Shown here: positions 1-64,000 of the stretch, in pieces
Position numbering within the stretch: position 1 is the stretch's first letter
Layout of the letters: every line of letters starts with the position of its first letter
From: an uncultured Rubrobacteraceae bacterium
GTDB lineage: Bacteria > Actinomycetota > Rubrobacteria > Rubrobacterales > Rubrobacteraceae
Length of the DNA stretch: 64,000 bases
Assembly: GCA_902805975.1 (NCBI GenBank)
Contig: CADCUT010000177.1
Span: 1-64,000, forward strand
Direction of reading: 5' to 3'
Notes under the pieces: generated by a model
The model's input: only the letters and a program-made list of their open reading frames with translations
Databases searched by the model: none
Told to the model about the DNA's origin: nothing
Made by a program: the position numbers and the translations under genes

Positions 1-41
1 CCGGCCTCTTTTCGTGTCCGAACTTCGGAGAACCCCCTCAG

Positions 42-995
42 GAAACTGTCTGAAAAGGGGTTCTGAGGCGCTGGCTCGGTAGGATACCGAGCATGAGAAA
101 AGCCTACCAGAGCAACCTCTCCGACGCCGAGTGGGGCTGCCTGGAGCCTCACCTTCCCGCTCCCGAAGCCAGCGGGCGACCCCGTCTCCATAGCCCGCGA
201 GAGATCCTCGATGCCATCTTCTACGTGCTCAAGAGCGGCTGCGCCTGGAGGCTCCTTCCTCACGACTTCCCGCCCTGGAAGACCGCCTACCACTACTTCA
301 GAGCTTGGCGTTTGAGCGGACTCTGGGAAAGGGTGCACGCTGCCCTGCGCGAGCGGGTGAGGGTGCGTATGCGGAGGAACCCCCATCCGAGCGCCGCCAT
401 AGTGGACTCCCAGTCGGTGAAGACCACCGGCGTGGGAGGGGAACAGCGCGGCTACGATGGGGCCAAGAAGGTCAAGGGAAGAAAGCGCCATCTTCTGGTG
501 GACACCGAAGGGTTGGTGCTCATGACCAAGGTCCACAGCGCCAACATCACGGACCGCGACGGCATAAAGCTCTTGTTGGATCTCTCCGCGCGCGATCGTC
601 TGCCCGAGCGTCTCCACCATCTGTGGTTGGACGCCGGCTACACCGGCCAAGACAGGGGGGCCGGCTGGGTGGAAAGGACGCTGGGATGGACCGCAGAGAT
701 CGTGCGACACCCGCCCAAGCCGGCCCCAGAGGAGGTCATGATGAGGTGGGTTAGGGAGTTCAACAAAGAGGGCTTGGCCATCGACCCGAAGAAATTCATG
801 CCGGAGAAAGGCCCGAGGCCGTTCCTACCGAAGAGGTGGGTGGTGGAGCGGACCTTTTCTTGGCTTTCTCAGAACAGGAGGATGAGCAAAGACTACGAGC
901 GGCTGCCGGAGAGCGGGGAAGCCTTCATCTACGCGGCGATGAGCCGCCTTATGGCGAGGCGATTGGCCCACTCGTGAGGGTTTTCAGACAGTTTC
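42..995 (+). mobile_element. IS5-family insertion sequence with 15-bp terminal inverted repeats
   Basis: GAAACTGTCTGAAAA at 42-56 is the exact reverse complement of TTTTCAGACAGTTTC at 981-995, bracketing an intact transposase ORF. At most a 2-bp AG target duplication (40-41/996-997). Confidence 0.88.
93..977 (+). CDS. IS5-family (DDE) transposase
   Basis: 294-aa ORF with DUF4096-type N-terminus (LSDAEWGCLEPHLP), IVDSQSVKTT...GYDGAKKVKGRKRHLLVDT, and RWVVERTFSWLSQNRR...YERLPESGEAFI motifs. Confidence 0.95.
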   Translation: MRKAYQSNLSDAEWGCLEPHLPAPEASGRPRLHSPREILDAIFYVLKSGCAWRLLPHDFPPWKTAYHYFRAWRLSGLWERVHAALRERVRVRMRRNPHPSAAIVDSQSVKTTGVGGEQRGYDGAKKVKGRKRHLLVDTEGLVLMTKVHSANITDRDGIKLLLDLSARDRLPERLHHLWLDAGYTGQDRGAGWVERTLGWTAEIVRHPPKPAPEEVMMRWVREFNKEGLAIDPKKFMPEKGPRPFLPKRWVVERTFSWLSQNRRMSKDYERLPESGEAFIYAAMSRLMARRLAHS

Positions 996-1059
996 AGGCC
1001 AAACTTCACAGTATCGAACCTTCCCCGAGGTTGGATGAATACCTTGGTACGCTTTGGAG

Positions 1060-1407
1060 ATGGAACGCGACGAGTACCAGGCGCGGGTCGTAGGGGATCT
1101 CCGCCGGATCTTGCTCGACCACGACGGGCGGGCCAAGACGCTAGACCGGGAGGGCACGGGCAGCCGCGTGGTGGTGGAAGAGGTGCGGCTTGAGGGCTCC
1201 CCCGGCGAGGGGATGGTGGCCGTAATGTACCGCGACCTCCACCGGTCCGAGTGCCTGTTCGGGTGGCGCATGGAGGCCATGGAGCCGGAGGACGAGCCAG
1301 AGATCTGGGCGACTATAGTGTGGGCCAACTTTCTAGAGCACGTGATCGGCACGCCCCACGGCTTGCCCGCCGGGTGTTCCGAGGATGGGATCACTTGGAC
1401 GTACTAA
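1060..1407 (+). CDS. hypothetical protein (orf117), divergent paralogue of the next ORF
   Basis: ORF 1054-1407 ending just before repeat copy A; weak collinear similarity (EEVRxE...FGxRxE...GVxW) to 1506-1856. Confidence 0.6.
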   Translation: MERDEYQARVVGDLRRILLDHDGRAKTLDREGTGSRVVVEEVRLEGSPGEGMVAVMYRDLHRSECLFGWRMEAMEPEDEPEIWATIVWANFLEHVIGTPHGLPAGCSEDGITWTY

Positions 1408-1414
1408 CCCCTTC

Positions 1415-1458
1415 GAAGTTCGCGGAACATTCCTTCCACGCACGCGGGTGAATAGGGG
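1415..1458 (+). repeat. ~42-bp dispersed repeat, copy A
   Basis: GAAGTTCGCGGAACATTCCTTCCACGCACGCGGGTGAATAGG; 36/42 identical by eye to copy C. Confidence 0.85.
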
Positions 1459-1505
1459 TAGGATGCTGCGAGACGGGCACAAAAACACGGGGGTCGGTTC
1501 TCAGC

Positions 1506-1856
1506 TTGGAAGGGCGCGAGGGGGCGGGTCGGCGGCACAACCGGGAGGTGCTGGACCACCTGCGCCATCGCCTGACCTTGGGGGAGCCCGTGACGCTCCT
1601 GGGCTCCCCGTACCGGCTCATCACCGAGGAGGTGAGGCGCGAGGAACGCGGGGGCCAGGAGGAAGCCGTGGTGCGGTTCGGCCTGGCCGGCGACGGGCGG
1701 ACGTTCGGGTTTCGCATCGAGCTGTCGCTGATGGGCGACCCTTCCTTTGAAGACCCGATCCTCACCGCCGAGACCATACTGGTGCTCCTGGACGAGGCGG
1801 TGCTTGTGGGCCGGCGCTCCGCGCCTGACCCGGAAGGCGTCGTCTGGGTTTCCTAA
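1506..1856 (+). CDS. hypothetical protein (orf116)
   Basis: 116-aa ORF, stop directly followed by repeat copy B; weak paralogy to the preceding ORF. Confidence 0.6.
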   Translation: MEGREGAGRRHNREVLDHLRHRLTLGEPVTLLGSPYRLITEEVRREERGGQEEAVVRFGLAGDGRTFGFRIELSLMGDPSFEDPILTAETILVLLDEAVLVGRRSAPDPEGVVWVS

Positions 1857-1857
1857 T

Positions 1858-1901
1858 AACTTCGAAGAACTTCCTCTTCTAGGCAGTCGGACGAATAGGG
1901 G
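1858..1901 (+). repeat. ~42-bp dispersed repeat, diverged copy B
   Basis: AACTTCGAAGAACTTCCTCTTCTAGGCAGTCGGACGAATAGGGG; shares the GAAC core and GAATAGGGG end. Confidence 0.6.
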
Positions 1902-1992
1902 CGAAGCGAGGGGCCGGGCACCGGAACGACAACCCGGCCCCGTCGCGCACTGGCGCTTCGCGACTCCGCCGTCGGGTTGCTAAGATCCGCGG

Positions 1993-2541
1993 ATGCCCGA
2001 TCCACAAGACCGCGCGGAGCCGCCATGCGCCGCGGGGCGCGTCCGCCTCGTGCGGCTGAGCGCCCCCGCGCTGCGGGCGCTCGCGGACGGGGACCTGGCC
2101 GCGGCGAACCGGGCGGTCGCCGTCCCGCTCACGCCGTACTTCGTCGGCCCCGACCAGCGGGGTCTTTGGCGGCTCCGCAGCGGACAAGTCGCGGCCAACC
2201 CGGCCAGCGCGGCCTGGGTCACCAACGTCATCTGGGACGACGAGCGGCGGGTCGCCGTGGGGCACGCCGGCTACCACGGCCCCCCCGACACGCGCGGTAT
2301 GGTCGAGGTGGGCTACGAGGTGGACCCCGCCTACCGCCGGCGGGGGTACGCGCGCGCGGCGCTCGAGGCGCTGCTCGGCCGGGCCGCCCGCGAGCCCGAC
2401 GTGCGCATCGTGCGCGCCTCCGTCGGCCCCGACAACGTCGCCTCGCTGCGCCTGCTCTCGCAGTACGGGTTCGTCGAGGTCGGCGAGCAGTGGGACGATG
2501 AAGATGGCCCCGAGACCGTCTTCGAGGTCGACGCCAAGTGA
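1993..2541 (+). CDS. GNAT family N-acetyltransferase
   Basis: GYEVDPAYRRRGYARAALEALL acetyl-CoA loop and ...NVASLRLLSQYGFVEVGE ending. Confidence 0.88.
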   Translation: MPDPQDRAEPPCAAGRVRLVRLSAPALRALADGDLAAANRAVAVPLTPYFVGPDQRGLWRLRSGQVAANPASAAWVTNVIWDDERRVAVGHAGYHGPPDTRGMVEVGYEVDPAYRRRGYARAALEALLGRAAREPDVRIVRASVGPDNVASLRLLSQYGFVEVGEQWDDEDGPETVFEVDAK

Positions 2542-2690
2542 CCCGCCAAGCGGCAAACTAGGCGCGGCACCTTGGGCCGTAGTCGACGGTCCTGCCTATG
2601 GCAGAAGGTGTCCAACCACGTGGCCATGGTAGGGAACGGGGGGCAGTCCCGCCCGGCGTGGAGTTAAACTTCTTAGACCCCCCTACGCCC

Positions 2691-2732
2691 GAAGTTCGGA
2701 GAACACGCCCTCCACGCACTCGGGTGAATAGG
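2691..2732 (+). repeat. ~42-bp dispersed repeat, copy C
   Basis: GAAGTTCGGAGAACACGCCCTCCACGCACTCGGGTGAATAGG; flanking CCTA-cg-CCCGA pairs with TCGGG-tgaa-TAGG. Confidence 0.85.
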
Positions 2733-2806
2733 TTCTACCGACACACCCGGCGGGTACACTGTGGGAGAGGAGGTCGTGGTGTCGAAAGAGGAGATGTGGG
2801 CGGGGC

Positions 2807-3145
2807 ATGATAGAAGCTTCGTGCCATTGCGGTGCCGTCCGCTTGGAGATCGACGACTCCCCGCCGGCCGAGGTCAACGATTGCCACTGCTCGATATGCC
2901 GGCGATACGGCGCCCTGTGGGCCTACTACGCGCCGGAGCGGGTGCGCGTGCTCCCCTCCGATCCACCCACCGACGTCTACGTGTGGGGCGACAGGACCCT
3001 CGAGACGCATCGCTGTGGGGTGTGCGGGTGCGTCTCGCACTGGGTCGCCTTCGATCCGGGGGTCGACTGGATGGGCGTCAACGCACGCCTGATGGACCCG
3101 GAGGTCCTGACGGCCGCCCGCGTGCGATACTCCCCCGGGCCGTGA
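2807..3145 (+). CDS. GFA (CENP-V/glutathione-dependent formaldehyde-activating-like) family protein, copy 1
   Basis: ASCHCGAVRLEI...DCHCSICRRYGALWAYY...HRCGVCGCVSHW zinc-binding Cys pattern. Confidence 0.9.
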   Translation: MIEASCHCGAVRLEIDDSPPAEVNDCHCSICRRYGALWAYYAPERVRVLPSDPPTDVYVWGDRTLETHRCGVCGCVSHWVAFDPGVDWMGVNARLMDPEVLTAARVRYSPGP

Positions 3146-3321
3146 TCCCGGTGTGGCCTCCCAACTGCAACTAGCTCAGGGCCGCAAGGAAGCGTACTTA
3201 CTTCAGGGGGTAGTACGCGGTTCTTATGTAAAGACGAGCTAGGCCCCGCCCTGCCTGTACACAAGAAAGCTTCCCGGCTTGGAGCTGGGGCGGCGTGGAC
3301 CGGCGAGAACGGGTCCAACAC

Positions 3322-3362
3322 GAAGTTCGCGGAACGCCCTTTGCACGCACCCTGCCCAATAG
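3322..3362 (+). repeat. ~42-bp dispersed repeat, copy D
   Basis: GAAGTTCGCGGAACGCCCTTTGCACGCACCCTGCCCAATAG; 5' two thirds closely matches A and C. Confidence 0.8.
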
Positions 3363-3365
3363 AGC

Positions 3366-4850
3366 TTACAGCCCCAGTAGGTCCGTTAGGCCGGAGCCGA
3401 AGACGTTGGTGAGGATTACGTCCGCCAGCAGCGCGACACCGAAGAGCACGAAGAACACCGCGGTTATTGCGATCACGACGAGCCGGTAGCCGCGCAGCTT
3501 TATCGCCTCGGGCAGGGCCCTGCGGTTGAGCACGATCAGCATGCACGAGTAGAAGGCCATAACGATGCCGCCGCCCGCCGAGGTGATGATAAGCAAGAAC
3601 ACGGGTTCCGCGCCGGTAAGCACGAAGGCGGAGCCGGCGACGATCATCAGCCAGACCACGAAGGCGTAGATCTTGCTCTCCGACCAGAACTGGTTGTCCT
3701 TGAGGAAGCTCACCTTGAGCGAGTCGGCGGTCAGCCTCGAGACATAATCGAGAATGCCCAGGCTCGTCGCCACGAGCTTGATGGTCGCCGCCGCGAGGAA
3801 GAACGTGGCGAACCAGGGGGCTATGTCCCTCAAGACGCCCGCCTCTTCCTGGACGAAGGCGAGGTCTTCCCCGATGTTCGGCCGGATGCCCAGCGTGGAG
3901 TTGGCCAGGACGGAGAGCGCGATCAGGGAGAGCAGGCCAACACCGAAGAACAGCAGGAGCTGCTCCTGGTTGGCGACCCTCCACCATCCGCGCCACCGCC
4001 GCATGTTTTCATCGTCTGTTTTGGTCATGTACCCGATGGAGGGCGCGGCCTCCTCCTCGCCCGTGATGGGCGAGACGATGCGCGGGATGTAGGCCCCCAT
4101 GCCGAGGCCCTTGTCGCGGATGTAGTTGCTCTGCACGAGGTTGTTCGCCCCGCCGGCCCCCGCGAAGGCGATCGCCCCGAGCAGCGCTGCCACCCCGAGA
4201 TCACCGAGGTAGCTCCCGAAGTTGGCGACGCCGCGCGGGGCCTCCGTCACCACGCCGGCCCACGAGGACGCGTCGGTGGCCATGACGAGCGCCACGACGA
4301 GGAAGATCAGGATCACGCTCACCAGCACCATCTCCGTCTTCTCGACGAACTGGTAGACCACCGGCGAGAGCGTCAGGAAGAGTCCGATGCAGACCAGCAG
4401 CGCCACGCAGAGGTAGGGCGAGGCCGCCGCGTTGATTCCGAAGAGGAAGGTGAACAGCTCGGCAGCACTTGCCGCTATCCCCGGGGACATGTTTGGCAGG
4501 ATCGCCCCGAGGCAGAAGATGATCCCCCAAGGCTTCCAGAATCGGGTGAAACCCGTGACCGCCGTCTCGCCCGTGGCCAGCGTGTACCGCTCGATCTCCA
4601 TGTTGAGGAAGTACTGCATGGTGAAGCCAACCACGGCCAGCCACAGGACGCCGATGCCGACCTGGGTGGTGATGTACGGCCAGAGGATAAGCTCCCCGGA
4701 CCCGAGCGCCGTGGCGAGGATGATGACGCTCGCGCCGATGATCTTCCTGAAGGGCAGCGGTTCGGGGAGGTCCCTGTACTCCACCGCCGGCAGGTTCCTG
4801 GTCGGGAGCTCGGTTGCGAGTTCGCCATGCCGTTGCGTCGTCTCGGCCAT
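3366..4850 (-). CDS. Nramp-family divalent metal transporter-like membrane protein
   Basis: IIGASVIILATALGSGELILWPYITTQVG...FTMQYFLNMEIERYTLATGETAVTGF; multiple TM segments. Start chosen at MAETTQ. Confidence 0.8.
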   Translation of the reverse strand: MAETTQRHGELATELPTRNLPAVEYRDLPEPLPFRKIIGASVIILATALGSGELILWPYITTQVGIGVLWLAVVGFTMQYFLNMEIERYTLATGETAVTGFTRFWKPWGIIFCLGAILPNMSPGIAASAAELFTFLFGINAAASPYLCVALLVCIGLFLTLSPVVYQFVEKTEMVLVSVILIFLVVALVMATDASSWAGVVTEAPRGVANFGSYLGDLGVAALLGAIAFAGAGGANNLVQSNYIRDKGLGMGAYIPRIVSPITGEEEAAPSIGYMTKTDDENMRRWRGWWRVANQEQLLLFFGVGLLSLIALSVLANSTLGIRPNIGEDLAFVQEEAGVLRDIAPWFATFFLAAATIKLVATSLGILDYVSRLTADSLKVSFLKDNQFWSESKIYAFVVWLMIVAGSAFVLTGAEPVFLLIITSAGGGIVMAFYSCMLIVLNRRALPEAIKLRGYRLVVIAITAVFFVLFGVALLADVILTNVFGSGLTDLLGL

Positions 4851-5273
4851 GCGCCGTTCCCTCCTTCGCGCCGCTTCCCCAAGCGGGACCACCCCGGGGC
4901 CCCGGACCCACCCATGATGGCACGGGATCCCACCCCGTGCCACGGCGCGGCGCCAGGGCAGGTCGGACGGTAAAGGGGCGCGTGGTACACCAAGGAGGTT
5001 CGTTCTGGAATGCCGAGAAGCGGAAGGGGAAAGTGGGCGGGAACGGTGAATCGCGGATTGAAGCGTGAGCCGGGAGTCGCCCGACTCGAAGACCTGCTCC
5101 GGCGCCGCACGGGACGGAAGCCTTGAGGCTATGGATCGGGGCGGACGAGGCTTCGTCCCTGTTGGTGTTTTCGAGTACCCGGGTCTCTGTTCGACGAAGA
5201 ACGGCTCGGAGGCTCATGTCGTCGCGGTTTCCTGGCGGGTACGGTAGGTTGGAGGCTCCGCCGGTGCGGAAGA

Positions 5274-5305
5274 CGGGAACGAGATCCTCTTTGATCTCGT
5301 TCCCG
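5274..5305 (-). terminator. hairpin downstream of the secreted-protein gene
   Basis: CGGGAACGAGATC-ctcttt-GATCTCGTTCCCG: perfect 13-bp stem, 6-nt loop, just past the minus-strand stop at 5316. Confidence 0.75.
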
Positions 5306-5315
5306 TCCCGATAAA

Positions 5316-6596
5316 TTACAGCAACCGCATCACGATCGGGCAGTTGATGATGATGCCGGTCGAGCCGTAGGGCTCGCCCCCGGGGCCGGTGATGTGCCCC
5401 TGCTCGGCGAGGCCGAGGATCTGGAATTCCTCGGTGACACGCGAGCCGTAACCCTTGTCCGTGGCCTCCTGCGTCCACTCACCGATGTTGGCGTCCCACA
5501 TAGGGCTGTAGTCCGTGGCGACGGTTGGGATACCGCCGAAGACGTTCAGGGGGTCGCCCTCGCCGGAGACGGCGGAGTTGAGGCCCTGCCTTTGGGGATT
5601 CTCCCCGCCCATCGGCCCGTTGGCCGTGATAAAGATGCGCTCCACGGCGCTGAAGGCCGAGTCGTCTCGTCCGACGCCGAGGTCTTCGAGGCCCGGGGCG
5701 AGCGTGCTGCCCTCTAGGGCGGCGGCCACGGGGTCGTTGGAGTCGAAGCTCAGGTAGAGGACGGGCCGGGCGAAGCTGAACCCGTTGGTCAGGTCGAGCG
5801 TCACCGTGCCCTCGGAGGCCGAGATACCGACCACCTTGTCGTGCACGATGGAGTGGTCGACCTCGTCCCCCTCCATCTCCAGCTGGTCGGCCCCGACGCC
5901 CTGGGCGATGACCGGCGCGTTGTAGACCTCATCGCCAGCGTTCTCGACGCGCACCAGCGGGCTGTAGTCCTCGTCGCCCATCGAGCCGGGCTGGGCCTCC
6001 GCCGGCGGGAACGCGTTCTCGCCCTCGCCGGGCACGATCTTGTGCTCGGGCGAGAAGTCTACCGAGCCGCCCTCGAAGGTTAGGGTGCCGTCGCCGTTCT
6101 GGGTCGCCGCGCGTGTCCCGCGTCCCGTATTGGCGTAGGAGAGCTTGGCCGAGTGGTTGAGGCCAAGCGCATCGGCCTGGTCCGCATTGGAGGTGTCGGT
6201 CAGGACAAACCACTGGGGGGTGCCGTCCGCAAGCTCGCCGCGGTAGAGCGGCAGCGTGACGGTGTCCTTCTCCTCGTCGATCTCGCCCGCCCTCAGTAAC
6301 TCCAGGGGGCCGATAAGCTCCTTGGTCACCTCCGAGGGAGCCGGGCCGTTATACTGCAGCGGGATGTCGGTGCCGATCGAACCCGGCGCGGGCGCGACGT
6401 CGTCGTCGCCGCCGCTCTCGCCCTCCCCCATCTGCGACGGTCCCTGCATGCCGTCGCCGCCCTCTTGCTGGGCCTCGGACCTCATGGACGAGCCCGCAAC
6501 CAGCGCGGCGGCCAGCACCAGCACGAGGCCGGCAATAACGAACAGCCGACCCCTCGCCAGGGCCGAAGGACCCGATCCTCTAGCTTTCTCTTCCAC
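5316..6596 (-). CDS. secreted/membrane-anchored protein of unknown function
   Basis: N-terminal TM/signal (RLFVIAGLVLVLAAALVAG), long extracytoplasmic domain; GTG start preceded by gagaggag RBS (VEEKARG...). Confidence 0.75.
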   Translation of the reverse strand: MEEKARGSGPSALARGRLFVIAGLVLVLAAALVAGSSMRSEAQQEGGDGMQGPSQMGEGESGGDDDVAPAPGSIGTDIPLQYNGPAPSEVTKELIGPLELLRAGEIDEEKDTVTLPLYRGELADGTPQWFVLTDTSNADQADALGLNHSAKLSYANTGRGTRAATQNGDGTLTFEGGSVDFSPEHKIVPGEGENAFPPAEAQPGSMGDEDYSPLVRVENAGDEVYNAPVIAQGVGADQLEMEGDEVDHSIVHDKVVGISASEGTVTLDLTNGFSFARPVLYLSFDSNDPVAAALEGSTLAPGLEDLGVGRDDSAFSAVERIFITANGPMGGENPQRQGLNSAVSGEGDPLNVFGGIPTVATDYSPMWDANIGEWTQEATDKGYGSRVTEEFQILGLAEQGHITGPGGEPYGSTGIIINCPIVMRLL

Positions 6597-6739
6597 CCGC
6601 GTTCTCCTCTCTAGACCTCCGCCGGATCCGACCCCGGCGGGTGTTCCGCCTGCCTCTCCTCGCTCTACCGACCCAGCATCCACCTCCCGTTTCGTATCAT
6701 CCGGCCCCTTGGTTCCGGCCACATGGCCTCCCGACCAGC

Positions 6740-6788
6740 GTCCGAACGGTAGATGGTTCACGTGAGCCAACCGTGATGGAAGCGTTGC
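6740..6788 (-). promoter_or_regulatory. 11-bp direct-repeat box (WTCACG-N5 family), site 3
   Basis: Minus strand GCAACGCTTCC-ATCACGGTTGG-CTCACGTGAAC then TACCGT 15 nt after the last repeat start; upstream of the secreted-protein gene. Confidence 0.55.
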
Positions 6789-6957
6789 GGCGAGGGGCGA
6801 TGCGGGACGACGGCGGCCCCCAAGTCGTGCGCGTCAGCCCGAAAGATCGACCTCTCCGCTCCTACCGGACCGGCGGATACCGGCCGGCGCGAGAGAACGC
6901 AACGCGTAGCGCGACGCGGCACGCGAGGACCAGGGGTGCTGGGTCAGAGGTGCTGGG

Positions 6958-8478
6958 TCAGGGACGCGGCAGGCGGCGCACCCGCGGGGCTTCGAGGAAG
7001 CCCTTACGCAACCCCTCGTCGTCTATCCTGCCGGCCAGCGACCGGAGGGTCCGAGAGGCCAAGGAGGAGGCCCTGTCGGCCGCTTCGCGCTCGCCGCGCT
7101 CCTCTAGGAGTTCTCCGAGAGCGGCCCGTATCTGCCAGAGTTCGCCTGGGAGCCCGATCTTCTCGGCCAGATCCTCTGCCTGCCGCAGGTTTTCGAGGGA
7201 ACCCTCGGCATCATCCTCCCACCGGCAGAGCACGGCCAGCATCCTGAGGAGGACGAGGCGGAAGCGCGGGTTACTCCCGACCCGCTCGCCGAGGCGCCGT
7301 GCGTCCTCGCGGGCCAGATCCCCGTTGCCGCCCCGCAAGAGCGCCTCTGTCTCGTGGTGGCGCATAAAGTCCATCCACACCAAATCCGCCGGCAGCTCGT
7401 CCCTCACGCCCAGCGATTCGAGCGCGTGGGCATGGGCGCCGGCCCAATCTCCGGCCAGCGCCCGGTTCGCGCACAGCTTGGGCACTATTACGGACTTCCA
7501 CCGGCGCAGCGGGACCGTCCTTTCGGTGAGCTCCAGCGCCTCTAAATAGGCGTCGCGCGCCTCTTCCAGCCTCAGCACCGCCACGAGGACGTTGCCCAGC
7601 ACCACGAGCTGGAAGAGCAGCAACGTCAGGCTGGGCGACCCCCTCGCCAAGCTCAACCCCTCCCGGGCTACCCGGAGCGCCTCCCCGTACTCCCCCGCTT
7701 CGGTGAGCCCGTGGACGAGGTTGTTGGCCGCATGCGCCCGCACGAACCCGTTCCTGAGTTCCCGTCCGATCTCGGCGGCCTCGCGCGCGGCCTCTATCCC
7801 CGAGGCTACCTCGCCCAGGTTGACCAGGGCGACGGCGAGTATGCACAGGCACTGGGCGCGCATCGCGCGGCGGCTCGCGGCCACCGACTGCGGGGACCCG
7901 GCCCAGGCGTGCTGCGCCGAGAGCGCCCCCTCTCCCCCCAGTCCGGCCTCCAACCTCGCGTAGAGCGCCGCCCCCCTTCGGGCGGCCTCCGCGGACTCTT
8001 CGAAGCGTCCGACGGCACCATAGGCACCCGTGAGCGTGGCGAGGCAGCGGGCGGTCAACTCCTCGGCGTTCAGCCCGCGGGCCAGCGAGACGGCCCTCTC
8101 ACCGTGGGAGACCGCGGCCGGTCCCTCCAGGCCCGTGACGTACATCTGCGAGAGATTCCACTCCGTCTCCGCCAGCATCGTCCGGTCGTCGCCCGCCGTC
8201 GCGACCCGTAGCGCCTCCTCGAGCAACGCGACCGCCCCGGGCAAGTCGGAGACGCTCTGCGCGGAGAGGATCGCCAGCCGGTTGAGGGCCACCCATTCGA
8301 GCCTGGGCTCCCGAGCCTCCCGCCCATGCGCGAGCATGGACTCGTAGGAGGCCCGCGCCTCCTCCCACTCTCCGGCAAGCTCCCGCGCCCGACCCAGGTT
8401 CACGTAGAGGTGTTCGACCTCCTGCGCCGAGACGCCCTCCCTTCCACGGGGACGCCGGGTCCCGGGCGAGGGGGTCAC
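6958..8478 (-). CDS. TPR-repeat protein (module 3 of split BTAD/AAA regulator)
   Basis: TPR-like helical repeats, paralogous to 8475-9986; GTG start overlaps the upstream stop by 4 nt (GTGA). Confidence 0.82.
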   Translation of the reverse strand: MTPSPGTRRPRGREGVSAQEVEHLYVNLGRARELAGEWEEARASYESMLAHGREAREPRLEWVALNRLAILSAQSVSDLPGAVALLEEALRVATAGDDRTMLAETEWNLSQMYVTGLEGPAAVSHGERAVSLARGLNAEELTARCLATLTGAYGAVGRFEESAEAARRGAALYARLEAGLGGEGALSAQHAWAGSPQSVAASRRAMRAQCLCILAVALVNLGEVASGIEAAREAAEIGRELRNGFVRAHAANNLVHGLTEAGEYGEALRVAREGLSLARGSPSLTLLLFQLVVLGNVLVAVLRLEEARDAYLEALELTERTVPLRRWKSVIVPKLCANRALAGDWAGAHAHALESLGVRDELPADLVWMDFMRHHETEALLRGGNGDLAREDARRLGERVGSNPRFRLVLLRMLAVLCRWEDDAEGSLENLRQAEDLAEKIGLPGELWQIRAALGELLEERGEREAADRASSLASRTLRSLAGRIDDEGLRKGFLEAPRVRRLPRP

Positions 8479-9986
8479 GCCGCGTCCCCCCCGCCCGGAA
8501 CCGCGTCTAGCACCCGGCGGGCCCGGGGCGCCGAGAGAAAGCACGCCCGCCGCCCCTCATCCCCGACCCGGCCGGCCAGCACCCGCAACGCCGCCGCCGC
8601 GCGGCGAAAAGCCCCCGTGGCCTCCCCGGGCTCGTCGCGTACCTCGAGAAGCTCGCCCGCCTCGGCCGCAACCTGCCAAGCCTCCCCTGGCAGCCCTAGC
8701 TCTTCGGCCAACGCCTCCGCTTCGAGCAGGTACTCGACGGCGCGTCCCGTCTCCCCATCCCGGTGCGACAGAAGGGCCTTCGCCCGCAGGTACGGGACGC
8801 GGAAGCGCCGGTTTCCCTCCAACCGCTCCCCGAAGCGCGTAACCTCCCGGCGGGCGAGCCCTTCGTCTCCACCCCAGAGCAGCGCCTCAACCTCGTGGTG
8901 GCGCCACAAGTCCCTCCACACCAGCACCGAGGGGGTTCCGGCCCTCACCTTCACCGCCTCTAGCGCGTGGGCGTGGGCGCCGGCCCAATCTCCGGCCAGC
9001 GACCGGTTCGCGCACAGCCCGGAGAGCATGATTATGCCGTGCGACGCGATGGGCACCGCGCCGGCGACCTCCAGCGACTCCCTGTACGCCGCCCGGGCCT
9101 CCTCCAGCCCGAAAAGGGCCTGCCACGCGTTGCCCAGGGCCCAGAGCATGTAGAAGAGCGTCATGGGGTTGGGCAGGTTGCGGGCCGACTCCACGCCATT
9201 CTGCGTCAGCCGGAGCGCCTCCTCGTACTCGCCGGCGTCCAGCAGGTTGTGCGAGAGGTTCAGGGAGGCGAAAACCACGACCCAGTCGTTTTGGATCTCC
9301 CGGCCGATGGCGAGCGCGAGGCGTCCCGCGGCGGTGCCGGCCCGTATCCCGCCGAGGTTCGACTGGCCGAGGGCGATCAAGCACAGGCAGTTGGCCTCCA
9401 TAGCCCGCACGTAGAGCGCGTCTGAGGGCGGAGAGCCGGCCCAGAGGAACTGCATCGCGAGCGCGCCGGCCCCCATCGCGCGCCCGTTCATCCTCCCGTA
9501 CATCGCGCCGGCCTCGCCGGCCAGCGCCACGCACTCCCCCCAGCTCCCGCGGAAGGCTTGGGCGCTGGCGAGGACGTAGAGGCTGCGCGCGGCCAGTTCC
9601 TCGTCACCGAGTTGTCGGGCGAGGAAGAGGGCGCCCTCTCCCCGCGCGAGCGCCTTCTCTGGTTCCCAGCCGAGGGTCGCCACCTGCGCCAGGTTCCACT
9701 CCGTCTCGGCCAATACCGACCGGTCTCCGGACTCCCGGGCCGCGCCCAGGGCCTCCGTCAGCAACCCCTCGCCCGCCTCTACGTCCAGGGAACGCTGCAC
9801 CGCGAGAACCGCCAACCGGCTCAGGGCGGCCCACTGGAGCCTGGGCTCCAGGGCCTCCCGCCCGTGCGCGAGCATGGACTCGTAGGAGGCCCGCGCCTCC
9901 TCCCACTCACCGGCCAGCTCGTAGGCGCGACCGAGGTTGGTGTGGAGGTGTTCGATCTCCGCCGCCGAAGGTCCGCCAACGATCAC
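8475..9986 (-). CDS. TPR-repeat protein (module 2)
   Basis: GRAYELAGEWEEARASYESMLAHGREA...; GTG start in 4-nt overlap with the upstream ORF. Confidence 0.85.
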   Translation of the reverse strand: MIVGGPSAAEIEHLHTNLGRAYELAGEWEEARASYESMLAHGREALEPRLQWAALSRLAVLAVQRSLDVEAGEGLLTEALGAARESGDRSVLAETEWNLAQVATLGWEPEKALARGEGALFLARQLGDEELAARSLYVLASAQAFRGSWGECVALAGEAGAMYGRMNGRAMGAGALAMQFLWAGSPPSDALYVRAMEANCLCLIALGQSNLGGIRAGTAAGRLALAIGREIQNDWVVVFASLNLSHNLLDAGEYEEALRLTQNGVESARNLPNPMTLFYMLWALGNAWQALFGLEEARAAYRESLEVAGAVPIASHGIIMLSGLCANRSLAGDWAGAHAHALEAVKVRAGTPSVLVWRDLWRHHEVEALLWGGDEGLARREVTRFGERLEGNRRFRVPYLRAKALLSHRDGETGRAVEYLLEAEALAEELGLPGEAWQVAAEAGELLEVRDEPGEATGAFRRAAAALRVLAGRVGDEGRRACFLSAPRARRVLDAVPGGGDAA

Positions 9987-11407
9987 GGCGTCGCCCCCTC
10001 CCCGCCAAGATCCCGGGCCGCCAGCACGCGTCGCACCGGCGCCGCCGATACGAAGCCCTCCCGCAGCCCCGGGTCCTCCAGCCCCTCGGCCAGCGCCCGG
10101 AGCGTCTCGGCAGCCCGACGAAAAGCTCTGTCGGCCGCTGCGCGCTCGCCGCGCTCGCGGAGGAGCCCCCCGAGCGCGGCCCGCACCTGCCAGGACTCGC
10201 CCGGGAGCCCGATCTCCTCGACGAGCTCCTCCGCCCCCCTGAGGTGCCCGAACGCGGTCTCGGCATCGCCCGCCCAGCGGGCCACCGCCGCCAGAGACCG
10301 CAGGTGGACGACGCGCAGGCGACGGACCCCCCCTGCGTCCTCGTCCAGCCTCCTCGCCTCCTCGATCGCCCCATCCCCATCTCCGCCGCGCAACAGCGCC
10401 TCGATCTCGTGGTGGCGGTGGAGGGGCTCTGACAATTGCAGCAGGACCTCGCCCCTCGCCTTCACCGCCCGGAGCGCCCGGGCGTGCGCCTCCCCCCAGT
10501 CGCCGTCCAGGGCGCCCAACGCGCAGAGCTTGGAGTGGACCAGCGCCCGGTACTGCGGGAGGATCACATAGCCGGCCATCTCCCGGTAGGCCGCCCGGGC
10601 TCTGTCGAGCCGGAACAGCGCCCGCTCGGCGTCGCCGAGCATCATGAGGCTGATGAACAGGCGCGGCGGGGAGCCCAGGGAACGCGCCGCCTCCACCGCC
10701 CCGCGCGCCAGCGAGAGGGCCTCCCCGTACTCCCCGACCTCCAGGAGCGCCAGCACCAGCCCGTGGGAGTCGGCCCGGTGGATATCCTGGTCGCCGAGCT
10801 CCCGCGTGGCGGCGAGGCGCTCGCGCCCGAGCCGGAGCGCCTCCCGCGGCCGGCCCAGCATAACCTCGCCCCAGGCCGCGAGGGTCAGGGCCTCGGCCTC
10901 CATCGCCCGGTCACCCATCGCGGCGAACAGCGAGCACGCCTCGGCGGTCCTCCCCGCTACCCCCTCCCAGCGGCCCGCCCAGGCCTCGAGGAGCGCGAGC
11001 AGAAAGTGGCCGTTGGCCACGAGGTCGTCCCTATCCAGGCCCTGCGCCAGCGACAGGGCCTCCCCGGCACGCCCCAGGGCGCACGACGGCGCCCACCCGG
11101 GGACCGCCGGCGCCCCGTCGTCCTCGTGCGTCTGTGCCCGGCCCTCGGCGCTCCCGTCCGTCTTGCGCCGCAATCCCCGAAAGAGCTCGTCGTCCTCCTC
11201 CGGACGGACGCTATGATCGGTGCCGAGAACGGCGAGGTGCATTAGGGCCTTCCACTCCTCCTCCCGGTCGCCCGCCTCGCGCGTCTCGGCGAGCATCCCC
11301 TCGTAGGCCTCCCGCGAGCGCCCCAGGTCGCGCGCAAGCCCGTAGGCGCGTCCGAGCCTCTCGTAGAGACCGATCCGTTCGGAGGGGGCGAAGGGCTGCG
11401 GCCTCAT
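9983..11407 (-). CDS. TPR-repeat protein (module 1)
   Basis: TPR-like repeats and shared C-terminal L..GLEDPGLREGFVSA..VRRVL motif; ATGA overlap with the BTAD/AAA gene. Confidence 0.85.
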   Translation of the reverse strand: MRPQPFAPSERIGLYERLGRAYGLARDLGRSREAYEGMLAETREAGDREEEWKALMHLAVLGTDHSVRPEEDDELFRGLRRKTDGSAEGRAQTHEDDGAPAVPGWAPSCALGRAGEALSLAQGLDRDDLVANGHFLLALLEAWAGRWEGVAGRTAEACSLFAAMGDRAMEAEALTLAAWGEVMLGRPREALRLGRERLAATRELGDQDIHRADSHGLVLALLEVGEYGEALSLARGAVEAARSLGSPPRLFISLMMLGDAERALFRLDRARAAYREMAGYVILPQYRALVHSKLCALGALDGDWGEAHARALRAVKARGEVLLQLSEPLHRHHEIEALLRGGDGDGAIEEARRLDEDAGGVRRLRVVHLRSLAAVARWAGDAETAFGHLRGAEELVEEIGLPGESWQVRAALGGLLRERGERAAADRAFRRAAETLRALAEGLEDPGLREGFVSAAPVRRVLAARDLGGEGATP

Positions 11408-13665
11408 CCCTTGGCCGGGGGCCTCTCTGCCAATAGCCTCTTGGCCTGCTCGTAGAAGCGTATGGCGTCCTGGACGGCGAAGACGGCCATCGCCTCGTCG
11501 CCGGCGGCCACGAGGTGGCGGAACGCGCTCTGGGCCTCCCCGGCGTTCAGGGCGTGGCGCACCAGCTCGGGGGCGGCCGCCCCCTCGTCCCGTAGGATCT
11601 CGAGCGCCCGACGGTGGAAGACGCGCCTACGGGCGGCGCCGGCCTCGGTATAGGCGACGTCCCGGATCTTGTCGTGGGCGAAGGCGTAAGAGTCCGAAGG
11701 GACCCTCCCGCCGCGCGCCTCCACGACGAGGCGGCCCCCGAGCGCCTCGTCCAGCGCCGAGAGCCCCTCCTCCTCCCCGAGATCGGCCACCCGAATCAGG
11801 CGCTCGAAGGTGAACCCGTGGCCGAGCACGGCCCCCGCGGCCAGGAGCCTCGAGGCCGCACCCCCCAGGCGCGAGAGTTGCGCCCCTATCGCCGCGCGCA
11901 CGCTCTCGGGGAGGTACCCCCTGCCGAGGGCCCGCCCCTCGCGCGCCTCGCGCGAGAGCCGGAGGAGCGGCTCGCCCCCGGGCCCGAGCCGGGACTCCAG
12001 GAGGCCGCGCTCGGAGAGGTCCTTTATGGTTTCCGCGAGAAAGAGCGGCTGCCCCCCGGTCTCCGCGAAGAGCCACTCACCGAACCGCTCCAGCTCCGGG
12101 TCCCCCGCGTCCGGCTCCCCGCCCGAGAGTACCCGGAGCAGGTCCAGGGTGTCCCCAGCATCCAGGGAGCCAAGATCCAGCCGTCGCACGACCAGCTCCC
12201 GGCCCAGCTCGGAGAGCCACCGAACGGGGGATGGTACGGAGTCGGTGGACTCGGGCCGAAGCCCCAGGACCAGGAGCACCCGCACGCCCTCCTCGGTCCA
12301 GCGCCGCCCGGCGTACTTGAGGACGTCGAGGGAGGCCCGGCTCGCCCAGTGCAGATCGTCGGCGAAAAAGACGACGGGCTCGTCCCCCGAGAGACCCGCG
12401 AGCGCGGCCACCAGCCGGGTTATCGCCTCGAAGAGCCGGGCGCTGGCCTCGGCCTCCTCCCCGATGGCCGGCCGGGGAAGGTCGGGGTAGCGCTCCCGGA
12501 GCTCCGGCAGCAGCCTGCCGAGCTCGGAGAGCCAGGCATCCTCCAGCAGGTCGTCGGGGGCGCGCTCGCGCTCGATGCGGGGCCTCAGGGCGTCCACGAG
12601 CACCCCGTAGGGGATACGCCCCCCCGCCTCGTGGGAGCGGCCGCGGAGCGTGTCGGCCCCGCGGGCGGAGGCCCAGGCGAGAAACTCTTCGGCGAGACGG
12701 GTCTTGCCGATGCCTGCGTCGCCGACCAGGGCCACGGCGCAGGGGGAGCCGGAGGCCGCCAGGCGGTACGCCTCGACGAGGGCCGCGAACTCGGCCTCGC
12801 GGTCTACGAAGGGTGTCTCGGGGAGCGCTCTCGGGTCGGGCCTCGCGTTCGGGGCGGGCTCGCGCGGGAGGGCCTTCGCCTCCCTGGCCCTGGCGGCGAG
12901 GGTCTCGGTTTCGGGTGAGGGCGTGGCGTCGAGCCTATTCCTCAGCGCGGAGCGGAGGGCCTCGTAGCTGTCGAGCGCCCCGGCACGGTCGCCGAGGCCG
13001 AGCTGGGCCTCCATGAGCCTGCGGGCGGCCCCCTCGTCCAGGGGGGCGAGCTTTGCCCAGGCATCGGCGGTGAGCAGCCCCGCCCGCAGGTCGCCCCCCT
13101 CCGCCTGGATCTCCGAGAGCCTGTCGTGGACCAGCGAGGCCCGGCGGCGCCAGGCCTGTCGCTGGAGCTCAAGCCAGTGGTCGAACCCTGGCGCATCGTC
13201 CAGGCGAAAGCCTTGCAGGAAGTCTCCCCGGTAGGCCGCGACAGCGGTCTCGAGTCGCGAGAGGGCCTCCCGGTGGTCGCCGATGCGGCCCCCGGATCTG
13301 GCCACCGCGTAGCCGGCCTCCAAGGTCCGGAGGTCCGTGAGCACGTGGGGGTTCTCTCCGAGGACCAGCAGATCCCCCACCGCCCGCAGGTGGTTCTCGT
13401 CGAAGGAGCCGTCCTCCTCCCTCAACGGCGCGCGGAGGCTCAGGAGCGCGCTCCTGAGCGCGCTTCTCCCCCGCCCCTCGTCGCTACCGGGCCACAGAAG
13501 CTCGATCAGCTCATCCCTCGGACGCGCCCCGTCCTCCGCCGCGAGGTAGGCCAGCAGGGCCACGGCCTTGCGCGTCCCCGGCTTTACCGCCCGGCCGCCG
13601 TGCAGGACCTCCGGAGGTCCGAGCAGCCGGACGATCAGCCCGCCCACAGCCGCAACCCCGGGCAC
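11404..13665 (-). CDS. BTAD-domain / AAA ATPase transcriptional regulator (AfsR/MalT-like head)
   Basis: N-terminal VRLLGPPEVLHGGRAV...RKAVALLAYLA (SARP-type wHTH + BTAD), Walker A GDAGIGKTRL, VVFFADDLHWA Walker B. Confidence 0.9.
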   Translation of the reverse strand: MPGVAAVGGLIVRLLGPPEVLHGGRAVKPGTRKAVALLAYLAAEDGARPRDELIELLWPGSDEGRGRSALRSALLSLRAPLREEDGSFDENHLRAVGDLLVLGENPHVLTDLRTLEAGYAVARSGGRIGDHREALSRLETAVAAYRGDFLQGFRLDDAPGFDHWLELQRQAWRRRASLVHDRLSEIQAEGGDLRAGLLTADAWAKLAPLDEGAARRLMEAQLGLGDRAGALDSYEALRSALRNRLDATPSPETETLAARAREAKALPREPAPNARPDPRALPETPFVDREAEFAALVEAYRLAASGSPCAVALVGDAGIGKTRLAEEFLAWASARGADTLRGRSHEAGGRIPYGVLVDALRPRIERERAPDDLLEDAWLSELGRLLPELRERYPDLPRPAIGEEAEASARLFEAITRLVAALAGLSGDEPVVFFADDLHWASRASLDVLKYAGRRWTEEGVRVLLVLGLRPESTDSVPSPVRWLSELGRELVVRRLDLGSLDAGDTLDLLRVLSGGEPDAGDPELERFGEWLFAETGGQPLFLAETIKDLSERGLLESRLGPGGEPLLRLSREAREGRALGRGYLPESVRAAIGAQLSRLGGAASRLLAAGAVLGHGFTFERLIRVADLGEEEGLSALDEALGGRLVVEARGGRVPSDSYAFAHDKIRDVAYTEAGAARRRVFHRRALEILRDEGAAAPELVRHALNAGEAQSAFRHLVAAGDEAMAVFAVQDAIRFYEQAKRLLAERPPAKG

Positions 13666-13831
13666 GTTTTAGAGCGTCGCGACACCCCGACCGTCTCCCG
13701 CCCCCCGTCCCCCTTCGGCGGCCTCTCGGACCCGGTCGAGATGCGCAGAGAGACGACACCACCAGGGTCCCCTAGCCAGAACGCCAACTTCCGCCCGTTC
13801 CACTTCTCGAAGCCCACCCGCCCGCCGCCCG

Positions 13832-13879
13832 ATGCAACGTTACCGGCAGGATCCATTCTATCCGATCCACCCGTTGCAT
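13832..13879. promoter_or_regulatory. nested dyad upstream of the BTAD/AAA regulator
   Basis: ATGCAACG (13832-13839) / CGTTGCAT (13872-13879), concentric with GGAT-ccattct-ATCC (13849-13863). Confidence 0.5.
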
Positions 13880-13970
13880 GAGAATCCGCGTCCATCTGTG
13901 CAAGGCTAGCAGTCAAAGGTCAACGCACGGGTAAACACCGATTAAAATCTGGTGGACTCCGCAGGTGGCC

Positions 13971-14681
13971 TTAGGGCGGTGGTATCTCTTGGGGGCGGGG
14001 CACGAAGCGGTAGCCGATGCCGCGCTCGCTCCGGATGTAGCGCGGCTTGCCCGGAACATCGATCTTGCGGTGCAGACGTTCCACGAAGACCTTCAGGTAG
14101 TGTTCGGCGTCCGTGTACGCCGGTCCCCACGCTCTCCCGAGCAGGTAACGGTGGGGCAGCACGGTTCCCGGGTGCGCCATCAGCGCCTCGAGCAGGCGAA
14201 ACTCGGTGGGCGTGAGCCTGACGGACTCCCCCCGGAAGCGCGCCTCCCGGGTCGCGGAGTCAAGGGCCAGGTCGCCGACGACGAGGTCGGGTCCTGGCAA
14301 CGCGAGGCCCTCGTTCGCCCTTCGCAGGAGCGCCCGCAGGCGCGCGAGCAACTCGGGGTGGTCGAAGGGCTTGGTCAGGTAGTCGTCGGCGCCGAGGTCG
14401 AGCGCCCTGACCTTGTCGCGCGTCCCCTCCCGGACGGTGAGCATCAGTATGGGCACCCGGGATCTCTCGCGGATGCGCCGGCAGACCTCGAAGCCGTCGG
14501 GCGGCGGCATCGCGACGTCGAGCACGACAAGGTCGGGCCCGACCTCGGCGAACCGGCGGAGCGCCTCCTCCCCCCCCGAGGCGATGGTGATCTCGCAGTC
14601 GGGCCAGATCATCCTGGCCCCGAAGGCGACGACCCGGGCCACGTCGCGCGCGTCGTCGGCGATGAGCAGCTTGACCGTCAT
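13971..14681 (-). CDS. response regulator, OmpR/PhoB family
   Basis: Receiver (LLIADD...LVVLDVAMPPPDG...LGADDYLTKPF) plus wHTH (LTPTEFRLLEALM...RYIRSERGIGYRFV). Confidence 0.95.
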   Translation of the reverse strand: MTVKLLIADDARDVARVVAFGARMIWPDCEITIASGGEEALRRFAEVGPDLVVLDVAMPPPDGFEVCRRIRERSRVPILMLTVREGTRDKVRALDLGADDYLTKPFDHPELLARLRALLRRANEGLALPGPDLVVGDLALDSATREARFRGESVRLTPTEFRLLEALMAHPGTVLPHRYLLGRAWGPAYTDAEHYLKVFVERLHRKIDVPGKPRYIRSERGIGYRFVPRPQEIPPP

Positions 14682-15940
14682 CCCACCCCCGATTTCACCG
14701 GGAGAACGACGACAAAGCTCGCGCCGCCTCCGGGCCGGTTCTCGGCCCAGACCCTCCCGCCGTGCATCTCCACGATGCTGCGGGTGATCGCCAGCCCGAT
14801 CCCGGAGCCCCCTTCCTCCGTCTCCAGCCGGTGGAAGCGGCGGAAGACGGCCTCCATCTCGGCCTCGGGGATGCCGGGACCGTCGTCCGAGACGGTGAGC
14901 GAGGCCTCACTGTCCGAGGTGCGGCCGACCAGGAGAACGCGCGTGCCTTGTGGGGTGTGCAGGTGGGCGTTCTCGAGAAGGTTCACCACGACCTGCTCCA
15001 GCAGCCGGGAGTCGCCCTCGACGGGCAGCGCCGCCGGGAGGTCCATCTCAAGCGTCTGTCCCTTCTCGCGGAGCAGGGGGTCCAAGGAGGAGACGGCCTC
15101 ACCGGCGACGGCGCGCAGGTCGAGGGGCTCGCGTTCGAGCCGCAAGGTTCCGGCCTCCAGCCGGTTGTAGGCGAGGAGGTCGTCCACGATCATGCCGAGC
15201 CGGGCCGTGTTGCGCCGGGCGTTCTCCAGAAGCTCGCGCTCCCCCGGCCGCAGCCGCCCGCGCGCGCTCTCCTCCAGCAGCCCGAGACCGGCCCGGGTTG
15301 CCGTCAGGGGGGTTTTGAGGTTGTGGGAGACCGAGGAGACGAACCGCTCCCGCAGGCGGTCGAGCTCCCCCAGACGCTCGGAGGCGCCGCGGGCCGAGCG
15401 GGCCGCCTCCCGCTCCAGCGCCACCCGCCGGGCGAGGACGGCCGTGTTGGCGCCGAACAGGGCCAGCAGGATCACCCGGCTCCCGAGACCCATCAGGCCA
15501 CCGTCGCCGCCGGTCGGCAGCGCCAGGTCGACGGCCGCCATAAGGCCCGCGGCGGCCGCCGTGTAGGCGAGGCTGTCGCGCAGGGTCAGGGTGGCCGCCG
15601 CGCAGACGACGCCCACAAAGAACAGCACAAAGAGCGGTCCGCCAGGTTCCGCGCCGAGAGCGTAGATCAGGGCGCTCGCGGGCAGATCCAGCGCGTACTT
15701 CAGCCTGTACGAGCGCAGCCTGGGCACCCGGATGCGGGCCAGGTCGAAGGCCAGCAGCAGGACGGCGGCCAGCACGACGAGGGCCCACGTCGGGATGCCG
15801 AGACGGCCGTCTGCGGGCTGCGCGAGGGTGAGCACGAGCAGGGCCGCGAGGCCGCCATACTCCACGACAGCCACCGCGCGGTCGAGGAACCCGCGCAGCC
15901 CCGGTTCCCCCAACACGCGCCCGCCCGACGGCTTCGACAT
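14678..15940 (-). CDS. sensor histidine kinase
   Basis: HisKA (FVSSVSHNLKTPLTATRAGL) and HATPase (NLLENAHLHTP...SDDGPGIP...GSGIGLAI); 4-nt overlap with the response regulator. Confidence 0.95.
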   Translation of the reverse strand: MSKPSGGRVLGEPGLRGFLDRAVAVVEYGGLAALLVLTLAQPADGRLGIPTWALVVLAAVLLLAFDLARIRVPRLRSYRLKYALDLPASALIYALGAEPGGPLFVLFFVGVVCAAATLTLRDSLAYTAAAAGLMAAVDLALPTGGDGGLMGLGSRVILLALFGANTAVLARRVALEREAARSARGASERLGELDRLRERFVSSVSHNLKTPLTATRAGLGLLEESARGRLRPGERELLENARRNTARLGMIVDDLLAYNRLEAGTLRLEREPLDLRAVAGEAVSSLDPLLREKGQTLEMDLPAALPVEGDSRLLEQVVVNLLENAHLHTPQGTRVLLVGRTSDSEASLTVSDDGPGIPEAEMEAVFRRFHRLETEEGGSGIGLAITRSIVEMHGGRVWAENRPGGGASFVVVLPVKSGVG

Positions 15941-16036
15941 GCCCCCGGACCTACCCGGCAAGTCCCACCACCGCCCCCGCCAACCGGCGCGAAGACGGCT
16001 CGACCCCTCCAGCGCGACGCACGGACTCCACCTTCC

Positions 16037-16058
16037 TCTCAGGCTCTTCTTAGGCGTC
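16037..16058. promoter_or_regulatory. 11-bp direct repeat (YCYNRGG-N4 family), 2 units
   Basis: TCTCAGGCTCT TCTTAGGCGTC, upstream of the histidine kinase gene. Confidence 0.45.
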
Positions 16059-16137
16059 CATCTTACCGGGCCGCCACCCCCGCTTCGACCGGGGGGCGTC
16101 TGGCCGTCGGGCGTTGGACGGACTGCAACCGGCTATG

Positions 16138-16180
16138 ATCACGCCCGCATCACGCTCTCTTCACGGCCGGTCGGTATCGT
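16138..16180 (+). promoter_or_regulatory. 11-bp direct-repeat box (WTCACG-N5 family) with promoter, site 1
   Basis: ATCACGCCCGC ATCACGCTCTC TTCACGGCCGG then TATCGT at 16175; aligns over ~48 bp with the site at 21405. Confidence 0.65.
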
Positions 16181-16251
16181 CAGGGGTGGCTAAAAGGGAA
16201 CAGAGCCCGCCCGAAGCTTCGCTGGAGGGCTCACGAGAGGATCTGGTGCCC

Positions 16252-16752
16252 ATGCCAGCGGTGACTTTTGCGGCGGCCATCTTGCCGGGCCAGGAGGAGG
16301 GGTGGAGACGCTTCGTGCAGGAGGTCTGGGAGATGCGGTCGGACGAGTACGAGGAGTGCCGGCGGCGCCTCGGCGTCCGCAACGAGTCGGTCTGGCTCGC
16401 GCGCACGGCGGGAGGCGAGACGGCCCTGGCGTACCTGGAGGCCGACGACACCGAGCGTCTGGTGAGCACCCTCGCGGCGTCCGCGGAGCCGTTCGACGTG
16501 TGGCTGAGGGGACGGCTCGCGGAGTTCCACGGCGGCGACCTGGCACGGACGCCCCGCCGGTCGGCAACCGAGCTGGTCTTCTCCTTCGAGCAGGCCGCCG
16601 GCGGGAGTCGTCGCATAAAATCCGAACAGAACCCGCCGGCGACCCGCGTGGCGGAAGGGCCGCCTACGGACGCCGCGCAGAGGGTGTCCGAGAGAGGTGG
16701 AGCGGAGGCAAGGGGACGGGAGACCCCACGCCGGGAGAGGCCGGAGACTTGA
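16252..16752 (+). CDS. conserved hypothetical protein (possibly DUF6176-like)
   Basis: Start at MPAVTFAAAILPGQEEGWRRFVQEVWE...YLEADDTERL; family by pattern memory only. Confidence 0.6.
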   Translation: MPAVTFAAAILPGQEEGWRRFVQEVWEMRSDEYEECRRRLGVRNESVWLARTAGGETALAYLEADDTERLVSTLAASAEPFDVWLRGRLAEFHGGDLARTPRRSATELVFSFEQAAGGSRRIKSEQNPPATRVAEGPPTDAAQRVSERGGAEARGRETPRRERPET

Positions 16753-16791
16753 GTAGGAGGCCAGGTCGGCGGCGCAGATGGCAGACCGCTT

Positions 16792-16822
16792 CTTCGGGGA
16801 CGGCTGCGGGCCGTCCCCGAAG
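16792..16822 (+). terminator. strong intergenic hairpin (terminator/attenuator-like)
   Basis: CTTCGGGGACGG-ctgcggg-CCGTCCCCGAAG, perfect 12-bp stem, 7-nt loop; no clear U-tract. Confidence 0.6.
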
Positions 16823-16861
16823 CGGATATCGTCAGGGACAAGGCTGAGGAGGTCGAACGTT

Positions 16862-17422
16862 TTGGATCACTTGATACGCAGCAGGCTGTTCTGGGTCGCC
16901 GGTCTCGCTGCGCTGGCGCTCGCCCTCTACCTCGCGCTCGGCGTGTTCGGCTTCCAGACCCTGTTCTTCGACGACGAAGTGAACGAGGACTTCCCGGTTG
17001 CCGGGCAGCCCGCCGGGGGGGCGTCCGGGCGGGAGGGTCCCGGGACGACGCAGGAGGAGGCGGGGCGGGACCGGTCCGGGGCACCGGACCTGGTTTCCTC
17101 CGGGCGGTTTCACCCCGTGGCCCATGAAGGCACTGGCGAGGCGCTGGTGTACCGGCTCGAAGACGGCTCCCACGTGCTGCGCCTGGAGGACATAGACATC
17201 TTTAACGGTCCGGCCCTCTACGTCTACGCGGTTGCGGCCCCCGACGCGAACGACGCCGACACCATTCTCAAAGCCGGGTTCGTCAGCGCCGGTCCGCTCA
17301 AGGGGAACCGGGGCAGTCAGACCTACGAGCTTCCGGCGGACTTCGACCCTTCGGTGCACCGCTCCGTCTCCGTGTGGCGCGAACGATTCTCCGTCAACTT
17401 CGCCACGGCGCCCCTCGGCTGA
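16862..17422 (+). CDS. membrane-anchored DM13-domain protein
   Basis: TTG start with gaggagg RBS, TM helix, then LEDIDIFNGPALYVYAV...GPLKGNRGSQTYELPADFD...VSVWRERFSVNFATAPL (DM13). Confidence 0.82.
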   Translation: MDHLIRSRLFWVAGLAALALALYLALGVFGFQTLFFDDEVNEDFPVAGQPAGGASGREGPGTTQEEAGRDRSGAPDLVSSGRFHPVAHEGTGEALVYRLEDGSHVLRLEDIDIFNGPALYVYAVAAPDANDADTILKAGFVSAGPLKGNRGSQTYELPADFDPSVHRSVSVWRERFSVNFATAPLG

Positions 17423-18831
17423 TGGCCGCCCCGGAACAAGGAGAAAGGTCGTCGGGTACGGCACCGCAGCAGGCGGGAGCACCCTTGAACCACGAAGCGT
17501 TGGCCGCGCGGGCCGGGGCCGTCCTGCGCCAGAACGACATGGGGGTCTGGACGAAGGCCGCCCCGAGCCTGTACCCGCACCAGTGGAGCTGGGACTCGGC
17601 GTTTATCGCCATCGGGCTAGCCCACGCGGATACGCGGCGCGCGGCCGACGAGATCCTGTGCCTCCTCAGGCGCCAGTGGACGACGGGCAAGGTACCCCAC
17701 ATCGTCTTCAACCCGAACGCCCCGCCCGACAGCTACTTCCCCGGCCCCGAGCACTGGGCCGCCGCGGCCGAATCTTCGGAGGCGCCGCCCGGCCCGGCCC
17801 AGACCAGCGGCCTCTGCCAGCCGCCGGTGCACGCCATAGCCGCGAGGCGCATCCTGGAGGTGGCCGAGAGGCGGGACGAAGGGATCGAAGACGCGCGGCG
17901 CTTTCTGCGCGAAGCCTACCCCCGCCTCCTCGCCTGGCACCGCTACCTGGCGACCTACCGGGACCCCGAAGGGTCCGGGCTCGTCACGATCTATCACCCC
18001 TGGGAGAGCGGCACCGATAACTCCCCCCGCTGGTTCGAGGCCCTCGAGCGGGTCGAGGTCGGGGAGGGCCTGGCCTACGAGCGGCTCGACCTCCAGCACG
18101 TCAAGGACCCGTCGGAGAGGCCGACCCGGGAGACCTACGACCGCTTTATCTGGCTCGTCGAGCTCATAAAGCGCACCGGCTGCGACGACCGCGTGGTCCA
18201 CGCCACCAGCCCGTTTCTGGTCAAGGACGTGCTGATGAGCGCGATCCTGGTCCGCGCCAACGAGGCGCTGCTGGAGGTGGCCGAACTCGTCGGAGCCCCG
18301 GACGAGGACAAAGAGAAGATAAGCGCCTGGATCTCCCGCGGCCACGAGGGTCTGGCCGGACGTTGGGACCCGGATCTCGGCCTCTGCCTCGACTACGACC
18401 TGCGCGCCGAGTGCTCTCTCGCCACCCGCACGGTCGCCGGCCTCTCGCCCCTGATCTCCGGCTCCGGGACCGCGGAGCAGAGGCGGACGCTCCTGGCCAA
18501 CCTCGACGCGGCGTTTTTCGCGGGCAACCCGAAGCTGCGGTGGCCCCTCCCGCCGAGCACCAGCCCCGGCGAGCCGCGGTTCCACCCCAGGAGCTACTGG
18601 CGCGGTCCCGTCTGGCCCGTCATGAACTGGCTGCTATGGTGGTCCCTGGAACGTTCGGGCGAGGAGGAGCGTGCCGCCAGGCTGCGGCTGGCCTCGCTGG
18701 AGCAGCTCGCGGATGGCCGCTTCGGCGAGTACTACGAGCCGTTCACCGGCGAGCCCTTGGGCTCAGAAGATCAATCCTGGACCGCGGCCGTCGTCCTCGA
18801 CTGGCTGGCGGCCGGCGAGAGAAGGGGGTAG
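17422..18831 (+). CDS. mgh: mannosylglycerate hydrolase-like (MgH/GH63-type) glycosidase
   Basis: [19 protein letters not shown]...[13 protein letters not shown]...[11 protein letters not shown]...[14 protein letters not shown]; start overlaps the DM13 stop (TGATG). Confidence 0.8.
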
Positions 18832-18833
18832 GG

Positions 18834-20672
18834 GTGCGGCAGGAGAGAGTGAACGAGGCGGGTTACCCGCCCATCGCGGAGCACGGCCTGATCGGGGACC
18901 TCCACACCGCCGCGCTGGTGTGCACGAACGGCACCATCGACTGGTACTGCTGCCCGCGCTTCGACGCCCCGAGCCTCTTCGGTTCGATCCTGGATAAAGA
19001 CCGCGGCGGCCACTACCGGATAGCGCCCTCCTCGGAGGGCTGGACGAGCAAGCAGCTCTACATCCCGGACACCAACGTGCTCATCACCCGCTTCCTCTCC
19101 CCCGACGGCGTCGGCGAGGTGCAGGACTTCATGCCGATCACCGGGGACCCCGGCGCCCCGGGGCGGCGACCCCACCGCCTCGTCCGCCGCGTGACGTGCG
19201 TCCGCGGCCGGATGCCCTTCCGGCTGGAGCTCGAGCCCCGCTTCGACTACGGGCGGGAGCGGCACGAGACGCGGCTCGTGGCAGGCGGGGGCGCGACCTT
19301 CGAGACGCCGACCCTAACGGTCGCGCTGGGCTCGCCGCTACCGCTGGAACGTACGGAAGCTGGCGTCCAGACCCACTTCGTCCTCGGTGCCGGGGAGGGC
19401 GTCGCCTTCGTGCTCGACACAGCAAACGACGGCGAGGAGCCGCGCGCCTACGGCGAGGCCGAGACGCTCCGCGCGTTCGAGGACACCGTCGCCTACTGGC
19501 GGCGATGGCTCTCGCGGTCGCGCTACGAGGGGCGGTGGCGGGAGACCGTGCACCGCTCGGCGCTCACGCTCAAGCTCCTCACCTACGCGCCGACCGGCGC
19601 CATCGTCGCGGCGCCGACCACGAGCCTGCCAGAGCAGCTCGGCGGGGGACGCAACTGGGACTACCGTTACACCTGGATCCGGGACGCCGCCTTCTCCCTG
19701 TACGGCCTCCTGCGCCTCGGCTTCACCGAGGAGGCAGGGGCCTTTATGGGCTGGCTGACCGAGAGGTTCCGCGAGGACCGCCGGGACGGTTCGCCCCTGC
19801 AGCTCATGTACGGCATCGACGGCCGGGCCGAGCTCCCCGAGACGACCCTGGACCACCTGGAAGGCTACGCGGGCTCCGCGCCGGTACGCATCGGCAACGG
19901 CGCCGCCGACCAGCTCCAACTCGACATCTACGGCGAGCTTGTAGACTCCGTCTACCTGTACAACAAGTACGGCACGCCCGTCTACCACGACGCCTGGGAG
20001 GATCTCTCCCGCATCGTCGAGTGGGTCTGCGAGAACTGGGACAGGGCTGATGAGGGGATCTGGGAGACCAGGGGCGGCCGGAAGGACTTCACCTACTCCC
20101 GGCTCATGTGCTGGGTCGCCGTCGAGCGGGCCGTCAGGATAGCGCGCCAGAGGGGCCTCCCCGCCGACGTGCCGCGGTGGTCGGCCACCAGGGACGCCAT
20201 CTACCGCCAGATCATGTCAAAGGGCTGGCACGAGGGCCGCGGCGCCTTCGTTCAGCACTACGACACCGAGGTTCTGGACGCCTCCGTCCTCATGATGCCG
20301 CTCGTCAAGTTCATCGCCCCCACCGACCCGCGCTGGCTCTCGACGCTGGATGCGATCTCCTCAGAGCTCGTCGCCGACTCCCTCGTCTACCGCTACAACC
20401 CCGGGGCCTCCCCCGACGGCCTGATCGGCGACGAGGGCACGTTCTCGATCTGCTCTTTCTGGTACGTCGAGGCCCTCACGCGCGCCGGCAGGCTCGACGA
20501 GGCGCGGCTCGCCTTCGAGAAGATGCTCTCCTACGCCAACCACCTGGGCCTGTACTCCGAGGAGGTCGGACCTTCGGGCGAGCTGCTGGGCAACTTCCCG
20601 CAAGCCTTCACCCACCTCTCCCTCATAAGCGCCGCCTTCAACCTCGACCGGGCGCTCAGCGGGGGTACGTAG
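18834..20672 (+). CDS. glycoside hydrolase family 15 (glucoamylase/trehalase-like)
   Basis: [43 protein letters not shown]...[28 protein letters not shown]. Confidence 0.93.
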
Positions 20673-20868
20673 GCGGGGCGTCCGGGCGTTCGCGGACGAT
20701 CCGCCGGTTCGGAGTCATAGGAGGAATCCTGAAGATGGACGCGAAGTACGAGCACGGGGTGGTGGGCTTGACGCGCATCGGGATTTCTTGCGCGAGTAGC
20801 TCCCCCTCCCGGCGCGACTCGGCCCGCGGGCGTCCGTCCGGCGCGACCGGACACCTTGGGAGGAGGCT

Positions 20869-21342
20869 TTGATCAGGCGGGCGACTCCCGGGGATACGGA
20901 GGCCCTGGTCGAGTTGGTCGTCGCGGCCGGTATGTTTTCGGTCGACGAGTCCTGGCTCGTGGAGGGCTTGATGACGGATTACTTCGACTCGAACGAAGGC
21001 GAGGGCCACTTCTGCGTGGTCGACGATGGGGACGGCCCGCTCGGCGTCGCCTACTGCCAGCCCAAGACCGCCGCCGATAGGGTCTGGGACCTCACGATGA
21101 TCGCCGTGCGCCCGGCCCGCCAGGGACAGGTCCGCGGGACGGCGATCATGCGACACGTCGAAGACAGCCCGCGGGCCCGCGACGCGCGGCTGTTGCTGGT
21201 CGAGACCTCTTCGCTGCCACAGTACGACCGCACGCGAGAGTTCTACATAAAGTGCGGCTACGAGAAGGAGGCGCGCGTCCGGGATTACTGGGAGGCGGGC
21301 GACGACCTGGTGTTGTTCCGCAAGGCCCTGAACGAGGGCTAG
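20869..21342 (+). CDS. GNAT family N-acetyltransferase
   Basis: IRRATPGDTEALVELV...LTMIAVRPARQGQVRGTAIMRHVE. Confidence 0.85.
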   Translation: MIRRATPGDTEALVELVVAAGMFSVDESWLVEGLMTDYFDSNEGEGHFCVVDDGDGPLGVAYCQPKTAADRVWDLTMIAVRPARQGQVRGTAIMRHVEDSPRARDARLLLVETSSLPQYDRTREFYIKCGYEKEARVRDYWEAGDDLVLFRKALNEG

Positions 21343-21404
21343 GCCGCGCGGGCCGCAGAGCATGGCGGCGATATGTCGGGCGCGGCCCGGTTTCTCGGCG
21401 GGAG

Positions 21405-21447
21405 TTCACGCCGCCATCACGGTCCCATCACGGCCACCCGGTAACTT
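21405..21447 (+). promoter_or_regulatory. 11-bp direct-repeat box (WTCACG-N5 family) with promoter, site 2
   Basis: TTCACGCCGCC ATCACGGTCCC ATCACGGCCAC then TAACTT at 21442; same spacing as site 1. Confidence 0.65.
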
Positions 21448-21481
21448 GAGGATCCGGACAAGTCCCCTAAAGGAGATTCGG

Positions 21482-22516
21482 TTGCTGCTGGCGGGCGACA
21501 TAGGCGGCACGAAGACCGCCCTGGCGATCTACGCCCCGGAGGACGGGCCGCGCGCGCCGCTGGCGACAGCGACCTTCCCGAGCGCGGATTATCCGAGCCT
21601 GGAGGCGCTGGCGCGGGAGTTCCTGAAGGAGAACCGCCTGCCCGTGGACCGGGCGAGCTTCGGAGTCGCGGGTCCCGTCTCGGGCGGCAGGTCCAAGGCC
21701 ACCAACCTGCCATGGAGGATCGACGAGGCGCGCCTTGAGGAGGAGTTGGGTCTCGGGTCTGCGTACCTGATCAACGACCTGGAGGCCGTCGCCCACGCGA
21801 CGCCGTTTCTCGGTCCCGGCGACCTTTACACGCTCCAGACCGGGGAGCCCGACCCGGAGGGCGCCCTGGCGGTGGTGGCACCCGGCACCGGATTGGGAGA
21901 GGCCTTTCTCACCCGCGAGGGGAGGGGCTACCGCGCCCACCCCTCCGAGGGCGGCCACGCGGACTTCGCGCCGAGAAACGAGGTTCAGGTCGGGCTTCTC
22001 CGCCACCTCCTGGGCCGCTTCGGGCACGCCAGCTACGAGCGGGTCGTCTCCGGCCTGGGCCTCCCCAACATCTACGAGCACCTGCGGGAGGCTGGGCACG
22101 CCGAGGCGTCGCCGCGGGTGGCCGGGGAGCTCTCCCGCGCGGACGACCCCACCCCGGTCATCGTGAACGCGGCGCTGGGCGACGGGGAGCGGTGCGGGCT
22201 TTGCGTCGCCACCCTCGACCTCTTCGTCTCCGTGCTGGGGGCGCAGGCGGGCAACCTGGCGCTCACGGTGCTCGCCACCGGCGGGGTCTTCCTGGGCGGA
22301 GGCATCTCGCCGCGCGTCCTGCCGGCCCTGGAGCGGGGCGGTTTCGTGGCGGCGTTCGGGAGCAAGGGGCGCTTCTCCGGGTTCATGGGGCGGGTGCCGG
22401 TGCACGTGATCCTGCACAAGCAGGCGGCCCTCGTCGGCGCGGCCTGCTACGGCCTCGAGACCTACGGCGAGGGCGCCATCTTCGAGCGTATACCCCAGAG
22501 AGGAGACGACCGATGA
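21482..22516 (+). CDS. glk: glucokinase
   Basis: LAGDIGGTKTALAIY, APGTGLGEAFLTREG, HPSEGGHADFAPRN, GGVFLGGGISPR. Confidence 0.93.
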   Translation: MLLAGDIGGTKTALAIYAPEDGPRAPLATATFPSADYPSLEALAREFLKENRLPVDRASFGVAGPVSGGRSKATNLPWRIDEARLEEELGLGSAYLINDLEAVAHATPFLGPGDLYTLQTGEPDPEGALAVVAPGTGLGEAFLTREGRGYRAHPSEGGHADFAPRNEVQVGLLRHLLGRFGHASYERVVSGLGLPNIYEHLREAGHAEASPRVAGELSRADDPTPVIVNAALGDGERCGLCVATLDLFVSVLGAQAGNLALTVLATGGVFLGGGISPRVLPALERGGFVAAFGSKGRFSGFMGRVPVHVILHKQAALVGAACYGLETYGEGAIFERIPQRGDDR

Positions 22517-23361
22517 CGAACCTCAAGGCCGGCGACGTTTTCCCGGACTTCACCCTTCCAGACCACCGCGGCGCCCCGAGGAAGCTCTCCGGCTACGCCA
22601 GGCCGAGCCCGATGGACGAGAGGCTCGGCTTCACGGACGGCTACCCCGTGGTCGTGGTCTTCGGCCGCGGCTTCTTCTGCCCCCGCGACCAGCGCCAGAT
22701 GCGCAACCTCGTCCCCTTCCAGGACGAACTCGCGGTCAACTACTGCAAGCTCGTCACCGTGAGCGCGGACGCCCCCCGCGTGCAGGCCGCCTTCCGCGCC
22801 GGCCTCGGGGCCGGGTGGCCCTTCCTGTCAGACGGGGAACGGGAGGTTATCCGGGGGCTCGGCATCCTCGACGAGACGGAGGGCGAGTACGCCGACGTCT
22901 CGAGGCCCTTCACCTTCGTGCTGCGGCCCGACCTGACGGTCCACAAGGTCTACGACGGCTGGTTCTTTGTCGGGCGCCCGACGGTCGAGGAGCTTCGGAT
23001 GGACCTGCGCGAGATCATGCGGACGCGCCGCGACTACGACTACGACGCGTACAACACCGACGAGGTGAAGAGGATCCGCATCCCGCAAAAGGAGTGGCTG
23101 GATGGCGCACCACCGTCTGGCGCGAGCGGGCTACCCGTGGCCGACGGAACGGTAAAGACCTTCGACCTGGCCTCGGGGAACGGCGAGATCTCACCCGACG
23201 ACAACGGGGCGGAGGTCTTCTTTAACTTCACCGCCATACCCGGCGATGGCTACCGCACCATCAGGCCCGGAACCCGGGTCCGTTTTGAGGTAGTGGAACA
23301 CGCGAACGCGGGCCCCACGGCCCGCAACGTCCAGACGGAGATGGGGAGGCGGGAAGCGTGA
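22513..23361 (+). CDS. redoxin-like protein with C-terminal cold-shock-like domain
   Basis: Redoxin part [12 protein letters not shown]...[14 protein letters not shown]-terminus [63 protein letters not shown] aligns end to end with CspA-type CSD. Confidence 0.85.
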
Positions 23362-24050
23362 GGTTCCTCTTCGGACGTCAGCCCACCATGGTAGCCCCGG
23401 AAGACGCGCTCCCGGGACGCGAGGCCCAGCTTTTCCCCGTTCCGGAGAGGCACGCCGTCCTTGGCACGCCCCTCGAGCCGCCGTTCCCGGCCGGTTTGAG
23501 CACCGCGGTCTTCGGGATGGGATGCTTCTGGGGTGCCGAGCGCATCTTCTGGCGGCTGGGCGGCGTCCACACGACGGCGGTCGGCTACGCGGGAGGCTTC
23601 ACGCCAAACCCAACCTACGGGGAGGTCTGCGGCGGACGTACCGGTCATACCGAGGCCGTGCTCGTCGTCTTCGACCCTGGACAGGTCTCCTACAGGGACC
23701 TGCTCGCGGCGTTCTGGGAGGGCCACGACCCGACCCAGAAGATGCGCCAGGGCAACGATAAGGGAACCCAGTACCGCTCGGCGGCCTACTACGGGGATCC
23801 AGCGCAGCTCGCGGCCGTCGAGGAGACCCGCTCCGCCTACGAGATGAAGCTGCGGGAGGCCGGGTACGGCCCCATCGCCACCGAGGTGGCCCCCGTGGGC
23901 CCGTTCTACTACGCAGAGGGCTACCATCAGCAGTACCTGCACAAAAACCCGAACGGCTACTGCGGCATCGGCGGGACCGGCGTAAGTTGCCCGGTCGGGC
24001 TTGGCGCGGACGCTGGCGTGGACGCTGGCGCGAACGCGGCGGGACGATGA
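23358..24050 (+). CDS. msrA: peptide-methionine (S)-S-oxide reductase
   Basis: [21 protein letters not shown]...GYAGG...[12 protein letters not shown]...YRSAAYY. Confidence 0.96.
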
Positions 24051-24051
24051 A

Positions 24052-24678
24052 ATGGGAAGCGTGATGGGCCGATTCTTCTCGCGCGGCTTCCGGGGTCGCC
24101 GGCGACCCCGGGAGCAGGCGGAGTCCGACCGCGTGCCGCCGGGTCAGTACCTCGTGGATGGCTTCCCCGTCCTCTCTGCGGGGCCCACACCCCGCACGCC
24201 GCTTGACCGGTGGGACTTCTCCATCGTCGGCGAGATCGACGCGCCCAAGCGGTGGACGTGGGGGGAGTTCCGCGAGCTGCCCTCGGAGACCTTTACCCGC
24301 GACATCCACTGCGTCACCAAGTGGTCCAAGCTCGACACGACCTGGGAGGGCGTCTCGGTCGACACCCTGCTCGGGGGCGCGGAGACGGCGGCCGGGTACG
24401 TAACGGCCTTCTGCGACGGCGGGTACACGACAAACCTGCCGCTGGAGGAGGTGACGGGCGGGAAGGCCTGGCTCGCCTTTGCCTACGACGGGGAGCCGCT
24501 TGAGCCGGAGCACGGCGGGCCCGCGCGCCTGCTCGTACCGCACCTCTACCTCTGGAAGAGCGCCAAGTGGGTGCGCGGTTTGAGGCTCATGAACGGAGAC
24601 GAGCCGGGGTTCTGGGAGTCGCTGGGCTACCACAACGAGGGAGACCCGTGGCGCGAGCAGCGCTACCGGGGGGACTAG
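24052..24678 (+). CDS. sulfite oxidase-like (molybdopterin) oxidoreductase
   Basis: WDFSIVGEIDAPKRWTWGEFRELP...DIHCVTKWSKLDTTWEGVSVDTLL; YedY/SUOX fold pattern. Confidence 0.9.
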   Translation: MGSVMGRFFSRGFRGRRRPREQAESDRVPPGQYLVDGFPVLSAGPTPRTPLDRWDFSIVGEIDAPKRWTWGEFRELPSETFTRDIHCVTKWSKLDTTWEGVSVDTLLGGAETAAGYVTAFCDGGYTTNLPLEEVTGGKAWLAFAYDGEPLEPEHGGPARLLVPHLYLWKSAKWVRGLRLMNGDEPGFWESLGYHNEGDPWREQRYRGD

Positions 24679-24679
24679 G

Positions 24680-25429
24680 GTGGCGATCTCGACGGGCGGG
24701 AGGCTGCTCTGGCACCTGAGCGAGATCACGGAGACCGCCACCGAGACGCCGCGCGCCACGAGCCTGTACCTAGACGTGCCGGGCTGGGAGGGGCACGTGG
24801 CGGGCCAGCACGTGGACGTCAGGCTCACGGCCCCCGACGGCTACCAGGCCCAGCGCAGCTACTCCATAGCATCGGCCCCCGAGGACGACCGCCTCGCGCT
24901 GCTCGTCGAGCGGCTGGAAGACGGGGAGGTCTCCCCCTACCTCGCGGACGAGCTGCGGGCCGGGGACATGCTGGAGCTGCGCGGCCCGATCGGGGGATGG
25001 TTCACCTGGAAGGCGCAGGAAGGCGGGCCGCTGCTGCTCGTCGCCGGGGGCTCGGGCGTCGTGCCGCTGATGGCCATGATCCGGCACAAGGCGGCTGAAG
25101 GGAGCGATGCCCAGGTCCGCCTGCTCCTCTCGTCCCGCTCCCGCGAGGACGTCGTCTTCAGGGAGGAACTCGACCGGCTATCCGCGGAGGACGGGACCCT
25201 TGAGGTGGCCCACACGCTCACCCGCTCCCGGCCCGTGGGCTGGACGGGCTACGCCCGCCGCATCGACCGGGAGATGCTCGCCGAGGTCGCTCCCTCACCG
25301 GAGGAGGAGCCGCTCGTCTTCGTGTGCGGCCCCACGCCGCTGGTCGAGAGGGTGGCGACGGATCTGGTGAACCTCGGGCACGACCCGGCGCGCGTCAAGA
25401 CGGAACGATTCGGACCCACGGGAGGTTAG
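24680..25429 (+). CDS. FAD/NAD(P)-binding ferredoxin reductase-type oxidoreductase
   Basis: RSYSIASAPE, LLLVAGGSGVVPLMAMIRH, FVCGPTPLVERV. Confidence 0.92.
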   Translation: MAISTGGRLLWHLSEITETATETPRATSLYLDVPGWEGHVAGQHVDVRLTAPDGYQAQRSYSIASAPEDDRLALLVERLEDGEVSPYLADELRAGDMLELRGPIGGWFTWKAQEGGPLLLVAGGSGVVPLMAMIRHKAAEGSDAQVRLLLSSRSREDVVFREELDRLSAEDGTLEVAHTLTRSRPVGWTGYARRIDREMLAEVAPSPEEEPLVFVCGPTPLVERVATDLVNLGHDPARVKTERFGPTGG

Positions 25430-25431
25430 AG

Positions 25432-25710
25432 ATGGACGAGCAGAGGCTGGACGGGAACGCGGTCGGGGGACTCCTCGGGGAGATCTTCCCCTTCGAGATG
25501 ACGTCGGCGGAGACCGCCTGCGCCGGTTGCGGCGCGACGTCAGGCGTCGGGGCCGCGATGGTCTACGCGCACGGGATGGGCACCATCGTGCGCTGCGCCT
25601 CGTGCGACAACGCCCTCATCCGCATCGCCCGCCACAACGGCGGCGGCATGGGCCAGTACTGGCTCGACCTCAGGGGGGTTGCATACCTCAAGATCGAGGA
25701 GGCTACTTGA
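25432..25710 (+). CDS. DUF6510-like small zinc-ribbon protein
   Basis: CAGCGATSGVGAAMVYAHGMGTIVRCASCDNALIRIA; located after the sulfite oxidase-like/FNR pair. Confidence 0.75.
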   Translation: MDEQRLDGNAVGGLLGEIFPFEMTSAETACAGCGATSGVGAAMVYAHGMGTIVRCASCDNALIRIARHNGGGMGQYWLDLRGVAYLKIEEAT

Positions 25711-25900
25711 GGATGGACGGACCCTTCAAACCAGCCGACGTCTGGCCCCTCACAGAGGACCGCGCGGCGTCCGCGGGACGTGAGACGTCCGGCGGGACGG
25801 AGATTCTGGCCGTCGCCGGCCCGGAGCGGGGACCCGAAGGTGCGGCGGTAGGCATGCCGGATCGAGACGACGGGCGCGACCGAGGAGAGGCAGGCTAGGG

Positions 25901-27928
25901 ATGATGAGCACAGATAAAGCCCTGGTGGACCGGAACACTATCAACGCCATACGCTTTTTGGCCGTGGACGCGGTCCAGAGGGCCGGGTCCGGCCACCCGG
26001 GCACCCCGATGGGCGCGGCCCCCATGGCTTACACGCTGTGGGACCGCTTCCTCAAGCACAACCCGAAGAACCCGGACTGGCCCGACAGGGACCGCTTCGT
26101 CCTCTCCCCCGGCCACGCCTCGACCCTGCTCTACGCGCTGCTCCATCTCTACGGCTATGACCTTTCGCTGGAGGAGCTCAAAAGTTTCCGGCGGTGGGGC
26201 TCCAAGACGCCGGGCCACCCCGAACGCGGGGAGACGCCCGGCGTCGAGATGACGACAGGTCCCCTGGGCCAGGGGCTCGCCCACGCGGTCGGGATGGCGG
26301 TGGCCGAGCGCTGGCTAGCGGAGCACTACAACATCGGCGGGCACGAGATCGTGGACCACTACACCTACGCCATCGTCTCGGACGGGGACATGCAGGAAGG
26401 CGTCTCGGCCGAGGCCGCGAGCATCGCCGCGAGCCTGAAGCTCGGCAAGCTCATCTACCTCTACGACGACAACGACATCCAGCTGACCGGCCCCACGGAG
26501 CCGGGCTTCGCCGAGAAGGTCGCGGGCCGCTTCGGGGTCTACGGCTGGCAGGTCATCGGCCCGGTAGACGGCTTCGACCCCGACGCCGTCGAGAGGGCCA
26601 TAGAGGAGGCCCGGGCCGACGGGGAGCGGCCGTCCCTGATCGTCTGCAAGACCGTCATAGGCTACGGCAGCCCCGAACAGGCGACGAGCAACGTCCACGG
26701 CGAACCTCTGGGCGAGAAAGGCGTGCGCGCGGCCAAGATGGCCCTCGGCTGGCCCGAGGAGCCGGCCTTCTACGTCCCGGAAGACGTGCTGGAGCATGCC
26801 CGGGGCGCGGTCGAGCGCGGCAGGGAGGCGGAGGCTGCCTGGCGGGAACGGATGGACGCCTACCGGCGGGATCACCCCGAGGAGGCGGCCCGCTTCGAGG
26901 CCGAGGTGAGGGGCGAGCTGCCGGAGGGCTGGGACGCGGCGCTCGAAGGGCTCTTCGCCGACGGCAAGCCTGTCGCCACCCGGGCGGCGGGGGGGACGGC
27001 GCTCAACGCGCTCGTCGGCAGGGTCCACGCGCTGACCGGCGGCTCGGCAGACCTCGACACGAGCACCAAGACGACCATCACCGGCTACGGGAATTTCGGC
27101 TGGGGCGAGTACTGCGGGCACAACATGCACTTCGGGGTGCGCGAGCACGCCATGGGCTCCATCGCGGGCGGCATGGCCGTCCACGGCGGGGTAATCCCCT
27201 ACACCGCGACCTTCCTGACCTTCGCCGACTACATGCGCCCCCCGATGCGTCTGGCGGCCCTGATGGGCCTGCGCGTCGTCTACGTCTTTACCCACGACTC
27301 GATCGGTCTCGGCGAGGACGGCCCGACCCACCAGCCCGTAGAGCACCTGCTGGGTCTGCGCGCCGTGCCGAACCTGACCGTCGTTCGGCCGGCCGACGCG
27401 GCTGAAGCCGCCGAGTCCTGGCGCGCCGCCCTGCTCAACGACGCGGGTCCCACGGTCCTCGTCTTTACCCGCCAGAAGCTGCCCGTCCTCGACCGGGACG
27501 TCTACGCCCCGGCCGAAGGGTTGCAGAGGGGGGGCTACGTTCTCTGGGAGAACGGCCCATCGCCCGAGGTGATCCTTCTCGGAACGGGCTCCGAGACGCA
27601 CATAGCCCTCGAAGCGGGCCACAAGCTCGCCGAAGAGGGCGTGAAGGCCAGGGTGGTCTCGCTGCCGAGTTGGGAGCTCTTTGACGGGCAGCCAGAGGAG
27701 TACAGGGAGAGCGTGTTGCCCCGGGCGGTGCGGGCGCGGGTCGCGGTGGAGGCGGCGGCGGTTTTGGGATGGGAGCACTACGTCGGGCTCGACGGCGCGG
27801 TCGTCGGGATGAGGGGCTTCGGGGCGAGCGCGCCGGCGCCCGAGCTCTACGAGCGGTTCGGCATAACGGCCGAACGCGTGGCGGAGGAAGCCCGTTCGCT
27901 GCTGTTAACGACGCCGGCGCGGGGGTAG
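25901..27928 (+). CDS. tkt: transketolase
   Basis: [66 protein letters not shown]. Confidence 0.98.
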
Positions 27929-27933
27929 GCGGC

Positions 27934-28557
27934 GTGCGCGCGGACATCGCGCCGGGGGCGGTCTTCCCGGACTACGAGCTCACAGACCACGAGAGGAAGC
28001 GTCGTTCTTTGAGCGGGTTGCAGGGTGGGGACCCCATGATCCTGGTGCTCGCGCGCGGCCACTTCTGCCCCAAGGACCACCAGCAGCACCTGGAGCTCGT
28101 CGAGAACTACCCCAAGATCCACGTCGCCTACACCCGGATAGTGACCATCTCCACCGACAACCTGCCCCAGACCAACGAGTTCAGGGACTCGGTGGGCGCC
28201 CGGTGGACCTTCCTCTCAGATCCGTCGCGCAAGGTGCAGAGGGGCCTCGAGATCCAGGAGTACACCGACCCCTTCCACGACCCCATGATCCCGCACACCC
28301 TCGTTTTGGAGCCGGGCCTGGTGATCCACAGCGTCTACGAGGGCTACTGGTTCTGGGGACGTCCCTCCTTCGAGGAGCTACGCCGGGACCTGCGGGATGT
28401 GACGCGCAAGGCGAGGCCGGACTGGGACCCGCAGGCCCCAGGGCTGCGCGAGAAGTGGGAAGAGAGGAACGCTCCCCTGCTCAAGGCGCTCGCCCAGAAG
28501 AAGCGGGGCGTGGGATCCCCGGTCGGGGGTACGCACAAGACTGAACGGAGGATCTGA
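27934..28557 (+). CDS. redoxin-domain (peroxiredoxin-like) protein, paralogue of 22513-23361 without CSD
   Basis: VFPDYELTDHERKRRSLSGL...ILVLARGHFCPKDHQQ...WTFLSDPSRKVQRGL. Confidence 0.85.
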   Translation: MRADIAPGAVFPDYELTDHERKRRSLSGLQGGDPMILVLARGHFCPKDHQQHLELVENYPKIHVAYTRIVTISTDNLPQTNEFRDSVGARWTFLSDPSRKVQRGLEIQEYTDPFHDPMIPHTLVLEPGLVIHSVYEGYWFWGRPSFEELRRDLRDVTRKARPDWDPQAPGLREKWEERNAPLLKALAQKKRGVGSPVGGTHKTERRI

Positions 28558-31382
28558 TGCAGCGCACAAAGACGAGGGTTCACGAGGTGGCCGGGCTGGG
28601 GCAGGCGATCTGGCTGGACTACATCCGCCGGGCCTTTATCCGGGGCGGCGAGATGGAGCGGACGCTGGAGGACGGTGTTCGGGGGGTGACGTCTAACCCC
28701 ACGATCTTCGAGAAGGCCATCGCCGGCAGCGCCGACTACGACGACGACCTGAGAAGGCTGGTGGGCGAGGGCGCCTCGGTCGGCGAGATCTACGAGTCGC
28801 TCGTCCTGGACGATATCGGACGGACGGCCGACCTGCTCCTCCCGCTCTACGAGTCCACGCGCGGCGGGGACGGCTACGTGAGCCTGGAGGTCAGCCCCAC
28901 GCTCGCCCGCGACACGGAGGGTACGGTCGCCGAGGGGCGGCGGCTCTTCGCGGCGCTCGGAAGGCCGAACGTCATGATCAAGGTTCCCGCCACGCCCGAG
29001 GGGCTGCCGGCGATCACGGCCCTCCTCGGAGAGGGCATCAACGTGAACGTCACCCTCCTCTTCTCCCTCGCCCACTACGAGGCCGTCGCCGGGGCTTACC
29101 TGGCCGGCATCGAGAGGCTGGCCGCGCCGGGCGGCGGCCTGGGCGGCGTCGCCTCCGTCGCCTCGTTCTTCATCAGCCGGGTCGACGCGGCGGTGGACAG
29201 GGAGTTGGAGGCGCGCGGACACCCGGGGCTTGTTGGCCGGGCGGCGGTGGCGAACGCCCGCGCCGCCTACGCCCGCTTCCGCGAGGTCTTCTCGGGGCCC
29301 CGGTGGGATGCCCTGGCCTCCAGGCGCGCGAGGCTGCAGCGCCCGCTGTGGGCGAGCACCGGCGTCAAGAACCCGGCCTATCCCGACACCCTGTACGTCG
29401 ACGCCCTGATCGGGCCGGACACCGTGAACACGGTCCCGCTCGCCACCCTCCAGGCCCTCCTGGACCACGGCAACGCCGCACCGACGGTCGAGCCCGGCGT
29501 GGACGAGGCCCGCGCCGACCTCGAACGCCTCGCCGAGGCCGGCGTGGACCTCGACGCCGTCACCCAGAAACTCCAGGAGGACGGCCTGGCCTCCTTCGAG
29601 AAGTCCTTCGAGTCGCTCATGTCGAGCATCGGGGAGAAGCGGGAGCGGCTGCGGGCGCGCCGCCGCCGGGACACGGCGAGCTTCGGCTCGATGACCCGGC
29701 CCTCGGGGCCGGCCCTGGGCCTGGAGAGCGCCGTGGACCGGGCGCTCGCGGAGATGCGGGACAAAGGGGTCGTCGGGCGCATGTGGACCCACGACCACAC
29801 CCTCTGGAGCCCGGACCCGGATGAGGTCTCCAATCGCCTCGGCTGGCTGCACAGCCCGGAGAACACGGTCGAGGCGCTTCCGGAGATAGACCGTCTCGTC
29901 GAGGCGGTCCGGGAGAGCGGTTACACCGACGCCCTGCTCCTCGGCATGGGCGGATCGAGCCTCGCCCCCGAGGTCTTCGCCCGCGCCTTCGGCGTGGCCG
30001 ACGGATACCTGGACCTCGCGGTCCTCGACAGCACCGACCCGGACGCGGTCCTGGAGAAGACGGAAGGACTCGACCCCACAAAGACGCTCTTTATCGTCTC
30101 GACAAAGTCCGGCGGGACGGTCGAGACCTTCTCGTTCTTCAAGCACTTCTACAACCGGGTCGTGGAGGCGGTGGGCCGGGAGGAGGCCGGGAGCCACTTT
30201 ATCGCGATCACGGACCCCGGCAGCGCCCTTGCGGAGACGGCGGAGGAGTACGGGTTCCGGGCGACGTTCTCCAACGACCCGGAGATCGGGGGCCGTTACT
30301 CGGCCCTCTCGCTTTTCGGGATCGTGCCGGCGGCCCTGCTCGGGGTGGACGTGGTGCGGCTGTTGGACCGGGCCTCGACGATGACCTTTAACTGCGACGG
30401 CTGCAACTCCCCCGTCGAGGGCGACAACGCGGGTGCCTGGCTCGGGGCGATCATGGGCGTGATGGCGAACGCCGGGCGGGACAAGCTCACCCTGCTGACA
30501 GAGCCCTCGGTGGAGGCCTTCGGGCCCTGGGCCGAGCAGCTCATCGCCGAGAGCACCGGCAAGAACGGCAAGGGCATCCTGCCCGTCGCCGGCGAGACCG
30601 TCGGACCTCCCGATGTCTACGGTGACGACAGGCTCTTCGTCTACATCGGGCTCGCCGAAGAGGACGGCAGCGAGCTGTGCGCGGCGGCCGGGGCGCTGCG
30701 GGCCGCGGGCCGTCCGGTCGTCATGATCCGCCTGGACGACCTCTACGACCTGGGCGGCGAGTTCTTCCGCTGGGAGGTGGCGACCGCGATCGCCGGAAGG
30801 TCTCTGGGCATCAACCCGTTCGACCAGCCAAACGTCGAGGCCGCCAAGGCCCTCGCCCGCCGCATGGTCGAGGAGTACCGGCAGCGGGGCACGCTCCCCG
30901 GGCTCGAAGCCACGGTCGAGACGGACGGCGTCGTCGCCTACGCCCCTGAGGCCGCCGGGAGCGTCGGGGAGGCGTTCGAGAAGTTCCTGGCGACGGCGAG
31001 GCCCGGCGACTACGTTGCCCTGCAGGCATACGTCGAGCCGTCTGAAGAGACGACGGCCGCGTTGCGGGCGCTGCGTATCAGGCTGCGCCACCGGCTGAAG
31101 CTGGCGACGACCGTCGGGTACGGGCCGCGTTTCTTGCACTCGACCGGCCAGCTCCACAAGGGCGACGGCGGGAACGGTTTGTTTGTCCAGATCACGGCCG
31201 ACGACGGGCGGGATGCGCCCATCCCGGAGACGGCTGGCTCTGGGGAGTCGGTCCTCTCCTTCGGGGTATTGAAGGAGGCGCAGGCCCTCGGGGACCGGCA
31301 GGCGCTCCTGGACGCGGGCAGGCGCGTGATCCGTCTCCACTACCACTCCAATCTTGCCGGCGGCCTGGAGAACCTGGCGTGA
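28557..31382 (+). CDS. bifunctional transaldolase / glucose-6-phosphate isomerase fusion
   Basis: Tal part (LGQAIWLDYIRRAFI...GVTSNPTIFEKAI...RPLWASTGVKNPAY) followed by Pgi part (LLLGMGGSSLAPEV...STKSGGTVETFSFF). Confidence 0.95.
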   Translation: MQRTKTRVHEVAGLGQAIWLDYIRRAFIRGGEMERTLEDGVRGVTSNPTIFEKAIAGSADYDDDLRRLVGEGASVGEIYESLVLDDIGRTADLLLPLYESTRGGDGYVSLEVSPTLARDTEGTVAEGRRLFAALGRPNVMIKVPATPEGLPAITALLGEGINVNVTLLFSLAHYEAVAGAYLAGIERLAAPGGGLGGVASVASFFISRVDAAVDRELEARGHPGLVGRAAVANARAAYARFREVFSGPRWDALASRRARLQRPLWASTGVKNPAYPDTLYVDALIGPDTVNTVPLATLQALLDHGNAAPTVEPGVDEARADLERLAEAGVDLDAVTQKLQEDGLASFEKSFESLMSSIGEKRERLRARRRRDTASFGSMTRPSGPALGLESAVDRALAEMRDKGVVGRMWTHDHTLWSPDPDEVSNRLGWLHSPENTVEALPEIDRLVEAVRESGYTDALLLGMGGSSLAPEVFARAFGVADGYLDLAVLDSTDPDAVLEKTEGLDPTKTLFIVSTKSGGTVETFSFFKHFYNRVVEAVGREEAGSHFIAITDPGSALAETAEEYGFRATFSNDPEIGGRYSALSLFGIVPAALLGVDVVRLLDRASTMTFNCDGCNSPVEGDNAGAWLGAIMGVMANAGRDKLTLLTEPSVEAFGPWAEQLIAESTGKNGKGILPVAGETVGPPDVYGDDRLFVYIGLAEEDGSELCAAAGALRAAGRPVVMIRLDDLYDLGGEFFRWEVATAIAGRSLGINPFDQPNVEAAKALARRMVEEYRQRGTLPGLEATVETDGVVAYAPEAAGSVGEAFEKFLATARPGDYVALQAYVEPSEETTAALRALRIRLRHRLKLATTVGYGPRFLHSTGQLHKGDGGNGLFVQITADDGRDAPIPETAGSGESVLSFGVLKEAQALGDRQALLDAGRRVIRLHYHSNLAGGLENLA

Positions 31383-32152
31383 TCCGGGCCGTGATCTTCG
31401 ACCTCGACGGCACGCTGGTCGAGACGGAGGAGCTAAAGGCGCTCTCCTACGCCCGCGCCGCCAGGGAACTCCGCCCGGATGTGCGCGAAGCGGACGTCGT
31501 AGACGGCTTCAAGGACCTGGTCGGCCGCCCGCGCCGGGAGGTCGCGACGGCGCTCGTCGAACGCTTCGGGCTCGAAGATGCGGCCCGCAGGAGGATGGCG
31601 GAGTTCGGGGTGGAGACGCCGTGGCAGGCTTACGTGCGGGTCAGGTTGCTCGTCTACGAGCGCCTGCTGGCCGACCCCGACCTTATCGAGAACCACCGCT
31701 ATCCGCACAACGTGGCGCTGCTGCGCGAGGTCAGACGCCTGGGTTACCCGACGGGCCTCGCCACTATGTCCCATCGCGAGCAGGCGCGGCGCGTGCTCGG
31801 CATCCTCGGGCTCGGGGACGCGTTCGACGTGGTGGCGACCCGCGACGACGTCGAGCACGGCAAGCCGGACCCGGAGATAGACCTGCTCGTCGCGCGCGGG
31901 CTCGGGGTGGGACCGGGGGAGTGCCTGATCCTCGAGGACTCCCCAGCCGGCGTGGCCGCGGGTCTCGCGGCCGGCATGGAGGTCATCGCCGTCACCACGG
32001 TCCTCACCCGCCAGAAGTTCCGGGACACGAGCCTCCTGAGCCGCTGCCGGGTCGTGTACGACCCGCGGGACCTGCCGGTCGTGGTGCGGCGCGTGATCTC
32101 GGACTACGGCAAAGCGCCCGGGAAAAGGTCCCCCGCCACGAATCGGGCGTAG
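31379..32152 (+). CDS. HAD-family phosphatase
   Basis: IRAVIFDLDGTLVETEELKA...GKPDPEIDLLVARGLGV...LILEDSPAGVAAGLAAGM. Confidence 0.93.
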   Translation: MIRAVIFDLDGTLVETEELKALSYARAARELRPDVREADVVDGFKDLVGRPRREVATALVERFGLEDAARRRMAEFGVETPWQAYVRVRLLVYERLLADPDLIENHRYPHNVALLREVRRLGYPTGLATMSHREQARRVLGILGLGDAFDVVATRDDVEHGKPDPEIDLLVARGLGVGPGECLILEDSPAGVAAGLAAGMEVIAVTTVLTRQKFRDTSLLSRCRVVYDPRDLPVVVRRVISDYGKAPGKRSPATNRA

Positions 32153-32185
32153 GGGTTTGGACCACACGAGGAAGAGGAGGATCGT

Positions 32186-33094
32186 ATGGAACTCGCGATG
32201 ATCGGGCTCGGCAAGATGGGCGGCAACATGGCGCGGCGACTGATGGGCGGCGGCCACACGGTGGTCGCCTGGGCCCGCAAACCCGAGGCGGTGAACGCGC
32301 TGGTCACCGAGGGAGCCGTCGGCGCCGAGTCCCTGGAGGACGTCGTGAAGAAGCTCTCCGCCCCGCGCGTGGCCTGGGTGATGGTCCCCTCCGGCGGCCC
32401 GACGGAGAGCACGGTCGAGAGGCTCGCGGGCCTGCTCGAAGAGGGCGACACGGTCGTGGACGGCGGAAACAGCAACTACCACGACACCGTCCGGCGGGGT
32501 GCAATGCTCGCCGAACGGGGCATCAACTACGTGGACGTCGGGACCAGCGGCGGCGTCTGGGGCCTCGCCGAAGGCTACTCCATGATGGTCGGCGGCGAGG
32601 CCGGGGCGGTCGAGGGGCTAAAGCCCGCCCTTGAGACCCTCGCCCCGGCGGCGGACAGGGGCTGGGGGCACGTCGGTCCTTCGGGATCCGGCCACTTCGT
32701 CAAGATGGTCCACAACGGCATCGAGTACGGCATGATGCAGGCCTATGCCGAGGGGTTCGCGCTCATGCGGCGCAAGGAGGAGTTCGGGCTTGACCTGCAC
32801 CAGATCTCCGAGATCTGGCGCGACGGCAGCGTGGTCCGCTCCTGGCTTTTGGACCTTACGGCCCGCGCCCTCTCCGAAGGCGCCGACCTCGAAGGCCTCG
32901 CCCCATACGTCCAGGATTCGGGCGAGGGCCGCTGGACGGTCGTCGAGGCCATAGAGCTCGGCGTCGCCGTGCCGGTCATCACCACGGCCCTCGAACAGCG
33001 CTTCTCCTCCCGCGAGGCCGACAACTACGCCAACAAGCTCCTGAACGCGATGCGCAACCAGTTCGGCGGCCACGAGCTCCAGCGCAAGGCGTGA
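32186..33094 (+). CDS. gnd: 6-phosphogluconate dehydrogenase (decarboxylating), short type
   Basis: [67 protein letters not shown]. Confidence 0.96.
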
Positions 33095-34611
33095 GCGTGG
33101 ACGGAGCACGAACCACAAGCTGCGGCCGGCCGACCACCATCGTCATCTTTGGCGCCTCGGGCGACCTGACGAAGCGCAAGCTGGTCCCGGCCCTCTACAA
33201 CTTGCACGTCAAAGGACGTCTGCCGGAGGGCACTCGCATCGTCGGCTACGCCCGCCGCTCCTACGACGGCGAACAATTCCGGGGCCTGATGCGTGAGGGG
33301 ACCGAAGAGTTCTCATCGGCGACCTTCGAGGAGGGAGTTTGGGAGGAGTTCGAGGCGAACCTCTACTACGCGCGCGGCGACCTCTCGGCGCCCGGGGATT
33401 TCGGGCGGTTGCGGGGTACGCTGGAAGAACTGGAAGGGGGTCCGTCCGACCGGCTCTACTACCTGGCGACGGCCCCGGATCTCTACGCGGCCATCATCGA
33501 GAACCTGGGAGGGGCCGGGATGGCCGGGGAGGAGGAAGGTCACAGGCGGGTCGTGGTCGAGAAGCCTTTTGGGCGGGACCTGGCCTCGGCCCTGGATCTC
33601 GACCGCGGGATCGGGGCGGTCTTCGGCGAGGAGCAGGTCTTCAGGATCGACCACTACCTGGGCAAGGAGACGGCCCAGAACGTCCTGTTTTTCCGGTTCG
33701 CCAACACCCTTTTCGAGCCGGTCTGGAACCGGACCTACGTGGACTCCGTCCAGATCACGGTCGCGGAGTCGGTCGGCGTCGGCCACCGCGCGGGCTACTA
33801 CGACAACGCCAGCGTGCTCCGCGATATGTTCCAGAACCACCTCCTCCAGCTCCTGGCGCTGGTGGCTATGGAGCCCCCGGCCTCCTTCTCCGCGACGTTC
33901 TTGCGCGACGAGACGGCGAAGGTCTTAGCCTCCGTCAGGCCCGTCGAGGGCGCAGCGGTAAAGACCGCAACGGTGCGGGGGCAGTACGAGGGCTACCGCG
34001 AGGAGGCCGGCGTGGCCGAGGGCTCGGGGACGGCGACCTACGGGGCCATAGAGCTCTACCTGGACAACTGGCGCTGGCAGGGGGTGCCCTTCTACCTGAG
34101 AAGCGGGAAGGCGCTCGCCGAGAAGTCCTCCGAGATCGTCATCCGGTTCAAGAGCCTGCCGCACTCGATGTTTTCCCGGTCAGACGGCGCGGGGGTTGGC
34201 CCGAACGTGCTGGGTCTCTGCCTCCAGCCCGACGAAGGCGTGCACCTGCGGTTCGAGGCGAAGGTGCCGGGCGACGTCTCCCGGATGCGTCCCGTGGACA
34301 TGACGTTCCATTACGCTGACGCCTTCGGCGAGGACGCCATCCCCGACGCCTACGAGCGGCTGCTCCTCGACGCGGTAGGCGGGGACGCGGCGCTCTTTAT
34401 CCGCTCGGACGCCATCGGGCTCTCGTGGCGCCTGATCGACCCCATCCTGAAAGCCTGGGAGAACGACGAAGTCCCGCTCTCGACCTACGCCCCGGGGACC
34501 TGGGGGCCCGAAGAGGCCGAACAACTCCTGGCCCGGGATGGGCGCGCCTGGCTGCGCTCCTGCGGGGGCCACGAAAGGTCGCGGGTCGAGGCGGCGCAAG
34601 GGACAGGATAA
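33091..34611 (+). CDS. zwf: glucose-6-phosphate 1-dehydrogenase
   Basis: [56 protein letters not shown] start overlaps the gnd stop. Confidence 0.97.
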
Positions 34612-34633
34612 CCAACGGAGAGGAGGCGGGATC

Positions 34634-36022
34634 ATGGACCCGACCACACACTACGACGCCGTCGTCATAGGCTCGGGGCAGGCCGGGGGGCCGCTGGCCG
34701 GGGCCCTCGCGGGTTCGGGGCGCCGGACGGCGCTCGTCGAGCGCGAGCACGTCGGCGGCACCTGCGTCAACGAGGGCTGTACCCCGACCAAGACGATGGT
34801 CCAGAGCGCCAGGGTCGCCCACCTGGCCCGCCGCGCCGCCGACTACGGCGTCCTTACCGGCCCCGTAAACGTGAACATGGAGAAGGTCCGCCGCCGCAAG
34901 CGCGCCATCGTGGACGCCTTTCGCGGCGGCAGCGAGCGGCGCATCGAGCGGACCGAGGGGCTCGACCTGATCGAGGGCGACGCCCGATTCACGGGCCCGA
35001 AGGAGCTCGAGATAGACCTCAAGGGCGGCGGGACGCACAGGCTCTTCGCCAACGCCGTCTTCATCAACGTCGGGGCGCGGCCGGCCGACCCCCCGATAGA
35101 AGGCCTCGCCTCCGTGCCACACCTGGACTCGACCTCGATCATGGAGCTCGACGAGGTCCCCGAGCGACTGCTGGTCCTCGGTGGCGGCTACGTGGGGCTG
35201 GAGTTCGCCCAGATGTTCCGGCGCTTCGGCTCGGAGGTCACGGTCGTCCAGCGGGGAGGCCAGCTCGTCCCGCGCGAAGACGCCGACGTCGGGGAGGCGG
35301 TGGCGGAGATCTTGCGCGGCGAAGGCCTCGAGGTGCTGCTCCAGGCCGACGCGCTGGCGGTGGAGTCCACGACGGACGGCCTCAGGTTGAAGGTCCGCAC
35401 GCCGGAGGGCGAGCGCGAGTTGGAAGGCTCGCACCTGCTCGTGGCCGCCGGCCGGCCGCCGAACACCGACACGCTGGGCCTCCCCGCGGCCGGCATCGAG
35501 ACGGACAAGCGGGGCTTCGTCAAGGTCAACGAGAGGCTGGAGACCAACGTCGGGGGCGTCTACGCTCTGGGCGACGTCAAGGGCGGGCCGGCGTTCACCC
35601 ACGTCTCCTACGACGACTTCAGGGTCATAAGGACCAACCTGATCGAGGGCGGTGACGCGACCATCGCCGGCCGGATGGTGCCTTACACGATGTTTATCGA
35701 CCCGCAGCTGGGAAGGGTGGGCCTGAGCGAGGGGGAGGCCGAGAGGCAGGGCCTGAACTTCAAGGTCGCCAGGATACCGATGACGCACGTGGCGCGGGCC
35801 CTTGAGAACGACGAGACGCGCGGCTTCATGAAGGCCGTGGTGGACGCCGAGACGGGTCTGATCCTCGGCGCGACCATACTCGGGATCGAGGGCGGCGAGA
35901 TCATGGGCGTCCTCCAGATGGCGATGATGGGCAACGTCCCCTACACCGCCATCCGCGACGGCATCTTCGCCCACCCAACCCTTACGGAGTCCCTGAACAA
36001 CCTTTTCGCGACGGTCCCCTAG
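34634..36022 (+). CDS. FAD-dependent pyridine nucleotide-disulfide oxidoreductase (mercuric-reductase-like)
   Basis: [35 protein letters not shown] (CxxxxC), [21 protein letters not shown]. Confidence 0.93.
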
Positions 36023-36026
36023 CGGT

Positions 36027-36677
36027 ATGCGACTGCTTTCGGTAAACGTCTCGCCGCCCAAGGAGATCCGGCACGGTTCCAGGACAGTCGAGACCGGCAT
36101 CTTCAAGGAGCCGGTAGAAGGCCGGGTAATGCTCAGAAATCTCAACCTCGACGGGGACGGGCAGGCCGACCTCGTCAACCACGGCGGCCCCCACCGGGCC
36201 GCCTACGCATACCCCATCGAGAACTACGCCTACTGGCGGGGCGAGCTCGGCCGCGACGACTTCTCCTTCGGCCAGTTCGGCGAGAACTTCACGGTCGAGG
36301 GGATGACGGAGGACGGGGTCAGCATCGGCGACGTTTTCCGGGTCGGCGGCGCCCTCGTCGAGGTCTCCCAGCCGCGCCCCCCGTGCTTCAAGCTCGGCAT
36401 CAAGATGGGGATGCCCAGGTTCCCCAAGCTGTTCCTGGCCAGCGGGCGGGTCGGGTTCTACCTGCGCGTTCTCGAGGAGGGCGAGGTCGGCGCGGGTGAC
36501 ATCTTCGAGCGGGTCGGACGCGACCCTGAGGGGATGGTGGTTCGGGAGGTGAGCCACTTGCTGTTCTTCGAGCCCGGGAACCTGGAGGGGGCCGCGCGCG
36601 CCCTGCGCATCAGGGCGCTCTCGCCCGGTTGGCGCGGCTCTTTCGAGGAGCGCCTCGCGGGATACGGCGGCGCGTGA
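36027..36677 (+). CDS. MOSC domain-containing protein (YiiM-like)
   Basis: GDGQADLVNHGGPHRAAYAYPIENYAYWRGEL...GQFGENFTVEGMTEDGVSIGDVFRVG. Confidence 0.92.
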   Translation: MRLLSVNVSPPKEIRHGSRTVETGIFKEPVEGRVMLRNLNLDGDGQADLVNHGGPHRAAYAYPIENYAYWRGELGRDDFSFGQFGENFTVEGMTEDGVSIGDVFRVGGALVEVSQPRPPCFKLGIKMGMPRFPKLFLASGRVGFYLRVLEEGEVGAGDIFERVGRDPEGMVVREVSHLLFFEPGNLEGAARALRIRALSPGWRGSFEERLAGYGGA

Positions 36678-37600
36678 CGCTGGCGGCCCTGCTCGCGCTG
36701 CTGACCAGCGCCCTGTTCGGGACGAGCGACTTTCTGGCGAGCGCGATGTCCCGGCGGCTCCCCGGCCCGGCGGTGGCGCTTTGGAGCCAGCTCGCGGGGG
36801 GCGCGGTTCTGGCAGTGCTGCTCGTCCTGAGCGGGCAGGGCTTCAACGGCACGGGCGTCTTGTGGGGCATGGCGGGCGGTATCGTGGCGGCGGCGGGCGT
36901 GCTGGTCTTCTACCGGGCGTTCTCCCTAGGCTCCACCTCCATAGTCACCTCCCTCGCCGCCGGCGGGGTGGCGCTGCCGGTTCTGTGGGGGATCGCCGGC
37001 GGCGAATCTCCCTCCGCCGTCGGCATCCTCGGCCTCGCGGTGGTGGTGGCGGGCTTGGCCTCGTTGTCGACCGCGGGGGACTCCGGAGATGATCACCCGG
37101 CCGTCACGCCGCCATGCCCGTCACCCGCGCCCCGCTCTGCGTCGATCCGCGGGAACTCCACCGCGCCCTACTCCGGCCCGTCGCAGCTCGCCGTGCCCCT
37201 GGCCCTGCTCGCCGCCGCGTGCTTCGGGGCGTACTTTATCCTCCTGGATCTTGGGACGTCCAGTGGGGACGGGGTGCTGTGGGTCTCCGCGGGGGTCCAG
37301 GCCGGGGCGCTGGTCACGACCGTGGGTTTCGCGGCGTTTACCGGGCTCCGCAAGGCGGTGCAGGTGGGCCCGGACCTGCTCCTTCCGGTCTTCCTGATCG
37401 GGCTGCTGGAGGTGGCCGGGGACGTCGCGCTGACCTACGCGACCGTCCTCGGCCAGTTGGGGGTCGTCAGCGTGCTCGCCTCCCTCGACGTGCTGTTCAC
37501 GGCGGTCCTGGCCCGCTTCCTGCTCGGCGAGCGTCTCTCCCGGCTCGGGACGATCGGCGTGACGCTCCTGCTCGCGGGGGTGGTCATGATCTCCGTGTAG
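36674..37600 (+). CDS. EamA/DMT-family transporter
   Basis: ~10 TM segments; FGTSDFLASAMSRR, SVLASLDVLFTAVLARFLLGERLSRLGTIGVTLLLAGV. Confidence 0.85.
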   Translation: MTLAALLALLTSALFGTSDFLASAMSRRLPGPAVALWSQLAGGAVLAVLLVLSGQGFNGTGVLWGMAGGIVAAAGVLVFYRAFSLGSTSIVTSLAAGGVALPVLWGIAGGESPSAVGILGLAVVVAGLASLSTAGDSGDDHPAVTPPCPSPAPRSASIRGNSTAPYSGPSQLAVPLALLAAACFGAYFILLDLGTSSGDGVLWVSAGVQAGALVTTVGFAAFTGLRKAVQVGPDLLLPVFLIGLLEVAGDVALTYATVLGQLGVVSVLASLDVLFTAVLARFLLGERLSRLGTIGVTLLLAGVVMISV

Positions 37601-37653
37601 AGCAGGCCGCGCCGAAAAACACCGGACAACCGCAAGAGATCGAGGAGACTGTT

Positions 37654-38703
37654 TTGTCTGACCACATAGATTCGCCGAGCGCCCTTCAGGACGGCCGCCT
37701 GGACCTGTGCGACATGTACGCCTTCGGGGGCGAGGAGCCCGGGACGGCGGTCTTGATCTTCACGGTCAACCCGGACGCCGGCAAGTCATCGCCGAGTACC
37801 TTCCACCCGGGCGCCCTGTACGAGATCAAGCTCGACACCGACGGCGACGCCGTCGAGAACCTCGCGTACCGGGTCACCTTCGGCGAGCCGGACACGGACG
37901 GCGCCCAGAGCTTTAGCGTAATGCGCGTCGAGGGCGAGGCCGCCCGTGACCCGGGATCGGTGGGCGATCTGCTGGGCGGGGGCCGCACCGGTGAGGAGAT
38001 CGGTCTTTCCGACGACGGGCGGGCGTGGGCGGGGCTCGCGGCCGACCCGTTCTTCGGCGACGGGATCGCGCTCGGGCGCTTTCGGGAGGCGGCCCTGGAG
38101 GGGAGGTACGACCCCGAGGCCTTCGCCCAGGCTCCGGTCAACGTCTTTGAGGGAAGGAACGTCACTGGCGTCGCGCTGGAGCTTCCGACGGCGGCTCTGG
38201 GCGCGGAGGTGGTCTCGCTCTGGGGCGTCACGTCGGCCATAGAGGACGGCGGGTGGGCGCGGGTGGATCGGTGGGCCACGCCCCTGGTTCAGCACCTGTT
38301 CTTCAACCACGACCACCACCTCGCCGACGAGTACAACAAGGCCAGGCCACAAGACGACGCGCAAGCCTACGCCGAACGCATCTCGGGCTTTGTCGAGAAG
38401 CTGACGGCCGCGGCGGGGACGGCTTCTGATCCGAAGGCCTACGGCCAACACGTCGCCGGCATGCTGCTCCCCGACGTGCTCCCGTACGATGCTCGCAAGC
38501 CCGCGGGCTACGGCATCGAGGAACGCAACGGGCGGACGATGGCCGACGACGTCTACGACGTGATGGTCAGCCTGGTGGCGAACACGCCCCTCTCCGACGG
38601 CGTGGGACCGGGAGACGACCACCTCGCCGGCTTCCCCTACCTGGCGCCACCCAAGGACCTCTCACCCGGGCTGCCGCCGCTCGTGCCGAGGGAGGCCGGT
38701 TGA
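37654..38703 (+). CDS. DUF4331 family protein
   Basis: SDHIDSPSALQDGRLDLCDMYAFGG...DPFFGD...FNHDHHLADEYNKARPQDD; TTG start. Confidence 0.85.
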   Translation: MSDHIDSPSALQDGRLDLCDMYAFGGEEPGTAVLIFTVNPDAGKSSPSTFHPGALYEIKLDTDGDAVENLAYRVTFGEPDTDGAQSFSVMRVEGEAARDPGSVGDLLGGGRTGEEIGLSDDGRAWAGLAADPFFGDGIALGRFREAALEGRYDPEAFAQAPVNVFEGRNVTGVALELPTAALGAEVVSLWGVTSAIEDGGWARVDRWATPLVQHLFFNHDHHLADEYNKARPQDDAQAYAERISGFVEKLTAAAGTASDPKAYGQHVAGMLLPDVLPYDARKPAGYGIEERNGRTMADDVYDVMVSLVANTPLSDGVGPGDDHLAGFPYLAPPKDLSPGLPPLVPREAG

Positions 38704-38785
38704 TGGCGTAGGATACAGGTCGCCGACGGGAGGAGCATTTGGATGAGAGAGAAAAGTCCGTCCCGATGAAACTTCGGGGGGTCTG

Positions 38786-39982
38786 ATGCCGGAGATCTCC
38801 TTGACCGGGGTGCTCGTCGTCGCCGCGGTGGCCTTCACCGTTCCGTTCCTGCTCGGGCTCGCACCATCCCTCCGATTACCGGCGGTCGTGCTCGAGATCG
38901 TGGCCGGCGTCGCCATCGGGCCGTCTGGCTTCGGGCTCGTCGAAGTGGATCTGCCGCTCGAGGTCCTGGCCCTGCTCGGGCTGGCGTTCCTGCTCTTTCT
39001 GGCCGGGCTCGAGATCGACCTGGCCCGGCTGCTGGGCGGTCCTCTGGGGGTGGCGGCGCTCGGGTTCGCGGTCTCGCTCGCGGTAGCATTCGGCATCGCG
39101 CTCGCGTTGAGCGCCGCCGGCGTCGTGCGGGGGCCGCTGCTCGTGGCGATCATCCTCTCCGCCACGGCGCTCGGGATCATCGTCCCGGTGCTGGCCGACG
39201 CCCGGCAGACGGGCACCCCTCTGGGCCAGCTCGTCATCGCCGCCGGCTCGATAGCGGACTTCGGGGCGATCCTGCTGCTCTCGCTGCTGTTCTCACGGGA
39301 GGCGACCGGCGTCGGCGCGAGGCTGCTCCTGGTCGGCGCCTTCGTCCTGCTCGTGATCGTCGTGGGCGTCGCGCTCGCGGAGGTTGGACGATTGGGCAGG
39401 TTCCGGTCGGTCCTCTTGCGGCTCCAGGACTCCAGCTCCCAGATACGGGTGCGCGGCGCCTTTCTCCTGCTCGTCGGCTTCGCCGTGCTGGCGCAGCTTC
39501 TGGGGCTGGAGGTGATCCTGGGCACCTTCGTCGCCGGTGCCGTACTCAAGCTGCTGGACCGGGACAGGATGATGACGCACCCACAGTTCCGGGCGAAGCT
39601 GGAGGCCGTGGGCTTTGGCGTCTTCGTCCCGGTCTTCTTTGTCACCAGCGGGATGGAGCTCGACCTGCGCGACCTCTTCGAGGGGGGCGGTGCGGTCGTG
39701 CTGGTCCCCGTGCTCCTGCTGGCGCTGCTCCTCTCCCGGGGCCTGCCGGCCATACTCTACCGGCCGCGCCTCGGGGATCGCGGCGCCGTGGCGGCGGGGC
39801 TCCTGCAGGCGACCTCCCTCCCGTTTATCGTCGCCGCGACCGAGATCGGGGTCGAGATCGGCGAGCTCGACCCCGCGACCGGCGCCGCCCTGGTAGTAGC
39901 GGGCCTCTTATCGGTGGTGCTCTTCCCCCTGCTGGCCCTAACCCTCCTGCGGACCGCGGAGCGTCCCGACAGCGAACCATGA
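38786..39982 (+). CDS. cation:proton antiporter (CPA2/Kef-like)
   Basis: VVLEIVAGVAIGPSGFGLVE, LFLAGLEIDL, SATALGIIVPVLADA, VFFVTSGMELDLRDL. Confidence 0.92.
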   Translation: MPEISLTGVLVVAAVAFTVPFLLGLAPSLRLPAVVLEIVAGVAIGPSGFGLVEVDLPLEVLALLGLAFLLFLAGLEIDLARLLGGPLGVAALGFAVSLAVAFGIALALSAAGVVRGPLLVAIILSATALGIIVPVLADARQTGTPLGQLVIAAGSIADFGAILLLSLLFSREATGVGARLLLVGAFVLLVIVVGVALAEVGRLGRFRSVLLRLQDSSSQIRVRGAFLLLVGFAVLAQLLGLEVILGTFVAGAVLKLLDRDRMMTHPQFRAKLEAVGFGVFVPVFFVTSGMELDLRDLFEGGGAVVLVPVLLLALLLSRGLPAILYRPRLGDRGAVAAGLLQATSLPFIVAATEIGVEIGELDPATGAALVVAGLLSVVLFPLLALTLLRTAERPDSEP

Positions 39983-40467
39983 CGGCCGCCCCCGTTGCGG
40001 GTGGGGATGGCACGGACCGAAACGGGACAGCGCCGATCGCCGCGCGCACGTGGATACTGGAGGATCATCGGATCACGCGTTCTCGCAAGTGGACGCTGTT
40101 CGCTCGATAATGGAGCCTGCGATTACCGATGAGAGGTCGCGCAGGGTCGCAGCGGCTGCTTTTCGGACCGACAGAAGATCCTGACAACGGGTTCTCCTCC
40201 ACCGCGATCCGTACCCCGTCTACGAGACGGGTGTCACGAGGCACGCCTCAAAGGAACGTACGCTGGCGAGCTGACAGATCCGCGCCGGCTTTCGCGGCAA
40301 GCGCCAGCGCCGCACCATCATCCGTATTTTCATTACGCGGCTTCATAGCGATACCAGCGGCCCTCCAACCTCCGCCTGGTCTCCTGCCGCCGTGGATGCG
40401 TGCGCGGGCTACGCCGACCTTTGCTCGGGAGCGTCCCCGTGACGGTGTGAACCTCCCTACCTTGGAC

Positions 40468-40944
40468 ATGGTCCGCAAGGTCACGGCGCAAGCCTCCGGC
40501 GGTTCGCTCACGGTCGAGGAGTGGGGCCTCCCGCCGGGCGGGCTCATACCCCCGCACACCCACACCCGCGAGGATGGGTGCAACTTCGTGCTGGAGGGCG
40601 AGCCCACCCGCGAGGTTGGCGGCGAGATCCTGGTCGCCCCGAAGGGGTCCTTCGTCCTGAAGCCGCGCAACATACCCCACGCCCTCTACAATGCGGGCCA
40701 CGGCCCCGTCCGGGTGTTGGAGATCCTCACGCCGGGCGGGTTCGAAGGCTACTTCGACGAGGACGAGCGGATCGCATCTAGCGCGATGGATGGGGACGAC
40801 CGTCGGAAGGCCCGAGCCGAGCTTGGCGAACGCTACGGGGTGATCTGGCACGACGAGCGCATCCCCGAGGTCGAGGCCCGCTTCGGTGTCGGATCCCAAA
40901 TCTACTCTGAAGGTCCACCACAAACCGGAGGAACCCAGCGATGA
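40468..40944 (+). CDS. cupin-domain protein
   Basis: GGLIPPHTHTREDGCNFVLEGEPTREVGGEILVAPKGSFVLKPRNIPHALYNAG; start uncertain (upstream ORF extension looks non-coding). Confidence 0.75.
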   Translation: MVRKVTAQASGGSLTVEEWGLPPGGLIPPHTHTREDGCNFVLEGEPTREVGGEILVAPKGSFVLKPRNIPHALYNAGHGPVRVLEILTPGGFEGYFDEDERIASSAMDGDDRRKARAELGERYGVIWHDERIPEVEARFGVGSQIYSEGPPQTGGTQR

Positions 40945-41459
40945 ACGAAACGAACGCGCAGCAGACCCCCAACGTGGACGAGATGGACGAGCGGGAGGAG
41001 AAGATGCAACTGCTAAACGGCGTCAACCACCTGACGTTCGTCACCGCCGACATGGACCGGCTGATCTCCTTCTACGGGCGCGTCTTCGAAGCGCGGGTGA
41101 CGGTAGACCTCGAGGAAGAGGGTCTCCGCCACGCCTTCATCGAGGTCGGCCCCAACACGGTGTTGCACCCCTTCCGGGTGCCCGGCGTCGAGCCGCCGGG
41201 TCGGCAGCCGATGTTCGGGCGCGGGCGGCTGGACCACTTCGCTCTGAACGCGGCGAGCGAGGAGGCGTTCTGGAAGCTGCACCGCCGCATGGCGGCCGAG
41301 GGCGCGCTCGACAGCGTGGTGACCGACATGGGCTCGATGCTGCTCTTCAGCTTCCTCGACCCGGACGAGGCCCGCCACGAGGTGGTCTGGAGAAAGCCCG
41401 GTGTCCCCGTCGAGGCCGGGCTCAGGCGCGCCGAGTGGACCACCGTCGGGACGTCCTGA
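40941..41459 (+). CDS. VOC-family (glyoxalase-fold) protein
   Basis: GVNHLTFVTADMDRLISFYGRVFEARVTVDL...GRLDHFALNAASEEAF. Confidence 0.9.
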   Translation: MNETNAQQTPNVDEMDEREEKMQLLNGVNHLTFVTADMDRLISFYGRVFEARVTVDLEEEGLRHAFIEVGPNTVLHPFRVPGVEPPGRQPMFGRGRLDHFALNAASEEAFWKLHRRMAAEGALDSVVTDMGSMLLFSFLDPDEARHEVVWRKPGVPVEAGLRRAEWTTVGTS

Positions 41460-41554
41460 GCCGCCAACCCCGAGCGCGGGAGCAAGCCGATTCCTGATCC
41501 TCGGGTCCGGGCGGAGAGACGTCGGCGCCTCTCAAAGCCCAGCACGCCCACAAT

Positions 41555-41591
41555 GAGCCGCCGGAGCATCGAGGCGACGCTCCGGCGGCTC
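41555..41591. terminator. intergenic hairpin
   Basis: GAGCCGCCGGAGC-atcgaggcgac-GCTCCGGCGGCTC, perfect 13-bp stem. Confidence 0.7.
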
Positions 41592-41796
41592 GGTCCCCTC
41601 TAACTTGCGTGAAGTGGACTTTCAAGAGAGACCAAGCCCCTCGCGTCGCCCCCTAACCTCCATACGGGCGCTCTACCCCACGGAAGGGGCATTCCATACG
41701 GCATCCGTCGGCCCGCACTGACAGGGGGATAGACGGTTCACAGCGTTGTGACAAAAAATTTGCGCTAATAAATTGTCTTTGTGGTACAGTGGCGGC

Positions 41797-42495
41797 ATGG
41801 AGACTTTGGGCAGGGCGGGCGAGAGGCCCGCAGAGGATCGGGTAGGGCGCGTGCTCTCTGGGCTTGGGGCAAAGATACGGCGCGCGCGCAGGGAACGGGA
41901 CATGACGCTCGAGGCTCTGGCCGAGGCGTCGGGCACGTCGGTGGCGCACATCTCGCGGCTGGAGTCCGGGGAGCGCCAGCCCTCTCTGGACGGGCTGTTG
42001 AGGCTGGCCTTCAGCCTTGGCGTCCCCCTGGGCGAGCTCGTCGAAGAGCCGGAGGAGCCCGAGCCCGGGACGGTGGTCAGGGGGGCTGATGCCCCGTTCT
42101 ACGAGAGGTGGTCGATGCGCTTTCAGCCGCTGGTGCCCGAGGCGGGGCCCGAGGGGTTGTCGGCGATGAGGGTCGTTTTCCCGGCCGACCGGGTGGACCC
42201 CGAGCACGAACCCAACGAGCACGGCGGCCAGGAGTGGCTGTACGTGCTCAAGGGGCGGCTCAGGCTCACGCTCGGCGCCGGGAGGACGGTCCTTGAGCCC
42301 GGAGACGCGGCCTTCTTCGACGCCAGGCTACCGCACGGCTTCGACGTCTTCTCCGAGGAGGACGTGGAGGTGCTGTGGGTCTCGTGCGTGCCGTGTACCC
42401 ACGGAGGAGGTCCCCCCGGGCGCCTCCACCCGTTTATGGAGGGACACCCCGAGTTCGGAGGAGCGGGCGCGGGCGGCGCGAGATCCGGGGCTTAG
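41797..42495 (+). CDS. XRE-family regulator with C-terminal cupin domain
   Basis: LGAKIRRARRERDMTLEALAEASGTSVAHISRLESGERQPSLDGLLRLA + EWLYVLKGRLRLTLGAGRTVLEPGDAAFFDARLPHGF. Confidence 0.92.
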   Translation: METLGRAGERPAEDRVGRVLSGLGAKIRRARRERDMTLEALAEASGTSVAHISRLESGERQPSLDGLLRLAFSLGVPLGELVEEPEEPEPGTVVRGADAPFYERWSMRFQPLVPEAGPEGLSAMRVVFPADRVDPEHEPNEHGGQEWLYVLKGRLRLTLGAGRTVLEPGDAAFFDARLPHGFDVFSEEDVEVLWVSCVPCTHGGGPPGRLHPFMEGHPEFGGAGAGGARSGA

Positions 42496-42509
42496 CGGGT
42501 GGCTTTGAC

Positions 42510-42968
42510 GTGAGGCTGACGAAGAAGAGCAAGTACGCGGTGAGGGCCGTGGTGGAGATCGCCTCAAACGGGTGCGGGCCGCTTGGGGTGGCCGAGATCT
42601 CACGCCGCCAGAGCATACCGGAGCGGTTTCTCGAGCAAATCTTCGGGGAGTTGCGGCGCGGCGGCATCCTCGAGAGCCGGCGCGGGGCGCACGGCGGATA
42701 TTGTTTGGCGATACCCGCCGAGGAAGTGACGGTGCTCGACATCGTGGAGATCCTGGACGGCGAGGTCCGCCCGGACCGGCATTCGGATGAGGACGGTCAC
42801 TACACGGATGACGTGCCATCGTCCTCGACGGGAGAGGTCTGGGATGAGGCTCGTGCAGCGCTCGAAGGTGTCTTTGGTCGCTACAGCATCGCCCAGCTCG
42901 CCGAGGCCGAGCGCGGGAGCCCCGATCGTCAAATAACGCGGGGCCCACCCATGCTCCACCCCCTGTAA
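42510..42968 (+). CDS. Rrf2-family transcriptional regulator
   Basis: VRLTKKSKYAVRAVVEIA...ISRRQSIPERFLEQIFGELRRGGILESRRGAHGGYCLA. Confidence 0.9.
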   Translation: MRLTKKSKYAVRAVVEIASNGCGPLGVAEISRRQSIPERFLEQIFGELRRGGILESRRGAHGGYCLAIPAEEVTVLDIVEILDGEVRPDRHSDEDGHYTDDVPSSSTGEVWDEARAALEGVFGRYSIAQLAEAERGSPDRQITRGPPMLHPL

Positions 42969-43023
42969 CAAGCACGTCGGGTGGCAGCTACGAAACCTGA
43001 ATTTCTGGAAGAAGGAGAACAAC

Positions 43024-44019
43024 ATGCAGATGACGGACGCCCAGGATCTCGCAACGTACGACGTCGTGGTCGTCGGGGGTGGAGCTGCCGGCCTCGGCGG
43101 CGCGCTGATGCTCGGCAGGTCCCGGCGCTCGGTGCTGGTCGTCGATGCTGGCGAGCCGCGCAACGCGCCCGCCTCGGGGGTCCACGGGTTCCTCACCAGG
43201 GACGGCATGGACCCTGCCGCGCTGCTTGAGACCGGGCGGGATGAGGTCCGCGGGTACGGGGCAGAGGTCATCGACGGACGCGTCGCCTCGGCCGAGGCTG
43301 TCGACGGCGGCTTCACCGTTACGCTGGAGGACGGCCGCCGGGTCGGCGCCAGGCGGCTGCTGGTCACCACGGGGCTCGTAGACGAGTTGCCGGACGTTGC
43401 TGGGATCAGGGAGCGCTGGGGGCGCGACGTGCTGCATTGCCCTTACTGCCACGGGTGGGAGGTCCGGGATCTGCCGATCGGCGTCCTGGCATCGGGCCCC
43501 ATGGCCGTGCATCAGACGCTCCTGTTCCGGCAATTGACGGAGGACCTGACGCTCTTCCTGCACACCGGGCCAGAGCCCACCGATGAAGAGGCCGAGCAGC
43601 TCGCGGCGCTAGGCATCGCGGTCGTGGAAGGCGAGGTCGCCTCGCTCGAGGTCCACGAGGACCGGCTCACGGGCGTCCGGCTGCAAACCGGCGAGGTCAT
43701 CCCCCGGGGTGCCGTGGTGGTCGGGCCGCGCTTCGCCGCCCGCGCCGGGATGCTCGCCGGCCTCGGCCTCCAGACGACCACCCATCCCTCCGGCCTGGGC
43801 GAGTACGTCGAGTCCGACGCCATAGGCCTCACCGCCGTGCCGGGAGTGTGGGTGGCCGGGAACGTGACCAACCCCACCGCGCAGGTCCTCGCCTCCGCCA
43901 ACGCCGGCGTGATGGCCGGGTCGGCAATCAACGCCGACCTCATCGCCGAGGACACGCGAGAGGCCGTCGCCGCCCGCCGGGGTCTTCTGTCGTCCACCGC
44001 GGGAACGGGGAGATCTTGA
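43024..44019 (+). CDS. NAD(P)/FAD-dependent oxidoreductase (thioredoxin-reductase-like)
   Basis: VVVVGGGAAGLGGALMLGRSRRSVLVVDAG, CPYC redox motif, VWVAGNVTNPTAQV. Confidence 0.93.
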   Translation: MQMTDAQDLATYDVVVVGGGAAGLGGALMLGRSRRSVLVVDAGEPRNAPASGVHGFLTRDGMDPAALLETGRDEVRGYGAEVIDGRVASAEAVDGGFTVTLEDGRRVGARRLLVTTGLVDELPDVAGIRERWGRDVLHCPYCHGWEVRDLPIGVLASGPMAVHQTLLFRQLTEDLTLFLHTGPEPTDEEAEQLAALGIAVVEGEVASLEVHEDRLTGVRLQTGEVIPRGAVVVGPRFAARAGMLAGLGLQTTTHPSGLGEYVESDAIGLTAVPGVWVAGNVTNPTAQVLASANAGVMAGSAINADLIAEDTREAVAARRGLLSSTAGTGRS

Positions 44020-44036
44020 AAGAAGGAAGACCGACG

Positions 44037-44687
44037 ATGAACGGTGAGGTTCCCGGCGAAGGCGGCGGCAGCCCGGGCGAGCAGTTCTGGGAGGAGCACT
44101 ACCGGGCCTCTAGGCGACCATCGAGCGGAAGACCGAGCGGCGCCCTCGTCAGGTTCGCCGGGCCGCTCCCCGGGGGCACCGCGCTGGATCTGGGTTGCGC
44201 CCAGGGGGACGATGCGGTCTGGTTGGCCCGGCGCGGCTGGCGGGTCATGGCCGTCGACGTCTCAGGCACGGCCCTCGCCCGCGCGGCCACAAACGCCGAG
44301 GCCGCGGGGGTCTCAGACCTCATCGAGTTCGAGCGGCACGATCTGGCGAGCACCTTTCCGGACGGCCGGTTCGATCTGGTCTCCGCCCTGTTTCTGCACT
44401 CGCCGGTCGAGTTCCCGCGTACCCAGGTTTTGCGGGCCGCCGCGAGGGCCGTAGCCCCCGGCGGCCTGCTGCTGATCGTCGAGCACGCCTCGGCAGCACC
44501 CTGGTCGTGGTCCGACCCGGACACGGCCTTCCCGACCCCGGAGGAGTCGCTGGCCGCGCTCGACCTGGACCCTTCCCGGTGGCACGACGAATTCGTGGGT
44601 GCCCCGAAACGGGAGGCCACCGGCCCGAACGGGCAGAGGGCCACCGTCACCGACAACGTCATCGCGCTCCGTCGCCTCGCGCGATGA
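44037..44687 (+). CDS. class I SAM-dependent methyltransferase
   Basis: GTALDLGCAQGDDAVWLARRGWRVMAVDVSGTAL. Confidence 0.92.
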   Translation: MNGEVPGEGGGSPGEQFWEEHYRASRRPSSGRPSGALVRFAGPLPGGTALDLGCAQGDDAVWLARRGWRVMAVDVSGTALARAATNAEAAGVSDLIEFERHDLASTFPDGRFDLVSALFLHSPVEFPRTQVLRAAARAVAPGGLLLIVEHASAAPWSWSDPDTAFPTPEESLAALDLDPSRWHDEFVGAPKREATGPNGQRATVTDNVIALRRLAR

Positions 44688-44741
44688 CTACCCGTCTGTC
44701 CGCCGAATGCCTTTTCGACTCCGACCCGCAGGGTTCGTGTA

Positions 44742-45107
44742 ATGAGTACTGATGTAAGCGCTTCGTGCCATTGCGGTTCCGTCCGCCTGGAGGTCGAAGC
44801 GCCGCCGTCGGAGGTTACGGAGTGCAACTGCTCGCTCTGCCGGCGCTACGGCGTTTTGTGGGCTTACTACAGGCCCCATCAAGTGCGGTTGTCGCCCCCG
44901 GATCCACCCACCGACGTCTACATGTGGGGTGGCAGGTCCATCGAGTTCCACCGCTGCCGGAACTGCGGCTGTGTCTCGCACTGGGCCGCCGTCGACCGCA
45001 AGCGCGACCGGATGGGCGTCAACGCGCGCCTCATGCCCCCGGAGATCCTGGCCGGCGCCCGCCTGCGCCACCGCGACGGCGCCGACACCAACCGGTACAC
45101 CGACTGA
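44742..45107 (+). CDS. GFA (CENP-V-like) family protein, copy 2
   Basis: ASCHCGSVRLEV...ECNCSLCRRYGVLWAYY...HRCRNCGCVSHW; clear paralogue of 2807-3145. Confidence 0.9.
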   Translation: MSTDVSASCHCGSVRLEVEAPPSEVTECNCSLCRRYGVLWAYYRPHQVRLSPPDPPTDVYMWGGRSIEFHRCRNCGCVSHWAAVDRKRDRMGVNARLMPPEILAGARLRHRDGADTNRYTD

Positions 45108-45288
45108 CCATCGGTGGTTACGCTAACGATCGGTTGTCGCACCTCTAGAAGGCGGCGCGGAGAGCCGGTATCCAGGACGACGCCCTCGCAGCGCATCCGA
45201 TCCTCTCCGCCCAAAGCCGTGTCGGGCGACGCCGATGGTCGTGCTCGCGCGCTCGATCAACTTTGGATCACCGGGGCCGTGCCGGTCG

Positions 45289-46320
45289 TCAGGCGGTGGC
45301 GGATCGCGGCGCGAGTTCCTTGCGGACGGCGGGGGCGACTTCGGTACCGAAGAGCTCTATGGCGCGCATTACCTTCTCGTGGGGGAGCGTGCCGACGCTG
45401 ATCTGGGCCATGAAGCGCCCGTGGCCGAAGAGCTCGTGCTCGTAGAGGATCTTCTCCGTCACTTCTTCGGGGCTGCCGACGACGAGCGCGCCGCGCGGGG
45501 AGCGGCCGGCCTCGAACTGGCGACGGCCCATCGGGCCCCAGCCGCGCTCGCGGCCGATGCGGTTCATCATCGCGGCGTAGGTCGGGAAGTACTCGTCGCC
45601 CGCCCTCTGAAAGGTGTCGGCGACGTAAGCGTGGGAGTTTATGCTTATCGGTAGGTGGGCCGGGTCGTGGCCGGCCTCGCCCGCGGCCTGACGGTAGAGT
45701 TCGGCGAGCGGGGCGAAGTTCTCGGGCTGGCCGCCGATGATCGCGATCGCCAGCGGCAGGCCGAGCACCGCGGCCCGCACCACCGACTGGGGCGTCCCGC
45801 CGACCGCGATCCAGACGGGCAAGGGGTCCTGGACCGGACGCGGGTAGACGCCGACGTCCTCCAGAGGGGCGCGGTGCCTCCCCGACCACGTCACACGCTC
45901 GGACTCGCGCAGCTTTAGCAGCAACTCCAGCTTTTCGGCGAAGAGCTCGTCGTAGTCGCCGAGGTCGTAGCCGAACAGGGGAAAAGACTCGATAAACGAG
46001 CCGCGACCCGCCATGATCTCCGCGCGCCCGCCGGAGATCAGGTCGAGGGTGGCGAAGTCCTGGAAGACGCGGACCGGGTCGTCCGAACTGAGCACCGTGA
46101 CGGCGCTGCTCAGCCGGATGTTCTCCGTGCGCGTGGCGGCTGCCGCAAGCGCCACGGCCGGGGAGGAGACCGCGTAGTCCGGGCGGTGGTGCTCGCCGAC
46201 GCCGAAGACGTCGAGGCCGACCCTATCCGCGAGTTCAATCTCCTCGATGAGCTCGCGCATCCTCCGCGCCGGGTCGCTACCCGGGCCAACGTCCGCGAAG
46301 GTGTAGAGGCCGAGTTCCAT
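45289..46320 (-). CDS. LLM-class flavin-dependent oxidoreductase
   Basis: [25 protein letters not shown]...[21 protein letters not shown]. Confidence 0.93.
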
Positions 46321-46340
46321 CGTGGGTTCCTTTCGAATGA

Positions 46341-46368
46341 GGTTCTAGGTTTCAGGTTCTAGGTATTG
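46341..46368. repeat. degenerate heptanucleotide repeat, block 1
   Basis: GGTTCTA GGTTTCA GGTTCTA GGTATTG. Confidence 0.6.
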
Positions 46369-46555
46369 TAGAGCGCGAGGGTGCTGGGGACGTGCCGCTC
46401 TCCGGGACGTGGGGATGGACGGCGTGCCCATGCCCGGTTCCGCGGCGGCGCGGACCTTGGGACGAGGTCCGGGTCGGCGGCGGGGTGCCGCCGACCCGGA
46501 TACCGGCCTGGAAGTTCTGCTGGATCGGATCGAACGTCGCGGGATGGTTGGCCCT

Positions 46556-46770
46556 CTAGGAGGCTGTGGCGGCCTCGCCCTTTGTGTCCCTCCCGATGCC
46601 CTTCGCCACGATAACGAGGGTCGCGCTGACGACGGTGCCGATGGCTATGGCGAGCAGGTAGAGCGGCCAGTTGCCGATGAGCCCGATCACGAAGATGCCG
46701 CCGTGGGGCGCCCGCAGGGTGGCGCCGAACGCCAGCGAGAGCGAGGCCGTTTCTACGGGCCCCGGCCCTG
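46556..46770 (-). pseudogene. C-terminal remnant of a fructose-type PTS IIC component
   Basis: SLAFGATLRAPHGGIFVIGLIGNWPLYLLAIAIGTVVSATLVIVAKGI resembles the end of FruA-type IIC; no upstream remainder in any frame. Confidence 0.7.
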
Positions 46771-46798
46771 CGAACCGGGCCACGCACCGCGTCCCCAG

Positions 46799-46826
46799 AA
46801 CCTTATGCCTACAACCTGACACCTAG
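46799..46826. repeat. degenerate heptanucleotide repeat, block 2
   Basis: AACCTTA TGCCTAC AACCTGA CACCTAG. Confidence 0.6.
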
Positions 46827-46889
46827 TTGAGACGGGTGTGCGGTCGTGCGAGTATGGGGCGTGGTTTTCTCCGAGCGGGAGGTGGTCTT

Positions 46890-47645
46890 GTGTTCAAGAA
46901 GCTGTTGAGCAGCATCGGCGTGGGTGGGGCCAGGGTGGACACCCGGCTGCACGCGGACTCGTTCGTTCCCGGGGGCGAGGTTAGCGGGGAGACGCACGTC
47001 GTGGGCGGGAGCGACGCGCAGGAGTTCAACCGCATCTACCTGTCCGTCTCGACCCGCTACAAGCACGACGACTCGACCCACGAGCACACCCTGATCGAGC
47101 ACGATATCGCGGGCAGGATGCAGATAGGTGCCGGGGAGGAGAGGGCCGTGCCGTTCTCGTTCCGGCTGCCCTTCGAGACGCCGCTCTCGGTCGGGCACCA
47201 GGGCGTGACGGTCCACACGGGGCTGGACATATCCGGCGCCATAGACCCCGGCGACGCCGACGGCATCCAGGTCTCCCCCCACCCCCTGCAGCAGGCGGTA
47301 CTTAGCGCCGCACAGAACCTCGGTTTCACGTTGCGCCAGGCCGAGAACGAGTACGACCCGCGCAAGGGCGCCCCGCTCCCCTTCGTCCAGCAGCTGGAGT
47401 TCAGGCCCGGCGGGCGCTACGCCGGGCGCCTAGAGGAGCTGGAGCTCGTCTTCAAGCTCCGCGGCGACGACGCGCTAGAGGTGCTCGTCGAGCTCGACCG
47501 CAGGGCCGGCGGCATCGGGGGACTGCTCGAGTCGGCCCTCGAGATGAACGAGCGCGTCTCCCGACTCACCGTCACCCGCTCCGACGCCGAGCGCGGCGCC
47601 ATCGAGGGTATGCTCGCGCAACTGATCGACGGGCATATTCGGTAG
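46890..47645 (+). CDS. Spo0M-like (SpoOM) family protein
   Basis: VFKKLLSSIGVGGARVDTRLHADSFVPGGEVSGETHVVGGSDAQEFNRIYLSV; GTG start. Confidence 0.9.
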   Translation: MFKKLLSSIGVGGARVDTRLHADSFVPGGEVSGETHVVGGSDAQEFNRIYLSVSTRYKHDDSTHEHTLIEHDIAGRMQIGAGEERAVPFSFRLPFETPLSVGHQGVTVHTGLDISGAIDPGDADGIQVSPHPLQQAVLSAAQNLGFTLRQAENEYDPRKGAPLPFVQQLEFRPGGRYAGRLEELELVFKLRGDDALEVLVELDRRAGGIGGLLESALEMNERVSRLTVTRSDAERGAIEGMLAQLIDGHIR

Positions 47646-47705
47646 GCATTAGGCATCAGGTTCGAGGTCGCCCGCTGCGCGGGCTTCGAGGTTCGAGGGG
47701 TAGGT
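47643..47705. repeat. heptanucleotide repeat block 3 with embedded GCCCGC-tgc-GCGGGC hairpin
   Basis: Minus strand: CGACCTACCCCTCGAACCTCGAA...ACCTCG AACCTGA TGCCTAA TGCCTA; hairpin at 47670-47684. Confidence 0.55.
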
Positions 47706-47751
47706 CGTCGCAACCCGGCCCCGAACACCACCCCTAGAGCCTAAAACCAAC

Positions 47752-48945
47752 TTACGTTACCCCGTTCTGCTTGAGGGTCGAGATCCCGGCTTCATCGTAG
47801 CCGAGCCCGCGCAGGATGCTCTCCGTGTGCTCCCCGACCGCCGGGATGGGCGCCATCACGGGCTCGACGCCTTGGAGGGTCGCCGGGGGCGTCAGGCCCC
47901 GTAGCGGGCCCGCCGGCGAGCCGAACTCGCGCCAGCGGTCCCTGGCCTCCAGTTGCGGATGGTCCAGGAACTGGCGCATGGTCCGCATCCTGGCGTTCGC
48001 GACGCCGGCCGCCTCCAGGCGCCCGATGGCCTCGCCGGACGGGAGGCCGGAGAAAACCGCGTCTATCTCGGCGTGGAGGGCCTCCCTGTTCTCGACGCGC
48101 TTCGTGTTGGTGCGGAAGCGCTCGTCTTCGGTCATGGATCCGCACCGCAACACCCCTTCGCAGAAGCCCTTCCACTCCCGCTCGTTCTGGATGCCGAGAA
48201 AGACGACCTCTTCGTCCGCGCACGCGAACGGGCCGTAGGGGGCTATGGCGGCGTGGCTCGCGCCGCTCCTCTTCGGCTCCTCGCCGCCGTACCCGGCGAA
48301 GTACGCGGGGAAGCCCATCCACTCCCCGAGGGCTTCGAGCATCGAGAGCTCCAGCACCGCGCCCTCGCCCGTCCTCTCGCGCCGGAAGAGCGCGGAGAGG
48401 ATGCCGGAGTACGCGTACATCCCGGCCGCTATGTCCGCGACCGAGATGCCGACCTTCGAGGGCGTCTCCGGCGTGCCGGTGATCGAGACGAGGCCGGCCT
48501 CGCACTGGACGAGCAGGTCGTAGGCCTTCTTCTGGGTGTAGGGGCCGCCCGCTCCGTAGCCCGAGATGGAGCAGTGGATGAGGCGCGGGTGTCTCCCCCC
48601 AAGCTCCGCGGCCCCGAGCCCGAGGCGTTCGGCGGCGCCGGGGGCCAGGTTCTGGACAAAGACGTCGGCCGATTCGAGCAGGCGCCCCAGCACCTCCCCG
48701 GCGCCTTCTTTTTTGAGGTCGAGCGTCAGCGACTCCTTGGAACGGTTGAGCCAGACGAAGTGGCTCGCCATCCCTTTAACGGTCTCGTCGTAGTGGCGGG
48801 CGAAGTCCCCCGTCTCGGGGCGCTCTATCTTTACGACGCGCGCGCCGAGGTCGGCGAGCTGGCGGGTGGCGAAGGGGGCTGCGACGGCCTGCTCCAGGGC
48901 GACGACGGTGATGCCTTCGAGCGGGAGCGATCGCTGGCCGGCCAT
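47752..48945 (-). CDS. CaiB/BaiF family CoA transferase
   Basis: LEGITVVALEQAVAAPFATRQLADLGARVVKIERPETGDFAR...NLAPGAAERLGLG. Confidence 0.94.
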   Translation of the reverse strand: MAGQRSLPLEGITVVALEQAVAAPFATRQLADLGARVVKIERPETGDFARHYDETVKGMASHFVWLNRSKESLTLDLKKEGAGEVLGRLLESADVFVQNLAPGAAERLGLGAAELGGRHPRLIHCSISGYGAGGPYTQKKAYDLLVQCEAGLVSITGTPETPSKVGISVADIAAGMYAYSGILSALFRRERTGEGAVLELSMLEALGEWMGFPAYFAGYGGEEPKRSGASHAAIAPYGPFACADEEVVFLGIQNEREWKGFCEGVLRCGSMTEDERFRTNTKRVENREALHAEIDAVFSGLPSGEAIGRLEAAGVANARMRTMRQFLDHPQLEARDRWREFGSPAGPLRGLTPPATLQGVEPVMAPIPAVGEHTESILRGLGYDEAGISTLKQNGVT

Positions 48946-48946
48946 C

Positions 48947-50104
48947 CTAGAACGACCTCGGCAAGCCGAGGACGTGCTGGGCCAGGTAGGAGAGGATGAG
49001 GTTCGTGGAGATGGGGGCGACCTGGTAGAGGCGCGTCTCGCGGAACTTGCGCTCGACGTCGTACTCGGCGTCGACCCCGTAGCCCCCGAAGGTCTGCACC
49101 GCGACGTTGGCCGCCTCCCAGGAGGCGTCCGCGGCAAGCAGCTTCGCCATGTTCGCCTCGGCGCCGCACGCCTCGTCACGGTCGAAGAGGGCGGCGGCCT
49201 TCCGGGTCATCAGGTCCGCGGCCTCCACGTTCGCGTAGGCGCGGGCTATGGGGAACTGGACGCCCTGGTTCTGGCCGATGGGGCGGCCGAAGACGACGCG
49301 GTCGTTGGCCCGTCCCGTCGCCCGGTCGATAAAAAAGCGGCCGTCGCCCACGCACTCGGCGGCGATGAGGATGCGCTCGGCGTTCATGCCGTCCATGACG
49401 TAGCGCAGGCCCATCCCCTCTTCCCCGATCCTGTTTCGTACCGGCACCTCGACGCCGTCGAGTTCTAGCTCGTTCGTAAAGTTGTTCATCATCACCCGGC
49501 GCCGTTTCACCTTCAGGCGGTCGCCGGCATCCCTGAGGTCCACGATAAAGACCGAAAGGCCGTCGGAGCGCCTCTTTACCTTCTCGACGGGCGTCGTCCG
49601 GGCGAGCAGGACCATCAGGTCCGAGTGCTGGACGCGGGAGATATAGATCTTGCGCCCGCTCACCACGTAGCGATCCCCACGCCTCTGGGCGAAGGTGGAT
49701 ATCCGCGTCGTGTCGGTGCCGGCCTCTGGCTCCGTGACGCCGAAGGCCTGCAGCCTCAGCTCCCCGGCGGCTATCTTCGGCAGGTACTCCTCTCTCTGCT
49801 CCCTGGAGCCATGGCGCAGCAGCGTCCCCATGACGTACATCTGGGCGTGGGCGGGGTTGGCGTTGGCGCCGGACCGGTTCGCCTCTTCGAGTATGGCGCA
49901 GGCGGCGGTCAGGTCGAGGCCCATGCCGCCGTACTCCCTGGGGATGAGCGCGGCGAGGTAGCCGGCCTCTGTCATGGCCCGGACGAACTCCTCCGGGTAC
50001 TCGCGCCGCGCGTCGAGGTCGCGCCAGTACTCGTCGGGGAAGCCGGCGCACAGGTCGCGGACGCCCTGCCGGAGCCCGCGCAGCTTGCTGTCGTCAAGGA
50101 TCAC
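48947..50104 (-). CDS. acyl-CoA dehydrogenase
   Basis: IPREYGGMGLDLTAACAILEE, GVTEPEAGTDTTRI, QTFGGYGVDAEYDVERKFRETRLYQVAPISTNLI. Confidence 0.94.
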   Translation of the reverse strand: MILDDSKLRGLRQGVRDLCAGFPDEYWRDLDARREYPEEFVRAMTEAGYLAALIPREYGGMGLDLTAACAILEEANRSGANANPAHAQMYVMGTLLRHGSREQREEYLPKIAAGELRLQAFGVTEPEAGTDTTRISTFAQRRGDRYVVSGRKIYISRVQHSDLMVLLARTTPVEKVKRRSDGLSVFIVDLRDAGDRLKVKRRRVMMNNFTNELELDGVEVPVRNRIGEEGMGLRYVMDGMNAERILIAAECVGDGRFFIDRATGRANDRVVFGRPIGQNQGVQFPIARAYANVEAADLMTRKAAALFDRDEACGAEANMAKLLAADASWEAANVAVQTFGGYGVDAEYDVERKFRETRLYQVAPISTNLILSYLAQHVLGLPRSF

Positions 50105-50340
50105 ACCCCACCACCCGGGCCTTCGGGCTCAGGCCCCGACACGCCGGGGAAGTGGAGCACCTCGGATTGGGAGTAGATGGCATCACCCTCGAAGACGGGG
50201 GCGGGCAGCCGCACCCCGTTCCAGCCACGGTTCGGTATGACGCTCTGCGCGGCGGCCAGCGCCACCGTGAACGTCGAGCCCACCAGCGGGCGGCCGAACC
50301 CGGTCCGGGACGCGTAGTGGCGGTCGAAGCGTATGAGCAT
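50101..50340 (-). pseudogene. truncated MaoC-like dehydratase fragment
   Basis: FDRHYASRTGFGRPLVGSTFTVALAAAQSVIPNRGWNGVRLPAPVFEGDAIYSQSEVL aligns to the middle of the intact MaoC gene at 50454. Confidence 0.75.
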
Positions 50341-50453
50341 ACAGTTCTCAGGATACGCAGTACGGGGCGGGGAGATTAGCATTCAGAGCGCTCTTGAGGG
50401 ACGATGAACACGGAATCGACTTTAGCATAGCGAGAAGTTAGGAAAGGAAACGC

Positions 50454-50993
50454 ATGGCGGTCAAGGAAGGTTGGAAGGGGCGGTTCTTTGAGGATTTCGA
50501 GGTCGGGGACGTCTACGAACACCCCCTGGGGCGTACCGTGACGACCACGGACAACCTGTGGTTCACGCTCCTGACCCAGAACACGGCGCCGATACACGTG
50601 GATCACGCCTACGCAAAGCAAACGGAGTTTGGCAAGCCCCTGGTCGATTCCACCTTCACGGTCGCCCTCGTAACCGGGCAAAGCGTCACCGACGTCTCCC
50701 AGAACGTCTTCGCCAACCTCGGCTGGGATGAGATCAGGCTGCCGGCCCCCGTCTTCGAGGGCGACACCATCTACTCCCAATCCGAGGTGCTCGAGACCAG
50801 GGAGTCAAGGTCGAGGGTGAACGTCGGCATCGTGAAGGTCAAGACCACCGGCTACAACCAGGAAGGAACGGTCGTCATAACCTTCAAACGCACCGTCTTG
50901 GTCTACAGGCGAGATCACGCCCCCAAAACAGTCCGTACTTTCCCCGAAAAACATCGACGCGGCGAAGGGAGCGGTGCGGCTGAACCTTCGTGA
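50454..50993 (+). CDS. MaoC-family dehydratase
   Basis: FFEDFEVGDVYEHPLGRTVTTTDNLWFTLLTQNTAPIHVDHAYAKQTEFGKPLVDSTFTVAL. Confidence 0.93.
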   Translation: MAVKEGWKGRFFEDFEVGDVYEHPLGRTVTTTDNLWFTLLTQNTAPIHVDHAYAKQTEFGKPLVDSTFTVALVTGQSVTDVSQNVFANLGWDEIRLPAPVFEGDTIYSQSEVLETRESRSRVNVGIVKVKTTGYNQEGTVVITFKRTVLVYRRDHAPKTVRTFPEKHRRGEGSGAAEPS

Positions 50994-51270
50994 CGACCCG
51001 AATAAACGGGCGGAGAGGAGACGTCCCGGCTCTCAGCTCCTGTTTCGCGGCTACGCTCGTCATCTTGACGGGGTGCAAAGCCGGTCAAGCCGCGTTTCCG
51101 CGCCGTGTTGAACGAGGATGCCCGCGAGGTGTGGTCCGAGCGTCGCGACGGCTAGCGCGCCGGGCAAGCGAGAGGGGTTTCAGAGCCTATCGGCGTAGCC
51201 ACGACCCGGCCCGGGGGAAGGAGTGGGGTGGCCTGATGGCCGCCCCGCTCTTCGTGGCGGTGTGCTTGAT

Positions 51271-52344
51271 CTAGCCGTTGCGCTCGCCGAGTGACACGTC
51301 GACCGTGAGCTGCTCGCCCTCCCTCGTCAGCGTGAGCCGGGCGTTCTCCCCGGGCGCGTAGTCGCGCAGGGCGCTGAGCAGGTCGCCGGAGTCCTCCACG
51401 GGGACGGACCCGATGGCGGTCACGACGTCATCGGGGGCGACGCCGGCCTCCTCCGATGGGCCGCCCGACTCGACCTCCGTGACGACCGCGCCTGACCCCG
51501 CCGGGCTGCCGGTCCCCTCTGAGGCGGCGTCGGCCAGCGAGATGCCGAGGTACGGGTGGACGGCCTCGCCGTCCTCTATGAGCTGGTCGGCGACCGAGAC
51601 CACCGTGTCCGAGGGGATGGCGAACCCCAGGCTCTCGGCACCCGCGTCCGGCGGCACGTAGGCCACGTTTACGCCGACCACCCGGCCGGAGCGGTCGGCC
51701 AGGGCGCCGCCCGAGGAACCGGGGGAGATGGCGGCGTCCGTCTGGATCAGGTCCACCAGCGCGGTGTCCCCGCCGGTGAGCTCGGCCGGGAGCTCCCGGC
51801 TCAGGCCGCTTATGACGCCGGAGGTGACGGTGGACTCGAAGCCCTGCGGGCTGCCGATGGCGACCGCCATCTGGCCCGCCACCGGGTCGTCCTCGGCGAA
51901 GCTAGCCGCCGGCAGCCCGTCGCGATCCACCCGCACCACGGCGAGGTCGGTGAACCCGTCGCCCGCGACCACCTCGCCCCGCTCTGTCGTGCCGTCGGCG
52001 AAGGCCACCTCGACCGAGGATGCCCCCTCGACGACGTGGTTGTTGGTTACGATGTAGCCGTCCTCGCGGTAGACCACACCGCTTCCTATCCCCTCGCCCT
52101 GCTCGGTCCCGTATGGCGTGTCCTGCGAGACCTCGACGTTGACCTGCACCGCCGAAGGACCGAGTTCCGAGGCCACCCGGGCCACGGGCTCGTCCTCAAG
52201 CGCCTCGGCCGGCGCGGAAGCCTGCGCGGCCGCGCTCCTGGCCCCGCCTTCCGTCCCACCGAACAGCGCCAGGCCGCCCGCCGCGCCCACGACGAGCGCC
52301 AGCGCGATCATGGACCCCGTAAGAAACCTGCGTTTGACGCTCAT
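51271..52344 (-). CDS. HtrA-like S1C serine protease with PDZ domain
   Basis: [46 protein letters not shown]-terminal PDZ ([16 protein letters not shown]). Confidence 0.94.
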
Positions 52345-53198
52345 ACCACTACCCCTTCTCTCAGGGCGCCGCGCAAGGCCTTCGCCAGCGCCGTTTCGGC
52401 CTCCTCCTGGATCTGGCGCACCCTCTCGCGGGAGACGCCGAGCTCCTCGCTGAGCTGCCGGAGGGTTGACTTCTCCTGCTCGTCGAGGCCGTGGCGCCGG
52501 ATGAGGACGCGCCGCGGTCGTTCCGGGAGCCCCTCCACAGCCCGGGCCAGCAGGCGCCGTGCCTCATCCTCGATCAGGTCGTCCGCCGTATCCGCTATGC
52601 CCTCGTCGCACAGCAAGTCTCCGAACTCGGAGGCGCTCTCGTCCCCGTTCAGGGGCCTGTTCAGGCTCACGACCTCCCTTTTGGCGTCGAGGGTCTCGTC
52701 TAGCACCTCGACCGCGCACCCGAGCCTCGCCGCGACCTCTCCGGGCGCCGGCTCGCGCCCGAGCTCCGAGAGGAGCTCACCACGCGCCCGCGACGCCTTG
52801 CGGATCTTCTCGACCATGTGGACGGGTACCCTTATGGTGCGTCCCTTGTCCGCGACGGCCCGCTGGATAGCCTGGCGGATCCACCACGTCGCGTACGTCG
52901 AGAAGCGGAAGCCGCGGTCGGGGTCGAACTTATCGACGGCCTTCATGAGGCCGATGTTGCCCTCCTGGATCAAATCCTCGAACGGCAGCCCGTAGCCGCG
53001 GTACTTCTTGGCCACCGAGATCACGAGCCTCAAGTTCTTCTCGACCAACCGACTCCGGGCCGGCCCCTGACCGGCCCTGGCCCTTCGGGCGAGGTCGGTC
53101 TCCTCGGCCGGCGTGAGCAGTTTGCCTTTGTCTATGCGCGCGAAGTAACCGGGTATAAGGTCCGGGACCTCCGTGGCCCTCGCTGCTTGGTTGCGCAT
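52341..53198 (-). CDS. RNA polymerase sigma-70 factor (group 2, RpoD/SigA-like)
   Basis: [64 protein letters not shown] overlap with HtrA. Confidence 0.96.
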
Positions 53199-53321
53199 TG
53201 CTCGCTCCCTCCGGTTTATTCTAGTCCGTTCGAGGCTTCCGCCGCGTTCGTCGTAGAGACGAGTATGGCCTTACTCTCTTAGGTCGACTTCAGAGAAACC
53301 TGCGAAGATTCGCAGGCACGG

Positions 53322-54470
53322 TTACGGGCCGCCGGCGCGGCGTTCGGCCAGGCGCACGCGCTCCTCGACGATGGAGGACGGCACGGCGTAGGACGTCTCT
53401 CCGGGGCCGATCCCGCCGCCGAAGACCGTGGCGACCACCTCGCCACTGCCGTTGACCACCGGGCCTCCGGAGTTTCCGGGACGCGCCTCGCCGCTCACGC
53501 TGGTTACGGTCCTCCTCACGGGCGGGCCGCCCGAGGCGTCGGCCGCGAGGAGCGGGCCCGTCCTTCCCAGGCGCCCGGGCGAGGCGTCGAAGGGTCCCGC
53601 ACCGGGGTAGCCGAGGATCGCCACTGGCCGCCCGGCGGAGGAGCGTCCCGTCGGCAGGACCCGAGCCCCGAGGCCCTCGACCCCGAGCACCGCCACGTCG
53701 TTCCTCTCGTCAAAGACGAGAACCTCGGCGGGCAACCGCTCCCACGAACCCCGGACGCCCACGTCCACGCTCTGGGCCCCTTCCACCACGTGGGCGTTGG
53801 TGACGACGAGCCCGGGGGCCGCGGCCCACCCCGACCCGGCGGAGCCGAAGGCCGGCCCGGCGGACGCGGAGACGCGCACGACCCCCGGCGCCGCGTCCCG
53901 GACGCCCCGCAGGTAACCGTCAGAGGGGGAAGCGGGCTCGTCCGTCCCGGGCCACCGGTTCTCCAGCCCCGTCAGCGGCGACACGCCGAAGAACGTCTCG
54001 TCGAAGCCGACAGGCGGCGCCAGGTCGTCTAGCGTCCGGAAGGCTCCGGAGCCTTCCGCGGCCTGCCTGGCCGCCGGCAGCGGCGCCTGCAGGGCGGCGA
54101 GACCCAGAAGCCAGACGAGGACGAGCCCGGCGGCGGCCCCGAGGACCGCGCCCCCGAGCCCGTCCAGTGTTCTGAGTACCGCCCCAACGGCGGGCAGCCG
54201 CCCCAGACCGGACCCGAGACGACGGCCCACGGCCCCGAACAGGGAGCGTCCGATCACGCCGCAGAAGAGAGCCGCGCTGATCAGTATGGGCAGTTCGTAA
54301 GTCCCGAGCCCGGGCCGCGCCGAGACGAGCGCCGGGGCCGCACTCGCGCCCAGGTAGACCCCGGCTACAGCGCCGGCCAGGGAGAACATCGCCGAGAGAA
54401 ACCCGGCACGCCACCCCAGGAAGGCCAGCACGAGCACGAACAGGGCTACAGCGTAGTCTACGGGGCTCAC
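53322..54470 (-). CDS. MarP-like membrane serine protease (CvpA + trypsin-like)
   Basis: N-terminal CvpA-like TM domain; GLVVTNAHVVEGA, NDVAVLGV, PGNSGGPVV. Confidence 0.92.
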   Translation of the reverse strand: MSPVDYAVALFVLVLAFLGWRAGFLSAMFSLAGAVAGVYLGASAAPALVSARPGLGTYELPILISAALFCGVIGRSLFGAVGRRLGSGLGRLPAVGAVLRTLDGLGGAVLGAAAGLVLVWLLGLAALQAPLPAARQAAEGSGAFRTLDDLAPPVGFDETFFGVSPLTGLENRWPGTDEPASPSDGYLRGVRDAAPGVVRVSASAGPAFGSAGSGWAAAPGLVVTNAHVVEGAQSVDVGVRGSWERLPAEVLVFDERNDVAVLGVEGLGARVLPTGRSSAGRPVAILGYPGAGPFDASPGRLGRTGPLLAADASGGPPVRRTVTSVSGEARPGNSGGPVVNGSGEVVATVFGGGIGPGETSYAVPSSIVEERVRLAERRAGGP

Positions 54471-55603
54471 GTTCCGGACTCACCTCTCTCTCGACGCGCG
54501 GCCGGCCCGGGCCGTGTTTTGCGGCCCCCGCCCAGATATTCCAGGACGCGCTCGACCACCCACCAGGGCGCCACGAGGGCGCACTCGAGCGGACCGCGGG
54601 GGAGCACCGCCCGCCACAGGACGCAGCCGCAGGCGACGAGCGCTGCGAAGACGCCCACGGAGAGGAACGCGTCCGGGACGGTCTCGCGGCGCACCAGCTC
54701 CTCGTTCGCGGCGAGCAGCAGCAGGTGGCCCACGTAGACGGTCAGCGCCATCTGGCCGGTAGCGACCAGCGGCCACGTCGCCCGCGGGAGCCAAGCGACG
54801 AGCAGCAGCGCTCCCCCGAGCACCGCGCACCCGGAGCCGATGGAGCCGATCATCCACAGCGGCATCTGGCTGTGGGGCTCTCCGCTGAGAAGTTCCGCCA
54901 GGCCGGATACCCCCATCGGCTCCGGCGCGAGCAACGAGGCGGCGACGGAGAGGGCGAGCCCGCCCCCCAGCAGCCACCCGCCCGTCCGCGCGAGGGCGAG
55001 GTCCCGGCGGCCGATCCACATCCCGACGAGGAGCGGGGCCGACCAGATCGCCAGCGGGTAGGCGCCCGAGAGCACGAGCTCGCGCACCACCTCTCCCGAG
55101 GGGTCCCCGATCCGGGCCGGGTACGGGTCGAACCAGCCGGGCGCGGCCATCCCGGCGAGCAGGTAGGCCACCGCCCCGCCCACGACCGCGACGGCCGCGA
55201 CGGCCAGCAGGAGGGGGTCCGGGAGGGCCAGCACGAGCGCCGCGAACAGGAAGTAGACCGCGTAGAACTGGAGGATCACGAGCACCCCGTGGTCGAGCCC
55301 CTGCAGCCACAGCCCGAGCGGCAACAGCAGGGCCGCGCGCAGGACCAGACGCCCGCGGGCGCCAGCTCGGCGCCCGGGCACCGCTTCGCCGGATCCGCCG
55401 GCCAGCAGGGCCACCCCCACGCCGGCGAGGAGCACGAAAAGGACGGAGGCGCGGCCGTGGGGCAGTTCGTAGAGCCACCCGAGCGCGGTGTCGGGGGCCG
55501 GGGTTGGCCCGAAGTGGACCATAACCATCCCGAGCACCGCCACCGCCCTGGCCACGTCCACGCCGCGCAGGCGTGGGGAGAGCTCGGTCGTCCCCGCGCT
55601 CAC
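54467..55603 (-). CDS. DUF418/heparan-alpha-glucosaminide acetyltransferase-like membrane protein
   Basis: RGVDVARAVAVLGMVMVHF...FVLLAGVGVALLAGG, multiple TM. Confidence 0.85.
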   Translation of the reverse strand: MSAGTTELSPRLRGVDVARAVAVLGMVMVHFGPTPAPDTALGWLYELPHGRASVLFVLLAGVGVALLAGGSGEAVPGRRAGARGRLVLRAALLLPLGLWLQGLDHGVLVILQFYAVYFLFAALVLALPDPLLLAVAAVAVVGGAVAYLLAGMAAPGWFDPYPARIGDPSGEVVRELVLSGAYPLAIWSAPLLVGMWIGRRDLALARTGGWLLGGGLALSVAASLLAPEPMGVSGLAELLSGEPHSQMPLWMIGSIGSGCAVLGGALLLVAWLPRATWPLVATGQMALTVYVGHLLLLAANEELVRRETVPDAFLSVGVFAALVACGCVLWRAVLPRGPLECALVAPWWVVERVLEYLGGGRKTRPGPAARRERGESGT

Positions 55604-56265
55604 GGCGAGGGCTCCTCAGACGCCCGGCGAGAGGCCAGCCGCCCGCGCGCCCGGAGAGATCGCGAGATGACCGTATACAGGATGGATGCACCGGCGACGG
55701 CCAGGCCGGCGTAGAGGAGCAGCGTCCCGAGGAGCCCGTCGAGCGCACCCTGGACCATGAAGCCGTGGGCGAACGCGGTCCCCAGGATGGCCCCGGCAAG
55801 CGCGAGGTGGAGCGCGCGCCATTCCGGACGGCCCAGGCCGAGCCGGCGCCAGCCCAGCGAGAGCGCCACCGTGAGCGCGAGGCAGAACGACGCCACGACG
55901 CCGAGGCGTGAGTACGCCGGGGCCGCCGGGGAGAGCGCGAAGAGGGTGTCGTCAGGGCTGTAGACGAACAGGGCGCCGACGTGCGCCAGCACGAGCCCGA
56001 CCACGGCGATGGCGATAACGCGGTGCAGGCGCATCAAGCCGGCCCCGGCTGCCCGCACGAGCCAGCGCGGCCGGCCCGGCAAGACCACCTGGAAGACCAA
56101 TAACCCCAGCGCGAGCACCCCGGTCGCGGTCGCGACCAGCCTCGCCGCCGGGGCGTTGGCGAGGTGCGGGCTCGTCAGCGCGACGACGACGGGGACCAGG
56201 AGCAGGGCGGCGACGAGGCCGGGGACGAGGCGAGACGCCCCCCGTCGCTTCTCATCGCTACCCAT
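55600..56265 (-). CDS. ferric reductase-like transmembrane protein
   Basis: Multi-TM; LMRLHRVIAIAVVGLVLAHVGALF and LHLALAGAILGTAFAHG histidine pattern. Confidence 0.65.
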   Translation of the reverse strand: MGSDEKRRGASRLVPGLVAALLLVPVVVALTSPHLANAPAARLVATATGVLALGLLVFQVVLPGRPRWLVRAAGAGLMRLHRVIAIAVVGLVLAHVGALFVYSPDDTLFALSPAAPAYSRLGVVASFCLALTVALSLGWRRLGLGRPEWRALHLALAGAILGTAFAHGFMVQGALDGLLGTLLLYAGLAVAGASILYTVISRSLRARGRLASRRASEEPSP

Positions 56266-56812
56266 TCGGCTCCAGTACAAAGTTCGTCGTCAGGTCCGCG
56301 TCGTCCCGGTCGATGACGAGGCGCCGGAAGACCGCCTCGTACTCCCCGTCGTCGTAGGCGACGTGGACGTTGGGCTCCCCGTACAAAGGCACAACGGGGT
56401 ATGTCTCTATCCGGTAGCGGCCCCGGCCGTCCGTCAGGACGCTGCCGCGGTTGTCAGGGTCGTACTCTCCCCCTTCGGAGGTGGCGAGCCACACCTGCAC
56501 CCGGGCGTCCTCGATCGGCTCGCACGTGCCGGCCTCCCGCACCGTACCGGAGATCACCAGCCCGTCGCCGAGGTCGCCGCGTACCGGCGCGTCGGGCGTG
56601 TAGGCGGTCGTGCCGCCGGGGTCGCTCTCGGTGGGCGCGCATCCCGCCGCGACGTTCTGGGCGTCCGACCGGCCCTCGGCCCCACCGCTCTCGCCGGCAA
56701 AGACGTAGAACAAGATGCCCGCCATAAGCGCCATTACGAAGAGCGCCACGAGGGCCCTCCGCCGACGCGCCGCTCCCCCGCCGGCCTGTCCGTTCCCCGT
56801 CCTACCATTCAC
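56258..56812 (-). CDS. membrane-anchored dioxygenase-like beta-sandwich protein
   Basis: TM anchor then LVISGTVREAGTCEPIEDARVQVWLATSEGGEYDPDNRGSVLTDGRGRYRIET. Confidence 0.7.
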   Translation of the reverse strand: MNGRTGNGQAGGGAARRRRALVALFVMALMAGILFYVFAGESGGAEGRSDAQNVAAGCAPTESDPGGTTAYTPDAPVRGDLGDGLVISGTVREAGTCEPIEDARVQVWLATSEGGEYDPDNRGSVLTDGRGRYRIETYPVVPLYGEPNVHVAYDDGEYEAVFRRLVIDRDDADLTTNFVLEPNG

Positions 56813-56924
56813 TGTTCCTACCTCCGGCGTTGGTCTTCAACGCGGTGAAGTTCAACGGCTTCATTCCCTCTCTCTGGGGCGGACGGCGCCCATCCGGCGC
56901 CGCCCGTCCCGCTTGCTTCGGTGG

Positions 56925-57122
56925 TTAGACCTCCGTCTCCTGCTGGCCCTGACCGCCCTTCTCCGGGCAGTCATAACCGGAGCCGCCCGGTCCTTGCTGC
57001 TGTTGCGCGCCGGGCGCCTGCTGCGACGGGGCCTGCCCGTCTTGCTGGGCGATCGCCGCGCCCCCGAAAAGGGCCAGGCCGGCCACGGCCGCGATTCCTA
57101 CCAGAAATCTCCTCGCTCTCAT
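56925..57122 (-). CDS. small secreted Gln/Gly/Pro-rich peptide
   Basis: Signal peptide MRARRFLVGIAAVAGLALFGGAAIAQQ then QAPSQQAPGAQQQQGPGGSGYDCPEKGGQGQQ. Confidence 0.65.
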   Translation of the reverse strand: MRARRFLVGIAAVAGLALFGGAAIAQQDGQAPSQQAPGAQQQQGPGGSGYDCPEKGGQGQQETEV

Positions 57123-57237
57123 GCTTACACCTCCCTCCTTGCTCGATGGTTCAGACCGTCCCCATCCGTCGAGGCCTACACGACTGCCTCCCTTCTCCTG
57201 TGGCAGCGGCTCGCCCGTCCGCGGTCGCGGGGAGGGT

Positions 57238-58218
57238 TCACGGCAGCCGTCCGAACCAGAGGGCGGAGAGCGTGCCGCCGGCCAGGATCAGGACCGCCCC
57301 CGCCGCCGCGAAGGCCGCGGTCACCTCCATCTCCTCCTCGACGAACCCGAGCGAAGACCCGAGATCCTCGTAGACGCCCACCAGATCTCCCTCAGATGCC
57401 GAGGCGAAGAACTCGCCCCCGGTCTGCTGCGCGATCTGCCCGAGGGTCTCCTGATCCGGGGGTACGGGGACCGACCGCCCGCCCGGCGCCTCGACCGTGC
57501 CCCCCTCGGTGCCGAGGGCCACGGTGAAGACCGGCACGCCGAGCTCCCGCGCCCTCCGCGCCGCCTCCGCGGGCTCCGTCTGCCCGTTGGTGCTGGCCCC
57601 GTCTGAGAGCAGCACCACCGCCGCCGGGACGCCAGCCCCGTCGCCGCCCCCGTTCGGGCCGTCTTCCCGCCCGCCGTCCAGGCCGAGCTGGCTGATCTCC
57701 GTCGCCCGCATGAGGCCGTCGCCCATCGCCGTGCCGCCCCCAGCTTCCAGGGAGTCCACGGCGTCCCGGACGGCGGCGTGGTCCGCGGTGGGCAGCGAGA
57801 GCACCTGTTCCCGGTCCGAGAACGTCACGAGCCCGACCCGCAAGTCCTCGGGTAACCGGTCGAGGAAGACCCCGGCGGCCTCCTTGGCCGCGACGAGCCG
57901 GTCGGGCGAGACGTCCGTGGCCTCCATCGAGCCCGAGACGTCCATCACCATGACCACGTTTGCCTCCTCCCGCGGTACGAGGACCGTCGCCTGGGGTCTG
58001 GCGAAACCGACGACCAGCGCGCCCAGCGCCATGAGCAGGAGCACGGGAGGGAGGTGACGGCGCCAGCCGGGGAGACGCGGCACCAGGTTGGAGAGAAGAT
58101 CCAGGTTGGTGAAACGCACGACGTGACGTTTGCGCCGCCTCTGGAGCAGCAGGTAGAGAGCGACCGCCGCGGGCACCAGGAGGAGGGCCCAGAGCGCCAC
58201 TGGCCACGCGAAGCTCAT
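57238..58218 (-). CDS. VWA-domain (BatA-like) membrane protein
   Basis: VVMVMDVSGSMEATDVSPDRLVAAKEA (MIDAS DxSxS), flanking TM segments. Confidence 0.94.
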   Translation of the reverse strand: MSFAWPVALWALLLVPAAVALYLLLQRRRKRHVVRFTNLDLLSNLVPRLPGWRRHLPPVLLLMALGALVVGFARPQATVLVPREEANVVMVMDVSGSMEATDVSPDRLVAAKEAAGVFLDRLPEDLRVGLVTFSDREQVLSLPTADHAAVRDAVDSLEAGGGTAMGDGLMRATEISQLGLDGGREDGPNGGGDGAGVPAAVVLLSDGASTNGQTEPAEAARRARELGVPVFTVALGTEGGTVEAPGGRSVPVPPDQETLGQIAQQTGGEFFASASEGDLVGVYEDLGSSLGFVEEEMEVTAAFAAAGAVLILAGGTLSALWFGRLP

Positions 58219-59159
58219 CTCCCCCCTCCCCGGGACGCCCGTCCCTGCAAGCGGAGGGCCAGGGCCTTTAGCCAGTCGCCGCGCGTCGAGAGCACAACGT
58301 GGGTCGCGCCGGAGCGCGAGATCTCCCCCGCCACCTCCCGGCGCTCGGCGGCGGCGGCCGACGCGAAGCGCTCCCTCAGGCGCCGGCTCCCGGTGTCCGC
58401 CCGGAGCTGTCTTCCCGTCTCGGGATCTTCCAGGACGAGTTCGCCGACGTCGGGAAGCTCGTCCTCCCGCGGGTCCCGCACCTCGATGGCGAGCACCTCG
58501 TGGCGCGTGGCGAGCCGCGCGAGAGGCCTGGGCCAGTCCCGCGGCCCCCTAAAGTCCGAGACGACGGCCACCAGGCCGCGTCGCCGGGCGAGGCGGTCCA
58601 GGCTGGCCAGGGCGTCGCCGACGGGGGTTGTGCCCACCTCAGACGCTTCGGGGTCCCGCCGGGCCGCCTCGACGATCCCGATCGCGCCGGCGCGGCCCGC
58701 GCGGGGCGGTATCGTCAGCGGTCGGGAACCACCGAAGGCGAGCAGACCTACCCGGCCACCGCCGCCGGTGGTGAGGTGCGCGAGGACCGCCACGGCGCCC
58801 TCGGCCACGTCCGCCTTGCGCCGGTCGGCGGTGCCGAAGGCCATCGAGGGCGAGTGGTCGAGGGCGACCCAGGCGGTGAAGGCGCGCTCCGCGACGAGCT
58901 TGCGCACGTGCGGCTCGCCGGTCCTGGCGGTCGCGTTCCAGTCGATCCGGCGCACGTCGTCGCCCGGCTCGTACGGCCGGACCTGCGCGAGCTCGGTCCC
59001 CTCGCCGAGCAGGACGGAGGCGTGCTCCCCCGTGGCGAGACCCTCGATCCTGCGCCGCACGGCGGGCCGCAGGGACCGCAAGATGGCCCCTGGCATCGGT
59101 CCGGGACCGGGTTTCTCTGGCGTACGCGGCGTCACGGCCCTCGCGCGGATCGCGCTCAC
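58215..59159 (-). CDS. DUF58 domain protein
   Basis: YEPGDDVRRIDWNATARTGEPHVRKLVAERAFTAWVALDHSPSMAFG. Confidence 0.94.
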   Translation of the reverse strand: MSAIRARAVTPRTPEKPGPGPMPGAILRSLRPAVRRRIEGLATGEHASVLLGEGTELAQVRPYEPGDDVRRIDWNATARTGEPHVRKLVAERAFTAWVALDHSPSMAFGTADRRKADVAEGAVAVLAHLTTGGGGRVGLLAFGGSRPLTIPPRAGRAGAIGIVEAARRDPEASEVGTTPVGDALASLDRLARRRGLVAVVSDFRGPRDWPRPLARLATRHEVLAIEVRDPREDELPDVGELVLEDPETGRQLRADTGSRRLRERFASAAAAERREVAGEISRSGATHVVLSTRGDWLKALALRLQGRASRGGGR

Positions 59160-60226
59160 GCGCCGGCCCTCTCGCTAGAGAGCTCCAGCCTGGGGGCCGG
59201 GACGGTGCCGAGGATCTCGTCGAGGATCACGTCGGCGTCCACGCCCTCGGCCATCGCCTCGTAGGAGAGCACGAGGCGGTGTCGGAGCACGTCTTTCGCG
59301 ACGATCCGGACGTCCTGGGCCAGGACGTAGTCGCGGTCGCGCAAGAACGCGACGGCCTGGGAGGCACGCACGAGGTTGATCGGCCCGCGCGGGCTCGCGC
59401 CGAAGTCCAGGTAAGATGCCAGTTCGCCGAGCCCGTGCCGGTGCGGCTCGCGCGTGGCGGCGCACAGGTCCACGGCGTACTCGACGATCAGCCGGTCGAC
59501 GTAGACGGAGGCGGCGGCCCGCCGGAAGGTTCCGAGTTGGGCCGGGGTGACGGTCTTCCTGACCTCGGGGGCCTCGCGCATGGAGCGGTCCACCACCATG
59601 GCTTCCTCCTCGCGCGACGGGTAGCCGACCAGCACCTTCATCGCGAAGCGGTCGAGCTGGGCCTCGGGGAGCGGGTAGGTTCCCTCGCTCTCTATCGGGT
59701 TCTGGGTCGCCATCACCAGGAAGGGGTCTGGCACGCCGAAGGTTTCGCTGCCTATGCTCACCTGATGTTCCTGCATCACCTCGAGCAGGGCCGACTGGAC
59801 CTTGGCGGGGGCGCGGTTGATCTCATCGGCCAGAAGAAAGTTGCAGAACACGGGTCCGAGCTCGGTCGCGAAGGTCGCCGTGTCCGGGCGGAAGACCCTC
59901 GTGCCCACCAGGTCTGACGGGACCAGGTCCGGGGTGAACTGCACCCTGGAGAACGAGCCGCCGAGCACCGCGGCCGCCGTCTTCACCGTCAGGGTCTTCG
60001 CGAGGCCGGGGACGCCCTCGATCAGGAGGTGCCCGCCCGTCAGGAGCGCCACGAGCACCCGCTCCAGCAGCGCCTCCTGGCCCACGACCGCCCGCCTCAT
60101 CTCGAAGAGCGCCGCCTCCATCGAGACCCTCGCCGCCCTGGCGTCCGTCCGGACCTTCGTCTCTCCCTGCCCGTTGTTGCCTGCTCTCTCCACGCTGTCC
60201 TCTCCTGTGCGGATCCCGGTAGTCAC
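59156..60226 (-). CDS. MoxR-family AAA+ ATPase
   Basis: VVGQEALLERVLVALLTGGHLLIEGVPGLAKT, FLLADEINRAPAKVQSALLEVMQE, MATQNPIESEGTYPLPEAQLDRF. Confidence 0.97.
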   Translation of the reverse strand: MTTGIRTGEDSVERAGNNGQGETKVRTDARAARVSMEAALFEMRRAVVGQEALLERVLVALLTGGHLLIEGVPGLAKTLTVKTAAAVLGGSFSRVQFTPDLVPSDLVGTRVFRPDTATFATELGPVFCNFLLADEINRAPAKVQSALLEVMQEHQVSIGSETFGVPDPFLVMATQNPIESEGTYPLPEAQLDRFAMKVLVGYPSREEEAMVVDRSMREAPEVRKTVTPAQLGTFRRAAASVYVDRLIVEYAVDLCAATREPHRHGLGELASYLDFGASPRGPINLVRASQAVAFLRDRDYVLAQDVRIVAKDVLRHRLVLSYEAMAEGVDADVILDEILGTVPAPRLELSSERAGA

Positions 60227-60276
60227 CCCGGAGGACGCGCGTCGTCCGGGGGTCGATCAAGAGTCTGCGGCGGGAG

Positions 60277-60320
60277 CCTTAGGGTGGCCCCCGGCTTTCC
60301 TTAGGATTCTCCGAGGAAGC
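60277..60320 (+). promoter_or_regulatory. array of four 11-bp units (YCYNRGG-N4 family)
   Basis: CCTTAGGGTGG CCCCCGGCTTT CCTTAGGATTC TCCGAGGAAGC upstream of the response regulator gene. Confidence 0.6.
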
Positions 60321-60370
60321 GACCCCGGACGGCCTTCAGGACGCCGATTGCGCTACCATTGGCCCATCGC

Positions 60371-61063
60371 ATGGCACGCATCCTGCTCATAGAGGACGAA
60401 GAGAAGATGGCGCGGGCGCTCGTGCGGGTCCTGCGCGAGGAGGGCCACGGCGTCGAGGTGGCCGCCGACGGCCGGATCGGCCTCTCCCGCGCGCTCGACG
60501 ACGGCTTCGACCTTTTGATCGTGGACTGGATGCTGCCGGGGCGTAGCGGCGTCCAGGTCGTCAGGGGTCTCAGGGCGGCCGACGTGCACACCCCGGCCCT
60601 CATGCTCACCGCCCGCAGCCAGATCGAGGACCGAGTCGAGGGCCTCGACGCCGGCGCCGACGACTACCTGCCCAAGCCCTTCGCCCTGCAAGAGCTACTC
60701 GCGCGCGTGAGGGCGCTTACCCGGAGGCCGCAGGGCGCGCCCGCGGAGACTTCGACCGTCAGGGTCGGGGACGTTGCGCTCGACCCCGTGCGCCACGAGG
60801 TCCGGCGGGGGGACGAACGGATCGAGCTTACGGCCAAGGAGTTCGCGCTTCTTGCGGCCCTCATGCAGAGCCCGGGGCGCGTCTTCTCCCGCTCTGTTCT
60901 ACTCGACGCCGTGTGGGGCGTCCCCGGCGAGGTCTCGACGAGCGTGGTAGAGCACTACGTCTCGTACCTGAGGAAGAAGCTGGACCGGCAGGACGAGCCC
61001 TCCCACATACGCACCGTCAGGGGCATCGGCTACACCTTCGAGCCGCCCCGCGGGTCGGCCTAG
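60371..61063 (+). CDS. response regulator, OmpR family
   Basis: ARILLIEDEEKMARALVRVL...LLIVDWMLPG...GADDYLPKPF + wHTH ending IRTVRGIGYTFE. Confidence 0.96.
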   Translation: MARILLIEDEEKMARALVRVLREEGHGVEVAADGRIGLSRALDDGFDLLIVDWMLPGRSGVQVVRGLRAADVHTPALMLTARSQIEDRVEGLDAGADDYLPKPFALQELLARVRALTRRPQGAPAETSTVRVGDVALDPVRHEVRRGDERIELTAKEFALLAALMQSPGRVFSRSVLLDAVWGVPGEVSTSVVEHYVSYLRKKLDRQDEPSHIRTVRGIGYTFEPPRGSA

Positions 61064-61067
61064 GGCC

Positions 61068-62336
61068 GTGCTCGACCGCATCAGGAGACGCCTCACCTTG
61101 GGCTATGTGGGCATTCTCGCGCTGATCCTCGCGCTCTTCGGCGTGGTCGTGGTCGTGTTCTTCGAGCGTTCGGTCACGGCCCAGCAGGACAAGCTCCTCA
61201 TGCAGCAGGCCAAGGCCGAGACCGAGATATTCCTGAGCGGCGACGACAAGTACGGGGGCATCAAGGCGAAGACCCCGTCAGACATCGCGGTGGTCGCGGT
61301 CCCGCCCGACGGCGACATCGCCGCCGGGGCCCTGAGCCTCGGCGACTCGAGTTCCTCCCTCGGGCTGCCCTACGAGGAGCTCGTCCGTAGCGCGGCTTTG
61401 GAGAAGAAACCGAACCAGGGGACGGTCGACGGCGGGCCCGACGGCGCCGTGCGGGTCATTAGCGCGCCCCTGAACGACGAGACCGGCGAGGTCATGGCGG
61501 TGGTGCAGGCCGCCCAGTCAAGGGCCGTGGTCCTTGAGACCGTCTGGCGCCTGGTCGCGGTGCTCGTCGCCGCGGGCCTCGCGGCCCTGGCGTTGTCGGC
61601 GGCGGGGGGAATGTACATGTCCCAGAGCGCGATGCGCCCGGCCAGGGAGGCGTTCGCGAGGCAGCGGGACTTTGTCGCCGACGCCTCCCACGAGCTCAAG
61701 ACCCCCCTGGCCCTCGTAAAGATCAACGCCGAGGAGCTCCGGCGCAACCCTTCCACCCCCGACAACCGCGAGATCGTCGACGACCAGCTCTCCGAGATCA
61801 ACCGCATGGACGCCCTGCTCTCGGACCTGCTCCTGCTAGCGCGCCTCGACTCCGGCAGGCTCGAGGTCGAGGAGAAGCCCTTCGACCTCTCGGTCGCCGC
61901 GGGCGAGGCCGCCGAGAGGTTCCTCAAGCGGGCGGCGGCCGAGGGGATCCGGCTCGAGATCTCGCTCCCAGGAGAGCTCCCCGTGCGCGGCGACGCGGCG
62001 CGCACGGGCCAGATACTCGCCGCCCTCCTCGACAACGCCGTGCGGCACACGCCAGAGGGCGGTACCGTAACGGTCTCGGGACTGGCGCGGGACGGCGTGG
62101 CCGAAGCCTCCGTCTCGGATACGGGCCCGGGCGTCCCCCCGGAACACCTCCCGCGCATCCTCGAGCGCTTCTACCGCGCGGAGGAGGCGCGCACGCGGAG
62201 AGGCGGCGGCACGGGTCTCGGGCTCGCCATAGCCCGCGACCTCGCCCGCGCCCAGCGCGGCGACCTGACCGCGGCGAACAACCCCGGCAGTGGCCCCGGA
62301 GCGGTGTTCGCCCTCACCCTCCCCGCGAGCGCCTGA
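61068..62336 (+). CDS. sensor histidine kinase
   Basis: FVADASHELKTPLALVKINAEEL, ALLDNAVRHTPEGGTV, GTGLGLAIARDLARAQ. Confidence 0.96.
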   Translation: MLDRIRRRLTLGYVGILALILALFGVVVVVFFERSVTAQQDKLLMQQAKAETEIFLSGDDKYGGIKAKTPSDIAVVAVPPDGDIAAGALSLGDSSSSLGLPYEELVRSAALEKKPNQGTVDGGPDGAVRVISAPLNDETGEVMAVVQAAQSRAVVLETVWRLVAVLVAAGLAALALSAAGGMYMSQSAMRPAREAFARQRDFVADASHELKTPLALVKINAEELRRNPSTPDNREIVDDQLSEINRMDALLSDLLLLARLDSGRLEVEEKPFDLSVAAGEAAERFLKRAAAEGIRLEISLPGELPVRGDAARTGQILAALLDNAVRHTPEGGTVTVSGLARDGVAEASVSDTGPGVPPEHLPRILERFYRAEEARTRRGGGTGLGLAIARDLARAQRGDLTAANNPGSGPGAVFALTLPASA

Positions 62337-62510
62337 CGGTCCCCACCGCGGCGCGATGATGTAACGCAAAACGTGGCGGAGATCCAAGAGTTCTCGCATT
62401 CGGCGGCCTCGACGACCCAGGGCAGCGTCTTCGTACGCCCACAGGACCGGCCCGGGTCAGAGACCGCCCCGGGTCGTCTTTGCCCTCCTACCACCCCTGG
62501 TCTCCTCACC

Positions 62511-62864
62511 TCAAGTCGGGGACCTCCCCTCCGGGTCTCCGAGCGTCCTGCGGTCGTAGTGCGCGAGGGCCTGCCGGAGGGCGCCGCCGAGAAGCTCGGC
62601 GTTGTGAGGGTAGAGCTTCAGCGCCTCGGCCACCCGATCCCGCAGCTCGAAGCCGGCCCGGTCACCGACCTCGATAGCCCCGAACCCCGCGATATAGTCA
62701 CCGTGGGTCTCGCCCTGGGCCGCCCCCTCACCCTCTGTCGTGCGGCGGCCCGGCTCCTCACCGGTGACCCTCCGCAGCGCCTTGCGCGCGGCCTCCCGGC
62801 TCCTCGGATCGTCGAGCTTCTCGCTCAGAAACCTCGCTAGCCTACCGCCCAATCTTCCAGCCAT
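62511..62864 (-). CDS. hypothetical protein
   Basis: 117-aa ORF with coherent helical composition; no family recognised. Confidence 0.6.
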   Translation of the reverse strand: MAGRLGGRLARFLSEKLDDPRSREAARKALRRVTGEEPGRRTTEGEGAAQGETHGDYIAGFGAIEVGDRAGFELRDRVAEALKLYPHNAELLGGALRQALAHYDRRTLGDPEGRSPT

Positions 62865-62927
62865 CGCTTCTCCTCTCTAGATGCATTCTCTTGTACGCGT
62901 GCGTTTGGATCTTTCGGTCTTATCCGT

Positions 62928-63250
62928 TCACGCGGGCCCCGGGGCCCGCGAAGCCGCCGATAAGCGCGAGATAAGCGCGAGGAAGAGTCCCCGAGCTCCG
63001 GAGAGGGCCAAGAGGACGAGTATGGGCGAGAGGTCTAGGGCGAAGCCCCCCAGGTCGACCGTCGGGATCAGGCGCCTTAAAGGGCGCATGATGGGCCCGG
63101 CGGCGCGACCCACGACGTCGTAGAGCTTCTGGAGGATTGGATTGGACGGATAGGCGGGGAACCAGGAGATCAAGACCCACGCCAAAACGAGCGCGACCAG
63201 CGCGTAGTGGGCGAAATCCGCCAGCACCGCCGCCAGCTGCGCGGCCCCGC

Positions 63251-63254
<4 letters not shown>
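62928..63254 (-). CDS. YggT family membrane protein
   Basis: LVLAWVLISWFPAYPSNPILQKLYDVVGRAAGPIMRPLRRLIPTV. Confidence 0.92.

Positions 63255-64000
<746 letters not shown>

Follow-up and report, generated by a model that had tools for sequence, protein, structure and literature searches.

The window, the whole 64-kb stretch of DNA analysed here, carries a sensor histidine kinase (HK) and response regulator (RR) pair that diverges from a set of genes headed by DUFa, with a short repeat element, box 2 site 1, lying between the two. The gene for a large SARP, a BTAD protein, directly follows the RR gene on the same strand, and two further copies of box 2 lie elsewhere in the window. Coordinates, strands and assignments are listed below, with the window's own genome termed G000 and two of its congeners G003 (a Rubrobacteraceae MAG) and G004.

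5316–6722, minus strand: DUF7482 protein (PF24298), downstream of site 3
6746–6788, minus strand: box 2 site 3, predicted promoter of the DUF7482 gene, which also has a box 2 in G003; GCAACG from 6788, ATCACG from 6777, CTCACG from 6766, N9, TACCGT 6751–6746
6958–8544, 8475–9986 and 9983–11407, minus strand: three TPR-rich ORFs in a row, all with homology to the C-terminal half of the G003 SARP
11404–13665, minus strand: large SARP (OmpR-type wHTH, BTAD and AAA_16 ATPase; Pfam BTAD 4.4e-18, AAA_16 7.4e-23)
13903–13956, minus strand: box 1, in the RR–SARP intergenic region; four units, TCCACC/TTAATC/TTACCC/TTGACC, in 11-bp phase, with TAGCCT as the −10 at +15
13971–14681, minus strand: OmpR/PhoB-family RR (receiver and Trans_reg_C domains; Pfam PF00072 and PF00486)
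14678–15961, minus strand: sensor HK (HisKA and HATPase_c), transcribed away from the site 1 genes
16138–16180, plus strand: box 2 site 1, predicted promoter of the DUFa, DM13, glucosylglycerate hydrolase and GH15 genes, with an orthologous site in G003 and G004; ATCACG 16138, ATCACG 16149, TTCACG 16160, N9, TATCGT 16175–16180
16252–16752, plus strand: DUFa protein, unmatched in Pfam and NCBIfam; its orthologues in G003 and G004 also have box 2
16778–17422, plus strand: DM13-domain protein (PF10517)
17374–18831, plus strand: glucosylglycerate hydrolase (NF047898, 594.8 bits, cut-off 550)
18363–20672, plus strand: GH15 trehalase-like enzyme (PF00723, PF19291; best NCBIfam match TreH1, below cut-off)
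21405–21447, plus strand: box 2 site 2, predicted glucokinase promoter, aligned across three genomes; TTCACG 21405, ATCACG 21416, ATCACG 21427, N9, TAACTT 21442–21447
21482–22516, plus strand: glucokinase (TIGR00749, above cut-off)

The hydrolase behind site 1 had been called a mannosylglycerate hydrolase in the initial annotation, and is better named a glucosylglycerate hydrolase given its NF047898 score above cut-off. The listed start of the GH15 ORF overlaps the previous gene; translation probably begins at a later position. On the minus strand, the window SARP stops after its ATPase, and the TPR half appears detached and triplicated: the three TPR-rich ORFs, whose stop and start codons overlap at the first junction, are all homologous to the same ~851–1335 segment of the single-chain G003 SARP.

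At sites 1 and 2, three WTCACG units recur at exactly 11 bp, and a TANNNT hexamer begins 15 bp past the start of the last unit, just as the initial annotation had described for the triple repeat and phased −10-like hexamer at 16138 and for a matching second site at 21405. The third, inverted site of the same spacing that it had proposed is also present (minus strand, 6788–6746), with two good units and a degenerate first unit (GCAACG), a variant seen at several G003 sites too, and the OmpR/PhoB-type direct-repeat anatomy that it had noted is likewise found in box 2. With at most one mismatch, WTCACG-N5-WTCACG occurs five times in the window against 0.49 expected (0 of 100 shuffles reached five), and these five 11-bp pairs make up the three phased sites. 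A sequence-free scan for three hexamers at 11 bp followed by TANNNT at +15, where a hexamer match meant at least 5 of 6 columns identical, returned sites 1 and 2 as the sole matches in the 64 kb. The box 2 consensus is (GTCACGCCCCC)x3, then GnTAnCnT.

The window's own genome (a 3.5-Mb draft, 82% complete) has 13 copies of the exact 11-bp pair, five of them in the window. The eight pairs outside it were mostly coding-looking upon inspection, and a phased TANNNT accompanied none of them (0/8); one extra box 2 site with one mismatch was noted on contig C224. The box 2 regulon therefore looks small in this genome (3–4 sites) and mostly local. When pairs in the own genome were counted by spacing, 11 bp did not stand out genome-wide, so own-genome enrichment was dropped as evidence for a regulon.

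Relatives of the window's genome carry box 2 at orthologous genes, as predicted by the initial annotation: DUFa and glucokinase in three genomes (G000, G003, and G004) and DUF7482 in two, meaning that all three window sites are conserved. The glucokinase promoter of G004 reads TTCACG/ATCACG/ATCACG-N9-TAGCGT, and a box also lies 5′ of its DUFa gene. The DUFa promoter of G003 reads ATCACG/GTTACG/TTCACG-N9-TATCAT, a triple box precedes glucokinase, and the DUF7482 gene with box 2 lies at L058 on the minus strand. When the glucokinase promoters of the three genomes are aligned, the repeat units and the −10 are kept and the spacers diverge. At L116 (contig C104 of G003), the DUFa promoter region is present twice (~9830–9960 and ~12330–12460), with a degenerate copy adjoining the kinase, an intact copy before DUFa, and a DUF7482 gene between, a layout as if that gene had been inserted with a duplication.

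The pattern TCACN7TCACN10TANNNT occurs 19 times in G003 versus 0 for the reversed control. Allowing at most one mismatch, TCACGN6TCACGN9TANNNT occurs 29 times in G003 (control 0), a count that may be one too high as identical boxes at C38:45–86 and C68:6274–6315 reflect either recent duplication or assembly redundancy; the same search gave five sites in G004, four in G000, and control-level counts in G002 and G005. Genome-wide enrichment of the motif, another expectation of the initial annotation, is thus seen in G003 and not in the own genome. Circularity was avoided by listing all exact 11-bp pairs in G003 without the −10 requirement, which gave 21 clusters by our count; TANNNT lay exactly at +15 in 17 of these, against a background of 0.0026 per position (P ~7e-41). 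Within an alignment of 33 sites, a third upstream unit that had not been searched for was kept (A 82%, C 85%, G 88%; ACG 82–92% overall), a fourth repeat unit was absent, and the −10 had the form GnTAnCnT. Matches to HTCACG x3 outside the family and in G013 and G028 (e.g., CTCACGCCGTG tandem arrays) lacked the phased −10 and were set aside as simple tandem repeats or chance.

Conservation at orthologous genes, together with genome-wide enrichment in a relative, bears out the earlier claim of one regulon, and sequence comparison indicates that the box 2 regulon is almost certainly real in the three related Rubrobacteraceae genomes. It is a regulon of 3–5 sites in two genomes and ~25 in the third (G003). 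Near the G003 sites, gene starts were placed by a simple script, and the distance from site to gene reaches several hundred bases in some cases; the genes there encode a class I aldolase, two SDRs, a sulfotransferase, a putative cyclase, an ABM-domain protein, DoxD, an EF-Ts-like protein, an EamA transporter, a CRP-type regulator, a ferritin-like protein, OsmC, a GMC oxidoreductase, two cupins, a luciferase-like monooxygenase, an F420H2-dependent reductase, and a molybdopterin oxidoreductase. The targets checked were metabolic or redox genes, with no pho genes among them. In the window, the output would fit glucose salvage from compatible solutes, in which the glucosylglycerate hydrolase and the GH15 trehalase-like enzyme would release glucose and glucokinase would trap it by phosphorylation.

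A second array, noted as DISCRIMINATING and comprising TTNACC units at 11 bp (box 1), lies between the RR and SARP genes in G000, G003, and G004, and heads the SARP gene in all three of these box 2 genomes. TTNACC arrays are also found downstream of most RR orthologues examined, whether or not a SARP is linked, across three genera and a second phylum (Chloroflexota). At loci with no linked SARP, found in several Rubrobacter MAGs, a Chloroflexia MAG, and MAGs of Thermomicrobiales, equivalent arrays lie ~45–260 bp downstream of the RR. Scanning the first set of RR loci for TTNACC gave 14 strong matches in 83 kb versus 0–1 in each of 20 shuffles; at RR-only loci, a blind exact-hexamer search for triple 11-bp repeats was uninformative, and TTNACC scoring was needed. 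No array was found directly behind the RR at L299 and L300, where array-like sequence instead precedes a small 75-aa gene, and L301 and L302 end too near the RR to be judged. A small 75-aa protein with no Pfam family is often encoded downstream of the TTNACC array. We also noted the RR with a TTNACC array at L296, L303, L304, and L117–L119, in Chloroflexota (Chloroflexia, Thermomicrobiales) and Rubrobacter, a distribution which suggests horizontal transfer of this module.

Boxes 1 and 2 share their register and a T-N-A-C core, and differ in the sixth base of the unit, which is mostly C in box 1 and G in 94–97% of box 2 units; TTNACG units occur occasionally in RR-only genomes. This difference suggests two binders and disfavours the reading of box 1 as a degenerate box 2 with the same binder. 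Box 2 was seen only where an AfsR-like SARP is linked; in G031, G036, and G038, which contain RR orthologues, it was not above background, and it does not occur wherever the RR does, as it would in an OmpR/PhoB-family RR regulon. The recognition helix of the RR has E or G at one position in orthologues with a SARP versus mostly R in those without, and the RR scores below every NCBIfam PhoB or MtrA cut-off (MtrA equivalog 174 bits versus a cut-off of 300).

The protein encoded at 11404–13665 has an OmpR-type wHTH followed by a BTAD, the order expected of a SARP, as judged from the Pfam BTAD match and the structural model. The AlphaFold model of residues 1–270 (pLDDT 88.8) best matched AfsR in its transcription-activation complex via Foldseek (8hvr, E 3e-12), with AfsR 8k60 also matched and EmbR next best, and on these matches we assigned the protein as a SARP; phmmer against PDB sequences gave nothing useful. 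HK, RR, and SARP form a predicted operon whose gene order is common to G000, G003, and G004, and identity between G000 and G004 is 91% over SARP residues 3–175, 74% for the RR, and 67% for the HK. In a by-eye alignment of the recognition helix to that of AfsR, equivalents of R94 and of T88 (as S) seem present, and those of R92 and K95 do not (S/G and A/G, respectively).

Based on these observations, we propose a relay, to which we assign a probability of roughly 0.6, running from HK to RR to the TTNACC array to the SARP and then to the TCACG regulon, with the SARP as the predicted direct binder of box 2 and the RR acting upstream. The HK would phosphorylate the RR, which would bind the TTNACC array (13956–13903) and activate the SARP gene, and the SARP would in turn activate the TCACG promoters. 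Each 43-bp element would then be an activator-dependent promoter, with three head-to-tail 11-bp operator units (GTCACGCCCCC) on one helix face and the last unit starting 15 bp upstream of the GnTAnCnT −10, in place of a −35; the AfsR-like SARP may bind these units side by side and recruit RNA polymerase. We take the RR as the binder of box 1 and the SARP as that of box 2, given the arrays downstream of SARP-less RR orthologues and the sixth base (C versus G). Counting for the SARP are the HK-RR-SARP linkage in all three genomes, the AfsR-like fold of the model, and the published operator geometry of SARPs; counting against it are the apparent lack of AfsR R92 and K95 equivalents in the by-eye alignment and the difference at one position of the RR helix, which could signify a changed RR specificity. 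Since G000, G003, and G004 are close relatives, common descent confounds the joint presence of SARP and box 2. The initial annotation had envisaged one response regulator co-controlling the sites, with the RRs at 13971–14681 and 60371–61063 as candidates. Its single regulon stands, and an OmpR-type RR as direct binder is not supported, as the neighbouring RR goes with the TTNACC array and the TCACG box tracks with the downstream AfsR-like SARP, which had been overlooked.

That the neighbouring RR binds box 2 directly, its specificity altered in this clade and the SARP being another target or a co-activator, is possible, though we consider it rather unlikely. Boxes of the OmpR/PhoB family, such as the PHO box, comprise two or more 11-bp direct-repeat units and so have the same geometry (PMC4415409), meaning that anatomy cannot decide between RR and SARP. 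All three genomes have the RR linked to the regulon, the box 2 clade has a different RR recognition helix, and a separate group within the same family combines RR-HK genes with TTCACGGCTTC repeats in the same +15 register, with no SARP noted nearby. However, SARP-less RR orthologues adjoin TTNACC arrays in genomes without box 2 above background, and the persistence of the array beside the RR in G000, G003, and G004 would demand two strict specificities of one protein.

Control of box 2 by an unlinked regulator, whether another OmpR-type RR (e.g., 60371–61063), another SARP, or a sigma-associated factor, appears improbable. The RR at 60371 has 95–97% orthologues in G003 and G004, and every genome has other OmpR-type and BTAD proteins; however, orthologues of this RR at 79–82% occur in genomes without box 2, it is not linked to the box in G003 or G004, SARP paralogues of ~51% are present in G005, where box 2 is not above control, and no such candidate is linked to sites in all three genomes. 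Among the OmpR-type DNA-binding domains of five congeners, the window RR group was the only one by single linkage to show the G000, G003, and G004 pattern; under a stricter reading of the same five genomes the 60371 RR group fits as well, and the test was therefore done family-wide. That the repeats arose by chance or from coding periodicity and play no part in regulation can be dismissed as highly improbable. In its favour, the exact TCACG-N6-TCACG pairs elsewhere in the own genome are mostly coding-looking; the orthologous conservation, the G003 enrichment, and the unsearched third unit speak against this reading, and the 17 of 21 phased G003 clusters over the 0.0026 background refute it.

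Returning to the proposed relay through the SARP, its evolutionary form, to which we would give about even odds, is that a two-component system recruited an AfsR-like SARP to serve as its relay. The RR would have kept its ancestral TTNACC array beside its own gene, now driving the SARP, and the SARP would command a rigid three-repeat (GTCACGCCCCC) compatible-solute and redox regulon that grew from ~3 to ~25 promoters among close Rubrobacteraceae. The Rubrobacteraceae are desert and radiation-tolerant actinobacteria with, to our knowledge, few mapped regulons. Box 2 provides a predicted promoter class for the family that is recognisable from sequence alone, and would connect primary and stress metabolism with an AfsR-like activator, whose family is known chiefly for antibiotic control. 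It also allows natural variation to be compared for the gain of a downstream relay by a two-component system and for the growth of a regulon.

A second family of phased promoters was also noted, with TTCACGGCTTC repeats and TANNNT at +15, at L075, L077–L081, L043, and L057 (G006, G030, G022, G010, G038, and G037). These promoters precede DUF305, DUF4396, or CcdA-like genes, and some of the loci have a different RR-HK pair nearby; they probably represent a Rubrobacteraceae two-component regulon related to metals or redox.

We found no paper describing a Rubrobacteraceae regulon of the box 2 kind, and in this sense the regulon is previously undescribed, while its architecture is of a known kind. 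The PHO box (PhoP-PhoB) is also built of 11-bp direct-repeat units, and its Streptomyces unit, GTTCACC, resembles box 1; box 2 differs in that its unit ends in G and no pho genes are among the targets checked. A PHO regulon was rejected, given the RR scores below the PhoB cut-offs and the checked targets are metabolic or redox genes. Boxes of the AfsQ1/MtrA type have the consensus GTnAC-n6-GTnAC, which GTCAC-N6-GTCAC in box 2 fits; box 2 differs in that its third unit is strict and its −10 sits at a rigid 15-bp offset, and the RR is not the MtrA equivalog. For SARPs, operators built of 11-bp direct repeats, with 8 bp between the 3′ repeat and the −10, have been reported (PMC10936776), and the operator of the SARP-LAL PimR is made up of three heptamers separated by 4-bp spacers (PMC5930380). 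The repeats of box 2 stand at the 11 bp (or 22 bp) seen in SARP promoters, and TCACG-N9-TANNNT, present in 17 of the 21 clusters, corresponds to that distance of ~8 bp if the heptamer is taken as NTCACGN. Like the AfsR and PimR systems, the window presents 11-bp head-to-tail repeats in the −35 region near the −10 and a regulator of wHTH, BTAD, and ATPase, and, like the PimR operator, box 2 has three repeats. Box 2 differs from the AfsR and PimR operators in its unit, GTCACG, and in having metabolic and redox targets instead of antibiotic clusters, and the window SARP differs from AfsR in that the base-contact residues R92 and K95 are apparently not kept and in its linkage to a two-component system.

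Follow-up and report, generated by a model that had tools for sequence, protein, structure and literature searches.

The question raised by this locus is how the glucokinase, redox and pentose-phosphate genes behind a short repeat array are controlled in an uncultured, desert-type Rubrobacteraceae bacterium, and which protein reads the array. The window, i.e. the whole stretch of 64,000 nucleotides that was analysed, belongs to a genome of 3.53 Mb (G000); the genomes compared are drafts. The original prediction had seen in the array a repeat-controlled promoter of this gene cluster, which is supported by arrays in two relatives, a strict 11-bp period and a -10 spacing as in Pho boxes without a -35 element. 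It had also named response regulators as binders, in agreement with the comparative evidence and with the two-component system encoded nearby.

Layout and rarity of the array ahead of glk

The array at 21405 is located between glk (TTG start at 21482) and a GNAT gene that ends at 21342. Three 11-bp units had been placed at 21405, 21416 and 21427, and a -10-like TAACTT at 21442, 15 nt after the start of the third unit. Direct inspection of the sequence found these positions correct to the letter (in order TTCACGCCGCC, ATCACGGTCCC, ATCACGGCCAC, CCGG, TAACTT), and the copy at 16138 has the identical layout. Counted from the TCA of unit 3 (21428) the -10 element follows at 14 bp, a distance also found at 16138. 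With a 17-bp spacer, a hypothetical -35 element would fall on 21419-21424, where ACGGTC matches TTGACA at one of six positions; its counterpart at the 16138 site, read from the sequence as ACGCTC, likewise matches at one of six. The predicted 5' leader of glk is about 28 nt long, and no structured RNA was found in the window with Rfam.

Arrays, spacing, conservation and target genes were computed directly, and genome-wide statistics were obtained by searching for patterns, with the reversed patterns as controls. Since the units are short and degenerate and the motif was chosen by eye, a chance likeness or a non-functional repeat has to be considered. However, an exact calculation predicts only about 2.5e-5 matches to (WTCACN6)x3+N10+TANNNT genome-wide, and two were observed, at 21405 and 16138. 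The same two sites were the only matches to WTCACN6WTCACN6WTCAC with up to one mismatch in the 3.53-Mb genome (reversed control 0). Among 40 Rubrobacteraceae genomes, three WTCAC units plus -10 gave 18 matches at one mismatch or fewer, against none in the reversed controls, and the offset to the -10 was identical in all 18 arrays. Nine exact matches were counted across 397 genomes of the phylum, all of them in Rubrobacteraceae. When the 64 kb were scanned motif-blind for a -10 preceded by three 11-bp units, again only the 21405 and 16138 sites were recovered, and periods of 8-10 and 12-14 gave zero matches; the scan of 20 shuffled windows gave one. Arrays are furthermore conserved at orthologous positions (see below), so that the chance reading is already contradicted and we regard its probability as negligible.

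Chance similarity between the two sites had been called unlikely on the grounds of their shared tail. The statement holds; its reason does not, since relatives do not keep most of the tail (GGCCRSYCGG) and share TCAC(G) x3 and TAnnnT as their conserved core, and it is the array and its spacing that exclude chance. Exact matches to the tail consensus occur in the genome only at 21405 and 16138, and the next are five at 3 mismatches, compared with one in the reversed control.

Table 1. Arrays, promoter elements and genes of the window, by position.
Feature	Position	Strand	Remarks
DUF7482-match protein, probably secreted	5316..6596	-	behind third array
Third array, weaker	6746..6788	-	GCAACGCTTCC/ATCACGGTTGG/CTCACGTGAAC + -10 TACCGT; PWM 18.4
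OmpR/PhoB-type response regulator, proposed array binder	13971..14681	-	Response_reg + Trans_reg_C
Histidine kinase partner	14678..15961	-	HisKA + HATPase_c
First array	16138..16180	+	ATCACGCCCGC/ATCACGCTCTC/TTCACGGCCGG + -10 TATCGT at 16175; counterparts in G003, G004
Small protein without family, first gene behind 16138 array	16252..16752	+	no match in Pfam, NCBIfam
DM13-domain protein	16778..17422	+	
Glucosylglycerate hydrolase	17374..18831	+	NF047898 594.8 bits, cut-off 550 passed; ORF limits
Trehalase-like GH15 enzyme	18732..20672	+	GH15 and TREH_N domains; ORF limits
Repeat unit 1	21405..21415	+	TTCACGCCGCC
Repeat unit 2	21416..21426	+	ATCACGGTCCC; occupies expected -35 place
Repeat unit 3	21427..21437	+	ATCACGGCCAC; TCA at 21428
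-10-like element TAACTT	21442..21447	+	TAnnnT kept in relatives
Ribosome-binding site AAGGAG	21470..21475	+	read from sequence
Glucokinase glk (TTG start)	21482..22516	+	PF02685 and TIGR00749 above cut-off
AhpC/TSA-type redoxin fused to cold-shock domain	22513..23361	+	start overlaps glk stop
Peptide methionine sulfoxide reductase MsrA	23358..24050	+	
Molybdopterin-dependent oxidoreductase	24001..24678	+	ORF limits; G003 homologue has own array
FAD/NAD oxidoreductase	24680..25429	+	
Transketolase	25901..27928	+	
AhpC/TSA peroxiredoxin	27850..28557	+	ORF limits
Transaldolase-phosphoglucose isomerase fusion	28557..31382	+	single ORF, 941 aa
HAD-family hydrolase	31379..32152	+	
6-phosphogluconate dehydrogenase (gnd)	32186..33094	+	
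Glucose-6-phosphate dehydrogenase (zwf)	33091..34611	+	

Counterparts in relatives and the genes behind the arrays

Two genomes of the same genus as G000, namely G003 and G004 (AVDCRST_MAG01, uncultured Rubrobacteraceae), carry a TCAC array 48-51 bp ahead of the orthologous glk (73% and 86% identity to G000, respectively), likewise with the -10 at +15. The 43-bp site is identical at 27 of 43 positions between G000 and G003 and at 29 of 43 between G003 and G004; the corresponding values for the 60 bp upstream of the array are 18/60, which is near random, and 15/60. The homologues of the small protein 16252 (64% identity in G003, 60% in G004) also stand behind arrays, with scores of 34.0 and 24.5 on a position weight matrix that was built from six such sites and has a null maximum of 15.3 in 2 Mb. 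In G003 the homologue of the gene behind the 6788 array has a weak array whose score of 11.3 is inside the null range and which is supported by its position. All three arrays of the window thus have positional counterparts in relatives. The genes 24001 and 24680 belong to the glk cluster in G000, whereas their G003 homologues (77% and 73% identity) are found on a different contig behind an array of their own, 105 bp upstream; the pair was relocated yet carries the same element, which is good evidence of a regulon. Genome-wide, G003 contains 28 TCACG arrays (up to 3 mismatches; 0 in controls) compared with three in G000, a large expansion of the TCACG regulon in one species, where the downstream genes include stress and F420-type ones. 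Ferritin-like, OsmC, class I aldolase, F420-dependent and CRP-like genes are also among those preceded by arrays in G003, and they fit a stress-recovery regulon, not a phosphate one.

The genes behind the arrays of G000 suggest the breakdown of compatible solutes to glucose by the glucosylglycerate hydrolase and the trehalase-like enzyme, followed by NADPH supply and redox repair. We infer a route from protectants via glucose to glucose-6-phosphate and NADPH, accompanied by oxidative repair. Glucosylglycerate hydrolase frees glucose and glycerate and is induced in mycobacteria recovering from nitrogen starvation (PMC6608630), and the protectants of Rubrobacteria include trehalose and mannosylglycerate (PMC11519504). 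The second hydrolytic enzyme reached 402.5 bits against TreH1 (NF041084), under the equivalog cut-off of 820; since it misses this cut-off and has the domains, it is called trehalase-like only. The fusion of a redoxin with a cold-shock domain is unusual and is found directly behind glk in G003 and G004 too. In view of the gap at 25430-25900 within the glk cluster, a further promoter may serve its last genes.

The link to solute breakdown comes from G000 alone, because G003 and G004 lack the hydrolase operon behind their 16138-type arrays. A fragment resembling the trehalase-like enzyme of the window lies between the 16252 homologue and glk in G004 (L027:3114-3494(-)), which apparently lost the hydrolase/trehalase section of the operon by deletion. 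In a further genome, G001, the hydrolase, trehalase-like, gnd and glk genes are linked without an array (the middle genes identified by eye), and the functional grouping is therefore older or wider than the control by arrays. A diverged array ahead of the G001 glk was considered as well, but its upstream region holds no in-phase array.

The candidate regulator and its mode of action

The likeliest candidate for the binder of the arrays is, with good probability, the two-component regulator 13971-14681(-), because all three TCACG arrays of G000 lie within 8 kb of its gene and because its helix/wing type co-occurs with arrays. Genuine series of TCACG arrays occur only in G000, G003 and G004, and the regulator orthologues of these three genomes (74-85% identity, the window itself 100%) share the helix HYLKVFV(E/G)RL and the wing SERGIGY. 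The orthologues in G001, G031 and G036 (68-71%) have the helix HYLKVFVRRL and the wing TEWGIGY, and arrays are absent; a fourth, in G022, ends at a contig end before the helix. In these four genomes we found neither TCACG arrays nor, near the regulator, any three-unit array beyond chance-like 3-mismatch matches. The Fisher-type chance of the co-occurrence is 0.0035 for any orthologue and 1e-4 for the helix type, a split chosen post hoc among genomes that are related and incomplete.

The best structural relative of the regulator is KdpE. It nevertheless misses the cut-offs of both KdpE (160.6 bits, cut-off 325) and PhoB (TIGR02154, 165.5 bits, cut-off 296.2), and the kinase matches KdpD at positions 640-883 only and misses the KdpD cut-off. 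Like intramembrane-sensing kinases, this kinase has a largely hydrophobic N-terminal half and lacks a recognised sensor domain. Because the 16138 array points the opposite way, we do not claim that the kinase/regulator pair regulates itself from it.

Two further types of array were observed in the family. Three copies of TTCACGGCTTC with the same -10 spacing occur in G006 (C2:50413, 53002, 65233 and 81873), G030 (C2:94452 and 95508), G010 (C14:1375 and 3307), G063 (C268:11871) and G023 (C152:4078); the single matches to the TCACG pattern in G006, G030 and G063 belong to this series. These arrays precede Met-rich proteins (copper-like, DUF305-type by eye), a conserved membrane protein and a response regulator-kinase pair, and probably represent a metal-responsive regulon of another regulator. 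Arrays of (C/G)TAACG units were found at G000:C113:20122-20163(-), G004:C442:11839-11880(-), G000:C57:26374 and, in G003, at C104:356(-) and C33:5600(-). The C113 and C442 copies each have a different OmpR-type response regulator gene at a distance of about 0.6 kb. When up to 3 mismatches are allowed, the remaining matches in G000 all belong to the TAACG type, and one of these arrays adjoins another response regulator.

The same promoter mechanism could also be served by another OmpR-family regulator, with the adjacent two-component system as a bystander. With about 38 matches to this type of regulator in the genome, the assignment rests on proximity and on co-occurrence in few genomes; the recognition helix (HYLKVFVERLHRK) is KdpE-like, unlike that of M. 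tuberculosis PhoP, and the 28 arrays of G003 are spread over many contigs, so that the regulon is not always local to the regulator. Against a bystander speak the clustering of the three arrays of G000 around this one gene, the fact that array presence follows the helix/wing type of the regulator across 40 genomes, and the observation that other array types adjoin other response regulators. By analogy, the TTCACGGCTTC arrays of other genomes precede their own regulator-kinase pair. Overall, a different binder appears rather unlikely.

Judged from the sequence, the 21405 site is probably a class-II activator promoter for an OmpR/PhoB-type response regulator, with the 13971-15961(-) system as the likeliest one and with a three-part local regulon. 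Regulators of this family bind head-to-tail on direct repeats of 7+4 bp. Three subunits of the regulator of the 13971-15961(-) system would accordingly sit head-to-tail on the 11-bp units, and the last unit, 14 bp upstream of the -10 as counted from its TCA, would stand in for the missing -35 contact. The regulator on the third unit would come to lie next to sigma region 4 and recruit RNA polymerase, as PhoB does at Pho boxes. We infer which protein binds, that it activates and does not repress, and what the signal is; the economical reading would be a class-II mode of activation that places the third unit beside sigma region 4, and osmotic, desiccation or oxidative signals would fit the targets of the arrays.

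Alternatively, the regulator might sit between the -10 and the -35 region and there block the polymerase. Repression occurs among some OmpR-family regulators, and units 2 and 3 overlie the -35/spacer region. Without an activator, however, the polymerase has no -35 to use here, the geometry is the same as in activating Pho boxes, and a -10 distance that is constant in all arrays is typical of activation, so that an operator for repression seems quite improbable.

Under activation, the local regulon would comprise the 16138 operon (small protein, DM13 protein, glucosylglycerate hydrolase and trehalase-like enzyme), the glk-redox-pentose-phosphate cluster behind 21405, and the probably secreted DUF7482 protein behind 6788(-). 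Their products would convert stored compatible solutes to free glucose and further to glucose-6-phosphate and NADPH, and would repair peroxide and methionine-sulfoxide damage, and the whole might act as a switch that re-mobilises protectants once stress eases. More tentatively, one may speculate on a promoter grammar of Rubrobacteraceae without -35 elements, in which three 11-bp units are phased to the -10 and each OmpR-type regulator has its own word (TCACG here, TTCACGGCTTC for a copper-like one, TAACG for others), combined with a dedicated switch that, as cells recover from desiccation or osmotic stress, converts stored glucosylglycerate and trehalose to glucose-6-phosphate and NADPH. No paper on binding sites of Rubrobacter response regulators turned up when the open PubMed Central library was searched by text. 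The arrays offer a precise promoter rule, open to testing, for bacteria that tolerate radiation and desiccation, and a concrete hypothesis of a regulon in which the hydrolysis of compatible solutes is tied to glucokinase, redox repair and the supply of NADPH. The comparison also suggests that the 11-bp word preceding the -10 could serve to match several regulators of the family to their targets.

Comparison with known systems

As in class-II tandem-repeat promoters, the period is 11 bp only, the distance to the -10 is fixed and the -35 is weak or absent. Closest in design is the Pho box of E. coli phoA. PhoB units are 11 nt long (PMC4415409), and PhoB promoters have weak -35 elements and need PhoB for polymerase recruitment (PMC7408454). 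For phoA, too, we computed 14 bp between the -10 and the TCA in the downstream half of the Pho box; the activator site replaces the -35 in both, and the letters are alike (GTCACGGCC in phoA, ATCACGGCC at the 21405 site). This shared architecture, together with the GTTCACC core of Streptomyces Pho boxes (PMC4415409), would suit a true Pho box at which PhoP/PhoB turns the cluster on under phosphate starvation. Unlike phoA with its two units and CTGTCAT core, however, the array here has three well-conserved units with the core WTCACG, its targets are sugar and redox genes rather than phosphate genes, and the adjacent regulator is no PhoB equivalog by the score given above. No phosphate gene (e.g. 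pstS) was found among the array-preceded genes examined in G000 (three arrays) and G003, and the PstS family TIGR00975 had no match in G000, G003 or G004, an absence of little weight because the model may miss PstS relatives. Moreover, most other Rubrobacteraceae are without arrays, whereas a Pho system should be general. Control by phosphate starvation is therefore very improbable.

Among Actinomycetota, the PhoP operators of Streptomyces share the 11-nt units, the TTCAC core and the presence of several units with the arrays described here, but the latter have three units at one fixed -10 distance and no phosphate targets, and their exact pattern is confined to Rubrobacteraceae within the phylum scan. 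PhoP of M. tuberculosis recognises TCACAGC repeats with a strict 4-bp spacer, which are bound by a tandem response-regulator dimer (PMC4832192); the 7+4 direct repeats and the TCAC core are the same, whereas a third unit is added here and the recognition-helix residues of the candidate regulator differ. KdpDE is related through KdpE, the best solved relative of the candidate regulator, but the candidate kinase is without the large N-terminal part of KdpD, and the NCBIfam cut-offs for KdpE and KdpD are missed. The promoter design is thus of a known, Pho-box-like kind, while its three-unit form is lineage-specific and its set of targets is of interest.
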